This document shows positions 1 to 64,000 of a stretch of DNA of 64,000 nucleotides, piece after piece. The notes below the pieces were generated by a model that was not told the origin of the DNA, did not search any database, and worked only from the letters and a program-made list of their open reading frames with translations. Made by a program: the position numbers and the translations under genes. Within the stretch, counting starts at the first letter, position 1. Each line of letters opens with the position of its first letter. Source of the DNA: Conchocele bisecta (lineage: Eukaryota > Mollusca > Bivalvia > Lucinida > Thyasiridae); NCBI GenBank assembly GCA_029237695.1, contig CM055265.1, forward strand, positions 45,067,331 through 45,131,330. The letters are read 5' to 3'.

Positions 1-263
1 AAGTGAAACTGGGTAGTAAGGTATGAAGATGTGCAAGCAAACTGTGTCAGTGACCTCAAAACACCCGCAAGTTTTTGTTCATACTGGACTACTATTACCC
101 CCTTGACGATTTCGCATCATTTATTATTCTCTAACTAAATTGCATATGTATGTATGGTGTTTGACTTACTAATTTGTTTTATACATACATGTATCCTCAT
201 AATTAAAGTACATATGTACGTAATTGAAAACAATCACATTTTTATAGTAAGTTACACATATGG

Positions 264-1000
264 CATCACGGGACGGTTGAAAATAGCCAAAATTTACTGC
301 TTTTCTGAGGGCGGCGGGTGACTTATAAAAATCACCGCCTCTCACAATCAGTTAAGAATGATGCTCTTGCGACAAGTATTGAAAAATACTCCCAAATGAA
401 GTACAAATCGCGCGCCATAATAAAAATGCAGTAAATGCATCAGATGTGTTCAATTAATTTTTTACAAAGTTACCCCACCCACCTATTTTTGGCCAGAAAT
501 TTCAACACGACTGTGTTTGTCAGAATTGTTTTCATGAAAACATGAGGCACAGAGACTGTGTTATGTCTTCTATCACTTGTAACACCACACCATTTCCTGA
601 AAATGATTTCAAAGCGGGGTCATAACCACCTAAAATTTTCGCTACAAATGCCCGAAAAAATACCTTAAATTCTGACGCGAAACCGTACCGGCGAGACAGC
701 ATAGCATGCACCGTTTTCAAAGATGTCAAAATCAACCGGAGCTAACATTCAGTTTCGTAGAATTATGAAATACTCTAAAAAATACACCTAATCAAGCCTC
801 CCAAAGCAGGCGCGGATACAGAAATAATTGCAGGGGGGGGTCTGTAATTACAAGTCGGCGACCTCCGCAAGCGCGAAATCGAAAAGTAGGGGGGGTCTGG
901 GGGTCCAGGAAATTTTTAGATGCCAGATCGCCGCAGATGCGATTTCCTGACACCTAGGCCACGAAAAGTCATCCAACTATTCGAGTATTGTAGATTTTCG

Positions 1001-1033
<33 letters not shown>

Positions 1034-1192
1034 CGGGAGCAGGGGGGGGTCCGGACCCCCTGTACCCTCCCCCTGTATCCGCGCCTGCAAAGTCAAGAAA
1101 TATTCATAAACCTATTTTTCTAGACACGCTGGTGTAACTTACAGGGTCGGTAGTGAAGTATATAGAAAATCGTCCACCCACTGTCCCGTGAG
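264..1192. mobile_element. 0.93-kb insertion private to the left foldback arm
   Basis: The right arm lacks this block: there the sequence runs straight from GTAAGTTACACA into GTGGTAACTTACAC. The block starts CATCACGGGAC and ends GTCCCGTGAG, so it has short inverted ends built on CACGGGAC. The flanks ACATATGG and ACCTATGG look like an 8-bp target duplication with one mismatch, which would suit a hAT-type MITE. It contains a long T-run near 1003-1031 and G-runs. No transposase frame is visible. The superfamily is an inference from the duplication length only. Confidence 0.55.
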
Positions 1193-2560
1193 ACCTATGG
1201 TAACTTACACAGGGTGACTAGCTGTCAAACTGGCCCGTTACCAATGCAAACCAATAACCATCAGGGATCAGACTAAGGTGGCCCACCACCATTGATTTTC
1301 CCTAAAACACTAACCCGTTACCACACATTTTGCTATTCTCTGCTACTTTCATTTTTCTTATGCATGTTGTGGGACCTATTTTCCAATAACCTGCATTTAT
1401 TCTGCTCTGGATCTTGACTAATTAAAATATAGATTTAATTATTGTTGAAGCTGGGGTCCCATCTAGTAGGTACACATTTTTCTTTATGGAAATTAAATAA
1501 GTGTATAATTGCAACTAGTCCATCACTTTTAAAAATTACGAGTGCCAGCTACACAGATATAATTATTTAGTAATCTTTAATGTACTCAGAGACTCGCGGT
1601 GGTATCAAGCTAGTTCCATATGCAAATGATGCAGTATTTTTAAATTATTTATATCAACTAAATGCTGAATAAATATTTTTATCTGCATATCATAAAGTAT
1701 GATATTGCACATCAAAAAATAAATAAATGGAATAAATAGTTGCTTCTGTTATCATTTTAAGGAAACACGGTTATCGCCCCTGATATCAAACTGGCATTTC
1801 GCTGTTGATATAAAAAGTATAATAATGTCAATTAGTACGTCTGGTAATGGTAACTCAATGTTCATTTGCCAGAAAAATGTCAGATTGAAAGAATAAAGAA
1901 AAACATGTCTCCCTATATTATAACCTGGCATGTAGCACTCTAGGTTTAAGGTTAGAGAAATTGACACCAGTTTCTGCATATTTGAAGCATTTAAAAGAAA
2001 ACAATGAGCCTAGCCTGTTGGTCACGAGATGTAAACAGAGTTTCCGTGGCCAAATAATGTAAACAATATTGGGGGACATGACGAGGTTGGTCCCACAACA
2101 TCTATACGAATAGTGAAAGTTGGAAAGACTGGCTGGGATTTGGTTAAATTATACAGTAAAACTAGTTGGTGTCTTTTAACCTAAACATGGCGCAACAGAA
2201 AAGGCGGCATCAATCTACATCAACACCGTTAGGTTAGGGACATGGAATCAATTTGGAGAGGAACGCATTGTAGGACAGGTACCAGCATATTAAATAATTG
2301 TAGGGAGAACTATTTTAAGTTTTTGCAGCGCACCTGGCGTCATAATGGTTGTTCCCAAATTACTGTTGCAATTATTGTTGTCAAGGTGCGTGGCTTAGCG
2401 AGCTAACAAAGCACATAGCAAAACAGCGATGCTCTAATCAATAATGGAACTCCGGATGCCACTACCAATGAAGCATCAAGCTACTTAGAATGTAATCAAC
2501 ACAAACGCATTGAAACAGTACAAATGAATAAAGCATCAAGCCACATACATATAAATGCAA

Positions 2561-2744
2561 TAAGACGGATAGAACTTAGAATGTCATCAGCCAGCAAGCA
2601 TCAAGCCACATATAATTGTAATAAGATGGATAGAACTTAAAATGTCATCAGCCAGCAAGCATCAAGCCACATAGAATTGTAATAAGACGGATAGAACTTA
2701 AAATGTCATCAGCCAGCAAGCATCGAGCCAAATATAATTATGGC
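2561..2744. repeat. three-copy 61-bp direct repeat
   Basis: Units start at 2561, 2622 and 2683 with TAAGAYGGATAGAACTTA, followed by a CATCAGCCAGCAAGCATC core. They differ by only a few substitutions. The repeats lie in the inner part of the left foldback arm; the matching right-arm part (3530-3650) carries related sequence in inverse orientation. Confidence 0.75.
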
Positions 2745-3074
2745 GGATATGACCTTCCATAGACGTCTAGTGTTGAAAGTGTTAAGTGTGAAAAAACATG
2801 ATACGCCACTGTCACATCCACAAAGTAAAATAATCACACGTCACCCACAAATGGCTGGGGTCAGCTTGGAATAAACATTAAGCCATCACCCACTGTCTAT
2901 AAATGTGAAATTCAGAACATTATCCCATAAAACTGTTTGTTTATTGCTCTCTGTGTTCTGCACTGTTATGGGCGTGTGTTTTCAGACTTAATACCACATA
3001 AAACTGCAGTTTGATTGCATTTTCCTTTTTGTATGGCTATATATAACAAAATAGTCAGTCCCACTCCTATTGAT

Positions 3075-3478
3075 CCGTTATCGCTTAGAACGCGGGGAAA
3101 AAAAATTGTCGTCTGCTGTTGTTTAATATTTTGTCTTTATTCTCAATAAAAACATGGTTTTACAGCACTTTAGAATCATTTCCTTTGGAAATGGTTCTAA
3201 AGTGCTGTCACACCATGTCTTTGATAAGAATAATGGAAAATAAAACGCAACCAGCAGACGAAAAAATTTAATTCAGCAGTGTAAGGGTTAATCCTTAATT
3301 TTTTGTCGTCTGCTGTTTATTTTCTATTTTCTATTTTTTATCATCAAGAATAATTTACAACATGCTTTGACAGCACTTCAGAATCATTTCCATTTTATTG
3401 ACAAATAATGCAAGTCTTGTCATATAAAAGCAACATCAGACGATAATTGTTGTGTGTAGCTGTCTAAGGGTTAATCTG
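3075..3478. mobile_element. two adjoining TTAA-type (piggyBac-like) MITEs in the foldback loop
   Basis: This is a degenerate member of the hairpin MITE family seen complete at 54345-54587. The first copy runs to the GGGTTAA near 3292, and a second, partly deleted copy follows to GTCTAAGGGTTAA near 3476. Diagnostic parts are TTGTCGTCTGCTGTT near each end and the inner hairpin CAGCACTTTAGAATCATTTCC. Both sit in the loop between the foldback arms (2771-3519), so they entered after or with the foldback element. No coding capacity. Confidence 0.6.
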
Positions 3479-3519
3479 GCAGATATAGTACAGACAGTTC
3501 ATCCAACAACAACAACTCT

Positions 3520-3815
3520 AGTCCGGTATGGAAGGTAATATCCGCCATAATTCTATTAGGCTTGATGCTTGCTTGCTGATGACATTCTAAGTTCTATCCG
3601 TCTTATTACAATTCTATGTGGCTTGATGCTTGCTGACTGGTGCCATTACAACTTACTTTCATGTTATTGTATTCGTCATTCGTGTTTGTGACATTTGAAA
3701 TCTTCTTAGTTGTAGTCTAAATTGCATGTGCATTTGGCTTGATGCTTTATTCATTCGCACTGTTTCAATGCGTTTGTGTTGATTACATTCTAAGTGACAT
3801 CCGGAGTTCCATTAT
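3520..3815. repeat. inner segment of the right foldback arm
   Basis: Reverse complement of about 2440-2770, ending CCGGAGTTCCATTAT against ATAATGGAACTCCGG at 2440. The arm then jumps to 9606 because a hAT transposon interrupts it at 3816. The last six bases, CATTAT at 3810-3815, are repeated at 9606-9611 and form the target duplication of that transposon. Confidence 0.7.
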
Positions 3816-3889
3816 CAGGGATGAGAGTGAGCAGTGAAAAAAAAAACTGAAATTTAGAAATGAGTGCCGTAGGCACGAAACGAACGAGG

Positions 3890-3965
3890 AGGGTGTGAGT
3901 CCGAGAGGGGGGTGTTCCCCCTTTCTCGGACGGGGGGTCTGGGGGTCCTCCCCCGGGAATATTTT
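3890..3965. repeat. G/C-rich hairpin near the left end of the hAT element
   Basis: The stretch CCGAGAGGGGGGTGTTCCCC, followed by CTCGG and G-runs, can fold into a short GC-rich stem-loop. It lies about 80 bp inside the left terminus. A subterminal role in transposase binding is possible but only guessed from position. Confidence 0.3.
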
Positions 3966-4464
3966 GAAAATTGACACTGCCTGAGGTGGCATTTGACACA
4001 CTTTTGAGACAAAATGTGCACATATTACTTGCTATTATATATATAACATGCCACCATACATGTATATGAGCCAAATATTCATAAATGTCATAATATGATC
4101 TATTAGTGATGATAGTAGATGGTAAAACTACCTACATACAGACTCAGTGCCAGTATTTATATTTTCTATCCACATGCTCATGGAGATTTCAAAAGGAATA
4201 GTAATTTTAAAACCATGAACATGTTTACAAATTATGCCTACCAATATGTATACAGTCATTACAGTGTATGTATAAGATACTGTTCACACATTAGAAGCTA
4301 CACATTTGTCTAATCAAGAGCTACACTGCATCAGATATCAACAATATAAAACTGCTCAACTCCCAAAAAGAATATTGATTTGGTGATGCTCCCCGTGTCC
4401 ACTAATCATTATGCTGAAGTCATGGTTCGAGATGTTTTTAAAAGGTTTGTAATATTGAGACCAG

Positions 4465-4767
4465 TAGCCCATTTCATCAACATTGCAAAGTATACTTTAC
4501 TAGCGAAGTATACTTTGAGGGAGTAATCATTTATTTTTCCTGAAAAGCATTATTTCATATAGAACTAACAAATGCATATATTTCATGATTAAAAGTATGC
4601 AGAATTATTATACTGAATTTATTACATTATCACAGCCAATTTGGCTGTGATAATGTAATAAATTCAGTATAATAAAAATTAATAAATTTATCATAAAATT
4701 GAAAATTTCTCCCTCAAAGTATACTTTGCTAGTAAAGTATACTTTGCAATGTTGATGAAATAGGCTA
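4465..4767. mobile_element. Harbinger-like hairpin MITE, copy 1
   Basis: About 300-bp palindromic MITE. It starts TAGCCCATTTCATCAAC and ends GTTGATGAAATAGGCTA, flanked by CAG at 4462-4464 and 4768-4770. The middle is a long perfect hairpin around GCCAATTTGGC with arms rich in TTATTACATTATCACA. Near-identical copies lie at 4882-5185 and 14709-15002, and all three flanks fit CWG. A 3-bp CWG duplication is characteristic of PIF/Harbinger elements, so that assignment is an inference from flank type. Non-autonomous; short apparent reading frames across the palindrome are artefacts. Confidence 0.7.
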
Positions 4768-4820
4768 CAGAGTTGAAGTGCATGTAACAATCTTCAGTCA
4801 GTACGCTTTTAGTGTCTGGC

Positions 4821-5366
4821 TTAACCCTTTCAACTTCACATGCCTCTTAGAGAGCCATGTTTGCAAACAGTGTATATCCAGTAGCCGATTTCATCAACAT
4901 TGCAAAGTATACTTTAGTAGCAAAGTATACTTTAGAGGGAGAAATTTTCAATTTTATGAGAAATTTATTAATTTTTATTATACTGAATTTATTACATTAT
5001 CACAGCCATTATGGCTGTGATAATGTAATAAATTCAGTATAATAATTCTGCATACTTTTAATCATGAAATATATGCATTTGTTAGTTTTATATGAAATAA
5101 TGCAGTTCAGGAAAAATAAATGATTACTCCCTCAAAGTATACTTTGCTAGTAAAGTATACTTTGCAATGTTGATGAAATAGGCTACAGATGAGACGGCTC
5201 GTAAATCAGGATCTGCACTGTTTGCAAGTAATTTTCATAATTTTAAAAGAAAAACACACCATTTATACAAATGGACTGGTCTGAAAATGATTTTTTTGAC
5301 AAATGCATTGGACTGAAAATGATCATGGATCAGTCCCATTCAGATACTTGGGGTTGAAATGGTTAA
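4821..5366. mobile_element. TTAA-type MITE (family 2) split by a nested MITE
   Basis: The 5' part (4821-4881) begins TTAACCCTTTCAAC and the 3' part (5188-5366) ends GGTTGAAATGGTTAAAC. Together they match the uninterrupted copy at 7762-8000. The gap is filled exactly by the Harbinger-like MITE at 4882-5185 with its CAG duplication. TTAA at both ends plus CCCTTT termini suggests mobilisation by a piggyBac-type transposase. No coding capacity. Confidence 0.7.
4882..5185. mobile_element. Harbinger-like hairpin MITE, copy 2 (nested)
   Basis: Same family as 4465-4767, starting TAGCCGATTTCATCAAC and ending GATGAAATAGGCTA, with CAG at 4879-4881 and 5186-5188. It sits inside a TTAA-type MITE, which it splits, so it is the younger of the two. 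Its centre is a perfect palindrome around GCCATTATGGC. Confidence 0.75.
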
Positions 5367-5408
5367 ACTGATATCTGTAAAGTCAATATTGAATGTGCTA
5401 TCAGGTTA

Positions 5409-8400
5409 TTAGTGCTTCTTTGCTGCCATCCTCTTCTTTGCCAGAGCAGTAAGTCTGGCTTTGGCAGCATCACGCTTAGACTTTTTCTCGAGAAATACTT
5501 GTCGCGCCTTCTTTGCGGTGACAACTGCAGCTTCTTGCGCTTTCCTTTTCGATTGTAGTTGATTTTTCTGAACACCCAGCGACAGTTTTTTCTTCTCAAT
5601 TTCACTTTTAGCAGTATCTTGTTCCGACTTGAATGACTTGTAAGCTGTTCGAATGTTTCGACACAATTTACCATTGACTGGCTCATGGATGTAGTCTTTC
5701 TTTCCGAATAGTTCCACTGCGGTTTTGCCACTGGCCTTCATAGGGTACCTTACACTCTGAATTGCACTGTATGTCTCTATGCACAACCGACTGGATTTAG
5801 CATCAAGGATGTCCCCCATTGTATTAAATGAGCATTCAACTTGTGGCCCGTGGAAACAACTTAATAGTGCTTTCACCATCTTGGAAAGGGCAGGATAGCT
5901 GCCACAATCGAACACATTTTCAGTCCACCATGTGTCCAGGCGGTACGATCCTGTTGGTCTCACAATGTTGCCACATGTGTGAAACCTCCTCACCTGCAGA
6001 TCATATTGATTCTCTTCATCTTCCGACAGGACGTCCTTCAAATGAGACTTTAGCTCCAACATGTGTTTCACGCTCACAGAGTGGCCGCGAGCTGCAGGAT
6101 CCAGTGCTGAGAGGCATGTCAGAAGCCTGTTGTTTACTGGCATTCTTTTCTGCAGCTGTTGAGCACAGTCCTGGTAGGTGACTTTCACCTTCTGGAGGAA
6201 GGTGACCACCGTGGTATCGGATTTCTTCGCCTCTTGCACTAGCTTGGTGTTCTGGCTGCCGAGGAACATGTCCTTCGTCTTCATCTGGTTGGCATCCGTC
6301 ACATCCAACTCCTGCAGCTTCCGGTCCGATGTCCCAGATAGAACTTCTGCAAGTATGAAGCACGAGAAGAAGTCTCGCAGCAACTGAACCTGTTCATCGT
6401 GCAGTTTGTGGATCATTGGCTCCTTCATCTCGAACATCAGAACATACTTCTTTAGGAGCGGGAACACGCTGGCATATAGACGCAAGGTCATCTTCATCAG
6501 CTTCCTTTGGAAGAATATATGATCTGTAATTCGGTCTTTCCTGTTCTGTCCATCAGTTGTCAGATTTTTCGAGAACAGAACTTTATGAAGCTCTGTCAGC
6601 CGTGTTTTGCTCGCCTCACTGACATTTCGTTTCTCGTAGATGCACTTCAGAACTTTGCGGACATCTGCAGTCCGATCTCCCTTTGGCAGGAACCCGTAAT
6701 AGAATACTGTATATACATCCAGCATTCTCAGGGTATCAACACTGATATCGTAGGCAGAGAGCCATCTGTGACTTACAAACCGAGGCGGCATTGTGAACTT
6801 GATGTTCATGAGCAGACACATCTCTTGCATGTAGTCCCGTAGATCTGTAGACCACTTCATATCGCTATACAAGTCATAGAACAGTCTTTCAACGAAGTTA
6901 TCAAATGGCTTGCTGAATCGCTTAGCCGCATTGTGCGCATGGTGACACGTGTCACCATCGATGTCCAGCAACTGTGGCGCTACAGAATTCCGTATTCGAA
7001 CCTCCAGTCCCGACTTTGAGCCTCTCATAATATTGCATGAATCCATCAAGATTGATACGACATTACCCCATTTAAGGTTTCGTTTCACAAACACATCAAC
7101 TAGTTCATTGTAGAGCGATTGACTGTCAACTTTTATAATGCTTATTGAACTAAGGTGATTCACCACAACTTCCTTCAAAACTGGGCAATAGTAACTAACT
7201 AATATGGCCATAACCTTCTTCAAATTCTCACTTGTTGACTCGTCTATGTTTAGTGAGAAATGTGTGTCATTCAGTGTGTGTTCCAATTGATCTTCAAATG
7301 TTTTGGCCAAACCAAACCGCATTTTGTATGACGCTGATGTCCTATCCATATGTAACCCAGCTAAAGCCTTTTCATCTCGGGCAAGGGACTTGGAAAGTTC
7401 AATTAGATCTGGAACTATTGAGAATGGAAGAGCCTTTTCTGCCACAAATCCTAGAACAGTCGCCTGTGCAGTAACAATCCTGTCAGGCAAAGGAACAAGG
7501 GGCTGGACGTCTTCCTTCTTAGGGACACCCTTGAACATGGGATGAAGTCCGTATGGCGACTTGGTAGGAGTGAGCAGAGACGCGGACTGTGGTTTACCAG
7601 CTGCTGATTGCCCTGGAATCACAACATCAGATAAACCAGTTTATTAAGCATATCAGTGGTCTAGTACCATAAGGTCATAACTGCTATGCTAAAGCATGAC
7701 TACCTTAAGATACTAGACCACTGATACAACCTGTTTCAAGTTGACATGACTGTCATTTTAATTAACCCTTTCAACACCACAGACCTCTATAGCAGTATTT
7801 GCAAAGAGTGTAGATCCAGATGAGCCGGCTCGTAATGAGCCGTCTCATCAGGATCTGCACTGTTTGCAAGTAATTTCCATATTTTTTAAATGAAAAACAT
7901 CTTTTTATAAATGGACTGGTCTGAAAATCATTTCCTGATGAATTGGTTTGAACATGATCATGGATCAGTCCCATTCAGTTACTTGGGGTTTAAAGGTTAA
8001 TCCTGATCACACTGCGGAACATTTGCTTATTTTAAATATTTTTTTATTTTTTCCTCCAAAGTTATTTATAATATATTGTGACCACCATTTGAACCATCTC
8101 TGACAGTGAAATGCCACTAGAGAACTGTTTAGATCATTATCAGACTGCATGGCGAGCAATAAAAAAATCACGTATCTTTGACATTATCTAAATACCTGGT
8201 AGAACATAATTGGTTGTTCTTGTTCTCAGCTGGTCCTGGTGTTTCTTAGTGTTTGTATGGCTCTGAAACGTCTTCCACCCACGACTTTTGTACACCAGTT
8301 CACAATCACACCAAAGACAATATGCCTTCCCGGGAGTAGTCAGCTTTCGGACAAAGGTTGACAGGAACACGTCACCGACTTTCCTTTCAAGCCACTCCCA

Positions 8401-8496
8401 CTTCCATTGGTTCGGAAGACCCACATCAAGCTGCTTCGCATCACAACTGTTCCTGTCCAGGATGTCGGATCGCACCATGATCTTGTCATCAAGCAC
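5409..8496 (-). CDS. hAT-superfamily transposase, two recognisable exons
   Basis: Cut-and-paste transposase of the surrounding hAT element. The main exon (7612 down to 5409) is open for over 730 codons. Counting from residue 1 near 7622, the RNase H-like core shows NIDEST (D127), ILMDSCN (D194) and the CHHAH motif (226-230). A C-terminal hAT dimerisation region lies near residues 585-625, with VECSF matching the conserved ER/FS block. An upstream exon (8496-8196) encodes a BED-type zinc finger (CLWC, then two spaced His). Splice signals fit: acceptor TTACAG before 8496, donor GTATTT at 8195, acceptor GATTCCAG before 7612; intron 583 bp with matching phase. A 5' exon with the start codon is likely but not located. 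The last 75 residues are an unusual Lys/Ala-rich basic coiled-coil tail. No stop or frameshift seen. Confidence 0.8.
7651..7726. repeat. 76-bp near-perfect palindrome in the transposase intron
   Basis: The left arm reads TATCAGTGGTCTAGTACCAT and the right arm is its near complement ending ATACTAGACCACTGATA. A related palindrome lies at 14354-14430 (GATGGTCTAGTAACATAAGG), so this is a small hairpin MITE family and not a unique regulatory structure. Confidence 0.7.
7762..8000. mobile_element. TTAA-type MITE (family 2), intact copy
   Basis: Bounded by TTAA at 7762-7765 and 7997-8000, with AACCCTTTCAACACC at the left and GGGGTTTAAAGGTTAA at the right. The inner hairpin is GATCCAGATGAGCCGGCTC against the complementary GAGCCGTCTCATCAGGATC. 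It lies wholly inside the 583-bp intron of the hAT transposase. Relatives: 4821-5366 (split), 49270-49483 and 49950-50199. Confidence 0.7.
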
Positions 8497-8574
8497 CTGT
8501 AACATACAACAAAGTTTTGAAATTATATGTAGGCATATTTTTTATTTAGAGTTCATTAGAATTATGTAAAGTCA

Positions 8575-8910
8575 GGCAAACCTGACTCAAATACAAACAA
8601 AAATAATAAGGCAACAAAAACCTCACAAGACACTGCTCGAAAAATGGCAGAGTCTGAACTCGCATAGAAAAGTTGGCATGACCCGTCTTGCGGCAGACCC
8701 CGGCAGAGCCATTTCATATTTTCAACAGTGCACACAAGCGCACACCAAGCAAACATGACTCGAATACAAAAAAAATTAAAAAATGCAACAAAAGCCTCAC
8801 AAGACCACGGTAAAAAAATGGCAGAAAAATGGCTGGCCAAGTCCTAGACCTGAAAAATTTGGCCATGACCCGTCTTTGGGCGGAGCCATTTTGTATTTTT
8901 TTCCAACCCT
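8575..8910. repeat. imperfect tandem duplication, about 170 bp per unit
   Basis: Two units start near 8580 (CCTGACTCAAATACAAAC) and 8755 (ATGACTCGAATACAAAA). Both continue into CAACAAAARCCTCACAAGAC, ATGACCCGTCTT and GGCAGAGCC or GGCGGAGCC followed by ATTT. They lie upstream of the BED-finger exon, where the missing 5' exon or promoter of the transposase should be. I see no convincing coding exon there. Confidence 0.55.
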
Positions 8911-9605
8911 TTTCCCTGGCCTGTATAAAGTGGTGGGAGGGGTAAGGCAGAACGAAAGAGGTGGGTGGGGTACTCCATGCTAATCTCTGGAGCACACGCC
9001 TCTTCCTACTAATAGAACCTACACAAGTATCAGTGAATAATACAGAATTAATGTCATACCTGTAGGCTGTACTGTACTGTCCTATGCCTGTATTATGCGT
9101 CGGTCGGTAGATCTAGCTGCATGTTGTTGACGAATTTTCAATCTGAACAAATGCTCACAGACTTGTTCCTGCGGTAGCTGGCATAATGTAACACGGATCC
9201 TCATTGGCCAAATCACTAGAATTCTCCAGGAATGCAGATTCCAGAACGGTTGAACCAATGAAAATGTTTGAAACATCCAGGCGTATGGAGAAGGAAACTG
9301 GTATGGAAGATTGACTTTGATTGGTCGTATCGGGATGAAGGCCACTCGCTGATCCAATCAAATTAACGGACACATGGCTTTGTCCACGGAAACTGACTCA
9401 GACAGTGGCTATTTTCGTCGTGAATGTCCGCCAAAATTCCAAACTTTTGGGGTACAATCAGCTGTCATATTGTGTGCCAATACCCCATACCCCCCCCCCT
9501 ATATGGCCCAATATTTTCTCAACGAATTTACACTGATCTCAAAAACGTGTTTTTCGGCAGAAAAAAAGCGGAAATCCGCCAAAAAATGGACATTTCTCAT
9601 CCCTG

Positions 9606-12450
9606 CATTATTGATTATTGCATCGCTGTTTTGCCATGCGTTTTGTTACCTCGATAAGCCACGCCCCTTGACAACAACAATTGCAACAGTAATTTGGGAA
9701 CGACCATTATGACGCAAGGTGCGCTGTTAAAACTTAAAATAGTTCTCCCTAAAATGATTTAATATGCTGGTACCCGTCTTACAATACGTTGCTCTCTAAA
9801 TTGGTTCCATGTCCCTAACGGTGTTGATGTAGATTGATGCCGCCTTTTCTGTTGCGCCATGTTTAGGTTAAAAGACACCAAATAGTTTTACTGTATAATT
9901 TAACCAAATCCCAGCCAGTCTTTCCTACTTTCACTATTCGTATAGATGTTGTGGGACCAACCTCGTCATGTCTCCCAATATTGTTTACCGTATTTAGCCG
10001 TGTATTGCGCGCACTGGTGTACAACGCGCATCTATATTTTGGGGGGAAAAATCAGGGAAAAAAAATAGTTCGCGTCTATAGCGCGCAACAAAAAAAAAAA
10101 ATAAAAAATCGGCGGAAATTCCGTCACGTATAAGAAAATTGCATTCCGAGTTCACATCCACAATGCTGAACGTGTGCTGTTAGGCTCTCTCGAAGAGAAA
10201 AATATCGCCAAAGGTCAGCTTTATGGCATAAATTAGACTTTATATTGTCTAAAAGTATGTTATATTTATTGTTATTTACTCATTAATATGCTTAATAAAA
10301 ATTCATGATGCATGTAATAAACTTATTGAACCTACTTACGAAGAAATTTGTTGTATATAATTCCATATTTGCCATTCGTGTATAACATAATTACCCGTAT
10401 CGCAAACACACAGCAGGCTAGCCATGTGTAAACTTCTTCCCCAAGGCGATAATAACTCCCTACTAGTGACCTGCACACGAGAAATGGGCCCTAAACAATT
10501 CCCCCCCAGCCAAATATTGACACTGTGGACCACCGTGGATATACGTAGGTACAGATAGTGTGTATTCACTGTTTATTGATTAGGTTTAACAATATACATA
10601 GGTACTACCTGAATACACGACATTCCAGCATAGCCCCATACAGTGTATGCGCAGATGAATCGGGGGCTATGCTGGTCGCACATGTCATAAGGTATTGATG
10701 CGTGAATACTTGTCAATACTTTACGAAAATAGTAACACAGTCAGTCGGCACCTAGCAACGAAAAATGACCATTACCGAGTGTTACCGAATGCGATATGAA
10801 TGTGCGCGACGCTTGATTTTGCATATAAAATCTTACATCAAGCGCTTATGGGATTGAGATGATCTGTCCTCATTAATTATTCACAGAATGGCAGACGTGT
10901 GACGTCACTTTGAAAATGTACAACCAAACAATACCCGACAGGCAACATTTGACCGATATGAGATCGGTACACCAGCGTAAATACAGAAAACACGTAAATT
11001 TCCTCTAATACACGTAGCCTCTTATGTTACGAGCCTGGCTATATTAAATCCCAAAATATACCAATTTACCATCAATCTATACTTACCGCACCCATTCATA
11101 TCGATTGATTCCTTTTCTCTTGTTTCACACTATGCGTATTTAAACGTCTGTCAAAAATTTATATTTCCGTTTCCGGGCTTGTTTTGTTTGCGTGAAACTG
11201 GCAGAAATCAGTTGGAAAAAATGTTTGAAATTTATGTTCCTACTTATAACGCGCAGGGCGACTTCTGGATTAAAAATGGTGCTGAAAAAATGTGCGTAAT
11301 ACACGGCTAAATACGGTACATTATTTGGCCACGTAAACTCTGTTTACATCACGTGACAATCAGGCTCAGTGTTTTCTTTTAAATGCTTCAAATATGCTGA
11401 AAACTGGTGTTAAAAACACCCCTTTTCTAACCTTAAACCTATAGAGTGTACATGCCAGGTTATAATATAGGGAGACATGTTTTTCTTTATTCTTTCAATC
11501 TGACATATTTCTGGCAAAATGATTACCATTACCAGACGTACTAATTGACATTATTATACTTTGTATATCAAACGCGAAATGCCAGTTTGATATCAGGGGC
11601 GATAACCGTGGTTCCTTAAAATGATAATGGAAGCAACTATTTATTCCATTTATTTATTATTTGATGTGCAATATCATACTATATGATATGTCGATAAAAA
11701 TATTTATTCAGCATTTAGTTGATATAAATAATTTAAAAATACTGCATCACTTGCATATGGAACTAGCTTGATACCACCGCGAGTCTCTATGAGTACATTA
11801 AATATTACTAAATAATTATATCTGTGTACCTGGCACTCGTAATTTTTAAAAGTGGTGGACTAGTTACAATTATACACTTATTTAAGTTACATAAAGAAAA
11901 GTGTGTACCTACTAGATGGGATCCCAGCTTCAACAATAATTAAATCTCTATTTTAATTAGTCAAGATCCAGAGCAGAATGGGTGCAGGTTATTGGAAATT
12001 AGGTCCCACAACATCCATAAGAAAAATGAAAGTAGCAGAGAATAGCAAAATGTGTGGTAACAGGTTATTTGTTTAGGGAAAATCAATGGTGGTGGCCCAC
12101 CTTAGTCTGATCCCGGACGGTTATTGGTTTGCATCGGTAACAGGCCAGTTTGACAGTCAACCTGTGTAAGTTACCACATGTGTAACTTACTATAAAAATG
12201 TGATTGTTTTCAATTACGTACATATGTAATTTAATTATGAGGATACATGTATGTATAAAACACATTAGTAAGTCAAACACCATACATACGTATGCAATTT
12301 AGTTAATATAGGTTAGATAATAACAAATGGTACGAAATCGTCAAGACGGTAAAAGTCGTCCGGTATGAACAAAATTGTGTGGGTGTTTTGAGGTCACTGA
12401 CACAGTTTGCTGCTTGCAAATCTTGATCCATTACTACCCAGTTTCATTTG
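9606..12450. repeat. outer part of the right foldback arm
   Basis: Reverse complement of 1-2446, for example CATTATTGATTATTGCATCG at 9606 against the complement ending at 2446, and GTCACTGACACAGTTTGC near 12390 against the complement near 50. It contains one private insertion (9988-11316) and lacks the left-arm insertion (264-1192). No gene seen. Confidence 0.75.
9988..11316. mobile_element. 1.33-kb TA-flanked non-autonomous DNA transposon
   Basis: Begins CCGTATTTAGCCGTGTATT and ends AATACACGGCTAAATACGG, an inverted repeat of about 19 bp with similarity continuing as GCGCGC. It is flanked by TA (9986-9987, 11317-11318). The left foldback arm shows the empty site TTGTTTACATTA near 2060, which confirms the borders. 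TA duplication and CCGTATTT ends suggest the Tc1/mariner-pogo group, an inference. No transposase is readable inside. Confidence 0.75.
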
Positions 12451-12464
12451 ACGAACATGATGGT

Positions 12465-12720
12465 CATGTGATGTAAACAGAGTTTCTGTGGCCAAAAAAG
12501 ATATGTAAACAATATTGGGGAACATGACGAGGTTGGATATTTCTGTCTTAGGAGTAAGTGAAGCTATTGTTTAATTCATGCAGAACCAGTACTGACCGGC
12601 TGCAGGTCATGTACAAGTAGGTCCCACAACATCCATACGAATAGTGAAAGTAGGAGAGACTGACCTTATTGGATGGGATTCGGTTAAAGTGTATAGTAAA
12701 ACTATTTGGTGTCTTCTAAC
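12465..12720. repeat. direct partial copy of the foldback arm
   Basis: GATGTAAACAGAGTTTC, AATATTGGGGAACATGACG and the CCCACAACATCCATACG block repeat bases 2025-2180 of the left arm in the same orientation, but with an extra segment of about 75 bp (12534-12612) containing TGACCGGCTGCAGGTCA. This shows that the arm sequence belongs to a dispersed family. Confidence 0.55.
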
Positions 12721-13300
12721 CTATACTGTGATCATTTTGTAGGTGAAATCTTACATCAACACCGGCATTGGAGGTGTGCCTCAAACAGCCAATCACATCT
12801 CGTACTATTATTTATTAGTCGGAGGATTCCTAACATTGACAGTAGTGCCATCTGGCGTCATAATGAGGCACTACTAACCAATATATTGCTTGCATCATTC
12901 TGCTTGTGGCTTGATGCTTTCTGCTTGCGGGTTTCCGCTTTCGGACTGTGGCGTGATGCTTACTTCCCGTGGCTTTGTCCTTACTGCTTTCGGCCTTATT
13001 CAAAGTGCTAAGTGCTTGTTCCTACTTTCTATTGCAAATGCTTAGTGCAATAAAACAGGGACACGGATAAGGACGTATCAATAATTGTAATGTAAATAAG
13101 ACGAATGAACAAAGCAATCAGCAGAATGGACATGTAAGAAAGACAAATACAATTACAAGAAGCAGATTTCAAATGTAATAAATACAAATGACGAATTAAA
13201 TAACATGAATATAAGTTGTAATGTCATCAGCATGCAAGCATCAAGTCACATAGCATTATGGCAGATATTACCTTCCATAGTCCGGTGCCGCAATATGGCG
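12720..13300. repeat. decayed foldback-family half element
   Basis: Contains GCTTGATGCTTTCTGCTTG and, near 13210-13290, ATGTCATCAGCATGCAAGC plus ATGGCAGATATTACCTTCC, both related to the inner foldback arms at 2580-2760 and 3530-3800. The open frame of about 100 codons across 12706-13011 has no recognisable domain and lies inside the repeat, so I do not call it a gene. Confidence 0.45.
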
Positions 13301-13321
13301 AAGGGTTCCGTACACCAAGTA

Positions 13322-13520
13322 CATATCTTGCCTTATTTCTTAAAACATGGTTTGACAGCACTTCAGAATCATTTCCAATGGAATTGATTCTGAAGTGCTG
13401 TCAAAGCATGTTGTAAATTATTCTAAATTGCTGTTAAAGCATGTTTTTGAGGATAAAAATGGAAAATAGAAAATAAACAGTAGACGACAAAAAAAAATAA
13501 GATAGCGGTCTAAGGGTTAA
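13322..13520. mobile_element. TTAA-type hairpin MITE (family 1), 5' end degraded
   Basis: Shows the family hairpin TTTGACAGCACTTCAGAATC with complementary arm, the GATAAAAATGGAAAATAG block and the right end TAGCGGTCTAAGGGTTAA. The left TTAACCC end is not recognisable; foldback-family sequence abuts it instead. Confidence 0.65.
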
Positions 13521-13635
13521 ATACTGGTACTTTATTACATATAATTATCACCATATCTGTCTCTGCATCTGTCGTATTTTTTATTTCATAATACATGTAG
13601 TAACATATGATCCTATGACTTCTTCTTCACAATTT

Positions 13636-13750
13636 TTATACCCCAGGCATACAAAGTATGTAGAGGGGTATATTGTTTTTATATGTCCATCCTTCCATCG
13701 TCCATCTGTTTGTTAAAATGTTTGTCGTCCAGGCGGCGGCCGGGGGCATT
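13636..13750. repeat. hairpin-capped repeat fragment (ATACCCC...GGGGTAT)
   Basis: TTTTTATACCCCAGGC and AGGGGTATATTG can pair, and GTCCATCCTTCCATCGTCC follows. This layout, a capped hairpin followed by CCGT/CCATC-type runs, recurs at the starts of the Helentron-like modules elsewhere in the window. It is probably a truncated relative. Confidence 0.4.
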
Positions 13751-13751
13751 A

Positions 13752-13996
13752 GGGGCCCGTTTCACTAAACTTTGTAAGACTTAAATTTTTGTAATTGCAA
13801 ATTTAGGATCGTTTGGAAATTTCAATTGATGGATTTACATTTATTGAGCATAGGCTGCATATGCAGCCTATGCTCAATAAATGTAAATCCAATAATTTTT
13901 TTACAAGAAATCAGTGTTAATGTGGAATTTACAGATTATCATAATTTTACGCTTACGAACATTTTAGCAGTACAAAGTTTAGTGAAACGGGCCCCT
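13752..13996. mobile_element. 245-bp hairpin MITE with GGGCCCGTTTCAC ends
   Basis: Begins GGGGCCCGTTTCACTAAAC and ends GTTTAGTGAAACGGGCCCC. The centre is a long perfect hairpin, ACATTTATTGAGCATAGGC with its complement around TGCATATGCA. A partial relative lies at 52749-52880 (TTTCACTAAACTTTGTATG). Superfamily not determined. Confidence 0.75.
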
Positions 13997-14179
13997 GTAC
14001 GCCTCACTTGCTCTAGGTTTTTACAAAATGCTTCATGTGGAATTAAATTCTAAATTTATCACTGCTTTTTTTATCAATATTTGTGGAATATGGCAGTACG
14101 ATAAGGAGATAAAACAGAGACCATAGGCACTAATTTGACAACCAAGCACAAATTGTTCCATTTGTATCAATTGACAATC

Positions 14180-14640
14180 ATGCAAAAATTAAACCATGTG
14201 GCGGTGGAGAAATGGGGCTTATGGCATGTGTGACCACTGCGTGTAGCTACTTATCTGCTATCACCCTCATTCCACTTGATAAGGATATATGTGACCATGA
14301 CTGGAGAAATAGGACTTATGGGATTTGTGACCAGTGTAGCTCCTTTATCAAATTGATGGTCTAGTAACATAAGGTTGTAAGTGCTATGCTTTAGCATAGC
14401 AGTTACGACCTTATGTTACTAGACCATCGAAATAGCACACTGCTGTAGCCTGATAACTATCTATGTCGCTTGTTATAGATGCATCATATTGTTTCATTGA
14501 TGGAATGGCGAACAGTGCAGATCTGAACAGACCAACTGTGCGGATACACAGGCTGATCTGGCACTGTACTGGTTGCAAAACCCATAACCATATTTAGAAA
14601 TATATGTCGCAACCGCCATTTGAAGCATCTCGTCGAAACA
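14180..14640. repeat. fragments of the TGTGGCTGTGACTGGAG MITE family
   Basis: Pieces such as TGACTGGAGAAATAGGACTTA (near 14298), ATTTGTGACCAGTGTAGCTC and ATGGAATGGCGAACAGTGC match the complete family member at 24324-24590. They are interrupted by the hairpin at 14354-14430. No coding signal. Confidence 0.5.
14354..14430. repeat. near-perfect 77-bp palindrome
   Basis: TTGATGGTCTAGTAACATAA and its complement flank a GCTATGCTTTAGCATAGC centre. It is a relative of the palindrome at 7651-7726 and so a mobile hairpin family. Confidence 0.7.
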
Positions 14641-14708
14641 GTTTAAATGATTGGTCACAATATATATTTTCATTGAGAAATAACAAACACAAGAAATCAG
14701 TATCTCTG

Positions 14709-15002
14709 TAGCTGATTTCAGTAACATTGCAAAGTATACTTTTCTAGCAAAGTATACTTTGAGGGAGCAATCATTTATTTTTCCTGAAATGCATTATTTC
14801 ACACTACAGCGTATATTTGATGATTAAAAGTATGCAGAATTATTATACTGAATTTATTACATTATCACAGCCAAAATGGCTGTGATAATGTAATAAATTC
14901 AGTATAATAAAAATTAATAAATTTATCCTAAAATTGAAAATTTCTCCCTCAAAATATACTTTGCTAGAAAAGTATACTTTGCAATGTTTGTGAAATCGGC
15001 TA
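14709..15002. mobile_element. Harbinger-like hairpin MITE, copy 3
   Basis: Starts TAGCTGATTTCAGTAAC and ends GTTTGTGAAATCGGCTA, flanked by CTG (14706-14708) and CAG (15003-15005), which fits a CWG target. The centre palindrome surrounds GCCAAAATGGC. Same family as 4465-4767 and 4882-5185. Confidence 0.7.
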
Positions 15003-15274
15003 CAGATGGAGGATCATGATGTACATCTCAAAAACTTCAACTCCAATGTTTATGATAACAAATAAATGTATGAAATTTCAAGCCAATCCAACTTATAGTC
15101 ACAGAGACGGAGCTCGAGATAAGCTGCGTATTTGCTTAAATACCCAATTAAAATTGCCAAAAACCCAATTGAAATCAGAAGTAGTGAATATCAAAAAGCA
15201 ATAAAAAAATTGTGGTACTTTTATCATGCTGCAGAAATCAATAAACAGACCACCACTATAGCATGTTTTTCTTA

Positions 15275-15400
15275 TTTTTCCATGAAAACAAATCTTGGTA
15301 TTTCATTAGAATTGTCTCCAAGGAGATAATTCTAATGAAATGCCAAGGAGACAATTCTAATGAAATACCAAGACGTGTTTTCATTTCGAAGCAAACTATT
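15275..15400. repeat. palindrome with a reiterated arm
   Basis: TGGTATTTCATTAGAATTGTC is followed by GGAGATAATTCTAATGAAAT and then a second GACAATTCTAATGAAATACC, so one arm has two complementary partners. Outer parts (GAAAACAAATCTTGG / CCAAGACGTGTTTTC) also pair. Probably a hairpin MITE with a duplicated arm. Confidence 0.55.
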
Positions 15401-15903
15401 CAATAATTGCTGTCTGTTGATGTGTATTAAAACAGTAGCGTGATTTTATTTTACCTAATTCAAATTTTGAAGTACCCAATTGCTTCAGAAATGATGGAGT
15501 GACAATACTCAATTACTAATTCCTTATCTGGAGCATGCAAAGATAGTAGGTAGTCGAAAACTGTAATACAAATCTCGGACCGACCAACGGACAGATGGAT
15601 AGATGAACAGACAGAAAAGTGGCAACTATATATACCCGGAAACAAATTTGTGCTTTATACAGCAACACAACAAAATTAAGTCAATATAATATCCTCACGT
15701 GATGCGTATAATAGCTGTTAACCTATCAAGCCGAGCCATCCAGGCAATATTGTTATCAAAGCCATAGAAATACTTGTCAGAGGTTGACAGTAGCTAAGAC
15801 TTTCTATGGCTGCATTTGGGTTAAGTTTCTCAGCCGTTATTATATTGTACTTTTACTACTTTATGTGGGAAAGTGGAAAATTACACTCTCTGTACTTATT
15901 ATC

Positions 15904-16108
15904 CCTTAGACCGCTATCTTATTTTTGTTGTCGTCTGCTGTTTATTTTCCATTTTTATCATCAAAAACGTGCTTTGACAGCACTTCAGAATCATTTCCAG
16001 TGGAAATGATTCTGAAGTACTGTCAAACCATGTTTTTATCGAGAAATATGGCAAGATATAAAAGCAACAGCAGACGACAATTGTTGTGAGTAGCGGTGTA
16101 AGGGTTAA
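15904..16108. mobile_element. TTAA-type hairpin MITE (family 1)
   Basis: Left end CCCTTAGACCGCTATCTT, inner hairpin GACAGCACTTCAGAATCATT with its complement, right end GTAGCGGTGTAAGGGTTAA. The left TTAA is replaced by TTAT. Orientation is opposite to the copy at 54345 by the placement of the GATAAAAATGG block. Confidence 0.7.
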
Positions 16109-16325
16109 ATTGGTTTCCAATGTACAAAGAAGCATTAGAAGCGTGTTGAGTATTTAAATTAGCTTATAGCATTTGTGACCAGTGCAGACCCTGACAGACT
16201 GCGCTGGTGTGCAGCTAGCGCAGCTGGGTGTACACTGAGCACAAATGCCACAAGCCTCATTTCTTCAGTCACAAACACAGGTGGAAAACTCGGACATGTG
16301 ACACAAAAAAAATACCCAATGAAAA

Positions 16326-16426
16326 AAATCCATTACCCCATCCACTTGGTCTCATACAGTACTATGTTCTATTAATAGAACACAGTACTGTATGAGACTA
16401 AGTGGGTGGGATAATGGATTTTTTTT
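16326..16426. repeat. about 100-bp near-perfect palindrome
   Basis: AATCCATTACCCCATCCACT and CTCATACAGTACTATGTTCT have complementary partners in reverse order around a TATTAATA centre. It has the form of a hairpin MITE; no second copy was found in the window. Confidence 0.65.
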
Positions 16427-16975
16427 GTAATAGGCATTTGTTTGTGTCACAGCCAGACATCATTTATGACTCGTAACAACAAAACCAACTTATGGAGTTT
16501 GCTACCAGTTTAGCCCCAGTTCATCCTGCACATCTGTATTATGATCAAGACATGTGGTGGTTTGTTGGGAGCATATGTGATGGGTAATTTTACAAATTTT
16601 AAAAAAGTTAGAATATAATGTTACCAAAATGAGGATCTTTATATAGCTTCAAAGTGCATACCGGTAAGCTGATTGGAGTGAAAGTTAGCCTAGTAAATCA
16701 TGTACCAGTTGCTGTTGTATTTTCACAAAAAAAGCAGCTCATTCTATTTTGTTTTCTTTGCTATTTAGTTTCTGATAGTTATAAAGCATCTAGCTCCTGA
16801 TCTATGACTTGGAGATATGAGGCTTATGGCATTATTATATGGCCAGTCTAGCTCAATAACCCCCTTTACTTGTGGTGGGAGACGTTTAATTAATGGTCAC
16901 ATGGTCACAGCTGTTTATGACTGCAGCATGAATACAAGTGCTGCCAGCACCAATTAATCATGGACACATACAGGA

Positions 16976-17165
16976 ATATACATGTGGCTGTGACTGGAGA
17001 AATGGGGCTTATGAGATATGTGACCAGTTTAGTCTATACTGCTTGTTAGAAGCATAACGGGTGTTTCATTGATGGAATGGCGAACAGTGCAGATTCTGAT
17101 CAGACTGCGCGGATGCGCAGGCTGATCTGAATCTACATTGGTCGCAAGACCATTTTCCATGTTTG
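16976..17165. mobile_element. TGTGGCTGTGACTGGAG MITE, 3' part missing
   Basis: Matches the left half of 24324-24590 (CATGTGGCTGTGACTGGAG, GACCAGTTTAG, then the GATCAGACTGCGCGGATGCG hairpin). It stops near the 5' end of the LINE at 17191, so the LINE probably inserted into it or next to it. Confidence 0.55.
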
Positions 17166-17190
17166 AGTATGATATGTATGGTGTTCCAAT

Positions 17191-19850
17191 GAGCACAGTG
17201 TGTTAACAATTAACGATAGTGTTTGTTATGCTACTTGTTTACAAAAAGAAATACAAGCCATGCAAAGCGCCTGGGCCAACTTCAGAAAAATAAGAAACGA
17301 AGTGACAAGCCTCCTACGAAAGTGCAAATTAGAACATAAAAATAAATTGATAGAAACAATCAATACGAGTGACATTCTAGCAAAAACATGGTTTAAAATA
17401 GCCAAGCAACTAACAGATAAAGCCGGCTCATCCCCACAAATACCAATACTTATAGAAAATGGAACTGAAGCCAATTCTGACCTCGAAAAAACAGAGATGC
17501 TTAACGCCTACTTCTGTAAACAATCTTCTATTGATGACAGTAACCAAGTTTTACCACCTCTTACGCTACCCCAACACAACATATCTTCTATTCACATATC
17601 ACAAAGAGATATATGTGACGCTATATCCCGTATCGACCCGTCCAAAGCATGTGGTCCAGACCTTATAAGTCCTCGCCTATTGAGAGAAGGTGCAAACGAG
17701 CTTTCATCACCTCTTTCTTTAATATTCAATATATCAATCAACTCCTCGCAATTTCCATGTTCATGGAAACTAGCTAACGTCATCCCAATATTCAAAAAGA
17801 ATGATCCTTCAAATCCACAAAATTATCGGCCTATATCACTCTTAAGCTGTATCGGGAAGCTCATGGAACGCTGTATCCATAAGTATCTATATAATTATAT
17901 AGTTAATAATAATATTCTCACACCATTCCAATCGGGGTTCGTCAAAGGAGACTCAACAGTAAACCAGTTACTATATGTATACAATGATATATGTAAGGCT
18001 TTGGATGACGGCAAAGAAGTTCGTGCAGTTTTCTGTGATATATCGAAAGCTTTTGATAGGGTCTGGCACCGAGGCCTTCTTTATAAGCTGTCTTCAGCAG
18101 GCATTACTGGCAATTTGCACCGATGGTTTACATCTTATCTATCTTCCAGGCAACAGAGAGTAGTTTACGCAAACTCTTCATCCCACTGGTCCACTATTAA
18201 TGCCGGCGTTCCTCAAGGGTCTATCCTAGGCCCACTCCTCTTTTTACTTTATATAAATGATATAGTCACGGAAATCAAATCGAATATTAGACTTTTTGCC
18301 GATGACACGAGCTTATACATCATAGTCGACGACCCGAACACCTCCGCCATTTCTCTTAACGATGACCTCAAAACAATTGATCAGTGGTCGCGAGACTGGT
18401 TGGTCACGTTTAATCCATTAAAAACGGAAACAATGATATTTTCTCGAAAACAAAACAAACCGCAACACCCAGATCTTATCATGAACAATGTAACACTAAA
18501 CCCCATTAGTGAACATACACACCTAGGTTTAACATTATCAGAAGATGGTAAATGGAAAACACATATTTCCCGCTGCATAAATAAAGCATGGCAACGAATT
18601 GGCATCCTACGTTCATTGAAATTCCTCCTAAATAGATCGGGTCTTGAACGTTTATACTTCTCATCCATTCGACCTCTCATAGAATACGGCGATGTCATTT
18701 GGGACAATTGCACTTGTGAACTGAAAAATGATTTGGACGCAATTCAAAATGAAGCCGCGCGAATAGTAACAGGAGCCACAAAACTATGCAGTATAGAAAA
18801 TTTATATCGCGACTTAAAATGGGAAACGCTAAGTACCAGAAGAAGAAAACATAAACTAATACAACTCTTTAAAATGAAAAATAATCTTACACCTAATTAT
18901 CTACATACTCTTATACCGACTCAAGTACAAAATCGCTACGCCCTTCGCAACGCGGATGATATTCCACATATTCCTTGCCGCACTCAAATGTACAATAACT
19001 CATTTCTACCTTCTGCTATACGCGAATGGAACACATTACCTGCAGAAATTAGAAACTCACCTAGCCTATCCATCTTTAAGTATCGAATGAACAAAAATAC
19101 ATCTAAATCAACACTTTTTAACATAGGCAACAGGAGAGACCAAATATTGCACGCTCGCCTACGACTAGCTTGTAGCTCGCTCAACTACGACCTATACCGA
19201 AAGTCAATAGTAGATTCCCCTTTATGTTCTTGTGGATCACAAGAGACTGTAGACCACTACCTAACAGCATGCACAAACTACGAACTACAGCGTCAACAAT
19301 ATTTAGCTGGGCTGGATTGTCCAGTCATTGCCGATAATCTTTTAAACGGAAATGAGCACCTTTCATTAGAGGTAAAACAAACACGTTGTTCCTACAAGTT
19401 CACAAATATATTACAGCAACTAATGCGGTTCTAATCGTTATTAACTATATTCATCATTATATGTCAGACCAAAAATCTATGTTGGGGAGGGGTGGAAATA
19501 CTACGCATCGTCTTCATCATAAGTCGCGCCGGCAGCCCCGAGTAGTAAGACGCATGGTACAGTCAGTCAACAGAGGTTATCCGATCAGCTCTCACCATCA
19601 AAATCACCACTCCTTTCCCCTCTTTTTTATTTCATTATATTATCTTTGTTCCTTCTCTAACACTACGTTTATAAACAATATAATCAGTCAAATTTGTATA
19701 TTGCAATGCGCACTACATATGATTTGTATGTTACACTGTCTTATATCTTGTAGGGAGATGAATTCATATAAGCTTCTAGCTTGTTTTCAAATCCTTGTAT
19801 TTTGTTATGTAACATGTATATTGTACATTTGCCAATAAATATTGTTTAAA
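17191..19850 (+). mobile_element. 5'-truncated non-LTR retrotransposon (LINE)
   Basis: Contains one long reverse-transcriptase frame (17203-19434), about 410 bp of 3' untranslated sequence, and a polyadenylation-like AATAAA near 19836. The endonuclease domain and first ORF expected of such elements are absent, and the open frame starts without an ATG, so the 5' end is truncated. I could not identify a clear target duplication or A-tail. Confidence 0.75.
17203..19434 (+). CDS. non-LTR reverse transcriptase, 5'-truncated, frame intact
   Basis: Reverse transcriptase that would copy element RNA at a nicked chromosomal target. Visible blocks in order: NYRPISLLS (near 17821), QSGFVKGDST, AVFCDISKAFD (catalytic Asp, near 18025), GVPQGSILGP, RLFADDTSLY (catalytic FADD at 18295-18306), and a Cys/His cluster PLCSCG...DHYLTAC near 19218-19271. 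The order and the GVPQGS and FADD blocks fit the Jockey/CR1-like groups. About 744 codons lack any stop, which suggests a young copy. The frame is open at the 5' side without a Met; the N-terminal endonuclease part is missing. Confidence 0.85.
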   Translation, partial: LTINDSVCYATCLQKEIQAMQSAWANFRKIRNEVTSLLRKCKLEHKNKLIETINTSDILAKTWFKIAKQLTDKAGSSPQIPILIENGTEANSDLEKTEMLNAYFCKQSSIDDSNQVLPPLTLPQHNISSIHISQRDICDAISRIDPSKACGPDLISPRLLREGANELSSPLSLIFNISINSSQFPCSWKLANVIPIFKKNDPSNPQNYRPISLLSCIGKLMERCIHKYLYNYIVNNNILTPFQSGFVKGDSTVNQLLYVYNDICKALDDGKEVRAVFCDISKAFDRVWHRGLLYKLSSAGITGNLHRWFTSYLSSRQQRVVYANSSSHWSTINAGVPQGSILGPLLFLLYINDIVTEIKSNIRLFADDTSLYIIVDDPNTSAISLNDDLKTIDQWSRDWLVTFNPLKTETMIFSRKQNKPQHPDLIMNNVTLNPISEHTHLGLTLSEDGKWKTHISRCINKAWQRIGILRSLKFLLNRSGLERLYFSSIRPLIEYGDVIWDNCTCELKNDLDAIQNEAARIVTGATKLCSIENLYRDLKWETLSTRRRKHKLIQLFKMKNNLTPNYLHTLIPTQVQNRYALRNADDIPHIPCRTQMYNNSFLPSAIREWNTLPAEIRNSPSLSIFKYRMNKNTSKSTLFNIGNRRDQILHARLRLACSSLNYDLYRKSIVDSPLCSCGSQETVDHYLTACTNYELQRQQYLAGLDCPVIADNLLNGNEHLSLEVKQTRCSYKFTNILQQLMRF

Positions 19851-20530
19851 CTAAGCCATGCAAGCCAATACTGAGTATTTAAAATGTGTTGAGAAAAGAT
19901 ATCAACTGATGCAATCATATCATAATTGAACCGCAGGCGATAGTAGGGACATCAACAAGATGCTTGTCGATAGCATAGTCCAACCTGCGCTATTATTCAA
20001 AGGCTGCAACATGGTTATGTACGTGATCTATCAGAAAAAATCAACAGCGATGAATACAAATGAACTCGGATGTCACACGTGGTGTAACATGAAAACACCA
20101 CAGTCATATAAATATATATTGCCAAACATATATTGCCGCCAACAGCGGATTGTCTGAGAAAACATATTTCTAGAGCAAATTAAATGTACCAAACGCTTAT
20201 CTGGAAATCATCACTGAACTGATAAGCCCAATACAACATCACCTGTAAGGAACGGCTGGAAAATGACGGATATTTAACTAACCATATACTGGTGTGACAA
20301 CGTCCCTGTATCACAAACTGTGATGGATTAAGTGCTATGTGGTTCTGGGGGGAAATGTTCCACACGATGGTGCACAAATGGCTGTAATATCAGTCAGCAA
20401 TGTCAGCCCGTAGAACAAACAATCGAACACGATGCAGGTGAGGTGTCAGAACAGTGATTGAAATCATACAACCGGTGTTTTGTACCTTTCAATGGTCTGA
20501 TGATATAGACACACAGTCACAGTCACAGGC

Positions 20531-20765
20531 ACGATATGCGGGTTGCGGCCATCTAGTTCTCCTATAATATCTTAACAATTTACCACATATTTGGCTATTC
20601 TCTGCTACTTTCATTTTTGTTTTGCAATCTGGTAGACAGCGCAATATAGTCGACACATTGGCATATGCACATACGTACGTGCGTCCGGACTAAAGTTTTT
20701 GGTTAAAGTTTTTCGATATACTATCAAAACCTCGGCGAGCGCGACATGCAGGCCGCGGCCATCTA
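20531..20765. repeat. short modules with GCGGCCATCTAGT ends
   Basis: ATGCGGGTTGCGGCCATCTAGT near 20540 and ATGCAGGCCGCGGCCATCTAGT near 20745 are end motifs that recur at 49165-49194. The start-type motif AGCGCAATATAGTCGACAC (20639) followed by ACGTACGT and a TTTTTGGTTAAAG run precedes the second. These are short relatives of the Helentron-like modules described below. Confidence 0.45.
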
Positions 20766-21150
20766 GTATCATAACTTTGTCACTATTATTGTTTTTTTTA
20801 TTGTAAATATTCAGTTCTGATTTTGGAATTTTCCTCCATTTGTACATGTACTTGAACATGTACTTGTACAGGTAATATATGGGATTTAGTACTAAACCCA
20901 TTGACCCGGCCTTAAATGAGCTTAGCTGTTGATAGGCCGTGAAACCCCAACAAACAAACAAAAATCGCACTGATCCCGCAAAAGTGTGATGGTGGGAGTA
21001 CTAAAAATTTTGCAGAAAATAGCCAAATATGTGGTAAAATGTTTAGTATGGATGCTGTGGGACCTATTTTCCTGTATAACCTGCACCCATCCTGCTCTGG
21101 ATATTCACTAATTAAAATATATGCTTAATTATTGTTGTTAAGAAAGAAAA
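20580..21150. repeat. scattered pieces of the large foldback-arm family
   Basis: TTTGGCTATTCTCTGCTAC (20591) and its complement near 21017, plus GGGACCTATTTTCC and GCTCTGGATATTCACTAATT near 21059-21110, match the left arm near 1320-1440. A SINE piece (20806-20968) lies between. No gene seen. Confidence 0.5.
20806..20968 (+). mobile_element. SINE 3' portion with AAAC-type tail
   Basis: Carries TTCAGTTCTGATTTTGGAA, TTAGTACTAAACCCATTGAC, TTAGCTGTTGATAGGCCG and ends CCCCAACAAACAAACAAA. The same 3' segment appears at 60855-60943 and 63145-63290. A short simple-repeat tail of this type is characteristic of SINEs mobilised by LINEs. The promoter part is not visible here. Confidence 0.6.
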
Positions 21151-21207
21151 CTTCACGATCCTGTGACCACCACCCTGGTGGTTGCCCAAAAAGTCAGCAG
21201 TTGGAAT

Positions 21208-21775
21208 TGAAACTTCTGTCTGTTTCCCAAAACCTACCCAAATTTTACGGCCATATAAACAACACAAATACAATTTTTTTTTTGATAATATTAAATTTTA
21301 TCAACATTTAAGAATGAGCCTGCAGTTTAATTCGCGAAATTTGGTAAAATATTGATTTTATTACGAAAATGAGTTCTCTATGGGAATTTAACATGGGGAA
21401 AAAAGAGGTGGAGAACCTGGAGGAGGAATCGAAAAACGAAAAAAATTGGAAATTGATACTGACATCTAGCTATCATAGCTTGGAAATGAGTTACATTTTG
21501 AAACAAAAGTTACATTTTGAAAATCTGTCCACTATTTCTGAAATTAGAAAAAAATGTCCCCATGTTAAACTCTGTGAAGATGCATGTCTATGGGGATTTA
21601 ACATGTGGAAATTGTTTTTTCACAATAAAATCAATATTGGACCAAATTTCATGAAATAAAAAGTAGGCTCATTCTTAAATGTTGCTGTAATTTAATATTA
21701 TTGAAAAAAATATTGTTTTTGCATTGGTTATATGGCCGTAAAATTTGGGCAGGTTTTGTGAAACAGACAGTACAT
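21208..21775. mobile_element. 0.57-kb foldback element
   Basis: The arms are about 21208-21330 and 21664-21775. CTGTCTGTTTCCCAAAACC pairs with the sequence ending GTTTTGTGAAACAGACAG, AATTTTACGGCCATATAA pairs with TTATATGGCCGTAAAATT, and AACATTTAAGAATGAGCC pairs with GGCTCATTCTTAAATGTT. The loop (21331-21663) has a 96-codon frame with repeated GFNMWK/EFNMGK-type stretches; I judge it non-coding repeat sequence. Confidence 0.7.
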
Positions 21776-22242
21776 CACCTGGCAAACATGCGCAAAATAA
21801 AAAAATAAATCCAAACATTTATGGTTGAAAATGATGTAAAAGATACCATAACATGCGTGTGATGTAGATTAATACATCAATTGACCAGGTTCTGCAAGCA
21901 TGTCTATGGCATTAAACATATGGATTTCTGCACTATACAATTTTTACACCGTGCATGAATATCTGTTGATTTAATGAGGTTAAACCTGTAGTATCCGCGA
22001 CTGCTGGCCCTTTCCTGATCTAAAGTCAGTTTGTGTTTTATGACACTAAATATATTAGCGTCTTGTATTGTCGCGGGTTCCATTTATTCGCGGTAAACAC
22101 TATTTCCGGCATAAACAGATAACTGCCACCTATCGGTTGTTTACATATGCAAATGTGTAACTTGGACAGCGTTTTTGTACTGAATCAAGAAATAATTAAA
22201 AATGTAACAGTTCCTGGTAAGTTCTGAATGATACATACAATT

Positions 22243-22700
22243 TTTGTCGCGCCCGCTAGTGGAAAGCGCGATATAGTCAGCACTTTGGCGTACGTACGTA
22301 CGTACGTGTGTCCGGTTAAAAGTTTTTGGTTAAAGTTTTTGGTTAAAGTTTTTGGTTAAAGTTTTTTGTTATACTATATCTCTGCAACTGCTTTGCCCAT
22401 TACCTTGAAACTTCACATGGGTGTTTATCATCATCCATATTTTCATTCTACCCTCCCACCGGTGCGGCCTCTGCCCAATGACAAGGTCAAATTACTTTGA
22501 GTTTTTGGTTAAAGTTTTTGGTTAAAGTTTTTTTCATGTACTATATCTATGCACGTACTTTGCCAATTACCTTGAACCTTCACATGCCTGTTTATCATCA
22601 TCCATATTTTCATTCTACCCCCCACCCGTGTGGCCCCTGTGCCCAATGTCAAGGTCAAATTACTTTGAAGTTTTTGGTTAAAGTTTTTGGTTAAAGTTTT
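22243..22700. repeat. GTCGCGCC-type module start with GGTTAAAGTTTTT minisatellite
   Basis: TTGTCGCGCCCGCT...AAAGCGCGATATAGTC forms a hairpin cap, followed by an ACGT/TACG run near 22290 and a GTTTTTGGTTAAA minisatellite at 22318-22365, 22500-22530 and 22672-22700. The in-between text (TATCTCTGCAACTGCTTTGCC ... CAAGGTCAAATTACTTTG) occurs twice here and again at 28665-28960. The matching end motif GGCGCGACATGCAGGCCGCG is at 49160-49180, so later modules are nested inside this one. Confidence 0.5.
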
Positions 22701-22701
22701 T

Positions 22702-23932
22702 AGCTCGACTATTCGAAGAATAGTTAGAGCTTATGTAGTCACCCCGGCGTCGGCGTCGGCGTCGGTGTCGGCGTCGGCGTCGCTGTCACGCCTTGGTTAA
22801 GGTTTTTAGTCAAGCTTGTATATGGAATACTACTGGCCCTACACCCACCATACTTGGACAACTTCATCTCCTAGTGATGTACATCAATAACCCCTGATCT
22901 ATATTTGACCTTGACCTACATTTCCTCTTGAATTACTTAGTTAATTCCCCTTGGTTAAGGTTTTTAGTCAACCTTGGTTAAGGTTTTTAGTCAAGCTTGT
23001 ACATGGAATACTATTGTGCATACAGACACCATACTTGCACAACCTTTTTCTCATAGGGATGTACATCAATAACCCCTGATCTATATTTGACCTTGACCTA
23101 CATTTCCTCTTGAATTACTTACTTAATTCCCATTGGTTAAGGTTTTTAGTCAAGCTTGTAGATGGAATACTCCTGGCCCTACACCAACCATACTTGGACA
23201 ACTTCATCTCCTAGTGATGTACATCAACAACCCCTGACCTATATTTGACCTTGACCTACATTTAACTTTGAATTACATAGTTAATTCCCCTTGGTTAAGG
23301 TTTTTACTCAACCTTGGTTAAGGTTTTTAGTCAAGCTTGTAGATGGAATACTATTGTGCATACAGACACCATACTTGGATAACTTATTCTCATAGGGATG
23401 TACATCAATAACCCCTGACCTATATGTTACCGTCACCTACATTTAACCTTGAATTACTTACTTATTTCCCCTTGGTTAAGGTTTGTACTCAAACTTGGTT
23501 AATGTTTATAGTCAAGCTTGTATATGGAATACTCCTGGGCCTACATCAACCATACTTGGACAACTTCATCTCCTAGTGATGTACATCAATAATCCCTGAA
23601 CTATATTTGACCTTGACCTACTTTTATCCTTGGATTACTTAGTTATTTCCCCTTGGTTAAGGTTTTTAGTCAAGCTTGTATATGGAATACTCCTGGGCCT
23701 ACAGCAACCATACTTGGAAAACTTCCTCACCTAGTGATGTACATCAATAACCCCTGACCTATATCTGACATTGACCTACATTTAACCTTGAATTACTTAC
23801 TTAATTTCCCTTGGTTAAGGTTTTTAGTCAACCTTGGTTAAGGTTTTTATGCAGGCCACCTTGTTTGTCAAGCTATGTGTACATCGACAACCCTCGTAGT
23901 CGAGCTATGCTGTTCTCCTACAGCCCTCGTTT
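22702..23932. mobile_element. Helentron-like module with about 170-bp tandem array (family beta, 6 units)
   Basis: Begins AGCTCGACTATTCGAAG, continues with a GGCGTC hexamer run (22744-22785) and then about six imperfect units of 155-185 bp marked by TTGACCTTGACCTACATTT and CTTGGTTAAGGTTTTTAGTC. It ends TAGTCGAGCTATGCTG, a short hairpin and CTCGTTT. The caps AGCTCGACTA and TAGTCGAGCT are inverted repeats. Short inverted caps, inner tandem arrays and a 3'-terminal hairpin are the layout of Helentron-derived ('pearl', DINE-like) elements; no Rep/helicase gene is present. Confidence 0.6.
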
Positions 23933-24323
23933 AAGATTTCAAACAATTTAACTGATATGTTTCAGTTGAGAAAAATAATTAAAATGTACATCACTTGATT
24001 TGTTCCAGTTTTCAAGATATTTTCCACTGTTGACATGATTCCTTTTCAAGTTATGTTACCCTGAACACATTTGGCACACGTATAGCCCACCATAGTACGT
24101 CAACAATTTCTACATAATGCATTTCCGCTATTACTGTATCAAAAATCACAATTTGTGAAACATAATACTTTTCACTTGTGAAATAATATGTTACCACCTA
24201 TGGAAATGGATTTCCAATCTCGCCACTATTTGAATATATAATTGGTAACAATCGATTGTGCACAATCTAGCTATCATAACGTTCACTGTGCTGACCACTT
24301 TGACTACCACCTTGTATGAAATA

Positions 24324-24590
24324 TGTGGCTGTGACTGGAGAAATGGGGCTTATGGGTTTTGCGACCAGTGTAGATCCTGATCAGCCTGTGCATCCGCACA
24401 GTCTGATCAGGATCTGCACTGTTCGCCATTCCATCAATGATGCACCTGTCATGCTTTTAACAAGCAATTTATATTGTTAACCGTCTACAGGAGTCTGCTA
24501 TAAATTTGATCAGCAGCTGCACCGGTCACAGATCCCACAAATCTCATTTCTCCAGTCACAGCCACATATGGGTTAATTGTCACATGCTCA
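24324..24590. mobile_element. complete member of the TGTGGCTGTGACTGGAG MITE family
   Basis: Left end ATATGTGGCTGTGACTGGAG, right end CTCCAGTCACAGCCACATAT, an inverted repeat of roughly 50 bp with mismatches. An inner hairpin GATCAGCCTGTGCATCCGC with its complement follows the left arm. Other members or pieces: 14180-14640, 16976-17165, 51417-51668, 52185-52310 and 60757-61350. Superfamily undetermined. Confidence 0.7.
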
Positions 24591-24827
24591 TGATCCACTC
24601 CTCTGGCAGGATGGGTAATTACGAGTGTAATTGACGTACAAATTGGTAGTTGTGTGAGCTAACATGGAGTCATGACGTTTCATTGGCATCGGCATCGGCA
24701 TAGCTGGTTCAAGGGGAACATATAAACCCATGTTTGCTTTTTCCAGTGTTCTTCTATTTGTCCCCATATGCTTCGGCCATTAAAGACGATTTACATTCCA
24801 ATGCAATGAAGTATTGTCGAACCACGT

Positions 24828-24933
24828 TTTTTGTCGCGCCTGCTTGCGTAAAGCGCGATATAGTCGGCACTTTGGCGTACATACGTATGTACGTACGTAC
24901 GTGTGTCCGGTTAAAGATTTTGGTTAAGTTTTT
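24828..24933. repeat. GTCGCGCC-type cap with ACGT microsatellite
   Basis: TTTTGTCGCGCCTGCTTGCG and AAAGCGCGATATAGTC form the cap, then TACGTACGTACGTGTGTCCG and GGTTAAGTTTTT lead directly into the family alpha module at 24934. Similar leaders at 28965-29010 and 29030-29118. Confidence 0.5.
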
Positions 24934-26970
24934 AGCTCACTTGAGCGAAGCTCATGTGAGCTGTTGTTACCGCAATGTGTACGTCGTCCGTCGTCCGTCG
25001 TCGTCGTCTGTGAACATTTTCAAACGTCTTCTCCTCGGTAACCATTGAGCCTATAGTCACCAAACTTCATGGTCATGGTCCTTAGGTAGGGGGATTACAA
25101 AATTGTTAAAATGATGTCATTACGTAATCCAAGATGGCCGCCGTCTAAAAATAGCACAAATTCTTCAAAAATCTTCTTCTCAAGAACCACCAACCGGATT
25201 TCGACAAAACTTTGTAGGAATGATCGATGTACAATGCTCTTTCAAAGTTGTTAAAATGGTGACCCCGAGGTCAAAAATGGGCATGGCCCGTGGGGTCAAA
25301 TTGGGGTCAAATTTTATTTTTGACCGAATATGGTCATGTCATATACCAAATTGAAGGTATCAATGAGGCAATCACTCTGGTGCATTTTTTGTCGAAATCG
25401 AATGGTTATGTCATCCAAGAAAGGTCGCCGAAAGGTCAAAAGGTCGTTCTTTTATTAGAGATTTAAAAATTCTTCTTTACATGAACCGCTTGGCCCATGG
25501 TAGTCAAACTTAAAAGTTATGGTCCATGGGTGAAACCTTTTCAGATTTGTTAAAATGGAGGTCATCGCTAATCCAAGATGGCCGCATCTAAAAATAGCAT
25601 AAATTCTTAAAAAATCTTCTTCTCATGAACTGCAAGCCGGATTTCAACAAAACTTGGTAGGAATGATCGATGTACAATGCTCTTTCAAAGTTGTTAAAAT
25701 GGTGACCCCGGGGTCAAAAATGGGCGTGGCACGTGGGGTCAAATTTGGGTCAAATTTTATTTTTGACCGAATATGGTCATGTTATATATCAAATCGAAGG
25801 TATCAACGAGGCGATCACTCTGGTACATTTTTTGTTGAAATCGGATTGTTATGTCATCCAAGATGGCCACCGAAATGTCAAAAGGTCGTTCTTTTATTAG
25901 AGATTTCAAAATTCTTCTTCACATGAACCGCTTGGCCCATGGTTGCCAAACTTAAAAGTTATGGTCCATGGGTGAAGCCTTTTCAGATTTGTCAAAATGG
26001 AGGTCATCGCTAGCATAAATTCTTAAAAAATCTTCTTCTCATGAACCGCTAGCTGGATTTTGACGAAACTTGGTAGGAATGATTGATGTACAATGCTCTT
26101 TCAAATTTGTTAAAATGGTGACCCCGGGGTCAAAAATGGGCGTGGCCCGTGGGGTCAAATTTTATTTTTGACCGAATATGGTCACGTTATATATCAAATC
26201 GAAGGTATCAATGAGGCGATCACTCTGGTACATTATTTGTCGAAATCGGATTGTTATGTCATCCAAGATGGCCGCCGAAATTTCAAAAGGTCGTTCTTTT
26301 ATTAGAGATTTCAAAGTTCTTCTTCACATGAACCGCTTGGCCCATGGTAGCCAAACTTATAAGTTATGGTCCATGGGTGAAGCCTTTTCAGATTTGTTAA
26401 AATGGAGGTCATCGCTAATCCAAGATGGCCGCCATCTAAAGATAGCATATATTCTTAAACAAAATTCTCATGAACTGCTGGCCGGATTTCGACGAAACTT
26501 GGTAGGAATGATCGATTTACAATACTCTTTCAAAGTTGTGAAAATAGTGACCCTGGGGTCAAAAATGGGCATGGCCCGTGGTGTGAAATTGGGGTCAAAT
26601 TTTATTTTTGACTGAATATGCTCATGTTTTTATCAAATTGAACGTATCGATGAGGCGATTGCTCTGGTGCAATATTTGTCGGAATCGGATGATTATGTCA
26701 TCCATGATGGCCACCAAAAAGTCCATTTATTCAAGATTTTTAACGTCTTTTTCTCAGGAACCACATGGCCGATGCTGGACAAACTTCATAGGAAGTTAAG
26801 ATCCTTGGGTGAAGCATTTTCAAATTTGGTAAAATGAGTCATCGCTTAATCCAAGATGACCGCCATCTAAAAATAGCACAATTTTTTTAAAACACAACTC
26901 AATTTCACATTCTCCTCTGGTGTTCATGGAGTCAGGTGAGCGAATTAGGGCCATCATGGCCCTATTGTTT
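24934..26970. mobile_element. Helentron-like module with about 440-bp tandem array (family alpha, copy A)
   Basis: Begins AGCTCACTTGAGCGAAGC, then a CGTCGTC run. About four units of 415-445 bp follow, each with GATCGATGTACAATGCTC, ATGGTGACCCCGGGGTC, ATCCAAGATGGCCGCC and CCATGGGTGAAGCC. It ends GTCAGGTGAGCGAATT, the hairpin AGGGCCATCATGGCCCT and TTGTTT. Runs of open codons across the units keep the same peptide in every unit only because the DNA repeats; I do not read them as genes. Confidence 0.65.
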
Positions 26971-27061
26971 GGTTAAAGTTTTTGGTTAAGTTTTTTGGTT
27001 TAGTTTTTTGGTTAAAGTTTTTTGGTTAAGTTTTTTGGTTAAATTTTTGGTTAAAGTTTTT
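26971..27061. repeat. GGTTAAGTTTTTT minisatellite
   Basis: Seven or so units of 12-15 bp (GGTTAAAGTTTTT, GGTTAAGTTTTTT) lie exactly between the end of module A and the start of module B. The same unit precedes modules at 22690, 24910 and 29096 and follows one at 49079, so it is the preferred or shared flank of these elements. Confidence 0.75.
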
Positions 27062-28662
27062 AGCTCACCTGAGCGAAGCTCATGTGAGCTATTGTTACCG
27101 CAATGTGTCCGTCGTCCGTCGTCCGTCGTCGTCCGTGAACATTTTCAAACGTCTTCTCCTCGGTAACCATTGGGTCTATAGTCACCAAACTTCATGGTCA
27201 TGGTCCTTAGGTAGGGGGATTACAAAATTATTAAAATGACGTCATTACATAATCCAAGATGGCCGCCGTCTAAAAATAGCACAAATTCTTAAAAAATCTT
27301 CTTCTCAAGAACCGCCAACCGGATTTCGACAAAACTTGGTAGGAATGATCGATGTACATTGCTCTTTCAAAGTTGTTAAAATGGTGACCCCGGGGTCAAA
27401 AATGGGTGTGGCCCGTGGGGTCAAATTGGGGTCAAATTTTTTTTTGACTGAATATGGTAATTTCATATATCAAATTGAAGGTATCAAAGAGGCGATCACT
27501 CTGGTGCATTTTTTGTCGAAATCGGATTGTTATGTCATCCAAGATGGCCGCCGAAAGGTGAAAAGGTTCTTTTATTAGAGATTTCAAAATTCTTCTTCAC
27601 ATGAACCGCTTGGCCCATGGTAGTCAAACTTAAAAGTTATGGTCCATGGGTGAAGCCTTTTTAGATTTGTTAAAATGGAGGTCATCGCTAATCCAAGATG
27701 GCCGCCGTCTAAAAATAGCATAAATTCTTAAAAAATCTTCTTCTCATGAACCGCTTGCCGGATTTGGACGAAACTTGGTAGGAATGATTGATGTACATTG
27801 TTCTTTCAAAGTTGTTAAAATGGTGACCCCGGGGTCAAAAACGGGCGTGGCCCGTGGGGTCAAATTGGGGTCAAATTTTATTTTTGACCGAATATGGTCA
27901 TGTCATATATCAAATTGAAGGTATCAATGAGGCGATCACTCTGGTACATTTTTTGTCGAAATCGGATTGTTATGTCATCCAAGATGGCCGCCGAAAGGTC
28001 AAAAAGTTGTTCTTTTATTAGAGATTTCAAAATTCTTCTTCACATGAACCGCTTGGCCCATGGTAGCCAAACTTAAAAGTTATGGTCCATGGGTGAAGCC
28101 TTTTCAGATTTGTTAAAATGGAGGTCATCGCTAATCCAAGATGGCCGCCGTGTAAAAATAGCATAAATTCTTAAAAAATCTTCTCATGAACCGCTAGCCG
28201 GATTTCGACGAAACTTGGTAGGAATGATCGATGTACATTGCTCTTTGAAAGTTGTTAAAATGGTGACCCCGGGGTCAAAAATGTGCGTGGCCCGTGGGGT
28301 CAAATTGGGGTCAAATTTTATTTTTGACTGAATATGGTCATGTCATATATCAAATTGAAGGTATCAATGAGGCGATCACTCTGGTGCAATATTTGTCGGA
28401 ATCGGATGATTATGTCATCCATGATGGCCACCAAAAGGTCCATTTATTCATGATTTTTAACGTCTTTTTCTCAGGAACCACATGGCCGATGCTGGGTGAA
28501 GCATTTTCAGATTTTGTAAAATGAGAGTCATCGCTTAATGCAAGATGACCGCCATCTAAAAATAACACAATTTTTTTAAAACACATGAACTCAATGTCAC
28601 ATTCTCCTCTGGTGTTCATGGAGTCAGGTGAGCGAATTAGGGCCATCATGGCCCTCTTGTTT
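27062..28662. mobile_element. Helentron-like module, family alpha, copy B
   Basis: Begins AGCTCACCTGAGCGAAGC, has three units of about 440 bp, and ends TCAGGTGAGCGAATT, the AGGGCCATCATGGCCCT hairpin and CTTGTTT. A last partial unit carries the GTCCATTTATTCATGATT variant, which is also the last unit type in copies A and C, so unit order is conserved between copies. Confidence 0.65.
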
Positions 28663-29118
28663 GTGATACTATATATCTGCAACTGCTTTGCCCATTACCT
28701 TGAAACTTCACATGGGTGTTTATCATCATCTATATTTTCATTCTACCCCCCTCCCGTGCGGCCCCTGTGCCCAATGTCAAGGTCAAATTACTTTGAAGTT
28801 TTTGGTTAAGTTTTTTGGTTGAACTTTTTTGTTATACTATATCTCTGCAACTGCTTTGCCCATTACCTTCAAACTTCACATGGGTGTTTATCATCATCCA
28901 TATTTTCATTCTACCCCACACCCGTGCGACCCCTGTGCCCAATGTCAAGGTCAGATTACTTTTTTGTCGCGCCCGCTTGCGCTAGTCGGCACTTTGGCAC
29001 TTGTGTCCGGTTAAAGTTTTTAGTTAAGTTTTTGTCGCGCCTGCTTGTGGAAAACGCGATATAGTCTGCACTTTGGCGTACGTACGTGTGTCCGGTTACA
29101 GTTTTTGGTTAAGTTTTT
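28663..29118. repeat. paired text repeats and GTCGCGCC caps between modules
   Basis: Two copies of the TATCTGCAACTGCTTTGCCC ... AATGTCAAGGTCA segment (28668-28795, 28845-28960) precede two GTCGCGCC cap fragments (28965-29010, 29030-29118) with ACGTACGTG. They match 22370-22660. No gene seen. Confidence 0.5.
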
Positions 29119-30898
29119 AGCTCACCTGAGCGAAGCTCATGTGAGCTATTGTTACTGCAATGTGTCCGTCGTCGTCTGTCGTCGTTGTCCGTGAACATTT
29201 TCAAACGTCTTCTCCTCGGTAACCATTGGGCCTATAGTCACCAAACTTCATGGTCATGCTTTAGGTAGGGGGATTACAAAATTGTTAAAATGACGTCATT
29301 ACGTAATCCATGATGGCCACCATCTAAAAATAGCACAAATTCTTCAAAAATCTTCTTCTCAAGAAGTGCCAACCGGATTTCGACAAAACTTGGTAGGAAT
29401 GATCGATGTACAATGCTCTTTCAAAGTTGTTAAAATGGTGACCCCGGGGTCAAAAATGGGTGTGGCCCGTGGGGTGCATTTTTTGTCGAAATCGGATTGT
29501 TATGTCATCCAAGATGGCCGCCAAAAGGTCAAAAAGTTGTTTTTTTATTAGAGATTTCAAAATTCTTCTTCACACAAACTACTTGGCCCATGGTGGCCAA
29601 ACTTCACAGTTATGGTCCATGGGTGAAGCCTTTTCAGATTTGTTAAAATGGAGGTCGTCACTAATCCAAGATGGCCGCCGTCTAAAAATAGTACAAATTC
29701 TTAAAAAATCTTCTTCTCATGAACCGCCAGCCGGATTTCGATGAAACTTGGCAGGAATGATCGATGTACAATGCTCTTTCAAAGTTGTTAAAATGGTGAC
29801 CCCGGGGTCAAAAAATGGGCGTGGCCCGTGTGGTCAAATTGGGGTCAAATTTTATTTTTGACCAAATATGGTGATGTTATATATCAAATCGAAGGTAACA
29901 ACGAGGCGATCACTCTGGTGCATTTATTGTCGTAATTGGATGGTTATGTAATCCAAGATGGCCGCCAAAAGGTCAAAAGGCCGTTCTTTTATCAGAGATT
30001 TCAAAATTCTTCTTCACATGAACTGGCCCATGGTAGCCAAACTTAAAAGTTATGGTCCATGGGTGAAGCCTTTTCAGATTTGTTAAAATGGAGGTCATCG
30101 CTAATCCAAGATGGCCGCCGCATTAAAATAGCATAAATTCTTAAAAAAATCTTATTCTCATGAACCGCTGGCCGGATTTCGACGAAACTTGTAGGAATGA
30201 TCGATGTACAATGCTCTTTCGAAGTTGTTAAAATGGTGACCCCGGGGTCAAAAATGGGCGTGGCCCTTTGGGTCAAATTTTATTTTTGACCGAATATGGT
30301 CATGTCTATATCAAATCGAAGGTATCAAAGAAGCGATTGCTCTGGTGCATATTTTGTCGAAATTGGATGGTCATGTCATCCAAGATGGCCGCCGAAAGGT
30401 CAAAAGGTTGTTCTTTTATTAGAGATTTCAAAATTCTTCTTCACACGAACCGCTTTGCCCATGGTGGCTAAACTTTACAGTTATGGTCCATGGCCTTTTC
30501 AGATTTGTTAAAACGGAGGTCGTCGCTAATCCAAGATGGCCGCCATCTAAAAATAGCACAAATTCTTAAAAAATCTTCTCATGAACCGCCAGCCGGATTT
30601 CGACGAAACATGGTAGGAATTATCGATGTAGAATGCCCTTTCAAAGGTGTTAAAATGGTGACCCCGAGGTCAAAAAATGGGCGTGGCCCGTGGGGTCAAA
30701 TTTGATTTTTGACCGAATATGCTCATGTCATATATCAAATTGAAGATATCGATGAGGCGATTGCTCTGGTGCAATATTTGTCGAAATCGGATGATTATGT
30801 CATCGATGATGGCCGCCGAAAGGTCCATTTATTCAAGATTTTGAACGTATTTTTCTCAGAAACCAAATGGCCGATGCTGGCCAAACTTCATAGTAAGT
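29119..30898. mobile_element. Helentron-like module, family alpha, copy C, left part
   Basis: Begins AGCTCACCTGAGCGAAGC and contains four units (spacing about 357, 442 and 419 bp; the first is shortened). In its last unit it stops at ACTTCATAGTAAGT, where the Polinton begins. The remainder, GTTAAGATCCTTGGGTG onward, is found at 48907-49078. The uninterrupted equivalent is at 26783-26805 in copy A. This gives a precise insertion point. Confidence 0.75.
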
Positions 30899-31114
30899 AG
30901 TATATAGGGAGTCTACGAAGTGGTGGTATCATTTTCACCCCTCTACACTACCCCCACCACCCCCGAAAAATCAAAAATTGGTTAACGAGGAAATTGTCCC
31001 CCACCACCCCCGAAAAATCCAAAGATTGGTGTCATAAATACATCATGTTTTTTTTCACGTCCAATTGAACAGATAAAACTATACTAATAAAAAGGATTTG
31101 TTTTCGTCTCGTTG

Positions 31115-31418
31115 TCATATTGGTGTCATAAATACCTCATGTTCATTTTTCAACACGGCATTTTCCTCCTCCACTATAGCTAATTTATTCCGTAGATCAG
31201 CAACTAATTCTACCAACTCTAGTCTACCACGTTCACCTGTAGCCACCTGACAGCGTAGTTGCTTATGTCTACAAAGAGTTTGGGCACTAACGAATTTACA
31301 AGGGCATCTGGGGCATTGAAATTGTGGGGGGGACACAAGGAAACTTTCTACGTCTCGCTAGATGCCTTCGTAGATAGTCTTTACGCGTAAACGTCTTACA
31401 ACAAGTCTCACACTTCAT
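31115..31418 (-). pseudogene. TIR-encoded zinc-finger/coiled-coil gene, left copy
   Basis: The ATG at 31418 opens a frame whose first finger is CETCCKTFTRKDYLRRH (Cys-x2-Cys-x12-His spacing) with a Cys further on. A second finger, CPRCPCKFVSAQTLCRHKQL then RC, and a leucine-rich coiled coil (LVELVADLRNKLAIVEEENA) follow in another frame. A run of seven G on the plus strand near 31326-31332 (six in the right copy) causes the shift. Transcription would run from inside the element towards its end. A DNA-binding regulator of the element is a fair guess; function unknown. Confidence 0.65.
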
Positions 31419-31447
31419 TATATATGTATATGTATATGTTTATATTC

Positions 31448-31489
31448 AATTGGTCGTGAAAAAAACATAATGTTTTCACGACTAATTGA
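31448..31489. repeat. hairpin at the inner edge of the left TIR
   Basis: CAATTGGTCGTGAAAA and TTTTCACGACTAATTG pair around AAACATAATG. The mirror copy is at 48330-48371. It sits between the outward-reading zinc-finger gene and the inward-reading gene at 31531, so a promoter or terminator role is possible. It also shares CAATTGG with the interior palindromes. Confidence 0.6.
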
Positions 31490-31530
31490 ACAGATAAATT
31501 TCATAGGTTATAATAAAATATTATTACAAA

Positions 31531-31905
31531 ATGGATAATAAAATACGCAACGAATTGGAATCTTGTAATGTCTTTGTTGAAGAATTTGACGATGTTTCTA
31601 CAGCATTAAAACAGTGTAAAATGAGAACACTATGCGATATCGAATACATGAAATATCAGCATAATTTAATACGCTCCGATAAAAACGTTGCATTTACAAT
31701 ATTATACCGGCAATTATGTCGCTGGTACAAGTATCAAATTTGCGTAATGAAGCGACTAAATAGGATCGGAGAAACACTACCGAAACATTATCAAACTAAT
31801 TTTATAAAACAGTTTAAAATCAACGATTCGTTTACGGATATGCGTTTCTACGATATCACTTTTAACGAAGAAATTGGAAAATTATTATTAGAAATTGGAA
31901 ATTGA
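31531..31905 (+). CDS. unrecognised 124-residue Polinton protein
   Basis: Starts MDNKIRNELE, 19 bp inside the TIR. It is Cys- and Tyr-rich, largely helical in appearance, with no motif I recognise and no membrane segment. The frame is intact. A damaged tandem duplicate follows at 31933-32280, which supports it being a real gene. The leader ATAAAATATTATTACAAA before the ATG is AT-rich like those of other genes in the element. Confidence 0.6.
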   Translation: MDNKIRNELESCNVFVEEFDDVSTALKQCKMRTLCDIEYMKYQHNLIRSDKNVAFTILYRQLCRWYKYQICVMKRLNRIGETLPKHYQTNFIKQFKINDSFTDMRFYDITFNEEIGKLLLEIGN

Positions 31906-31932
31906 ACAGAAAAAAAACAACTATTAGAGAAA

Positions 31933-32280
31933 ATGGATAATACAATACAATTGGAATTGAAAGTTTTTAATGCCTGTGTTGAAGAACTTTACGAAGAATA
32001 CGGGGGTTATAGTCTTATATATAAATTCTATAAAATGAGAACACTAGGCAATATCGAATACATGATAAAAACGTTGCATTTACAATATTATACCGACAAT
32101 TATGTGAACTATACAAGAGGCAAATACAAACATTAAGACGGATAGTGTGTATCGGATATGAAACTGAGGTGTATTATTTAAAATTGTTAAAACCCAACGA
32201 TTCGTTTACGAATGTACATTTCTACGATATCGCTTATAAAGAAATTGAAAAAATTATTATTGAACAGCAATGTTGATGCT
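31933..32280 (+). pseudogene. decayed tandem duplicate of the 31531 gene
   Basis: Starts MDNTIQLELK and shares KMRTLGNIEYM and the later FTNVHFYDI-type segment with its neighbour. Deletions and frameshifts break it near 32065-32080 and after 32136; the 3' homologous part near 32195-32275 is in another frame. Duplication followed by loss of one copy is the simplest reading. Confidence 0.65.
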
Positions 32281-33023
32281 AAGACAAATAACATCTCCCC
32301 GAAACCGCGCGTCCATTTATCCCCATGAACCTGCTAAGGTCAAAGGTCGTGTCTAATAGCACGTGGTGTCATGACAACGGCCGGAGTTGTCTGCTCTTTA
32401 TTTTTTTTTTGTAAACTGACAAATTTATTTTTCATCAACCTCAAGCGGTCAGACTCCGAACGCCCTTGTCATGCAGTTGTTTACCATAGCGACCACATTT
32501 GTAGGGATAGAAATAAATAAATAAAAATGTTTAGCTCCAACCGCGGCGCGAACCCACGACCCTCGTCTCTATAGAGTATCTCCTTAACCCACACGACCAC
32601 GTAGACTGTTATGATAAACTAGTGTTGTACAATTATCAATTACACGGGTAATTGATAGCCGAGTGTATCAAATTACACGGGTTATGAACCATGTGTAAAT
32701 TGATAGCCGAGTGTATCAATTTACACAGACAGTGTGTACACCGGTGATTACAGTGTAATCTTCGACTGAATTTTACAGTGTAATCCTCGACTGAATTTGT
32801 TATGCGATTACGGCGTAATTCTCAGTGAAAAACACATGTTGTATAGGTATGTAAATTTGTTTACTGCACCAATATAAGAAAATTAATTTTTTTTTTTTAA
32901 TTATTTTATAAAATATCACAATGGTGCTGTAACATTTCCTCCGACTTTATTTCCAAGTTTTACCCTAAATTTATCCCAATCAGTACACTCAATTTTGGGC
33001 ATGGTGGCGCGCAGCCTTGATTC
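32281..33023. other. non-coding stretch with tRNA-like and tandem sequence
   Basis: No gene seen. It holds a tRNA-like segment (32528-32607), then short direct repeats at 32640-32830: TTGATAGCCGAGTGTATCAA appears twice, and TACAGTGTAATCYTCGACTG twice. Poly-T/A-rich sequence near 32885-32905 lies before the 3' end of the next minus-strand gene. Confidence 0.6.
32528..32607 (-). repeat. tRNA-like segment (SINE head or tRNA pseudogene)
   Basis: Read on the minus strand, CGTGGTCGTGTGGGTTAAGG resembles an A box with the D-arm of a Ser/Leu-type tRNA, and GTGGGTTCGCGCC resembles a B box, spaced about 30 bp apart. TTTATTTATTTATTTC follows. The acceptor stem does not close well. A SINE insertion inside the Polinton is the likely explanation; an element-encoded tRNA relic is the alternative. 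Confidence 0.4.
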
Positions 33024-33542
33024 TTATATCATTTTTAATTCTTCATATCTCCCCATTTCTTCCACCACGGATTCAAACTCTAAATTTGATATTTTCTTAT
33101 CGGCCAACGCTTTGGACACCATAACGTCGATGCTATTTTTCTTAGACCTAGCGAGAACGGATATTCTATCATGTTTTCTACTTTTTTTCTCGAGTTTTCC
33201 ACCCGCCGCCCTAATTACCATACACAGCAACCCAGAAACGGCCGACACCGCACATAAAATCCTCGCTACAGGAACCGTTATAATGGTGGATATAGTTGCA
33301 GCTGCCCCTGCCCCACACAACACAGAAACACTTGCCAGAACCGTACTAGATGCTTCAGCTATGTTCACCGCGCGCTTATATTTGTTAGCGTGTTTTTTTC
33401 TATTTGCACATTCTCTAACTAAAATATCCTGCATAGCGACGATATTATTCAACCTAAAATCTGAACTTCTTTCGTTAATTGTACACAGTGTTGGTGGAGT
33501 GGTATTGAGAGTTGGATACAGTGATTCGTTCATGATTTTCAA
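33024..33542 (-). CDS. conserved hydrophobic Polinton membrane protein, 172 residues
   Basis: Intact frame starting MKIMNESLYPTLN (a second Met follows at position 4). A basic segment (CANRKKHANKYKRAV) is followed by a long Ala/Val/Ile-rich stretch, about residues 65-118, that could form one or two membrane helices, then a basic linker (KLEKKSRKHDRISVLARSKK) and an acidic helical C-terminus. I recognise the general pattern as one that recurs in invertebrate Polinton-like elements, without known function. It lies just downstream of the fibre-like gene on the same strand, 13 bp apart. Confidence 0.7.
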   Translation of the reverse strand: MKIMNESLYPTLNTTPPTLCTINERSSDFRLNNIVAMQDILVRECANRKKHANKYKRAVNIAEASSTVLASVSVLCGAGAAATISTIITVPVARILCAVSAVSGLLCMVIRAAGGKLEKKSRKHDRISVLARSKKNSIDVMVSKALADKKISNLEFESVVEEMGRYEELKMI

Positions 33543-33554
33543 TATATTAGTATT

Positions 33555-35259
33555 TTACAAATTAAGTTCAATTAACAATGAGACAATAGTGGAAGAACTC
33601 CCTGGGTCACCGATTTTCATAACAAAGTTAATAACATTACCTTGGGAAAGTCTAATTCGATCATCACCGGCGAACGCAACAATCGTCGAACTATCTCCAG
33701 AGATTTTAGTGACTCCAACCCCCCGTTCTTCCCCATCTACTACAATATTTATCCCGACCGCGCCCAAAGGTTTACCACTACCATTAACCGAGCAGACCGC
33801 CATTTGGATAACTTCACCTGCGGCTGTCATAGTGTATCCCCCACATTTATTACTCGCTTTGGCACCGAACGAATATTGATAGTGCCCCTCAACCAATGGG
33901 CCCCGCTTCTCAGCCCAAACTGTTATGGCACGTTTTGGTGTTTTCATTGTTCGCACTATTCCGGCAAGCGCACTGTTTGCGTTATATGCCTCAGTACGAA
34001 TCGTATAAGAGGCCTCCTCAAGAGCTTTGGTCGCGGCTATACGATCATGTTTCAGTTTATCGGAAACTTCGGTTATCTTTCCGTCTAGTTCGGTAAGTGC
34101 CGCTTCTCTGCTGAGAGAGTCCTCTAAGCGCAACGCATCATAAGCCTCCGTAATGGTCGCCTGGTGGCCTTCTAGGGCTTTTTCAACACCCAACCGGGCC
34201 TCTTTTTGAAATTCGGTTATTTTCCCGTCTAGTTCAGCAACCGCCGCTTCTCTGATGAGAGAGTCCTCTGAGCGCAACACCTCATAAGCCTTTGTAAGGT
34301 CTTCTCGGGCTTTCTCAATACCCGTTCGGACCCCCTCAACCCCCAACCGGGCCTCCTTTCGAAAATCTGTTATTTTTTCGTCTAGTTCAGTAAGTGCCGC
34401 TTCTCTGTTGAGAGAGTCCTCTGAGCGCAACGCCCCATAAGCCTCCGCAATGGCCTCCTTGTGGTCTTCTCGGACCCCCTCAACCCCCGACCTGGTCTCT
34501 TTCAGAAATTCGGTTATCTTCGCTATTCGTAAGGCGTCTATCCGAAGTGTCGCTTCTAAGGTGGTCTTAGTCGTTCTTTACTTGAGAGAGTCCTCTAAGC
34601 GCAACGCATCATAAGCCTCCGCAATGGCCTCCGCAAGTTCGACGGTGGTCTTCTCGGACTTTATCAATACCCGACCGGGTCTCTTTTCGAAATGTTATAT
34701 CTAGTTCGGCAACCGCCTTTGCTTCTCTTATGAGAGATCCTCTGAGCGCAACACCTCATAGACCTCCGTAAGGTCCGGTACTTCTCGGGCTTCTCAATAC
34801 CCGACTGGCCTCTTTTCGAAATTTGGTTATTTTTTTACCTTGTTCGGTAAATGCCGCATCTCTAATGAGAGAGTCCTCTAAGCGCAACGTAAGGGCCGCC
34901 TGGCGGTCTGCTCGGACTTTATCAATATCCGACCTGCTCTATTTTCGAAATTTGGTTATTTTTTTACCTAGTTCATTTAGTTCCGTTTCTCTGATGAGAG
35001 AGTCCTCTGAGCGCAACACCTTATAAGCCGCCTGATCTTTCTCAATTTGTGCAGTCGCCGTCAGCACTTCTACTCTAACATCTGATATACTCCTGTGAAT
35101 CCCGTTTGTGACCTTCGATATAGTTTTATTGATCAGGGCCTTGGTTTTTTCAGTAGTTAAAAAGTCGCCCTCTGTCGGGATGAATCCACCTTCTGCCGGT
35201 TCCAAATTCTTTGAATTTGTCACCCAATCGGAAGAACTACCTGGTCCGTATATACTCAT
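33555..35259 (-). pseudogene. fibre-like virion protein with repetitive coiled-coil shaft
   Basis: The N-terminus (35259-34939) starts MSIYGPGSSSDW. The shaft has about seven imperfect 45-50-residue repeats, marked by LRSEDSLIREA and GKITEF, with DNA units near 34120, 34265, 34417, 34587, 34733, 34872 and 35008. The last 125 residues (to 33555) are Gly/Val/Ser-rich and beta-like, as in a receptor-binding knob. The frame is broken by stops and shifts between about 34430 and 34940, while 34430-33555 is open. An N-terminal anchor, repetitive shaft and globular head suggest an attachment fibre; this is structure-type inference, not homology I can name. A 27-bp block at 35202-35228 is shared exactly with 41908-41934. 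Confidence 0.65.
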
Positions 35260-35336
35260 TCTTAAAATTAATTATAATATTGGGCACCTATACTCAATTG
35301 GAAATTTCGAGAACTACCGAAATCGGGTAATAATTT

Positions 35337-35978
35337 TCAACTTTCTCGCTTGATCATCGAGAATAGAGACCGTAAATTCGTGGATATGTCCCGATTCCAA
35401 AACTTCATCTCGGGGTGTGGGAAGTCTAAGGTCACAGTCTCGCCATAGAAACAGTCGCTGGCGGGCACAGTTTTCAGTAATGTGCTGGGGGATCCGTCTA
35501 CCGTGTTGTACGATGTGTTCACCCGATCCAGGTGCACCCTGAGAGTTTTCGTGAAGGTGAAGTCCACCGGATTATCACCGACGTACTCACCCGGGGTAAA
35601 CACTCCTTTGTTTGAGGAGTATGTCTCTCTAAAACCGAGTGGAATACCCAACCCCGGGGAGACCACTACCTTATTATCACTGCTGATGGTCATTGTTGCG
35701 AGCCCTGTAGCATTCGATAGTGTGAGGTTGATTATACCCTCAAGCTCTGAGTTGACAAAATCTTTGAGCTGTCTTATTCCCCACAGTCTGTGAGGCAGCT
35801 TTACACCTAATTGTTGTCCATCCTTCACATAGTAAAACCCTTCACTCTTTCCCACATTCTGCCACCCAACCGTGAAGGTGATTGATCTGAGGCCTACCCG
35901 GTGTTTTCCGCAGCAGTTGTCGATTGATTTTTGAAGTTCACAACTCCCTTTTTGAACATTAGTGATAGTAGCAAACAT
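35337..35978 (-). CDS. beta-rich putative minor virion protein
   Basis: I choose the Met at 35978 (MFATITNVQKG) because the upstream Met at 36008 would overlap the divergent gene. About 213 residues, rich in Thr/Val/Gly with alternating hydrophobic residues and few helical stretches, no membrane segment, open to TGA at 35337. A conserved-looking C-terminal part contains SPSTLLKTVP and YGETVTLDF. It lies between the fibre-like gene and the divergent structural genes, which suits a penton-like or fibre-anchoring protein, but I cannot prove that. Confidence 0.6.
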   Translation of the reverse strand: MFATITNVQKGSCELQKSIDNCCGKHRVGLRSITFTVGWQNVGKSEGFYYVKDGQQLGVKLPHRLWGIRQLKDFVNSELEGIINLTLSNATGLATMTISSDNKVVVSPGLGIPLGFRETYSSNKGVFTPGEYVGDNPVDFTFTKTLRVHLDRVNTSYNTVDGSPSTLLKTVPASDCFYGETVTLDFPHPEMKFWNRDISTNLRSLFSMIKRES

Positions 35979-35992
35979 AATAATATCTTTCA

Positions 35993-36292
35993 ATGGATAC
36001 CAAAGCATTTAGCTTTAACTCTAATGCAAAGTACGCGGTCGGAGGTAAATACACGCAAGAAGACGTTGTTAACCACCTTGTACATCCAACCGTAACGGTT
36101 AGACCGGACAGTGGCTTTGCCACCAATTTCCCTAACACGTTTGAGAAATATAGGCTGCCCAAGATTAATACGATGGAGGCGGTAAACGGGTGGAAATGCA
36201 ACACCGATGCAGTTTTGGCAGAGAACCAAAATAAAATTTCGCTGTATGGTGCGCAACAGCCAGGTGTGGAGTTTCACATAAAGACCATCTGA
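35993..36292 (+). CDS. small conserved Polinton protein, 99 residues
   Basis: Intact frame starting MDTKAFSFNSNAKYAVGGKY, with a Pro/Thr-rich middle and the C-terminus GVEFHIKTI. No membrane segment. Its ATG is only 14 bp from the divergent start at 35978, so the two genes must share control sequence or overlap each other's leaders. It is the first gene of a rightward group (35993, 36307, 36683). Role unknown; a minor virion component is possible from its place. Confidence 0.6.
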   Translation: MDTKAFSFNSNAKYAVGGKYTQEDVVNHLVHPTVTVRPDSGFATNFPNTFEKYRLPKINTMEAVNGWKCNTDAVLAENQNKISLYGAQQPGVEFHIKTI

Positions 36293-36306
36293 CATCCAAG
36301 AATGTC

Positions 36307-36681
36307 ATGCTCCGAAGTGTCTACAACTTTCACGCGTATTATACTATTAGGAGGATTCTCAAAGAACGAGGTATTTCACTACCTCAAGACGACGCCTGGG
36401 ATCCCATTTCCAACACATACGACTGTATGGCGTTTGAAAGACTGTGTAACGAATTTAGCGTTTCAAAAGACGCGGACTGGAGACAGAAAGCATTTCCTAC
36501 CAGCACCGGCCTCGGGGACGTTCTCATTCGGGGCCAGTCCGGAAATTGGACGCAGACTGATTTTAGACACGATCACTCCGGTGACCACATCGTCAGTCGG
36601 AACGCCGGGAATTTTGACCACGCGACTATGACTTTCGGGCCGGAAGTGTCTGGAGGTTGGCACTGGCATGTTTTCTTGTAA
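36307..36681 (+). CDS. conserved Polinton protein, 124 residues, possibly truncated
   Basis: Open frame from MLRSVYNFHAYYTIRRILK to GGWHWHVFL. It has several His and Trp residues near the end (DHSGDHIVSRN, GWHWH) but no Cys-His-Asp/Glu arrangement expected of the adenoviral-type protease, so I do not call it that. An upstream ATG at 36302 is in another frame. It ends two bases before the ATG of the next gene (36683). Confidence 0.55.
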   Translation: MLRSVYNFHAYYTIRRILKERGISLPQDDAWDPISNTYDCMAFERLCNEFSVSKDADWRQKAFPTSTGLGDVLIRGQSGNWTQTDFRHDHSGDHIVSRNAGNFDHATMTFGPEVSGGWHWHVFL

Positions 36682-36682
36682 A

Positions 36683-37429
36683 ATGTTACCTCCGAAACGG
36701 GCTCACGTCGATTACATACAGCAGGCTGCTGAGGTTCAGGACGCGTGGGGTACATTTATGTTAGATAAGGGTATAGGGTTCACGCAGGCCGGGGTTACTC
36801 GCGTCAATGACTCCATTCGCACATACGTCTGAGCCATCCTCGGCGCACAGAAGCAAACTCGCAGTTCTATACTGGGCACAGGAACAGCGTTTGATGCACA
36901 AAAACAATTCTTGGCACTTGTAGAGGACGCCATCTCAGCTAGGGTGGACCTGGAGAAGGCGATCCAGAATTATCAAGACGTTTTGCAGAATGCCAGCACC
37001 CCAGTAGACTATGTATTTGGAATAGGTCTTTATATGGCGCCGAGCAATATGATACTACGAGACGACCCGGTTGACGGTTACAATAATCAGATCGTAATCG
37101 CCACCGCCAATCAAAAAATCGGCCACAACGGTAACGTGAACACGGATATCATCAAGCGCACCCCCAACATGATCGGGCGCGGAATTGAAAAAGATTTCAT
37201 AAAACCCCCAATTCACGAATTGGCCACCCCATCAAGTTCATTTGAACCCGTTGTTTCACCCACACCCCCAATTCACGAATTGAGTTCCCCCAATTCAATC
37301 GTCAACAGACCAATCGCGACACCAATCAATCGCAAATTGGGTGAAATTGGAAGCACAAAACACGAGGAGGAGAAATTAGGGCTCGTCGTCGCCCTCGTGG
37401 CGATAGGACTACTCGCGCTTTGGTTGTAG
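36683..37429 (+). pseudogene. putative minor virion protein with C-terminal membrane anchor, one stop
   Basis: The ATG at 36683 opens a frame to 37429 that is interrupted only by TGA at 36830-36832. Its codon could be a CGA changed by CpG decay. Visible parts: a helical N-terminal half (LEKAIQNYQDVLQNAS), IATANQKIGH, two short PPIHEL segments encoded by palindromic repeats (37205-37223, 37265-37281), and a final hydrophobic helix LVVALVAIGLLALWL. It overlaps the convergent gene at 37409 by 21 bp. Confidence 0.65.
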
Positions 37430-38758
37430 GAACTTCCAATCTCGATTGGTGGCAGAGAATAGTAGGAGACCGGCGATTGCCACGATTAAAGCCCAAGTAT
37501 TATTGGCGAGCCATCCGACCGTTTTTGATAATATAGATAACAAGTAAGAAACGATACTTCCGATCAGTTCAGGTAGTGCGGCAGCCGCCTTTCCAGTTAA
37601 TTTAGCTAAAAGATTGGCGAGGGCTTTTAGTTGTTTTTTTACCCACTCCTTGGCTCCACCGGATGGCGCGGGTGCTGGTGGTGGTGGTGGTGGTGGGCGC
37701 CGCACCACCAGTGAAAGCTAGAACTATGGTTGATATAGTCATGCCGACAGCTGCGAGGATGCTTGCTATCGTGACGCCCTGCTCTCTGAACAGAGTGCGA
37801 AGACCGCTACACCGAGTGTCGTGTCCTCATGCACCCTTGAACCCTTGATTGTTTCGCGGATCCGACTTATTTGTGTGCGGAGAGCCTCACGGTTAGCCGA
37901 GGCGGCCTCCAAGCGAGCTTCTCTTTCGTCCCGCAAAGACCGCAGTCGTTCGGCGATCCGCTCGGTAGATTCTCTATCATCACCGGCTTCCTCCTAGTTT
38001 TTCTTTCTTCTAGCGCGATATGTTCATCCAGCGCCGTGAGTTTGGAGAGGATTAAGGACCAGTTCGCCCCGGACCATTTGTAGAGCCTTATCGAGTCCAC
38101 GGAGTTCGCGAAGAGGTAACGGTTGGTCATCGTTGAGTATTTCCCCCAATTGCGATTGGACGCTGAACGTGGTCTCCATCGTGTTAATAACGTCGGTGGC
38201 TATTTGAGGGACCTCGCTGAGCTCTACCGTTTCTATCGCGGCGGCCGTCTTCGCCATCGTTTCGTCGGTAGACTGTAGGGCCGCTACAGCGCGGGCCGGC
38301 ATAATTGGTTTACCACGCTTCCAATCTGGAAATCCTAGTTCGCTCCTTATGATTTCGCCACCGCCCCGTTTTCCAGCAATGGTGTTTAGCGATAGGGGTT
38401 TTCCGGTCTTCATGTTGACGATCGGGTTATCTGATGCTTTTAGTCGCAACCTACCATGCATATCCAATTCGAACTTGGAGTAGTCTCGACCGACATATGG
38501 GACCAGATCTTTTTCTGCCAAATTGTTGTAGTAGTCGTTTACAGCTCCCTCAAGTAATTCCTGACTTTGACTTTGACCAACGCTGCGGGTAGCGCCACCT
38601 ATTTCCCCCAATTGCGATTGGATTGGAACTGGAGTCTCTATGAAGGGCGTATCACCATAATCATCGACGTAATCGTTATAATCATCGACGTAATCGTTAT
38701 AATCAGCGTAGTACTCTTCTCTGCCGATTTCATCCATTTCAACATCGTAATCAGCCAT
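37409..38758 (-). pseudogene. large membrane-associated Polinton protein, multiply frameshifted
   Basis: Starts MADYDVEMDEIGREE with acidic DDYNDYVDDY repeats, then a basic/polar domain to about 38060. Frame changes near 38055, 38003, 37803 and 37690 break the rest: an ERLRSLRDEREARLEAA coiled coil, a hydrophobic segment near 37790-37710, a proline run (37660-37700), an amphipathic VKKQLKALANLLAKL stretch and a C-terminal membrane helix (NNTWALIVAIAGLLLF). The final 99 codons (37708-37409) are open. The ordered pieces show one ancestral gene. Two QSQLGEI peptides come from identical palindromic DNA at 38139-38160 and 38602-38621. Confidence 0.65.
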
Positions 38759-38816
38759 ATTAATTATTTATTAAAGACAAAACCATACGGGTTTAATAGT
38801 TTCAATAAAATTAATT
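38759..38816. promoter_or_regulatory. bidirectional AT-rich spacer before the capsid gene
   Basis: Only 58 bp separate the divergent starts at 38758 and 38817. Each ATG is preceded, on its own strand, by a very similar leader: AATAAATAATTAAT on the left and AATAAAATTAATT on the right. Comparable AT-rich leaders precede the genes at 35259 (ATTATAATTAATTTTAAGA) and 42157 (AATAATTATA). A common transcription signal is inferred from position and similarity alone. Confidence 0.45.
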
Positions 38817-40120
38817 ATGTCTTCGAGTCAATACGGTCGCAAACTCAATCCATACCGCAGACTGCGTGAGCCCCTCGGGGCAAAAGGCGTGAGACAGAGT
38901 GTCGTTATTACGAACAACCCATCGACGATCGACCAGAACCAGCAGCTCTTGGTCCGCTTCCCCAACCTTGGAACTCACGACGTCATTGTGCCGGGTACTG
39001 TTCGCCTCGCTTTCACTATTTCGCTAACGTCGACGGACGCGGACCGAACCGTCGTTCAGAACCTGGGTCGCGCCATAGTCAAGAAGACTATGATAAAGAT
39101 TTCTGGTAATGAGGTGATGTCGATCGACGACAGTGACGTCTACCATTGCTATCAGGACCTGTGGAAGACGGCACAAGAGCGCGAAAACGCTGTCTATCAG
39201 GGTATTGACACCAGCAAAAATAAGAACGTAACCAGACTTAGAATCGGGGCTGGTGACAAGTCAGATAACAACGCGAGTGACAACACGATCGCGGCCGCTT
39301 ACGGCAACCGCTTCTACATTCCGCTCGACTTTGAGTTGCTGAAGAGTCACATGCCCTAATATCAGAGTGCTTTGGCTGACCGCCTCGAATACGAACTAAC
39401 GTTCAACGACTACGGCCGAGTTCTCATAGCCAGCGACATGTTATCGACGTATACGATCGACAATGTTTCGCTGGAGTACGACATGGTCACGATGCCCAAA
39501 CTCGCGCGATTGATCAGAACCCAGTACGCCGGGCGCGTTGCCATACTTTACGACCGTGTTCTTCGCCATCGCAAGATGACGAAAGACAAAGGCGACACAT
39601 TGTGGAATATTAATGTCAACGTACCCGCCCGCTCTATGAAAGGTATACTGATGCTGTTTGAGGATGCTCGGTTCGCGTTTGGTGCTCGAAAAACCGACAA
39701 ATTCTATAACCCCAAAATCACGAAGGTAGAGGTGACGATCGAGGGAGTACCCATCAAAACTCTAACAGCGCGGGTCTTCGCGCGCACCAGCAGTGGGACG
39801 AAGTAAGAAAGCAGTTTGCTGCAGGCTCTAAGCGCTCTCCGGAGGTTGCAGCAGTTGCCAAAGACCTGCATCTCTCGGCCGTCTCCCTCGCGGAGTTCCT
39901 GAATACCAAATACGCGTTATGGCTAGACATGCGAGCCAGCGACGACGACCAAATACACGGCAGCGGACGCCACGTTGAGAACGCTAGCGAGGGTGTGACG
40001 ATCCAGATAACCAAAGAGGCGGATGGAAATGGCGCATTGAACGTGTACTTATATATAATTACGGACGCACAACTCAACATCGAAGATCTAACGATTTATT
40101 TATTAATTCTAAAGAATTAA
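38817..40120 (+). pseudogene. major capsid protein (double-jelly-roll type), one stop and one frameshift
   Basis: The ATG at 38817 (MSSSQYGRKLNPYRR) leads into a beta-rich protein. TAA at 39357-39359 interrupts the frame, which then continues in the same phase to 39806. Between about 39745 and 39790 the phase changes and the C-terminal part (SDDDQIHGSGRHVENASEG, NVYLYIITDAQLNIED) runs to 40120. About 434 codons in all. Length, beta-rich composition, position before the ATPase and the strongly conserved C-terminal block fit the Polinton major capsid protein, which builds the icosahedral shell. The two lesions would prevent a full protein from this copy. Confidence 0.8.
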
Positions 40121-40737
40121 TTAGCAATCAATACCAATTCACGATTGGAGATGCTCACTCTGCCATAATATGTGGGCAGACAGGATGTGGAAAAACGGTT
40201 TTCATCCTAGACTTGCTCGAGGGCTCCTACCGCAATGCCTTTCGTCATATTGTGATCCTGTGTCCCACTGTGAGGCACAATGATACTTATCAGCGGCGCC
40301 CGTGGATATGGACCGACCCTGAGGTATACGTTATTGACCCCGGTGATAGGCTTCACGATTGGCTGCGTGGTTTATACCAAAAATTCCAGGGTGAGCCCAC
40401 CCTATACGTGATTGATGATTGCTCAGCCAAGGCGGCGATGACCAAAAAGAAGGACATGCTCTCCGAGCTCGCATTTTCTGGCCGCCATGCTAGGCAAAGC
40501 GTATGGATATCCACTCAAAAGTACAACGCCGTCCTGAAGGATCTGCGCGAGCAAACGAAATGGGTCGCCCTCTTTCACTGCAAGGACCGAGACTCATTCG
40601 ATGACTGTCTTCGAGAGAATGACGTTATCCCAACGCGCGAGGAGCGCCTGGAGGTTCGACAGATGCTTTCGGAAACTAAGCACGCCAAGCTTTTGCTAAA
40701 GACTGATCAACCAACTGCTTACGAAGTTATCAATTAA
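40111..40737 (+). CDS. genome-packaging ATPase (FtsK/HerA, A32-like), start codon lost or unclear
   Basis: Would power DNA entry into a capsid. Walker A GQTGCGKT is at 40174-40197, Walker B LYVIDDCS near 40403-40426, followed by SGRHARQSVWISTQKYN (sensor/Arg region). About 200 residues, compact like other Polinton ATPases. The frame is open from before 40111 to 40737, but no ATG is found between the capsid end and Walker A; only a TTG at 40213 lies inside the domain. The real start was probably mutated, or sits upstream overlapping the capsid end. A palindrome (CCAATTCACGATTGG) at 40134-40148 lies in the N-terminal codons. Confidence 0.85.
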   Translation, partial: KELISNQYQFTIGDAHSAIICGQTGCGKTVFILDLLEGSYRNAFRHIVILCPTVRHNDTYQRRPWIWTDPEVYVIDPGDRLHDWLRGLYQKFQGEPTLYVIDDCSAKAAMTKKKDMLSELAFSGRHARQSVWISTQKYNAVLKDLREQTKWVALFHCKDRDSFDDCLRENDVIPTREERLEVRQMLSETKHAKLLLKTDQPTAYEVIN

Positions 40738-40841
40738 TTAATAATAATTTTTTTTTTTAAAAATTAAGAAATTACTTAGCTCTTAATTTTAAGAAAATTA
40801 GTAACTGCCAAGTAAATGCTTAACAATTAATTTAGCAATTG

Positions 40842-40937
40842 CTGAACAATGCTGAACAAATGCTGAACAATGCTGAACAAATGCTGAACAAATGTTGAAA
40901 AAATGCTGAACAATGGTTAACAATGTTAACAATTTGG
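40842..40937. repeat. GCTGAACAAAT minisatellite
   Basis: Seven to eight units of 10-12 bp (AATGCTGAAC, AAATGCTGAAC, then AATGTTGAAA, AATGGTTAAC, AATGTTAAC). They lie in the AT-rich spacer after the ATPase and run into the ATG at 40923. They could be a protein-binding array for downstream transcription or a slippage product. Confidence 0.75.
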
Positions 40938-41605
40938 TGCTCCGCTGCGAGCTTTGTTGCGAGCATAATGGTGATCATAAGTATCGGGTGGTGCGCTTGG
41001 CAATATGTTAAAGTGATGAGAGTTGTTAGAATAGTTAAATTAATTTTAAGAAAAATGAACTGCGATGAACTTCTCGATCAGCTAATAGAAGAAACCTCAA
41101 CTCCGACTGCCAACAATAATGATCCGACAGAGCAATCGGAATCAACTCCAACGGCGGTTGGTATTGGGTTGAGTGCAACGACTCCGAATGAAAATGAAAA
41201 TGCGGCGCGACGAGAGCGGCTAGCTGCGCTGGTTGCTTGTGGGGGACAATCGGAGCATTATCTCGGTAGCGTCTCTCAGTTTTTCAGGTGGATAAGATGT
41301 CAGATGCGGAGATCGATAAAATGTATGCGCGATACGAATCTAGGTTAGGTGCGGAGATGACAAAAACTCTCGGATTGGCGGCTATTCATTTGTACGCAAC
41401 CGCCGTTAGTATACTTCTCCCTATACCAAACACCGCGGGGTTGATTGATGATCTAGAGACTGACCCTTTTATAGGTCACACTCTTAGAACAGCCTGCTGC
41501 TCAATTTATCACAAGTTTGGAATGTACTTAGCTCCGCTGACAACCGCGTTGACCACGTGTAAACAGTCAATTTGGACATATATGCCCATGAACTATAAGC
41601 CCTAA
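40923..41605 (+). pseudogene. small Polinton protein gene with one frameshift
   Basis: From 40923 the frame gives a membrane-like segment (CSAASFVASIMVIISIGWCAW) and then MNCDELLDQLIEE (ATG 41055, the alternative start). Near 41270-41287 the phase changes into VDKMSDAEIDKMYARYESRLGAEM and runs to 41605 through a mostly helical domain ending near YLAPLTTALTT. The join lies at a T-run (TTTTTC), typical of a one-base indel. Function unknown; conserved-looking, helical. Whether the membrane segment belongs to this gene is uncertain. Confidence 0.6.
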
Positions 41606-41607
41606 TT

Positions 41608-42151
41608 TTGAAAATGATGACACAAGACATACCAGCGAGAGTGACGGAGTTGAACCCGATTGCTCCAACCCAATCGAACCCGAGTGTTACTCCACCACTG
41701 GATGACATACCGCATATAAAAAATCCCAAAAGACAGGCAGCTGGGCGGGCGACGGCTGCCACCCGAAAAGTTAAACAAGATAAAATACTCGCCGAGCTTC
41801 GAGAGGCTAAACTCCAATCGAGATTGGGGTTGCAATCGGAGACGGCAAAACATCTGAAGACAGAGTTGAGTACAACAACACCCCAAATTCACGAATTGGA
41901 AGCACACCCAAATTCTTTGAATTTGTCACCCAATACCAACTTGCCGTTGGAGTTGGGCGAATCCGATTGAACCCAAATTCGTGAATTGGAGTTGGGTTGT
42001 TGGTGGTGGTCTGGCAGTTGTTGGTGCCCTGTGCGTGTGGAAATACCCGAAAAAACAACCAGCCAGTGTACAGAGGAAAGTTACGAAACACCAATCGCGA
42101 TTGGATGCGCCCCATTTAAACATTGATCGCGACCCCTTTTATATGCAATAA
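41608..42151 (+). pseudogene. basic protein with C-terminal membrane anchor, frameshifted, rich in palindromes
   Basis: Starts MKMMTQDIPARVTELNP, directly after the previous gene. The N-terminal part is Pro-rich then basic (NPKRQAAGRATAATRKVKQD). After a phase change between 41905 and 41990 a membrane segment (VVGGGLAVVGALCVW) and basic tail end in DPFYMQ at 42151. Five palindromic repeats fall inside: 41814-41827, 41881-41899, 41908-41925, 41972-41989 and 42091-42104. Their density at the break suggests that they helped cause it or are tolerated in a flexible linker. Confidence 0.6.
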
Positions 42152-42156
42152 TTATA

Positions 42157-42394
42157 ATGGCTGAACAAGATGGTAAAATGTTAGTGAATGCGCTTTATTT
42201 ATCACGCCGTGGTGATATCGGGTTTCAGTATCGGGTATGCTCGACTATCAAAGATGGCCCTAGGAGGAACCGCTCCCAAATTGGACTTTACTGTGAGAGA
42301 CGTAGGGCTCGCGACCTTAGATGTAGCGGCCGCAGTTTGGACCCGAGATTATCTAGTTAAAGCTGGAATTCTACCAGTTAATATATGGAAATAA
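42157..42394 (+). pseudogene. short Polinton protein gene with one frameshift
   Basis: Starts MAEQDGKMLVNALYLS; after a phase change near 42205-42215 it continues GFSIGYARLSKMALGGTAPKL to PVNIWK at 42394. About 79 residues, with a hydrophobic/amphipathic middle. It abuts the next ATG at 42395 without a gap, as in a polycistronic or tightly packed viral layout. Function unknown. Confidence 0.55.
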
Positions 42395-42826
42395 ATGGCT
42401 TCAATCGCAGTAATAGTAGGTGGTGCGCTTGTAAACGCATTGGCGTTCAGCGGTAGCAACTTTATATTCTCTAAAATGAAAAGCTCGAACGTGGATGAGG
42501 AGCGTAAGCGTCACGATTTAGCTGTAGAACAACTCAATAGCGCAAAGGAAGCGTGGTCGAAAAAACGAACCGCCCATCTGGACTGGGTCAATGAAGAGCT
42601 TCGCCGCGAAAATCACGCCGCACAAACTTTTCAGAACGTTGAAGAAGCCAACCGCGAGTACGCGCTGGCATATCCGCACAAAAGTCTCGATCCAATGGCT
42701 CCCGAGCCCCAACTTTCAGATTTCTATGTACCGTCAGAGGCCCAAAAAGACCGCGAGATCGCGTTCATCGTCGTGGGAATGGGTGTGGTGGGTCTCGTCA
42801 GCTACTATATCCAATTTAGATTTTAA
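42395..42826 (+). CDS. conserved Polinton membrane protein, 143 residues, intact
   Basis: Starts MASIAVIVGGALVNALAF, a hydrophobic N-terminus. A charged coiled-coil segment (about residues 30-85, KSSNVDEERKRHDLAVEQL onward), a Pro-rich part (LDPMAPEPQLSDFYVPS) and a C-terminal membrane helix (FIVVGMGVVGLVSYY) follow. Two membrane anchors with a coiled coil between suggest a membrane-associated virion or assembly factor. No lesion. The AT-rich 58-bp sequence downstream includes TTTTTACA and TGTAAAAA, which can pair. Confidence 0.65.
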   Translation: MASIAVIVGGALVNALAFSGSNFIFSKMKSSNVDEERKRHDLAVEQLNSAKEAWSKKRTAHLDWVNEELRRENHAAQTFQNVEEANREYALAYPHKSLDPMAPEPQLSDFYVPSEAQKDREIAFIVVGMGVVGLVSYYIQFRF

Positions 42827-42884
42827 TTTTTACAAAATTAATAATTAATTTTATTTTTTTTTGTAAAAATATATATATAGAACG

Positions 42885-43157
42885 ATGTTAGTTGACGAAC
42901 TTTATGACTCTATGATCGATGTAGGCTACACTGCCCAAAAACATCGTATAGCTGGTGCAAAGAGTATGATTCGTCTGGCCCGAGATTCTCTCGAGACGTG
43001 GCGCGAGGATGAAAAAGCGGCCACCCTTTTCGCAAAGCGGATGTTAGAATCCTCCACCAATACTGGGGATTGGACTCCTTCATCCAATCTCGATTGGGAG
43101 TTGAGGGATGAATTAGATTCCTCCGAGTTCCTTAAGAACTTAACCAATCGCGATTGA
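42885..43157 (+). CDS. unrecognised 90-residue Polinton protein
   Basis: Starts MLVDELYDSMIDVGYTAQ and is mostly helical and charged. The last third is encoded across two palindromic repeats (43084-43097 and 43144-43156), giving SSNLDWELRDE and LTNRD at the C-terminus. The natural C-terminus may therefore have been changed by the second repeat, whose next in-frame codon is the stop TGA. Preceded by AAAAATATATATATAG. Confidence 0.5.
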   Translation: MLVDELYDSMIDVGYTAQKHRIAGAKSMIRLARDSLETWREDEKAATLFAKRMLESSTNTGDWTPSSNLDWELRDELDSSEFLKNLTNRD

Positions 43158-43262
43158 AATTGTACTTCCAACAAAGGTTTGTTATTATTAACGACGCAGT
43201 TACGGACGAACTGGCGAGGGCATGTTGGAGATTGTCCGATATATTAGAATACTTCGCATGCG

Positions 43263-44295
43263 ATGAACACGCGCAAACTTAATACCAAACTATCGGTTCG
43301 CCTAGCGCGCAAGCTAGCGAACACGTACTATAGCCCCCGCGGGTACTGGAAGGGACTCGCGGCCATCAAGAACCTCGCGGCGGCGACCAAGGTTTCAGAA
43401 AACGCTGTCAAGGAATGGCTCAAGAAGCAGGCCATCTGGCAGATCTATTACCCCCGCGCCTCACAATATTCCGCGCCCGAAATTCGACGTGCCGGTACAG
43501 AACCAAGTTCACTAAGCGGATCTCCTGTTTCTCCCTCACGATCGCGTCGGTCGCAAGTCGATCGCGTCGTACAAGTACGCACTGACAATCTTTGACGTAG
43601 CGAGTTCGTACGCTAGCGAGCCGTTCCACTAAAGATCAAGGAGGTGGCCAGCTCTCTCCCGAATATATAAGAGGAGTCCTCTCAAATGGCCGAATCTTCT
43701 CCAGGTCGATCCCGGCCGCGAGTTCATGGGCGCGGTCTCTCATCTATTGTCTAAGCACGACGTTTCTATCAGACGCGGCCGCGTCAACATCCACCGGGAC
43801 CAGGGGATCGTGGAGCGCTTCAATCGAACCCTGGCTGAGAGACTGTTCGGACACCAATACGCTAAAGAACTTGTAGACCCTCATTCGCGATCGACCGAGT
43901 GGGTGGCCAGACTGCCCGCCGTGGTCTCCGCACTGAACGGAGAGGTGACTAGATTGATAGGTAAGAAGCCTGTAGATGCTATCAAGTTTAAAAGGGTGAC
44001 AAGCAAGCCCTCTGCCGTCTCACGCGGGCGACCCGTTGGTTTAGAGGAGCAACGGCTTCCATCGGATATTGACGTCCGGTACCTCTATCAACCGGGAGAG
44101 CTCGAAGGTGGCAGCCGCCGCGCGACTGATCCTGTGTGGTCTCTCAATGTATCTCATCTAGATCGATCTATTACCAAACCCGATGAGCCCGTGCTCTACT
44201 ATTTGGATGATGGGCCATCTCGAGGTGTTGTTCGCGAAGAACTTCTTATGGTACCTTCTGACACCCAGCTACCCCCGGATCGTCAGAGTCTTTAG
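43263..44295 (+). pseudogene. retroviral-type integrase, broken
   Basis: Would cut and join element ends into host DNA. The N-terminal part (43263 to about 43465, YYSPRGYWKGLAAIKNLAAAT) looks like a helical DNA-binding domain. The catalytic core shows Asp at 43519-43521 (ADLLFLPHD), Asp at 43708-43710 (VDPGREFMG) and Glu at 43813-43815 (GIVERFNRT); the last two are 35 codons apart. From 43726 to 44295 the frame is open and ends in an SH3-like or chromodomain-like region. Lesions: phase changes near 43468, 43625 and 43700, and TAA at 43513-43515. Its start precedes the core by the usual distance. Confidence 0.85.
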
Positions 44296-44419
44296 ATTGC
44301 TAATTTTCTTAATTTTTTCAAAATTATTAATTAAATCGGTTCTGTATGTATTCCGTCTGGTAACACGCGTCTTTTATCGTAGTATGCCGAGAGTCCTAAT
44401 TTTTGTTGACAGTACGTTT
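44296..44419. other. spacer between convergent integrase and polymerase genes
   Basis: AT-rich (AATTTTCTTAATTTTTTC, AAAATTATTAATTAAAT) with no open frame of note. The two genes converge here, so 3'-end processing signals are expected; none is distinctive. Confidence 0.4.
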
Positions 44420-47400
44420 TCATAACGCCATCATTTTAAATCCTCTATTTTGTGCTACATCTATAATGTGTTTTCCATCTTCTGTAGTTTCACTTAGTAC
44501 TCGTTTATATCTATCCCAATTTAAATTGTTAGTTCTCTTGGACATTCCTTTCGCAGAGTTTTTATTAATAGAATTAAATTTTTCTACAAAATAACACTTA
44601 CTAGATAACGCTATCGCCCTATCTCCGCTAAATTCCATTTTGAAAAGTCCGGGCTCTCTTTCGCTCCATTTATCCCAAGCCAACCATTTCTTTTTTTCTT
44701 TTTCAAACCGTCTAGTAAGTTAGGTCTAATCAATTCCTCTATCGTTTTTCCACTAAACTCCTTTTATATCTTACTATCTGTATCCATCTGTATTAATTCA
44801 AAGTCTTCTCTTTTTACGTATTTATCTAGAAATTCGTAGTAAAATTCCAACATTCTCAATTTAGCTAGTTGATAAACCGCTATTCCACAATGGAATGGTC
44901 TCTTTACCGCACACCTCTGGGTTTTCTTGAAGATATTTCGTACGCATCTCCTATCTCTTCCAAATCGTCAAAGAATGCAGATCTTAATGCTTTGTCAACA
45001 CAGGTTTCGTTTTGTGTATATGTGTATTTAAATGTCTCTCCGTTGCCTCTATCATTTTTCCACAACACGAGTTTCCTAATAATTTCATTATGTCGGCTAC
45101 TGGTTTATCTTATTTGGTTCTACATCGCCTGTTCGTCTTGCGGCTGTAACTTCTTTTGCGAACCATTCGAATGGTTTTCCGCTAATATAATCTATAACAC
45201 GATGAACTCCAGTTATTTCTAGGCCGTGTTTTAAATACCATTTCAACAGTGGCGCGTACAGCAATACTTTAGTGGCGGTCATAGATCCCACCAATTTTTT
45301 TCCATCTCCTCTTGTTCGGCCAGTATCTTTTAAATATTTTAACATGTGTGTGGAACTTCATCAACCTCTACTTCTCTGTTTATAAATATTGGGGGACATT
45401 TCAGAAAACTTATCTTTTAAGTTGTGTGAAACTTCTATATCCACCTCCGCAAACCCAAACCAGTCTCCAGATAAAACTCTTTTACAAAACTTTTTAATAA
45501 ATTTTAGGGTTATGTGGGGTATCTATATGGTGTATAGTTTCTCTCTCCCACACGGCATCTCTTTATTTAACGTTAGATAATATACGCGTTTGCATCGTAC
45601 CCCAAAACAGCCTTGCAAGGTTTGGAACCCACTCTAATATTTGAAACACCAGCTTCTGCATATCGTGTAAATACTATTGATGGACCGCCAACTAGAGCGT
45701 CCTTCATCATTTCGTATGTTTCTTCTTTTGGTGCATATAGAGCAATCTCCGGTATAGATTTTTGTTCTTTAATGGTTCCTCTCAATAAATATTGTATAGC
45801 TACTCCAGGTAGTGTTACCGCATCTTTGAAAATATCCACACCTCTGTGTTTATAAAATTCACACATTTTTTCCACCGCTTCTAGGAACGGTGCTACATCT
45901 AAATCGTTATAATATTTCAACCAATCTCTGAAAGTTTTCATATTCTTTTCTTTGAAAATTCTACGACATTTACTTAATTCTGTTTCATCTAGTAACATGT
46001 TCCCAAATAGTTTGGAATACCAATTCTCTATATCCGGTAGTCCTGGGTAATCCAGTTTGTCTGGAGAATCGAACCACTCGTAAGGAAAGAAAGATTTCTG
46101 TCCTTTGCATTCGTAGGCTTTTATCCAACTATCGTAACTTACACCAGGTCCTAGATAAAGTATTACATCAAGAAATCTAATCTCTGGAGTAAATAGAAAT
46201 ATTGTTGCGTTTGCATGTTTTCCGACCATTACTTTCTTTGTTGTTGATGCCAGTTCGCCTACTAGGTATTTCTTTATTAAGTTTATATCGTACTTACTGC
46301 TGTTAAAACCTATAACCGGTACTTGCTCTATCCACTGTTCGATCTTGGCGATTTGATTTTTACGTAAATGTTCTGTATTAAACCTATATCTTGACCACAC
46401 TTCTTCTCTTATAGCTTTTCCCCTGACTTTCAAATCTTCTACGAATTTTTCTATAAGTTTTGCGGGATCTTTATCACAAATATGAGTTACTGTTCCTGAG
46501 AAATTATCTCCTCCTATACTAACGCTTACCGGAACGTGCTCGGCTTCGTACTCTAGATTATTACCGAGAGTTTCAAATTCTGGGTTGAGATATGCCTCAA
46601 AATCGTATACTATCTGATATGGATAAAGAGTAGTGTCGCACCGATCTTTATGTCTTTACCCGTTCTTTGAAATTCGCATTCCCCACATAACTACTAGGTT
46701 GAATTCTTTGCTTCTTCTAATAAATGTATCTCTTCATAGTGATGCGCGTCTTCTTTTCTATGCTTTGCATGAATCCTCACACCCGTGCCAGTAACAGCCG
46801 TGATATTGATATACGGTATTGGTTTCCGTACAGTATCCATCTACTGGAGCTCCTAAAACCCATCTTTCACCCCCGTGTCCACACTGTTCGTGGTGAATGT
46901 GAATTCCCTCGCGCTTTTCCACAGAGTACATCCAATCGATCGCCCCATAACTGTTAGAACTTTTTGGGTAGAACGCTTTCTCGAACGACGAACGCGGGCG
47001 CTCTAAATAATTACCATCACATATTACTTTTGTCTCACCTTTCATACATGTTGGTCCGTGTCTCTTCATATTACTCGCTTTTGTGAATCTCTGTTTACAA
47101 TTATTGTTTTAGATAGGTTTTTAAGGTTTTTTATCAGAAATGCGTGATTATTAAACAGTCCTATTGTCATTGGTTTATTACCTATTTCATTATAGTGTGC
47201 TGGTACCTTTTTCAACCACCATATGTCATATTTGGTCGGTTGATATACTTCTATACCTACCTTAAAAACCTCTTCAACCTTTTTAGATCTGAAAAAGGAA
47301 TTGGTGGAAACAACATTACTACCGAAATATTGCTTACTAAGTTTCTTCCGCTTTTTCTGTACATCTGTCAGTCTGATCTTTTTTTATCAAGTGCATAGCT

Positions 47401-47750
47401 AGACACCTGAAACAGACAAAGATCGTCATTATACTTATCTAAAGAATACATACCTTTTCTATTCCTCAACCATTCTGGAAGTTCTCCTCCTGCTGCTTCT
47501 TTGGATTGTAGTCCCAAATCTATTCCCCTACATGCCCTGTATTAGCTTTATGAAAACCTCTACCCATCTTACAAACTTCCACTTTGTATTCGGTCTGTCT
47601 ATTTTATCGGACATTATTCGTGTTTGCTCCTTATCTGACAGCCATTTTTTATAACGGTTTTCATTGATGATAGTGGTTCGCTACCACCGAGATTTTTGTG
47701 AAATATTAGAGTTTTAGGTTTTCCATTTTTAGTTTCCTCCATATGTTTCT
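44420..47750 (-). pseudogene. family B DNA polymerase (protein-primed type), heavily broken
   Basis: Would replicate the element. On the minus strand, in order: an N-terminal region with YSLDKYNDDLCLF (near 47440), the HEQCGH...VDGYC...YHGCYWHGC block (about 46920-46770), Exo I DFEAY (near 46600), Exo II GFNSSKYD (46307-46285), Exo III YNDLDV (near 45905), palm motif A YDANAY (near 45590), motif B KLLGNS (near 45080), motif C DTDS (near 44780) and a C-terminal part from WSEREPGLFK (44683) to 44420. Only 47069-46758, 46433-45573, 45345-45097 and 44683-44420 are long open pieces; stops and phase changes fill the rest. All catalytic motifs survive as text, so decay is recent to moderate. Confidence 0.88.
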
Positions 47751-47829
47751 AGCTTGTAAGAATATGAATATCTCAAATAAAAATTTGTTGTTAGAAACGG
47801 AGCGAGTTTATCGGACATGCGTTCAGACT

Positions 47830-48282
47830 CGTTAATGTTAATGTTTTTACGAAAGGATAATGTAACTACCCGTCTTCCATTTTCTACCTTTTCCAATGTC
47901 ATCAATCGTGAGCCCCCAATATTTCTTCACCTTTTTCCACACTATCGCGCGAACTATAGATCTTTTATTTGGTATTTGGTCACCTGTGTGTCTAATTTGA
48001 GACAAATTATTTGTGCTTGAAGGTAATTCTTTAGAATTAATTACACTAGCCCTTAGCTCCGCAATACTTTCTTTTTGAATTCTTTTTGTTACCAACTTCC
48101 TCCGTTAGTGAGAGGTCTTTAAATGCCCCTCTTTTATAGGCGCGGGTAAACCGCTTCATAAACGCCTCATTCTTTGTGGCATTTATCAGCTTTGTCAACC
48201 CCCTAACTCTCAACCGTGTACTATAAGTAATCCCTAGAGATTCGACTTCTCTTCTCAAACTTTCTATTTCTGGCGTTATCAT
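47830..48282 (-). pseudogene. N-terminal polymerase region or separate small gene, frameshifted
   Basis: Starts MITPEIESLRREVESLG at 48282, 22 bp inside the right TIR. Basic and helical (RLRVRGLTKLINATKNEAFMKRF), then a phase change near 48070-48095 into SIAELRASVINSKELPSS and KYWGLTIDDIGKGRK. No domain recognised. It reads into the polymerase gene on the same strand without a clear boundary; it may be the polymerase N-terminus or an independent gene next to the TIR. Confidence 0.45.
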
Positions 48283-48303
48283 ATTTTCTGTAATATACTT
48301 TTG

Positions 48304-48906
48304 TATAACCTATGAAATTTATCTGTTCAATTGGTCGTGAAAACATTATGTTTTTTTCATGACCAATTGAATATAAACATATACATATACATATATAATG
48401 GAGTGTGAGACTTGTAAGACGTTTACGCGTAAAGACTATCTACGAAGGCATCTAGCGAGACGTAGAAAGTTTCCTTGTGTCCCCCCACAATTTCAATGCC
48501 CCAGATGCCCTTGTAAATCGTAGCACTGCTTGTAAATTCGTTAGTGCCCAAACTCTTTGTAGACATAAGCAACTACGCTGTCAGGTGGCTACAGGTGAAC
48601 GTGGTAGACTAGAGTTGGTAGAATTAGTTGCTGATCTACGGAATAAATTAGCTATAGTGGAGGAGGAAAATGCCGTGTTGAAAAATGAACATGAGGTATT
48701 TATGACACCAATATGACAACGAGACGAAAACAAATCCTTTTTATTAGTATAGTTTTATCTGTTCAATTGGACGTGAAAAAAAACATGATGTATTTATGAC
48801 ACCAATCTTTGGATTTTTCGGGGGTGGTGGGGGACAATTTCCTCGTTAACCAATTTTTGATTTTTCGGGGTGGGGGTGGGGGTGGGGGTAGTGTAGAGGG
48901 GTGAAA
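48304..48906. repeat. right terminal inverted repeat of the Polinton
   Basis: Reverse complement of 30933-31512. It ends GTGTAGAGGGGTGAAA at 48906, then satellite sequence GTTAAGATCC begins. It lacks the outer 34 bp of the left copy and has an expanded GGGGTG run (48868-48890). A 19-bp duplication lies at 48510-48538. Confidence 0.9.
48398..48716 (+). pseudogene. TIR-encoded zinc-finger/coiled-coil gene, right copy
   Basis: The ATG at 48398 gives MECETCKTFTRKDYLRRH, one residue shorter between the Cys pair and His than the left copy, then CPRCPCK. A 19-bp tandem duplication (CTTGTAAAT...CTTGTAAAT, 48510-48538) brings in TAG at 48521-48523 and shifts the rest; FVSAQTLCRHKQL and the coiled coil continue in another frame to 48716. 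Unlike the left copy, its C-run has six bases and is in frame. The two copies thus carry different lesions. Confidence 0.65.
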
Positions 48907-49078
48907 GTTAAGATCCTTGGGTGAAGCATTTTCAGATTTGGTAAAATGAGTCATCGCTTAATCCAACATCTAAAAATAGCACAATTTTTTTAAAACACAT
49001 ATGAACTCAATGTCACATTCTCCTCTGGTGTTCATGGAGTCAGGTGAGCGAATTAGGGCCATCATGGCCCTCTTGTTT
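48907..49078. mobile_element. Helentron-like module, family alpha, copy C, right part
   Basis: Continues the unit interrupted at 30898 (GTTAAGATCCTTGGGTGAAGC matches 26795 onward), then GTCAGGTGAGCGAATT, the AGGGCCATCATGGCCCT hairpin and TCTTGTTT. A GGTTAAGTTTTTTT minisatellite follows to 49115, as after module A. Confidence 0.75.
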
Positions 49079-49194
49079 GGTTAAGTTTTTTTGGTTAAGT
49101 TTTTTGGTTAAAGTTTTTCGTTATACTATATCTCTTTTGTTAGTGTCCATGCCTCGCCACAAGGCGCGACATGCAGGCCGCGGCCATCTAGTAT
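49079..49194. repeat. minisatellite and GTCGCGCC-family end motif
   Basis: GGTTAAGTTTTTT units, then CCTCGCCACAAGGCGCGACATG and CAGGCCGCGGCCATCTAGT. GGCGCGAC is the complement of the GTCGCGCC caps at 22245, 24832, 28969 and 29034, so this closes at least one of those outer modules around the nested family alpha copies. Confidence 0.5.
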
Positions 49195-49269
49195 TAATCA
49201 AGAAGACAAATATAAAACGACAGCACTCATCAATTATATTTCCTGCATTCTATGGATTAATTAATCTTT

Positions 49270-49483
49270 TGTTCACCGTTACAACACTGCATACCTCTTT
49301 CCTATTGTTTGCAAACAGTGTAGATCCAGATGAGCCGGCTCGTAACGCGCCGGCTCATCAGGATCTGCACTATTTGCGTATATTTTCTGATTTTTAAAAA
49401 TAATGCCCCTTTCTGATGAATTGACTAGTCTGGAAAATAACATGGGAGTGTCCATTCCATTTACTTTGGGGTGAAAGGGTTAA
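49270..49483. mobile_element. TTAA-type MITE (family 2), left end degraded
   Basis: Hairpin GATCCAGATGAGCCGGCTC and complementary GCCGGCTCATCAGGATC, then the TGAATTGACTAGTCTGGAAA block and right end GGGGTGAAAGGGTTAAAA. Same family as 7762-8000. Confidence 0.6.
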
Positions 49484-49787
49484 AAGCGGCACAGATTAGT
49501 GACGCGGGGATTATGGCACGTGTCACCATGGCAAGTCACCACTTTCTAACGATTCATCTCAATTACATCCATTAATTACAAGATGTTTATTTTTACTTGG
49601 AATTAAAAGAAAATGTATTTGTCTACGCTTAAGCACAATGGCTGTAGATTTAATAGAAACTTGTTCCCTAGTGTACAGAGTTGATATTTATTGGTGAGGC
49701 GACAGTAACGGCCAAAATCTGACCAAACCAGACTTAATTCTCGTTTGGCCAATGTAGACCCAGACCAGCTTCTCCGTCTTTGAGGGA

Positions 49788-49905
49788 TGGGTTGTGGCCG
49801 GACGGGTTAGAACACTAGCTGACTTCCAATCCGGAGGTTGTGGGTTCATATAAAAGCAACAGCGGACGACAATTGTTGTGTGTAGCGGTCTAATTAGGGT
49901 TAAGG
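49788..49905 (+). repeat. tRNA-like SINE head joined to a MITE remnant
   Basis: GTTGTGGCCGGACGGGTTAG resembles an A box and GGTTGTGGGTTCA a B box, about 45 bp apart, as in a tRNA-derived SINE promoter. It is cut at 49849 by the right end of a family 1 TTAA-type MITE (AAAAGCAACAGCGGACGAC ... GCGGTCTAATTAGGGTTAA). Confidence 0.45.
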
Positions 49906-49949
49906 ATAATATTTGGATTCATGATCTTGTGCCTTTGAACATGCATGCA

Positions 49950-50199
49950 TTAACCCTTTCACCCCTAAGTAACTGGAATGGATTTTTATATGTTAATTTT
50001 CGCACAAATCCAATCGTCACAAAATGATTTTCAGACTAGTCCATGCATTTATGAAAACGGGGTGTTTTTGTTCTCAAAAATATGAAAATTACATGCAAAC
50101 AGTGCAGATCCTGATGAGACGGCTCGTCACAAGCCGGTTCATCTGGATCTACACTGTTTGCCAATACTACTATACAGGCCTGTAGTGTTGAAAGGGTTC
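49950..50199. mobile_element. TTAA-type MITE (family 2), right end degraded
   Basis: Begins TTAACCCTTTCACCCCTAAG, contains GATCCTGATGAGACGGCTC and complementary GAGC-type arm (AAGCCGGTTCATCTGGATC), and ends TGTAGTGTTGAAAGGGTT without a full TTAA. Inverse orientation to 7762-8000. Confidence 0.65.
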
Positions 50200-50339
50200 A
50201 GGATACTATTTGGATTCATGACCTGTGCCTTTGTCAGAAGAATCCTGCTTTAATTTGTGTTCATTTTGTCAAAGTTCAAGGTTGTAGCCCCGTGCAGTCA
50301 CCGGGGCGGGATCAACTGATCCTGAGAATAGTGCTGCAG

Positions 50340-50765
50340 TAGCCATTGCTTGTCGTAAAAAAAAGGAGCCGACTAAAAACTGGTGCATTAACGATTGGGT
50401 TCATACTTTCCGGAACCCACTATACCGGATTTGGCCCTCATGTACATTTTTGGCTTTCTTGTATGTGAGAGTTGAGTCAGGCTATGCCCCATATATAAAA
50501 GTAAGATTAGCGCTAATCCTATTACTTTTAGGGGATGGGATAAATGATGCTGGTGTGGCGAGGGCCTGGCACCAGATCAGGTTGTTCTAATTTCAGGACT
50601 GAATATATATTTTGATTGTAAATATTGAGTTCTGATGTTGGGATTTACCCCCCTCGGACAGGTGGATACGGGACACGACCCCGTTGACCCGTCTGCGTGT
50701 AGACTCTCTGAGGCTTGTACCTCTATGTCAGAAAAGCGGACGTTAAACCCTATTCACTCACTCAC
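50340..50765. repeat. dispersed repeat with SINE-like 3' text
   Basis: GGATTTGGCCCTCATGTAC, AAAAGTAAGATTAGCGCTAATCC and GGTGTGGCGAGGGCCTGGC match a second copy at 61590-61790. The last part (TTGTAAATATTGAGTTCTGATGTTGGGA ... AGCGGACGTTAAACCC) is related to the SINE 3' segments at 20806 and 63145. It ends in CACTCACTCACTCA. No gene. Confidence 0.45.
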
Positions 50766-51416
50766 TCAAGGTTGTAAATTCTATAAATAGACCTCATTGA
50801 AGTGAATATTTCAAAATTTACATTTCGCCTAAATGGGTATTCCGAATATATTGGGTTAAAGTAATATAGTCTAAATGCCACCAGCGAAGAAATTACTTTG
50901 TGATCTGCATGACTAGGATCTACAATTGCTGCAAATGCTTACAAACCCTTATCTCCGCCCGGAGCTCCAGATAAGGTGCGTATTGGCATATTTTACGCAC
51001 TTATTTTAGCAGAATACACATTGATTATCAAAAGTGGTAGTACAAAATGCTCACAATAAAGTGAAAATACGCAGTGATTTTCAAATTGAGTTGTGAAAAT
51101 ACTGTAATAAAGTTGAAAATTTACTTAGTTGAGCTGCAGAAAGCAAACAGTGTGCTTTTTGCAGCTCAAATAAGTGAATTTTTTAATTTATTTTATTTTT
51201 TTATCGTTTGTTCCCTATTTAATAAGGAAGAAAATCAAGAATACATTTGTAAAAGTAAAATATGGGGGTATAATACTCTTTAGATACAATCTGGAGCTCT
51301 GCCGCCAATTTGGCTCGTATTCAAATACATTTGATATGCAAGAAGAGTTCTGCAAATCTCAAGTTTGTTTTGCTGTTGAATATACCGTATATAACCTTGT
51401 TTAATAATTACATTAA
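50766..51416. other. no gene recognised; one hairpin
   Basis: AT-rich sequence. A hairpin at 51115-51185 pairs AAAATTTACTTAGTTGAGCTGC with GCAGCTCAAATAAGTGAATTTT. Frames of about 70 codons here have no domain and lie in low-complexity sequence. Confidence 0.4.
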
Positions 51417-51668
51417 ATGTGGCTGTGACTGCAGTCTGGAGTATTGGGGCTTGTGGGATTTGTGACCAATGTAGCTCCTGGTAAAATACCTCACTCCTGT
51501 AACCTGATAACGATCTATATTGCTTGTTAGAAGCATGACAGGTGTTTCATGGATGGACTAGCGAACAGTGCAGATCCTGATCAGACTGTGCGGATGCACA
51601 GTCTGATCTGGATCTACATTGGTTGCAAAAACCGTAATCCCGATTTCTGCAGTCACAGCCACAAATCA
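51417..51668. mobile_element. TGTGGCTGTGACTGGAG-family MITE
   Basis: Left end AATGTGGCTGTGACTGCAG, inner hairpin GATCAGACTGTGCGGATGC with its complement, right end TCTGCAGTCACAGCCACAAAT. Diverged but full-length relative of 24324-24590. Confidence 0.65.
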
Positions 51669-52184
51669 TGTCAAATTTCAATGTAAATATTCCACAGACT
51701 CCATGCATGACTTCTGTATTGAATCACTTGTTATCGGTATTGTAATCAATATATTCTCTGGATGTATTTAATTTCCAAAGACAGTGGAAACTCTAACCGG
51801 ACAACGAGAAACATAGTTGTGTGATCCTAATTTTGAAGGGTTTCTTGGGTCATTTCTCTCAGGTGATAATGCCTGTCCGTGATCGCATAGCACACAGCTA
51901 TGGCTCGGAATAATCAAATGCCTGATTGACAGTGAAGCCTCTCTAAACCGGAAAGCCTGGGACCTCCCAGGGTGTCTGGTTTAGAGAGGTTTCATTGTAC
52001 TGTAAGTTCTATGCTAATATTTTCGAATTCGTTCTTGGAAAGTATCTGCTGTTGATGAGTTTTTACTAGAAGACTATGAATGTTTTTTCCATCCCGGATC
52101 TGGATAAAACAATTTTCGAGTTTTGCTCTGTAGATACTGGTCAGTTGCATCTACTGTGACACGCTTCATCAGGATATATAAAAC
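51669..52184. other. no gene recognised
   Basis: Unique-looking sequence with a possible inverted pair (TGAAGCCTCTCTAAACCGG near 51941 against CCGGTTTAG-type TCTGGTTTAGAGAGGTTTC near 51975). No open frame of interest. Confidence 0.35.
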
Positions 52185-52484
52185 ATGTGGCTGTGACTGG
52201 CGAAATGGAGGTTATGATCTTTGCGGCCACATTTGCACAGTCTGATCAGAGCCTGCACTGTTCAATTAAAATTTTAATTAAAAAACAGTACAGATCCTTA
52301 TTAGGCTGCGGGAGTATAGAATAGACAGCACCTTAGAATAATTTACAACATAGTTTGACAGCACTTCAGAATCATTTCCATTGGAAATGATTCTGAAGTG
52401 CTGTCAAACCATGTTTTATTGAGACATAAGGCAAGATATAAAGCAATAGCAGACGACAATTGTGAGTAGCGGTCTAAGGGTTAA
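52185..52484. mobile_element. MITE fragment followed by TTAA-type hairpin MITE (family 1)
   Basis: 52185-52310 is the left part of the TGTGGCTGTGACTGGCG family. 52325-52484 is a family 1 MITE with degraded left end: hairpin GACAGCACTTCAGAATCATT with its complement, then GTAGCGGTCTAAGGGTTAA. Confidence 0.6.
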
Positions 52485-52748
52485 AAATAGATTCTAATTA
52501 GTCAGTACACTCACGTTGTCTTTCTTGCATGCATGCTACACACCTGCAACTGTATTGTTGGCTCTAGCTATGCCCAGATTTTGTTGTGATGAATCTGATT
52601 ATTACTACTATCTAACATAGTTTCATCTGGTGACTTTTGTATCTTGTTTTCTGATTCCTATCGTGCATAGTATTTTGGGCTGCTGATGGAGGACTTGTTT
52701 GCTACCTGTGTAGCCTCGGACCAGCCTGCACATCTGTGCAGCTTGATC

Positions 52749-52880
52749 AGGGGGGGCCTTTCACTAAACTTTGTATGACTAAAATGTGTGTAAGTGCAAA
52801 ATTATGATATCATGTAAATTACCCATTAACAATGTTTTCTTGTAAACAATTATTGGATTTACATTATCTGCAGCACCAAG
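52749..52880. repeat. fragment of the GGGCCCGTTTCAC MITE
   Basis: CCTTTCACTAAACTTTGTATGAC and ATTATTGGATTTACATTATCTG match the left half of 13752-13996; the palindrome is cut at its centre. Confidence 0.5.
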
Positions 52881-53070
52881 CGTAGAACATATTTGATATG
52901 TCCATTAAATTTATTCTGTCTGCCGACGGCCCACGTATTTTCTCGTCAATATATTTAGTATTGTCTGACATCACATTGTTTAATTGGTTTTTATACGACC
53001 GTTTTAAAAAAAACGGTATGTATTATGTTTTACCGCACGGCGGGCGGGCGTCTGAAGAAAAACTGCATAG

Positions 53071-53417
53071 TTTGTGTACACAACTCCTCCGAAACCGTTC
53101 AGTTGATCGATCTGAAACTATGCACACGTCTTCTACACATATTGAAGATGTGCATCTTGGTGTTTTTATGCCGAAAAAATATTTTTTAACAAAAATATCA
53201 CCTTTTTAACTTAGCCATTTTTTCTACAATTTTCTATACAGTTCTATATACGGTACATGGTTTGTGTACACAACTCCTCCGAAACCGTTCAGTCGATCGA
53301 TCTGAAACTATGCACACGTCTTCTACACATATTGAAGATGTGTACCTTGGTGTTTTTATGCCGAAAAATATTTTTTAACAAAAATATCACCTTTTTAACT
53401 TAGCCATTTTTTCTACA
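53071..53417. repeat. tandem duplication, about 160 bp unit at 190-bp spacing
   Basis: GTTTGTGTACACAACTCCTC starts at 53071 and again at 53263; both continue into GAAACTATGCACACGTC, ATTGAAGATGTG and TTTTTATGCCGAAAAA with few differences. The 103-codon frame across the first unit (52898-53209) has no recognised domain and is not supported as a gene. Confidence 0.7.
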
Positions 53418-53881
53418 TTATTGTCTCCAATTTCCTATCATTTCTACTTTACACTCTACTTTTCTATCTCTGCCTAAATTAGTATACATGTTTAGCACAA
53501 CGAGATGAAGAAATAATGCTATAGACTTTCAAATTCTCATTAATGTTTCTTGCCTTGGTGACAGCTTCACATTTCTGCATCTTCGCTGTCTGGCCCATAT
53601 TCGACGGGCGTATTTTGCGACTTGCGGCACTCTTGTTTTTTATCATTTCAGTTTTGTTTTTTTAACTCTCTTTGTTACATCATAATATACAAATATACAT
53701 GCATGTAATACATGATTACAAAATATTTCTACAAGTATTTACCAATCAGTTTGTAGTCCGATAAAAATCAAGTTTATCTAGTTTTTGTCGGAGTACCTCC
53801 CTGTCAGCAATGTAAATGGCATGCACAAAAACGAACTGTGTCCTGTGGTAAGTAACAACGAGTTTATTATGGTATATTATA

Positions 53882-54033
53882 GGAATGAATGGCCTTTTTG
53901 TGGAATTTATTGGGGTATAAACTTGGAAAAGTCGCGGGAATACTGGACGAAGGCTGGAAGGCCTCGTCCAGTATTCCCGCGACTTTTCCAAGTATATATC
54001 CCCGATAAATTCAACAAAAAGGCCATTCATTCC
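53882..54033. repeat. about 150-bp palindrome
   Basis: GAATGGCCTTTTTGTGGAAT pairs with ATTCAACAAAAAGGCCATTC, and AAAGTCGCGGGAATACTGG with CCAGTATTCCCGCGACTTT, around GGCTGGAAGGCC. Probably a hairpin MITE. Long frames on both strands here arise from the symmetry. Confidence 0.7.
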
Positions 54034-54344
54034 TTATAATTCAAGCATTTGAAACAAATTCATCAAGAAAATGTGTTTATTTTCCGTTTTCTTAAGAATT
54101 ATTTTAACTGCGCCTCACGGTTACGGAAAGTAGTTCGGCGTGGGAATTTACTGGGATATAAATTTTGGACAGAGACTTGCTACGGGCCAATCAAATGTTA
54201 GGGAATTGTGTAAATATTTTTTGTGCTGGAATTATTGTAGGTTATATAGGTAATTGTCATGTTGTGACCGCATTACATGTGTACGTGATGATGCTTACAT
54301 AAAGCGAAACATTGTTCTTTCTGTGTTGAACTTTTTATTTCATT

Positions 54345-54587
54345 TTAACCCTTAGACCGCTACTCACAACAATTGTCGTCTGCTGTTGCGCTTATATCTT
54401 GCCTTATTTCTCAATAAAAACATGTTTTGACAGCGCTTCATAATCATTTCCAATGGAAATGATTCTGAAGTGCTGTCAAAGCATATTGTAAATTATTCTA
54501 AAGTGCTGTCAAAGCATGTTTTTGATGATAAAAATGGAAAATAGAAAATAAACGACAAAAAAATTAAGATAGCGGTCTAAGGGTTAA
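54345..54587. mobile_element. TTAA-type hairpin MITE (family 1), complete reference copy
   Basis: Begins TTAACCCTTAGACCGCTAC and ends TAGCGGTCTAAGGGTTAA; inverted ends of about 18 bp include the TTAA. The inner hairpin GCGCTTCATAATCATTTCC pairs with GGAAATGATTCTGAAGTGC. TTAA plus CCCTTAG ends suggest a piggyBac-type source. Copies: 3075-3478, 13322-13520, 15904-16108, 52325-52484, 61071-61323 and 63636-63873. Confidence 0.8.
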
Positions 54588-54660
54588 TGGTATATAGTAC
54601 TATATACAAAACAATTTCGCCACATGCTGATTCGCAAGTATAAAAATTTACAAACATTTG

Positions 54661-54872
54661 TATGCCCCACGACGATAGTGGAGGGGGCATTTAGTGTTAC
54701 CCTTGTTCGTCTGTCCTGTCCGTCCCGTCACCAACCTTGTAACCTCTAAAACTTTTAAAACCGTACTAGCTACAGACCTGAAATTGGTATGTCGCTTCCT
54801 TATGATGAGTAGATGCACAAAGTTTATTTTGATTTTTGATTTGACCCCCGGGTCATGGATTATTTCCTTTTT
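54661..54872. repeat. ATGCCCC...GGGGGCAT hairpin-capped fragment
   Basis: TATGCCCCACGACGATAGTGG and AGGGGGCATTTAGTG cap a hairpin, followed by GTCCTGTCCGTCCCGTC and text (ACTAGCTACAGACCTGAAATTGGTATG) repeated at 57985-58090. It leads into the module at 54873 and resembles the leaders of the other Helentron-like modules. Confidence 0.45.
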
Positions 54873-57800
54873 AGCTCGACTATTCGAAGAATAAGTAGAG
54901 CTTATGTTGTCACCCCGGCGTCGGCGTCGGCATCGGCGTCGGCGTCACCGTCACGCCTTGGTTAAGGTTTTTAGTCAAGTTTGTATATGGAATACTACTG
55001 GCCCTACACCCACCATACTTGGACAACTTCATCTCCTAGTGATGTACATCAATAACCCCTGATCTATATTTGACCTTGACCTACATTTCCTCATGAATTA
55101 CTTGGTTAATTCCCCTTGGTTAAGGTTTTTAGTCAACCTTGGTTAAGGTTTTTAGTCAAGTATTGTATATGCAATACTACTGGCCCTACACCCACCATAC
55201 TTGGACAACTTCCATCTCCTAGTGATGCACATCAATAACCCCTCATCTATATTTGACCTTGACCTACATATCCTCTTGAATTCCTTACTTAATTCCCCTT
55301 GGTTAAGGTTTTTAGTCAACCTTGGTTAATGTTTTTTTTCAAGCTTGTACATTGAATACTATTGTGCATCCAGACACCATACTTCGACAACCTTTTCTCA
55401 TAGGTATGTACATCAATAACCCCTGATCTATATTTTGACCTTGACCTACATTTCCTCTTCAATTACTTACTTAATTCCTTTGGTTAAGGTTTTAGTCAAC
55501 CTTCTATATGGAATACTACTGGCCCTACTACCCACCCACCATACTTGGACAACATTCATCTCCTAGTGATGCACATCAATAACCCCTCATCTATATTTGA
55601 CCTTGACCTACATTTCCTCTTGAATTACTTACTTAATTCCCCTTGGTTAAGGTTTTTAGTTAACCTTGGTTAAGGTTTTTTTTCAAGCTTGTACATTGAA
55701 TACTATTGTGCATTCAGACACCATACTTCGACAACCTTTTCTCATAGGTATGTACATCAATAACCCCTGATCTATATTTGACCTTGACCTACATTTCCTC
55801 TTCAATTACTTACTTAATTCATTTTGGTTAAGGTTTTTAGTGAACCTTCTATATGGAATACTACTGGCCCTACACCCACCATACGTGGACAACTTCATCT
55901 CCTAGTGATGTACATCAACAACCCCTGATCTATATTTCACCTTGACCTACATTTCCTCTTGAATTACTTACTTAATTCCCCTTGGTTAACGTTTTTAGTC
56001 AATCTTGTAGATGGAATACTCCTGGCCCTACACCAACCATACTTGGACAACTTCATCTTCTAGTGATGTACATCAACAACCCCTGACCTATATTTGACCT
56101 TGACCTACATTTAACCTTGAATTACTTACTTAATTCCCCTTGATTTTTTAGGTTTTTAGTCAAGCTTGTATATGCAATACTACTGGCCCTACACCCACCA
56201 TACTTGGACAACTTCATCTCCTAGTGATGCACATCAATAACCCCTCATCTATATTTGACGACCTACATATCCTCTTGAATTACTTACTTAATTCCCCTTG
56301 GTTAAGGTTTTTAGTCAACCTTGGTTAAGGTTTTTTTTTCAAGCTTGTACATTGAATACTATTGTGCATCCAGACACCATACTTCGACAACCTTTTCTCA
56401 TAGGTATGTACATCAATAACCCCTGATCTATATTTGACCTTGACCTACATTTCCTCTTCAATTACTTACTTAATTCCTTTTGGTTAAGGTTTTTAGTCAA
56501 CCTTCTATATGGAATACTACAGGCCCTACACCCACCATACTTGGACAACTTCATCTAGTGATGCACATCAATAACCCCTCATCTATATTTGACCTTGACC
56601 TACATTTCCTCTTCAATTACTTACTTAATTCCCCTTGGTTAAGTTTTTAGTCAACCATGGTTAAGGTTTTTTTTTCAAGCTTGTACATTGAATACTATTG
56701 TGCATCCAGACACCATACTTCGACAACCTTTTCTCATAGGTATGTACATCAATAACCCCTCATCTATATTTGACCTTGACCTTACATTTCCTCTTCAATT
56801 ACTAACTTAATTCCCTTGGTTAAGGTTTTTTAGTCAACCTTGGTTAAGGTTTTTTTTTTTCAAGCTTGTACATTGAATACTATTGTGCATCAGACACCCA
56901 TACTTCGACAACCTTTTCTTTCATAGGTATGTACATCAATAACCCCTCATCTATATTTTGACCTTGACCTACATTTTAACCTCTTCAATTACTTACTTAA
57001 TTAACTTATTTTGGTTAAGGTTTTTAGTCAACCTTCTATATGGAATACTACTGCCTACACCCACCCATACTGGGACAACTCATCTCCTAGTGATGTACAT
57101 CAACAACCCCCTGATCTATATTTGACCTTTGACCTACATTTCCTCTTGAATTATTACTAAAATTCTCTTTGGTTATGGTTTTTAGTCAAAGCTTGTAGAT
57201 GGAATACTCATGGCCCTACACCAACCATACTTGGCACCAACTTCATCTTCTAGTGATGTACATCAACAACCCCTGACCTATATTTGACCTTGACCTAACA
57301 TTTAACCTTGAATTACTTACTTAATTCCCCTTGGTTAAGGTTTTTACTCAACCTTGGTTAAGGTTTTTAGTCAAGCTTGTAGATGGAATACTATTGTGCA
57401 TACAGACACCATACTTGGATAACTTTTTCTCATAGGGATGTACATCAATAACCCTGACCTTTATTTTACCTTCACCTACATTTAACTTGAATTACTTGCT
57501 TTAATGTTTATAGTCAAGCTTGTATATGGAATACTTCTGGGCCTACATCAACCATACTTGGACAACTTCATCTCCTAGTGATGTACATCAATAATCCCTG
57601 ACCTATTTTTGACCTTGACCTACTTTTATCCTTGCATTACTTAGTTATCTCCCCTTGGTTACGGTTTTTACTCAAGCTTGTATATGGAATACTCCTGGGC
57701 CTACAGCAACCATACTTAGAAAACTTTATCTCCTAGTGATGTACATCAATAACCCCTGACCTATATCTGACATTGACCTACATTTAACCTTGAATTTCTT

Positions 57801-57938
57801 ACTTAATTTCCCTTGGTTAATGTTTTTAGTCGACCTTGGTTAAGGTTTTTATGCAGGCCGCAACCACCTTCTTTGTCAAGCTATGTGTACATCGACAACC
57901 CTCGTAGTCGAGCTATGCTGCTCCTACAGCTCTTGTTT
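54873..57938. mobile_element. Helentron-like module, family beta, about 17 tandem units
   Basis: Begins AGCTCGACTATTCGAAG with a GGCGTC run and ends TAGTCGAGCTATGCTG, hairpin and CTTGTTT. Between them are about 17 units of 155-185 bp. Two unit types alternate: one with ATGGAATACTACTGGCCC, the other with TTGAATACTATTGTGCATCC. This suggests a higher-order repeat of two or three units. Small indels (for example near 56860-57130) are more frequent here than in the other copies. Confidence 0.65.
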
Positions 57939-58100
57939 GACTTGGAATTTGGCAATTTTGCCTTGTAACTCGTAAAACTTTTAAACTGTAATAGCTACAG
58001 ACCTGAAACTTGTATGTAGCTTCCTTATGATGAATAGATGCGCAACATTTATTTGGATGTTTTATTTGACACCCGGGTTGTGGATTATCTGCCCCTTTTT
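57939..58100. repeat. spacer repeat between two family beta modules
   Basis: CTTTTAAACTGTAATAGCTACAG and CTTCCTTATGATGAATAGATG match the leader text at 54750-54860 and again 60095-60200, so the outer ATGCCCC-type repeat surrounds the modules. Confidence 0.45.
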
Positions 58101-60061
58101 AGCTCGACTATTCGAAGAATAAGTAGAGCTTATGTTGTCACCCCGGCATCGGCGTCGGCGTCACCGTCATGCCTTGGTTAAGGTTTTTAGTCAAGCTTGT
58201 ATATGGAATACTACTGGCCCTACACCCACCATACTTGGACAACTTCATCTCCTAGTGATGTACATCAATATCCCCTGATCTATATTTGACCTTGACCTAC
58301 ATTTCCTCTTGAATTACTTGGTTAATTCCCCTTGGTTAAGGTTTTTGCTCAACCTTGGTTAAGGTTTTTAGTCAAGCTTGTATATGCAATACTACTGGCC
58401 CTACACCCACCATACTTGGACAACTTCATCTCCTAGTGATGCACACCAATAACCCCTGATCTATATTTGACCTTGACCTACATTTCCTCTTGAATTACTT
58501 ACTTAATTCCCCTTGGTTAAGGTTTTTAGTCAACCTTGGTTAAGGTTTTTTTTCAAGCTTGTACATTGAATACTATTGTGCATCCAGACAACATACTTCG
58601 ACAACCTTTTCTCATAGGTATGTACATCAATAACCCCTGATCTATATTTGACCTTCAACTACATTTCCTCTTCAATTACTTACTTAATTCCTTTTGGTTA
58701 AGGTTTTTAGTCAACCTTCTATATGGAATACTACTGATCCTACACCCACCATACTTAGACAACTTCATCTCCTAGTGATGTACATCAACAACACCTGATC
58801 TATATTTCACCTTGACCTACATTTCCTCTTGAATTACTTACTTAATTCCCCTTGGTTAACATTTTTAGTCAAGCGTGTAGATGGAATTCTCCTGGCCCTA
58901 CACCAACCATACTTGGACAACTTCATCTCCTAGTGATGTACATCAACAACCCCTGACCTATATTTGACCTTGACCTACATTTAACCTTGAATTACTTAGT
59001 TAATTCCCCTTGGTTAAGGTTTTTACTCGACCTTGGTTAAGCTTTTTACTCAAGCTTGTACATGGAATACTATTGTGCATACAGACACCATACTTGGACA
59101 ACCTTTTGTCATAGTGATGTTCATCAATAACCCCTGATCTATATTTGATCGTGACCTACATTTCCTCTTGAATTACTTACTTAATTCTCTTTGGTTAAGG
59201 TTTTTAGTCAAGCTTGTAGATGGAATACTCATGGCCCTACACCAACCATACTTGGACAACTTCATCTCCTAGAGATGTACATCAATAATCCCTGACCTAT
59301 ATTTGACCTTGACCTACTTTTAACCTTGAATTACTTAGTTATTTCCCCTTGGGTAAGGTTTTTAGTCAAGCTTGTATATGGAATACTCCTGGCCCTACAC
59401 CAACCATACTTGCACAACTTCATCTCCTAGTGATGTACATCAACAACCCCTGACCTATAGTTGACCTTGACCTACATTTAACCTTGAATTACTTATTTAA
59501 TTCCCCTTGGTTAAGGTTTTTACTCGACCTTGGTTAAGCTTTTTACTCAAGCTTGTACATGGAAAACTATTGTACATACAGACACCATACTTGGATAACT
59601 TTTTCTCATAGGGATGTACATCAATAACCCCTGACCTTTATTTTACCTTCACCTACATTTAACCTTCAATTACTTGGTTAATGTTTATAGTCAAGCTTGT
59701 ATATGGAATACTTTTGGGCCTACATCAACCATACTTGGACAACTTCATCTCCTAATGATGTACATCAATAATCCCTGACCTATATTTGACCTTGACCTAC
59801 TTTTATCCTTGGATTACTTAGTTATCTCCCCTTGGTTACGGTTTTTAGTCAAGCTTGTATATGGAATACTCCTGGGCCTACGGCAACCATACTTGGAAAA
59901 CTTTATCTCCTAGTGACGTACATCAATAATCCCTTGGTTAATGTTTTTAGTCCACCTTGGTTAAGGTTTTTATGCAGGCCGCAACCACCTTCTTTGTCAA
60001 GCTATGTGTACATCGACAACCCTCGTAGTCGAGCTATGCTGTTCTCCTACAGCTCTTGTTT
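58101..60061. mobile_element. Helentron-like module, family beta, about 10 tandem units
   Basis: Begins AGCTCGACTATTCGAAG with a GGCGTC run, has about ten units of 155-185 bp, and ends TAGTCGAGCTATGCTG, hairpin and CTTGTTT. Unit order partly parallels that of 54873-57938 and 22702-23932, including the last unit with GGGCCTACRGCAACCATAC before the end. Confidence 0.65.
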
Positions 60062-60319
60062 TACTTAGAATTTCACCATTTTGCCTTGCAACTTGTAAAA
60101 CCTCTAAACTGTAATAGCTGGAGGCTTGATGCTTGGTATGTAGCTTCTTTATGGTGTGTAGATGCACAAAGTGAACTTCTATTTTTGCTTTCACACTGAA
60201 CCATTGATTATCTTTCCCTTTTGGACTTGGAATTTTGCCTTGTTTACTATCAAAGCGATATTTGGGGTATCCGTGTTCTATGAACACATTTTCTAGTTTC
60301 ACCATGGTCTGTGCTTCTC

Positions 60320-60372
60320 AACAAAAGTATAATATGCTGTTACCACTCTTTCAAATGAGTGGTAACAACATG
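60320..60372. repeat. short hairpin
   Basis: ATGCTGTTACCACTCTTTCA and its complement TGAGTGGTAACAACAT form a stem. A second, unrelated stem lies at 60608-60663 (CTTATCAAATTCTCTC / GAGAGAATTTGATAAG). Both are isolated; no gene. Confidence 0.55.
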
Positions 60373-60854
60373 TATTTTCTTTGCGAAATGAAGAAATTGG
60401 GAAACAAATCTTTGTAAATTTAAATATTCTCTGAATGGATATTCTGCACGAAATGGGACAATATCCTTGCCAGAGGTGGTGTATTTTCCTTACACCGTTT
60501 GATGTGTTCTCCATTGGGAATGTTTTGTGCAATGTTACTGCAATTTGTGCATAAATGTATTTATTTATGTCCGCGTTTAACAATTACTCGGCTATTGCTG
60601 ATGCATGGCTTATCAAATTCTCTCTCTCAATATTGTCTTCCTGGTGGAGAGAATTTGATAAGTGCAGCATTAGAAATTTGAAGACAGAAGTTATTACGAA
60701 GTGGCGCCATCGACGCAGATACAAGTGCACAGTTTGCGGACGTGCGATCGTCATTTGTGCCTGTGACTGGAGAACTGGGGCTTGTGACTTTTGGGTTATG
60801 TGACACATGTAGCCCCAGATCAGCCTGCGCATCCGTACAGTCTGATCAGGGTCT

Positions 60855-60943
60855 TGAACATTTACTTGTACAGGTAATATATGGCATTAAATGACGACCT
60901 TAGCTGTTGATAGGCCGTTAAACCCCAATAAACAAACAAACTT
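60855..60943 (+). mobile_element. 5'-truncated SINE piece with 10-bp target duplication
   Basis: Starts TGAACATTTACTTGTACAGG and ends CCCCAATAAACAAACAAACTT. ATCAGGGTCT is present directly before (60845-60854) and after (60944-60953). Truncation, a simple-repeat tail and a target duplication of this size are marks of LINE-driven retroposition. Confidence 0.75.
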
Positions 60944-61070
60944 ATCAGGGTCTGCACTGTTTGCCATTCCATCAATGAAACACCCATCATGCTTCTAACA
61001 AGCAATATCGATCATTATCAGGCTACAGGAGTGTTACGTTTGATCAGGATCTACACTGGCCACAAATGCC

Positions 61071-61323
61071 TTAACCCTTAGAACGCTACTCACAACAATT
61101 GTCGTCTGCTGTTGCGTTTATATCTTGCCTTATTTCTCAATAAAAACATGTTTTGACAGCACTTTAGAATCATTTCCAATGGAAATGATTCTGAAGTGCT
61201 GTCAAAGCATGTTGTAAATTATTCTAAAGTGCTGTCAAAGCATGTTTTTGATGATAAAAATGGAAAATAGAAAATAAACAGCAGACAACAACAAAATAAT
61301 TAAGATAGCGGTCTAAGGGTTAA
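61071..61323. mobile_element. TTAA-type hairpin MITE (family 1), complete and nested
   Basis: Begins TTAACCCTTAGAACGCTAC and ends AGCGGTCTAAGGGTTAA. It has the double inner hairpin arms CAGCACTTTAGAATCATT, TTCTGAAGTGCTGTCAAAG and a third AAAGTGCTGTCAAAGC. It is inserted in the MITE at 60757-61350. Confidence 0.75.
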
Positions 61324-61529
61324 GCCCCATTTCTAGTCACAGCCACATTTATTGATATTTTTTTAAATTGTGCTGATTGTCAACTTGGTTAAATTTTTGC
61401 ACTGATTGTAATATTTTCATATCAGTTCAAATGATACAATGTTTGCATAATTGTCATGTTGGTGCACATAAATGTATGCACCAATTTTTCAATCCCAGTT
61501 TATACGTTTCTGTACACAATTTAGAGTGG

Positions 61530-61795
61530 GTGGTTGGTCGGGCGAACGCGACAGCATAAATTAACGGTAGGGGTACCTCCTTATAGGAATCACAATTTGC
61601 CTGGTTTGGCCCTCAGGTACGTTTTTATATTTGGCTCTTTTGTTACCTGGGAGTTGAATTGGGTTATTGCCCATTATAAAAGTAGTAAGATTATTACTGA
61701 TCCTACTGCGTTTGGGAGGGGTCCAAGTGATTCTGGTGTGGCGAGGACCTGGCATCAGATCTGGATTATTCTGATTTCATGGCTGAATATATAGT
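61530..61795. repeat. dispersed repeat related to 50340-50620
   Basis: GTTTGGCCCTCAGGTACG, TAAAAGTAGTAAGATTATTACTG and GGTGTGGCGAGGACCTGGC are shared with the earlier copy. Apparent frames of 60-86 codons on both strands have no domain. Confidence 0.45.
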
Positions 61796-61798
61796 TTT

Positions 61799-63140
61799 TT
61801 GTTGAGCCCGCTTGCAGAAAGCGAGACATAGTGATCACAATGATGTCCGGGTGTCTGTCCATCCATCCGTCCGTCCGTCCGTCCGTCCGGGCTAACACTG
61901 GGGGTTTAGGGGCTAGGGGGAGGAGCCTAAGACATTAGAATACAATATATTTATTCCGTTAGCCCCTGAACCTATTGTAGTTTAGGGGCTATTCCTTTGA
62001 TCTTTTAAAGAACAAATAGCCCATAAACCCAAAATGTTAGTACGTCCGTCCGTCTGCACGTCCGCACGTCCGTCCGTCCGTCCGGATACCTACTATCTCT
62101 GTAACCGTAAGTCAGAATTGCTTGAAACTTTGTATGCTTATTGGTCATCATCCATATATTCATTCTGTGTATCACTCATGCGGCCCATGTGTCCCAAGGT
62201 CAAGGTCTAATGACTTAGAAGTTTGCGTATTATAAAATCTGCGTTAAAGTTTTTACATACCTTATTGTCACTCCCGCTTGTACGTACTACTTTACGTCCA
62301 CATTTGCGTTAAAGTTTTTACGTATGTTATATCTCTGCAACCGCCTCACTCATTGACTTGAAACTTCATATGCATGTTTACCATCCTCCAGTTTGCGTTA
62401 AAGTGTTTGTAAACTTTACGTTAAAGTTTTTACGTATGTTATATCTCCTCAACCGCTTCATTCATTGACTTGGAACTTCATATGTATGTTTACCATCCTC
62501 CAAATATTCATTGTGCACAATACCCATGATGCCCACATGCCCAAGGTCAAGGTCAAATGTCTTAAGTTTGTGTTAAAGTCTTAGGAGCAGAGTAAAAGTT
62601 GATGAGGCCAAAAGATTTTGCTGTGGTAAGATCATCAGGCAACAAATCAGGATATTGTAAATTCAACTGCTGAATTTGGGCATTCTCGCCAGGTGTATTC
62701 TCAGCTCTAAATGTCTAAATATATTATTCATTCTATTCCTCGGTGGGTGTGACATCCTGGCCGCGGCCATTCTGGTATCTCCACAATCGTTACTCCAATT
62801 TACTTCAAACTTCCAATACTTCCTTTTCATCATCCATATTTTCATTCTATAGCCTGCCCATGTTGTCCACATGCCCAAGGTCAAATGTCTTTGTGTTAAA
62901 GTTTTTACATACCTTATATCTCCACATCACTTGCTCCGATTTACTTCCAACTTCAAATAATTCTTCCATATCATCCATATTTTCATTCTATAGCCCACCC
63001 ATGCAGCCTACATGCCCAAGATCAAGGTCAAATGACTTAAAATTTGTGTTAACCCTTAATTCAAACTTCACATAAATACACTCTTAGACCATCAAACGCC
63101 TCGACGGGCTCGACATGTATGCGGGCCACGGCCATCTGGT
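61799..63140. mobile_element. Helentron-like module with GAGCCCGC / GCGGGC caps
   Basis: Begins TTGTTGAGCCCGCTTGC...GAAAGCGAGACATAG, has CCGT microsatellites (61862-61890, 62040-62085), and repeated text on TACGTATGTTATATCTCTGC, GACTTGAAACTTCATATG and GCCCAAGGTCAAGGTC. It ends ACGGGCTCGACATGTATG, CGGGCCACGGCCATCTGG. It holds no gene; a CCTGGCCGCGGCCATTCTGG near 62757 may be an inner end of a nested relative. Confidence 0.5.
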
Positions 63141-63144
63141 TTCT

Positions 63145-63290
63145 TGTAAATATTCAGTTCTGATTTTGGGATCCCCCCCCCCCCCATTTGTACAGGTAAT
63201 ATATGGGATTTAGTACTAAACCCATTCACCCGGCCTTAATTTACCTCAGCTGTTGATAGGCAGTTAAACCCCAACAAATAAACAAACACA
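63145..63290 (+). mobile_element. SINE 3' portion with AAAC-type tail
   Basis: TTCAGTTCTGATTTTGGGAT, a C-run, TTTAGTACTAAACCCATTC, CAGCTGTTGATAGGCAG and CCCCAACAAATAAACAAACA. Same family as 20806-20968 and 60855-60943. Confidence 0.6.
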
Positions 63291-63635
63291 ATTTAGATAT
63301 CTCATAAATTTGTCGAACAAACAAATATTGAATGAACCCTACATGTATGTTGTAATATAGTAATATATTGCAAGCAATACTGAAGTGTATGTACAGTATA
63401 TACGGTAGCATTCACTTCAACTTGGTGCATTTTAAACATGATTTTATGCTTATCAAACTCTTATAGCCATTTATCGCGTAATCACTTCCATTCACTACAT
63501 TTTTTTTCTAATGCATATTTGTTCTGTTGATCGCTGCCCCCACCCCAGTGTGCTGGTCTCCAGTTGTTGATCAGTTTTTATGTTCCCCGAAAAAACAATT
63601 CAAGGGTACATATAATTGTCTGTCCAAGATTTGCA

Positions 63636-63873
63636 TTAACCCTTACACTGCTATCTTAATTTTTTGTTTTCTGCTGTTTATTTTCTATTTTCCATTTTTA
63701 TCATCAAAAACATTCTTTGACAGCACTTTTGAATAATTTACAACATGCTTTGACAGCACTTCAGAATCATTTCCATTGGAAATGATTCTGAATTGCTGTC
63801 AAAACATGTTTTTATGCAAAATATAAAAGCAACAGCAGACCACAATTGCTGTGTGTAGTGGTCTAAGGGTTAA
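63636..63873. mobile_element. TTAA-type hairpin MITE (family 1)
   Basis: Begins TTAACCCTTACACTGCTATC, carries the hairpin CAGCACTTCAGAATCATTTCC with its complement and ends TAGTGGTCTAAGGGTTAA. The sequence after 63873 (AAAGTTTTCGACTGCCTGC, GAAGGTCAAGGTCA at the window end) belongs to another GGTCAAGGTCA-type module. Confidence 0.7.
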
Positions 63874-64000
63874 AGTTTTCGACTGCCTGCTATCTCTTTT
63901 ACCGTATGTCGGATTGGCTTGATACATCATATACTTGTCATCATCCATAGTTTCATTTTGTAGCCCACCCAAGCGGCGCCTGTGCTGAAGGTCAAGGTCA

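Follow-up and report, generated by a model that had tools for sequence, protein, structure and literature searches.

The window, i.e. the whole 64-kb stretch of Conchocele bisecta DNA analysed here, contains an element of ~18 kb flanked by terminal inverted repeats of ~600 bp: the left repeat (30933–31532, plus strand) aligns with the reverse complement of the right one (48286–48906, minus strand) with 586 of 626 positions identical and 32 gap positions. No target-site duplication was visible by eye in the flanks. Polintons (Mavericks) measure about 15–20 kb between long terminal inverted repeats, and the first-pass annotation's assignment of the host to this group holds in that the element is Polinton-like by its terminal inverted repeats, polymerase and ATPase relatives. 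The family B DNA polymerase gene lies in several open pieces within the approximate limits 44420–48300 (minus strand), as judged by its open reading frames and by a DNA_pol_B_2 match at 45573–46433 (2.7e-09; 36.9 bits against a cut-off of 25.8). The packaging ATPase frame (40123–40737, plus strand) is A32-like by its homologues, the best 120 of 1133 of which carry PF04665 (best identity 82%); the frame's own Pox_A32 Pfam score is 20.2, below the cut-off of 22.8. A putative major capsid gene of the double-jelly-roll kind (38817–40120, plus strand), suggested by its open reading frames and by Capsid_N on 38817–39359 (6.5e-05; 23 bits, below the cut-off of 24), is apparently broken by an in-frame stop followed by a frame change. 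The frame at 43633–44295, which yields no Pfam match, is by eye a putative retroviral-type integrase.

Two further genes are defined by their homologues. The plus-strand frame at 36833–37429 has, as judged by homologues (best 120 of 160 compared, 39 aligned) and a structure model, a conserved N-terminal part, a variable, palindrome-bearing linker and a C-terminal hydrophobic helix. The minus-strand gene at 37409–38767 is apparently disrupted, its reading frame surviving as at least three open segments (37409–37717, 37766–37993 and 38024–38767), which align along relatives of ~425 residues; the 38024–38767 piece has 28 homologues.

A family of short palindromes confined to the element

Convergent CCAAT-N0-10-ATTGG starts ten times in the window, all ten at 37208–43097, and not once in the element-free flanks (1–30900 and 49000–64000). 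With the addition of CCAAATTC..GAATTGG (41883, 41973), one-base-short copies (37268, 43144), an AAATTC-TTT-GAATTT pair (35202, 41908) and CCAAC-GGCG-GTTGG (41148), the total comes to 17 palindrome sites, in good agreement with the 'about fifteen' in ~8 kb of the first-pass annotation; three of the 17 are weak members (37322, N9; 43057, N7; 41148, different arms). The units are 14–27 bp long, with CCAAT/ATTGG or CCAA(A)TTC/GAATTGG arms and a centre of mostly 2–4 bp, and all 17 lie inside open pieces of nine frames (predicted coding). Outside the element block the window holds no exact copy of a palindrome and one two-mismatch match, at 17928.

The leftmost site is copy 1 of a 27-bp repeat, CCAAATTCTTTGAATTTGTCACCCAAT (35202–35228), read in a minus frame. 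It is followed in plus frame by CCAATTCACGAATTGG (37208–37223; PIHELA, residues about 126–131, pLDDT below 50), by CCAATTCACGAATTG, which is one base short (37268–37282; PIHEL; 37264–37282 is identical to 37204–37222), and by a weak CCAAT-N9-ATTGG dyad (37322–37340; PINRKLG). Three sites are read in minus frame: CCAATCTCGATTGG (37436–37449; TNRDW), CCAATTGCGATTGG (38146–38159; VQSQLG, in a variable-length loop) and CCAATTGCGATTGG(ATTGG) (38608–38626; PIQSQLG). The latter two fall within a 23-bp repeat with exact copies at 38138–38160 and 38600–38622, as described earlier except that the second copy had been ended one base short, at 38621. Plus-frame reading resumes with CCAATTCACGATTGG (40134–40148; YQFTIG), in the interval from the capsid gene to the conserved ATPase part, and with CCAAC-GGCG-GTTGG (41148–41161; PTAVG), which sits in a segment (41133–41169) that is an inverted gapped copy of 41928–41969. 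Then come CCAATCGAGATTGG (41814–41827; LQSRLG), CCAAATTC-AC-GAATTGG (41883–41899; PQIHELE), copy 2 of the 27-bp repeat (41908–41934), CCAAATTC-GT-GAATTGG (41973–41989; frame uncertain, PKFVNW in the 41921–42151 frame) and the perfect palindrome CCAATCGCGATTGG (42091–42104; HQSRLD). The rightmost sites are a weak CCAAT-N7-ATTGG dyad (43057–43073; TNTGDW), a second CCAATCTCGATTGG (43084–43097; SNLDW; 43083–43097 is identical to 37435–37449) and CCAATCGCGATTGA, one base short (43144–43157), where TNRD is followed by a stop codon overlapping the right arm.

Chance, composition or an assembly artefact is a scarcely credible explanation for this family, since the shuffle, codon and motif-agnostic controls are all exceeded. 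In 300 dinucleotide shuffles of 35202–43156, CCAAT-N0-10-ATTGG occurred 0.11 times on average and at most twice, as compared to 10 observed; the first-pass annotation had proposed such a comparison, and its outcome is a clear excess. Two degenerate dyad patterns matched 16 and 7 times (shuffle means 1.52 and 0.89), counts equalled by 0 of 100 shuffles for each. A motif-agnostic scan of 35.0–43.2 kb returned CCAAT as the top 5-bp dyad word containing G or C (11 copies, at most 4 in 60 shuffles; the word TTTTT reaches 14). A comparison set of 32 viral contigs (277 kb), although picked for one 16-bp dyad, holds 35 dyads and no more than two per contig. What speaks for chance or artefact is that the element copy looks decayed, with stops and frame changes in its open reading frames, and that the flanks are rich in generic palindromes: these are even more enriched outside the element (115 vs 53.0; 68 vs 24.2) than within the 8 kb (19 vs 10.0), and other dyad words in the flanks reach 11–17 copies in the motif-agnostic scan. 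What is distinctive here is a single common arm sequence restricted to the element.

Repetition of DNA and its protein context

The sites share exact blocks of 27, 23 and 19 bp. There are two exact copies of the 27-mer CCAAATTCTTTGAATTTGTCACCCAAT (35202 and 41908), both in plus-strand orientation, and, just as first noted, they are translated from opposite strands: DWVTNSKNLE in 34939–35271 (minus) and PNSLNLSPN in 41599–41970 (plus). The longest shared block, that between 41133 and 41928, is inverted and gapped and spans ~42 columns (score 44, where 60 trials with shuffled sequence never exceeded 27), and a second such block, of ~30 columns, links 37322–37350 with 38598–38626 (score 32, against the same maximum of 27). 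Overall, 28 repeat pairs reach at least 26 bits, some of them AT-rich or palindrome self-matches, as compared to a mean of 1.97 and a maximum of 6 in 30 shuffles. For most site pairs the likeness is limited to the 14–17-bp core; a flank score of 12 is reached by 3 of 240 pair-orientations and by 0.2% of 4000 random pairs. That most pairs have no more than the core in common counts against copying, as do the AATTC-N4-GAATT dyads that lack CCAA ends, one at 40105 (capsid frame end) and one at 48025 (polymerase region).

The palindromes are read in all three frames and on both strands, so that the same DNA gives different peptides by frame: QSRL, N[RL]DW and PIHEL. Searches for orthologous DNA found none. 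Comparison with homologues, which was made at the protein level and covered two proteins but not the frames at 35.2, 41.1, 41.6–42.1 and 43.0 kb, found the palindrome peptides in none of the best 120 of 160 homologues of the 36833–37429 frame and in none of the 28 homologues of the 38024–38767 piece. In both proteins the palindromes sit in variable stretches, with pLDDT mostly below 50 except at 38146; the 38608–38626 site falls in an N-terminal low-pLDDT tail, and the loop carrying 38146 (minus) has 19 residues, inside the 8–22 range of its relatives. At 37436 (minus) the RDW half matches the relatives' conserved [RK][DE]W and just two codons (TN) are extra; these form the left arm next to the conserved RDW, which we counted for copying. 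The capsid frame, the conserved ATPase part and the polymerase gene contain no CCAAT/ATTGG dyad, an absence that we counted for tolerance.

The use of three frames, the loss of the pattern in synonymous-codon shuffles and the lack of the peptides in the compared homologues thus support the earlier claim that the repetition is at the DNA level and does not reflect shared protein ancestry, and suggest that short repeats were copied as DNA and then read as protein. That the peptides themselves are selected, as short linear motifs common to several virion proteins whose codon choice happens to produce the palindrome, is already disfavoured, and we consider it very improbable. While [PQ]IHEL does occur three times across two frames, and two frames also share QSQLGEI / NRKLGEIG, their LGEIG parts differing at synonymous positions, this reading is at odds with one DNA giving differing peptides across three frames and both strands, and with the missing peptides in the homologues. 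Moreover, synonymous-codon shuffles retain the peptides and lose the dyads (means of 0.72 or 1.64 as compared to 11 observed, a count reached by 0 of 1000 shuffles).

Candidate origins and related systems

The excess is confined to convergent CCAAT/ATTGG order at 0–10 bp spacing (11 vs 0.79 under random placement): the opposite order shows none (1 vs 0.76), and CCAAT words that are not part of a dyad stay close to background density (3.29 per kb vs 2.2–3.1). As judged by eye, the arms hardly vary, most centres are TC-N-CGA or the reverse complement of this, and the likeness stops at the arms. These features speak for the main rival to the reading that we favour, namely that the dyads are putative sites for a dimeric DNA-binding protein encoded by the element or the host, like the baculovirus hr palindromes (enhancer, replication, packaging), their placement in coding linkers being due to scarce non-coding space in the element. 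The IE1-bound hr palindromes are a viral precedent: they too are repeated imperfect palindromes of an invertebrate dsDNA virus, although they are 28–30 bp long, lie in repeat regions and are bound by IE1, whereas binding is putative here (PMC2834656). We regard this explanation as possible but unlikely, given that the half-site spacing is variable (4, 5, 6, 7, 9), odd for a dimer site, that every site lies within an open frame and that the long flanks common to some pairs are needless for binding; furthermore, since the peptides are missing in the compared homologues, those relatives are without same-frame sites there. If the palindromes are binding sites, they would indicate that the life cycle of Polintons includes an unrecognised step of DNA binding. 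Slightly less likely is the broader idea that Polintons may hide element-specific dyad recognition sites in codons of disordered linkers, as scattered cis-acting signals that serve packaging, replication or escape from silencing and reshape the proteins carrying them.

The reading that we favour is that the repeats were copied locally, by template switching during replication, and are tolerated where the proteins are unconstrained; we infer both mechanism and function, and give this account about an even chance of being right. Polintons replicate by protein-primed strand displacement. During such replication, or during repair, the growing strand could switch template between short inverted repeats, which would homogenise arms, invert spacers and drag adjacent bases along. 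Tiny convergent repeats would in this way have been multiplied as DNA, in both orientations, in the 35–43-kb gene block of one element; protein-level selection would have retained copies solely at unconstrained chain positions, and the new peptides would be by-products of DNA copying. By eye, 41883 and 41973 have the same unequal arms with reverse-complemented spacers (AC/GT), and a TC/GA difference separates 41814 from both 37436 and 43084, these inversions being seen between separate sites and not between ancestor and descendant. Both outcomes, homogenised arms and inverted spacers, have been reported from yeast (PMC8604942). Template switching alone would, however, yield palindromes of any sequence, and it explains neither the recurrent CCAAT arms nor the direct copy 6.7 kb away. 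If the palindromes are indeed template-switch copies, such elements are a dense record of replication writing new peptides into viral proteins.

It is improbable, in our view, that each palindrome is one unit of a minute selfish element that inserts and moves as such, a eukaryotic analogue of the Rickettsia palindromic elements (RPEs). While the unit is discrete, with fairly sharp ends, many copies and a location in stretches not conserved by relatives, it is 14–27 bp long without a longer conserved body, no target-site duplication was noticed at the palindromes, 37436 and 38146 are unlike clean insertions, and the sole match elsewhere in the window is that with two mismatches at 17928. The likeness to Rickettsia drawn in the first-pass annotation survives in part: RPEs are likewise palindromic repeats within coding frames of unrelated genes, but they measure 105–146 bp and are fused in frame as units (PMC2229807), and we saw no clean insertion. 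On unit size, membership in the RPEs is not supported.

Short palindromic repeats of green algal organelle DNA (Volvox carteri) are 10–100 nt long, many-copy, hairpin-forming and proposed to be selfish DNA; those of its mtDNA are intergenic or intronic except for one rRNA module (PMC2670323), unlike the 17 sites here, all of which are in open frames. PARCELs are coding repeats with DNA dyad symmetry, associated with mobile elements in some taxa, but are tandem 25-residue amphipathic repeats (PMC2996958), whereas the peptides here are dispersed and about 5–10 residues long. The invading repeats of pithoviruses, likened here by their spread alone, are repeats that spread in a eukaryotic dsDNA virus (PMC10664404). 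In titles and abstract starts of the open literature we found no description of a palindrome family inside Polinton genes; already known are the palindrome families in Rickettsia protein genes (PMC2229807) and, in another form, those of nematomorph mitochondria, inverted repeats within protein genes that reach up to 284 bp and whose arms encode conserved residues (PMC6649704), in contrast to the one short sequence in non-conserved stretches seen here.

Palindrome abundance and the convergent unit

In the window, CCAAT-N0-10-ATTGG starts ten times, and all ten starts lie within 37208-43097. The first-pass annotation had suggested comparing palindrome counts with shuffled sequence, and the observed counts are higher: for the stretch 35202-43156, 300 dinucleotide shuffles gave a mean of 0.11 (maximum 2) and an order-2 model a mean of 0.28 (maximum 3), and the flanks to the left and right of the element contain none, with 0.87 and 0.43 expected. 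AATTC-N0-5-GAATT was observed seven times (0.14 expected). Mismatch-tolerant searches returned 16 matches to CCAATCNCGATTGG, with each palindrome scored on both strands (1.52 expected; 15 of the 16 inside the element), and seven to CCAAATTCNCGAATTGG (0.89 expected). When all 5-bp words were searched for dyads, CCAAT was the top word containing G or C (11, against a 60-shuffle maximum of 4); other G/C-containing words attain 11-17 in the flanks, and a frequent dyad word is therefore not in itself unique to the element. For generic palindromes, the excess is greater in the flanks than in the dyad region.

The unit of the family is the convergent CCAAT-ATTGG pair. Between 35.0 and 43.2 kb CCAAT occurs 23 times and ATTGG 25 times; 21 of these words belong to dyads, and the other 27 amount to 3.29 per kb, near the density elsewhere (2.2-3.1 per kb). 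Eleven pairs stand 0-10 bp apart in the CCAAT-ATTGG order, compared to 0.79 under random placement, and one in the opposite order, compared to 0.76. The spacers seen are of 4, 5, 6, 7 and 9 bp, N4 being the most frequent (6 of 10 starts). Longer spacings are also overrepresented relative to random placement (CCAAT-ATTGG at 41-80 bp, 9 versus 2.76, and at 161-400 bp, 32 versus 16.2; same-strand word pairs at 81-160 bp, 25 versus 10.5), an excess that we ascribe to clustering of the sites.

Palindromes within open frames

All 17 palindromic sites fall in open pieces of nine frames, with both strands represented and all three codon offsets used, yielding peptides such as QSRL, N[RL]DW and PIHEL. 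We recoded 21 open pieces, one of which (39807-40120) was translated in a stop-containing frame and holds no CCAAT dyad start. The observed total of 11 dyads (10 sites, with 38608 scored twice on its coding strand) compares to a mean of 0.72 (maximum 5) for random synonymous codons drawn from pooled usage and 1.64 (maximum 6) for codons swapped within each piece; it was attained in none of 1000 trials under either synonymous scheme, and likewise in none of 1000 codon-order shuffles. Since synonymous shuffling loses the dyads, the palindromes are not forced by the peptides alone. Together with the use of both strands and three offsets, this bears out the earlier proposal of repetition at the DNA level and disfavours a protein-motif reading, in which the peptides themselves would be selected. 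The palindromes thus form a DNA-level repeat family, limited within the window to one element, and the comparable parts of the frames are unconserved where the palindromes lie.

The protein encoded at 36833-37429 (+) has 160 homologues, of which 120 are listed and 39 were aligned; the aligned relatives have the N-terminal part and a hydrophobic C-terminus in common, joined by a linker variable in length and sequence. The palindromes encode residues ~126-173, and in the structural model, with a pLDDT of 55 as a whole, residues 106-143, 145-156 and 158-171 are below 50. None of [IVL]HEL, QS[QR]L, LGEI and N[RL]DW occurs among the 120 listed of the 160 homologues. Looser patterns of three or four residues match five of the 120 (P0133, P0148, P0150, P0166 and P0200; in P0148 within the linker), which we take as chance.

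The 38024-38767 piece of the apparently broken 37409-38767 (-) gene has 28 homologues, none of which contains QS[QR]L, LGEI, N[RL]DW or PIHEL. Its first palindrome is inside a tail that the model predicts with low confidence (residues 10-61); the second encodes residues ~203-208, at a predicted helix end of modest confidence (block mean 58). The loop at this second palindrome has 19 residues in the window and, in the relatives, 8 (16 of 28), 10 (P0255), 11 (three), 12 (P0260), 20 (three) or 22; two (P0250 and P0267) were missed by the loop pattern and one has no loop. The place is therefore variable in length, yet it does not look like one of clean insertion. At the end of the protein, where site 37436(-) lies, 22 of the 28 relatives finish with A[RK][DE]W and no intervening residues, two differ, and four lack the end or match elsewhere; the window reads ATNRDW, one half of the palindrome lying on old codons and the other half being a two-codon gain. 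The clean insertions anticipated by the first-pass annotation are not apparent at the protein level either here, where the two codons were gained beside RDW, or at the second-palindrome loop, which is within the length range of its relatives. The dyad of the ATPase gene precedes the conserved part, where the N-termini of the relatives differ. The homologue comparison leaves out the frames at 35.2, 41.1, 41.6-42.1 and 43.0 kb.

Shared blocks and the possible spread of the dyads

The 27-bp (35202/41908) and 23-bp (38138/38600) repeats reported earlier are indeed present and exact, and further exact blocks of 19 bp (37204/37264) and 15 bp (37435/43083) are shared between sites. Two gapped blocks are inverted, 41133-41169 versus 41928-41969 (score 44) and 37322-37350 versus 38598-38626 (score 32), against at most 27 in 60 shuffled trials. 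Blast of 35060-43600 yielded 28 pairs of at least 26 bits, some of them AT-rich or palindrome self-matches, compared to a mean of 1.97 and a maximum of 6 in 30 shuffles. Flank scores reached at least 12 in 3 of 240 pair-orientations, compared to 0.2% of 4000 random pairs; most pairs have just the core in common. Sites 41883 and 41973 have identical unequal arms and an inverted 2-bp spacer (AC, GT), and the TC/GA difference among 37436, 43084 and 41814 is of the same kind.

How the dyads may have spread, and whether they have any function, we infer from these patterns. We give roughly even chances to template switching between short inverted repeats, which would homogenise arms, invert spacers, generate inverted blocks and assemble palindromes in place. 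Protein-primed Polinton polymerases replicate by strand displacement, which would expose single strands usable for such switching. By itself, template switching leaves the recurrence of one arm sequence unexplained. Constant arms and sharp edges would be accounted for by a putative protein-binding site, a reading that we consider rather unlikely; it does not explain why spacing varies, why some flanks are shared over long stretches or why relatives lack the peptides. Least parsimonious among these three readings is a small transposing unit akin to the Rickettsia palindromic element, which appears improbable.

Two further candidates were set aside. NF-Y sites have purines outside CCAAT, and the bases flanking CCAAT here look unlike these. 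YNMG-type RNA hairpin loops, sought by eye, are not present in all coding-strand copies, and the stems are just 5-7 bp.

Searches for DNA of relatives in viral contigs (by single proteins and alignments), in genome contigs (by alignments) and in phages (by tblastn with the ATPase) gave no confirmed relative. The dyad evidence comes from one copy of the element, and the events therefore cannot be dated or ordered. The dyad pattern matched 32 viral contigs, three with two dyads and none with a cluster, which we take as chance. Among the listed papers on Polintons and palindromes, the titles and opening lines of abstracts describe no such family.

The host element and other features of the window

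The terminal inverted repeats (TIRs) of the Polinton-like element, at 30933-31532 and 48286-48906, are identical at 586 of 626 aligned positions, with 32 gap positions. Its minus strand encodes a family B DNA polymerase (Pfam DNA_pol_B_2, 2.7e-09). The element also has genes for a probable capsid protein (Capsid_N 6.5e-05, one bit under the cut-off) and a probable A32-like ATPase, whose own Pfam score is under the cut-off and which has 1133 homologues, with PF04665 on the 120 listed. A putative integrase was assigned by eye; its frame has no match in Pfam. The A3 profile matched no solved structure to E 0.1. The element looks decayed. No CCAAT/ATTGG dyad lies inside the polymerase region or the capsid frame; AATTC-N4-GAATT dyads without CCAA ends are found at 40105 (capsid frame) and 48025 (polymerase region).

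The inner parts of the TIRs (31446-31491 and 48326-48372) hold a large dyad, TTCAATTGGTCGTGAA...TTCACGACCAATTGAA, slightly different between the two; it has the words CCAATT and TCACGA in common with the internal dyads, but in a different order. Six diverged repeat copies at 34005-35044 (-), spaced mostly by 144-174 nt, encode a helix-like stretch, partly out of frame, and at 40838-40923, just beyond the ATPase gene, a unit of 10-11 nt (TGCTGAACAA) is repeated in tandem. Homologues P0001, P0014, P0015, P0025 and P0164, close to the element proteins, are filed under Candidatus Thiodiazotropha MAGs; because these bacteria are symbionts of lucinid clams, the sequences are probably host transposon DNA within symbiont MAGs, and the host of the element may be a bivalve.

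Elsewhere in the window, three near-identical 71-bp hairpins with 33-35-bp arms (4605-4675, 4975-5045 and 14840-14910), perhaps a non-autonomous DNA transposon, lie close to CAAAGTATACTTT palindromes. A 737-aa ORF at 5409-7622 (-) has a weak hAT dimerisation match under the cut-off, a perfect 62-bp palindrome occupies 13830-13891, and a 744-aa ORF at 17200-19434 carries a reverse transcriptase domain (RVT_1, 4e-35). A second palindrome family, with the core AATCATTTCC-ANT-GGAAATGATT or near it, is scattered outside the element, at 15982-16018, 52353-52409, 54442-54464, 61166-61192 and 63760-63792.
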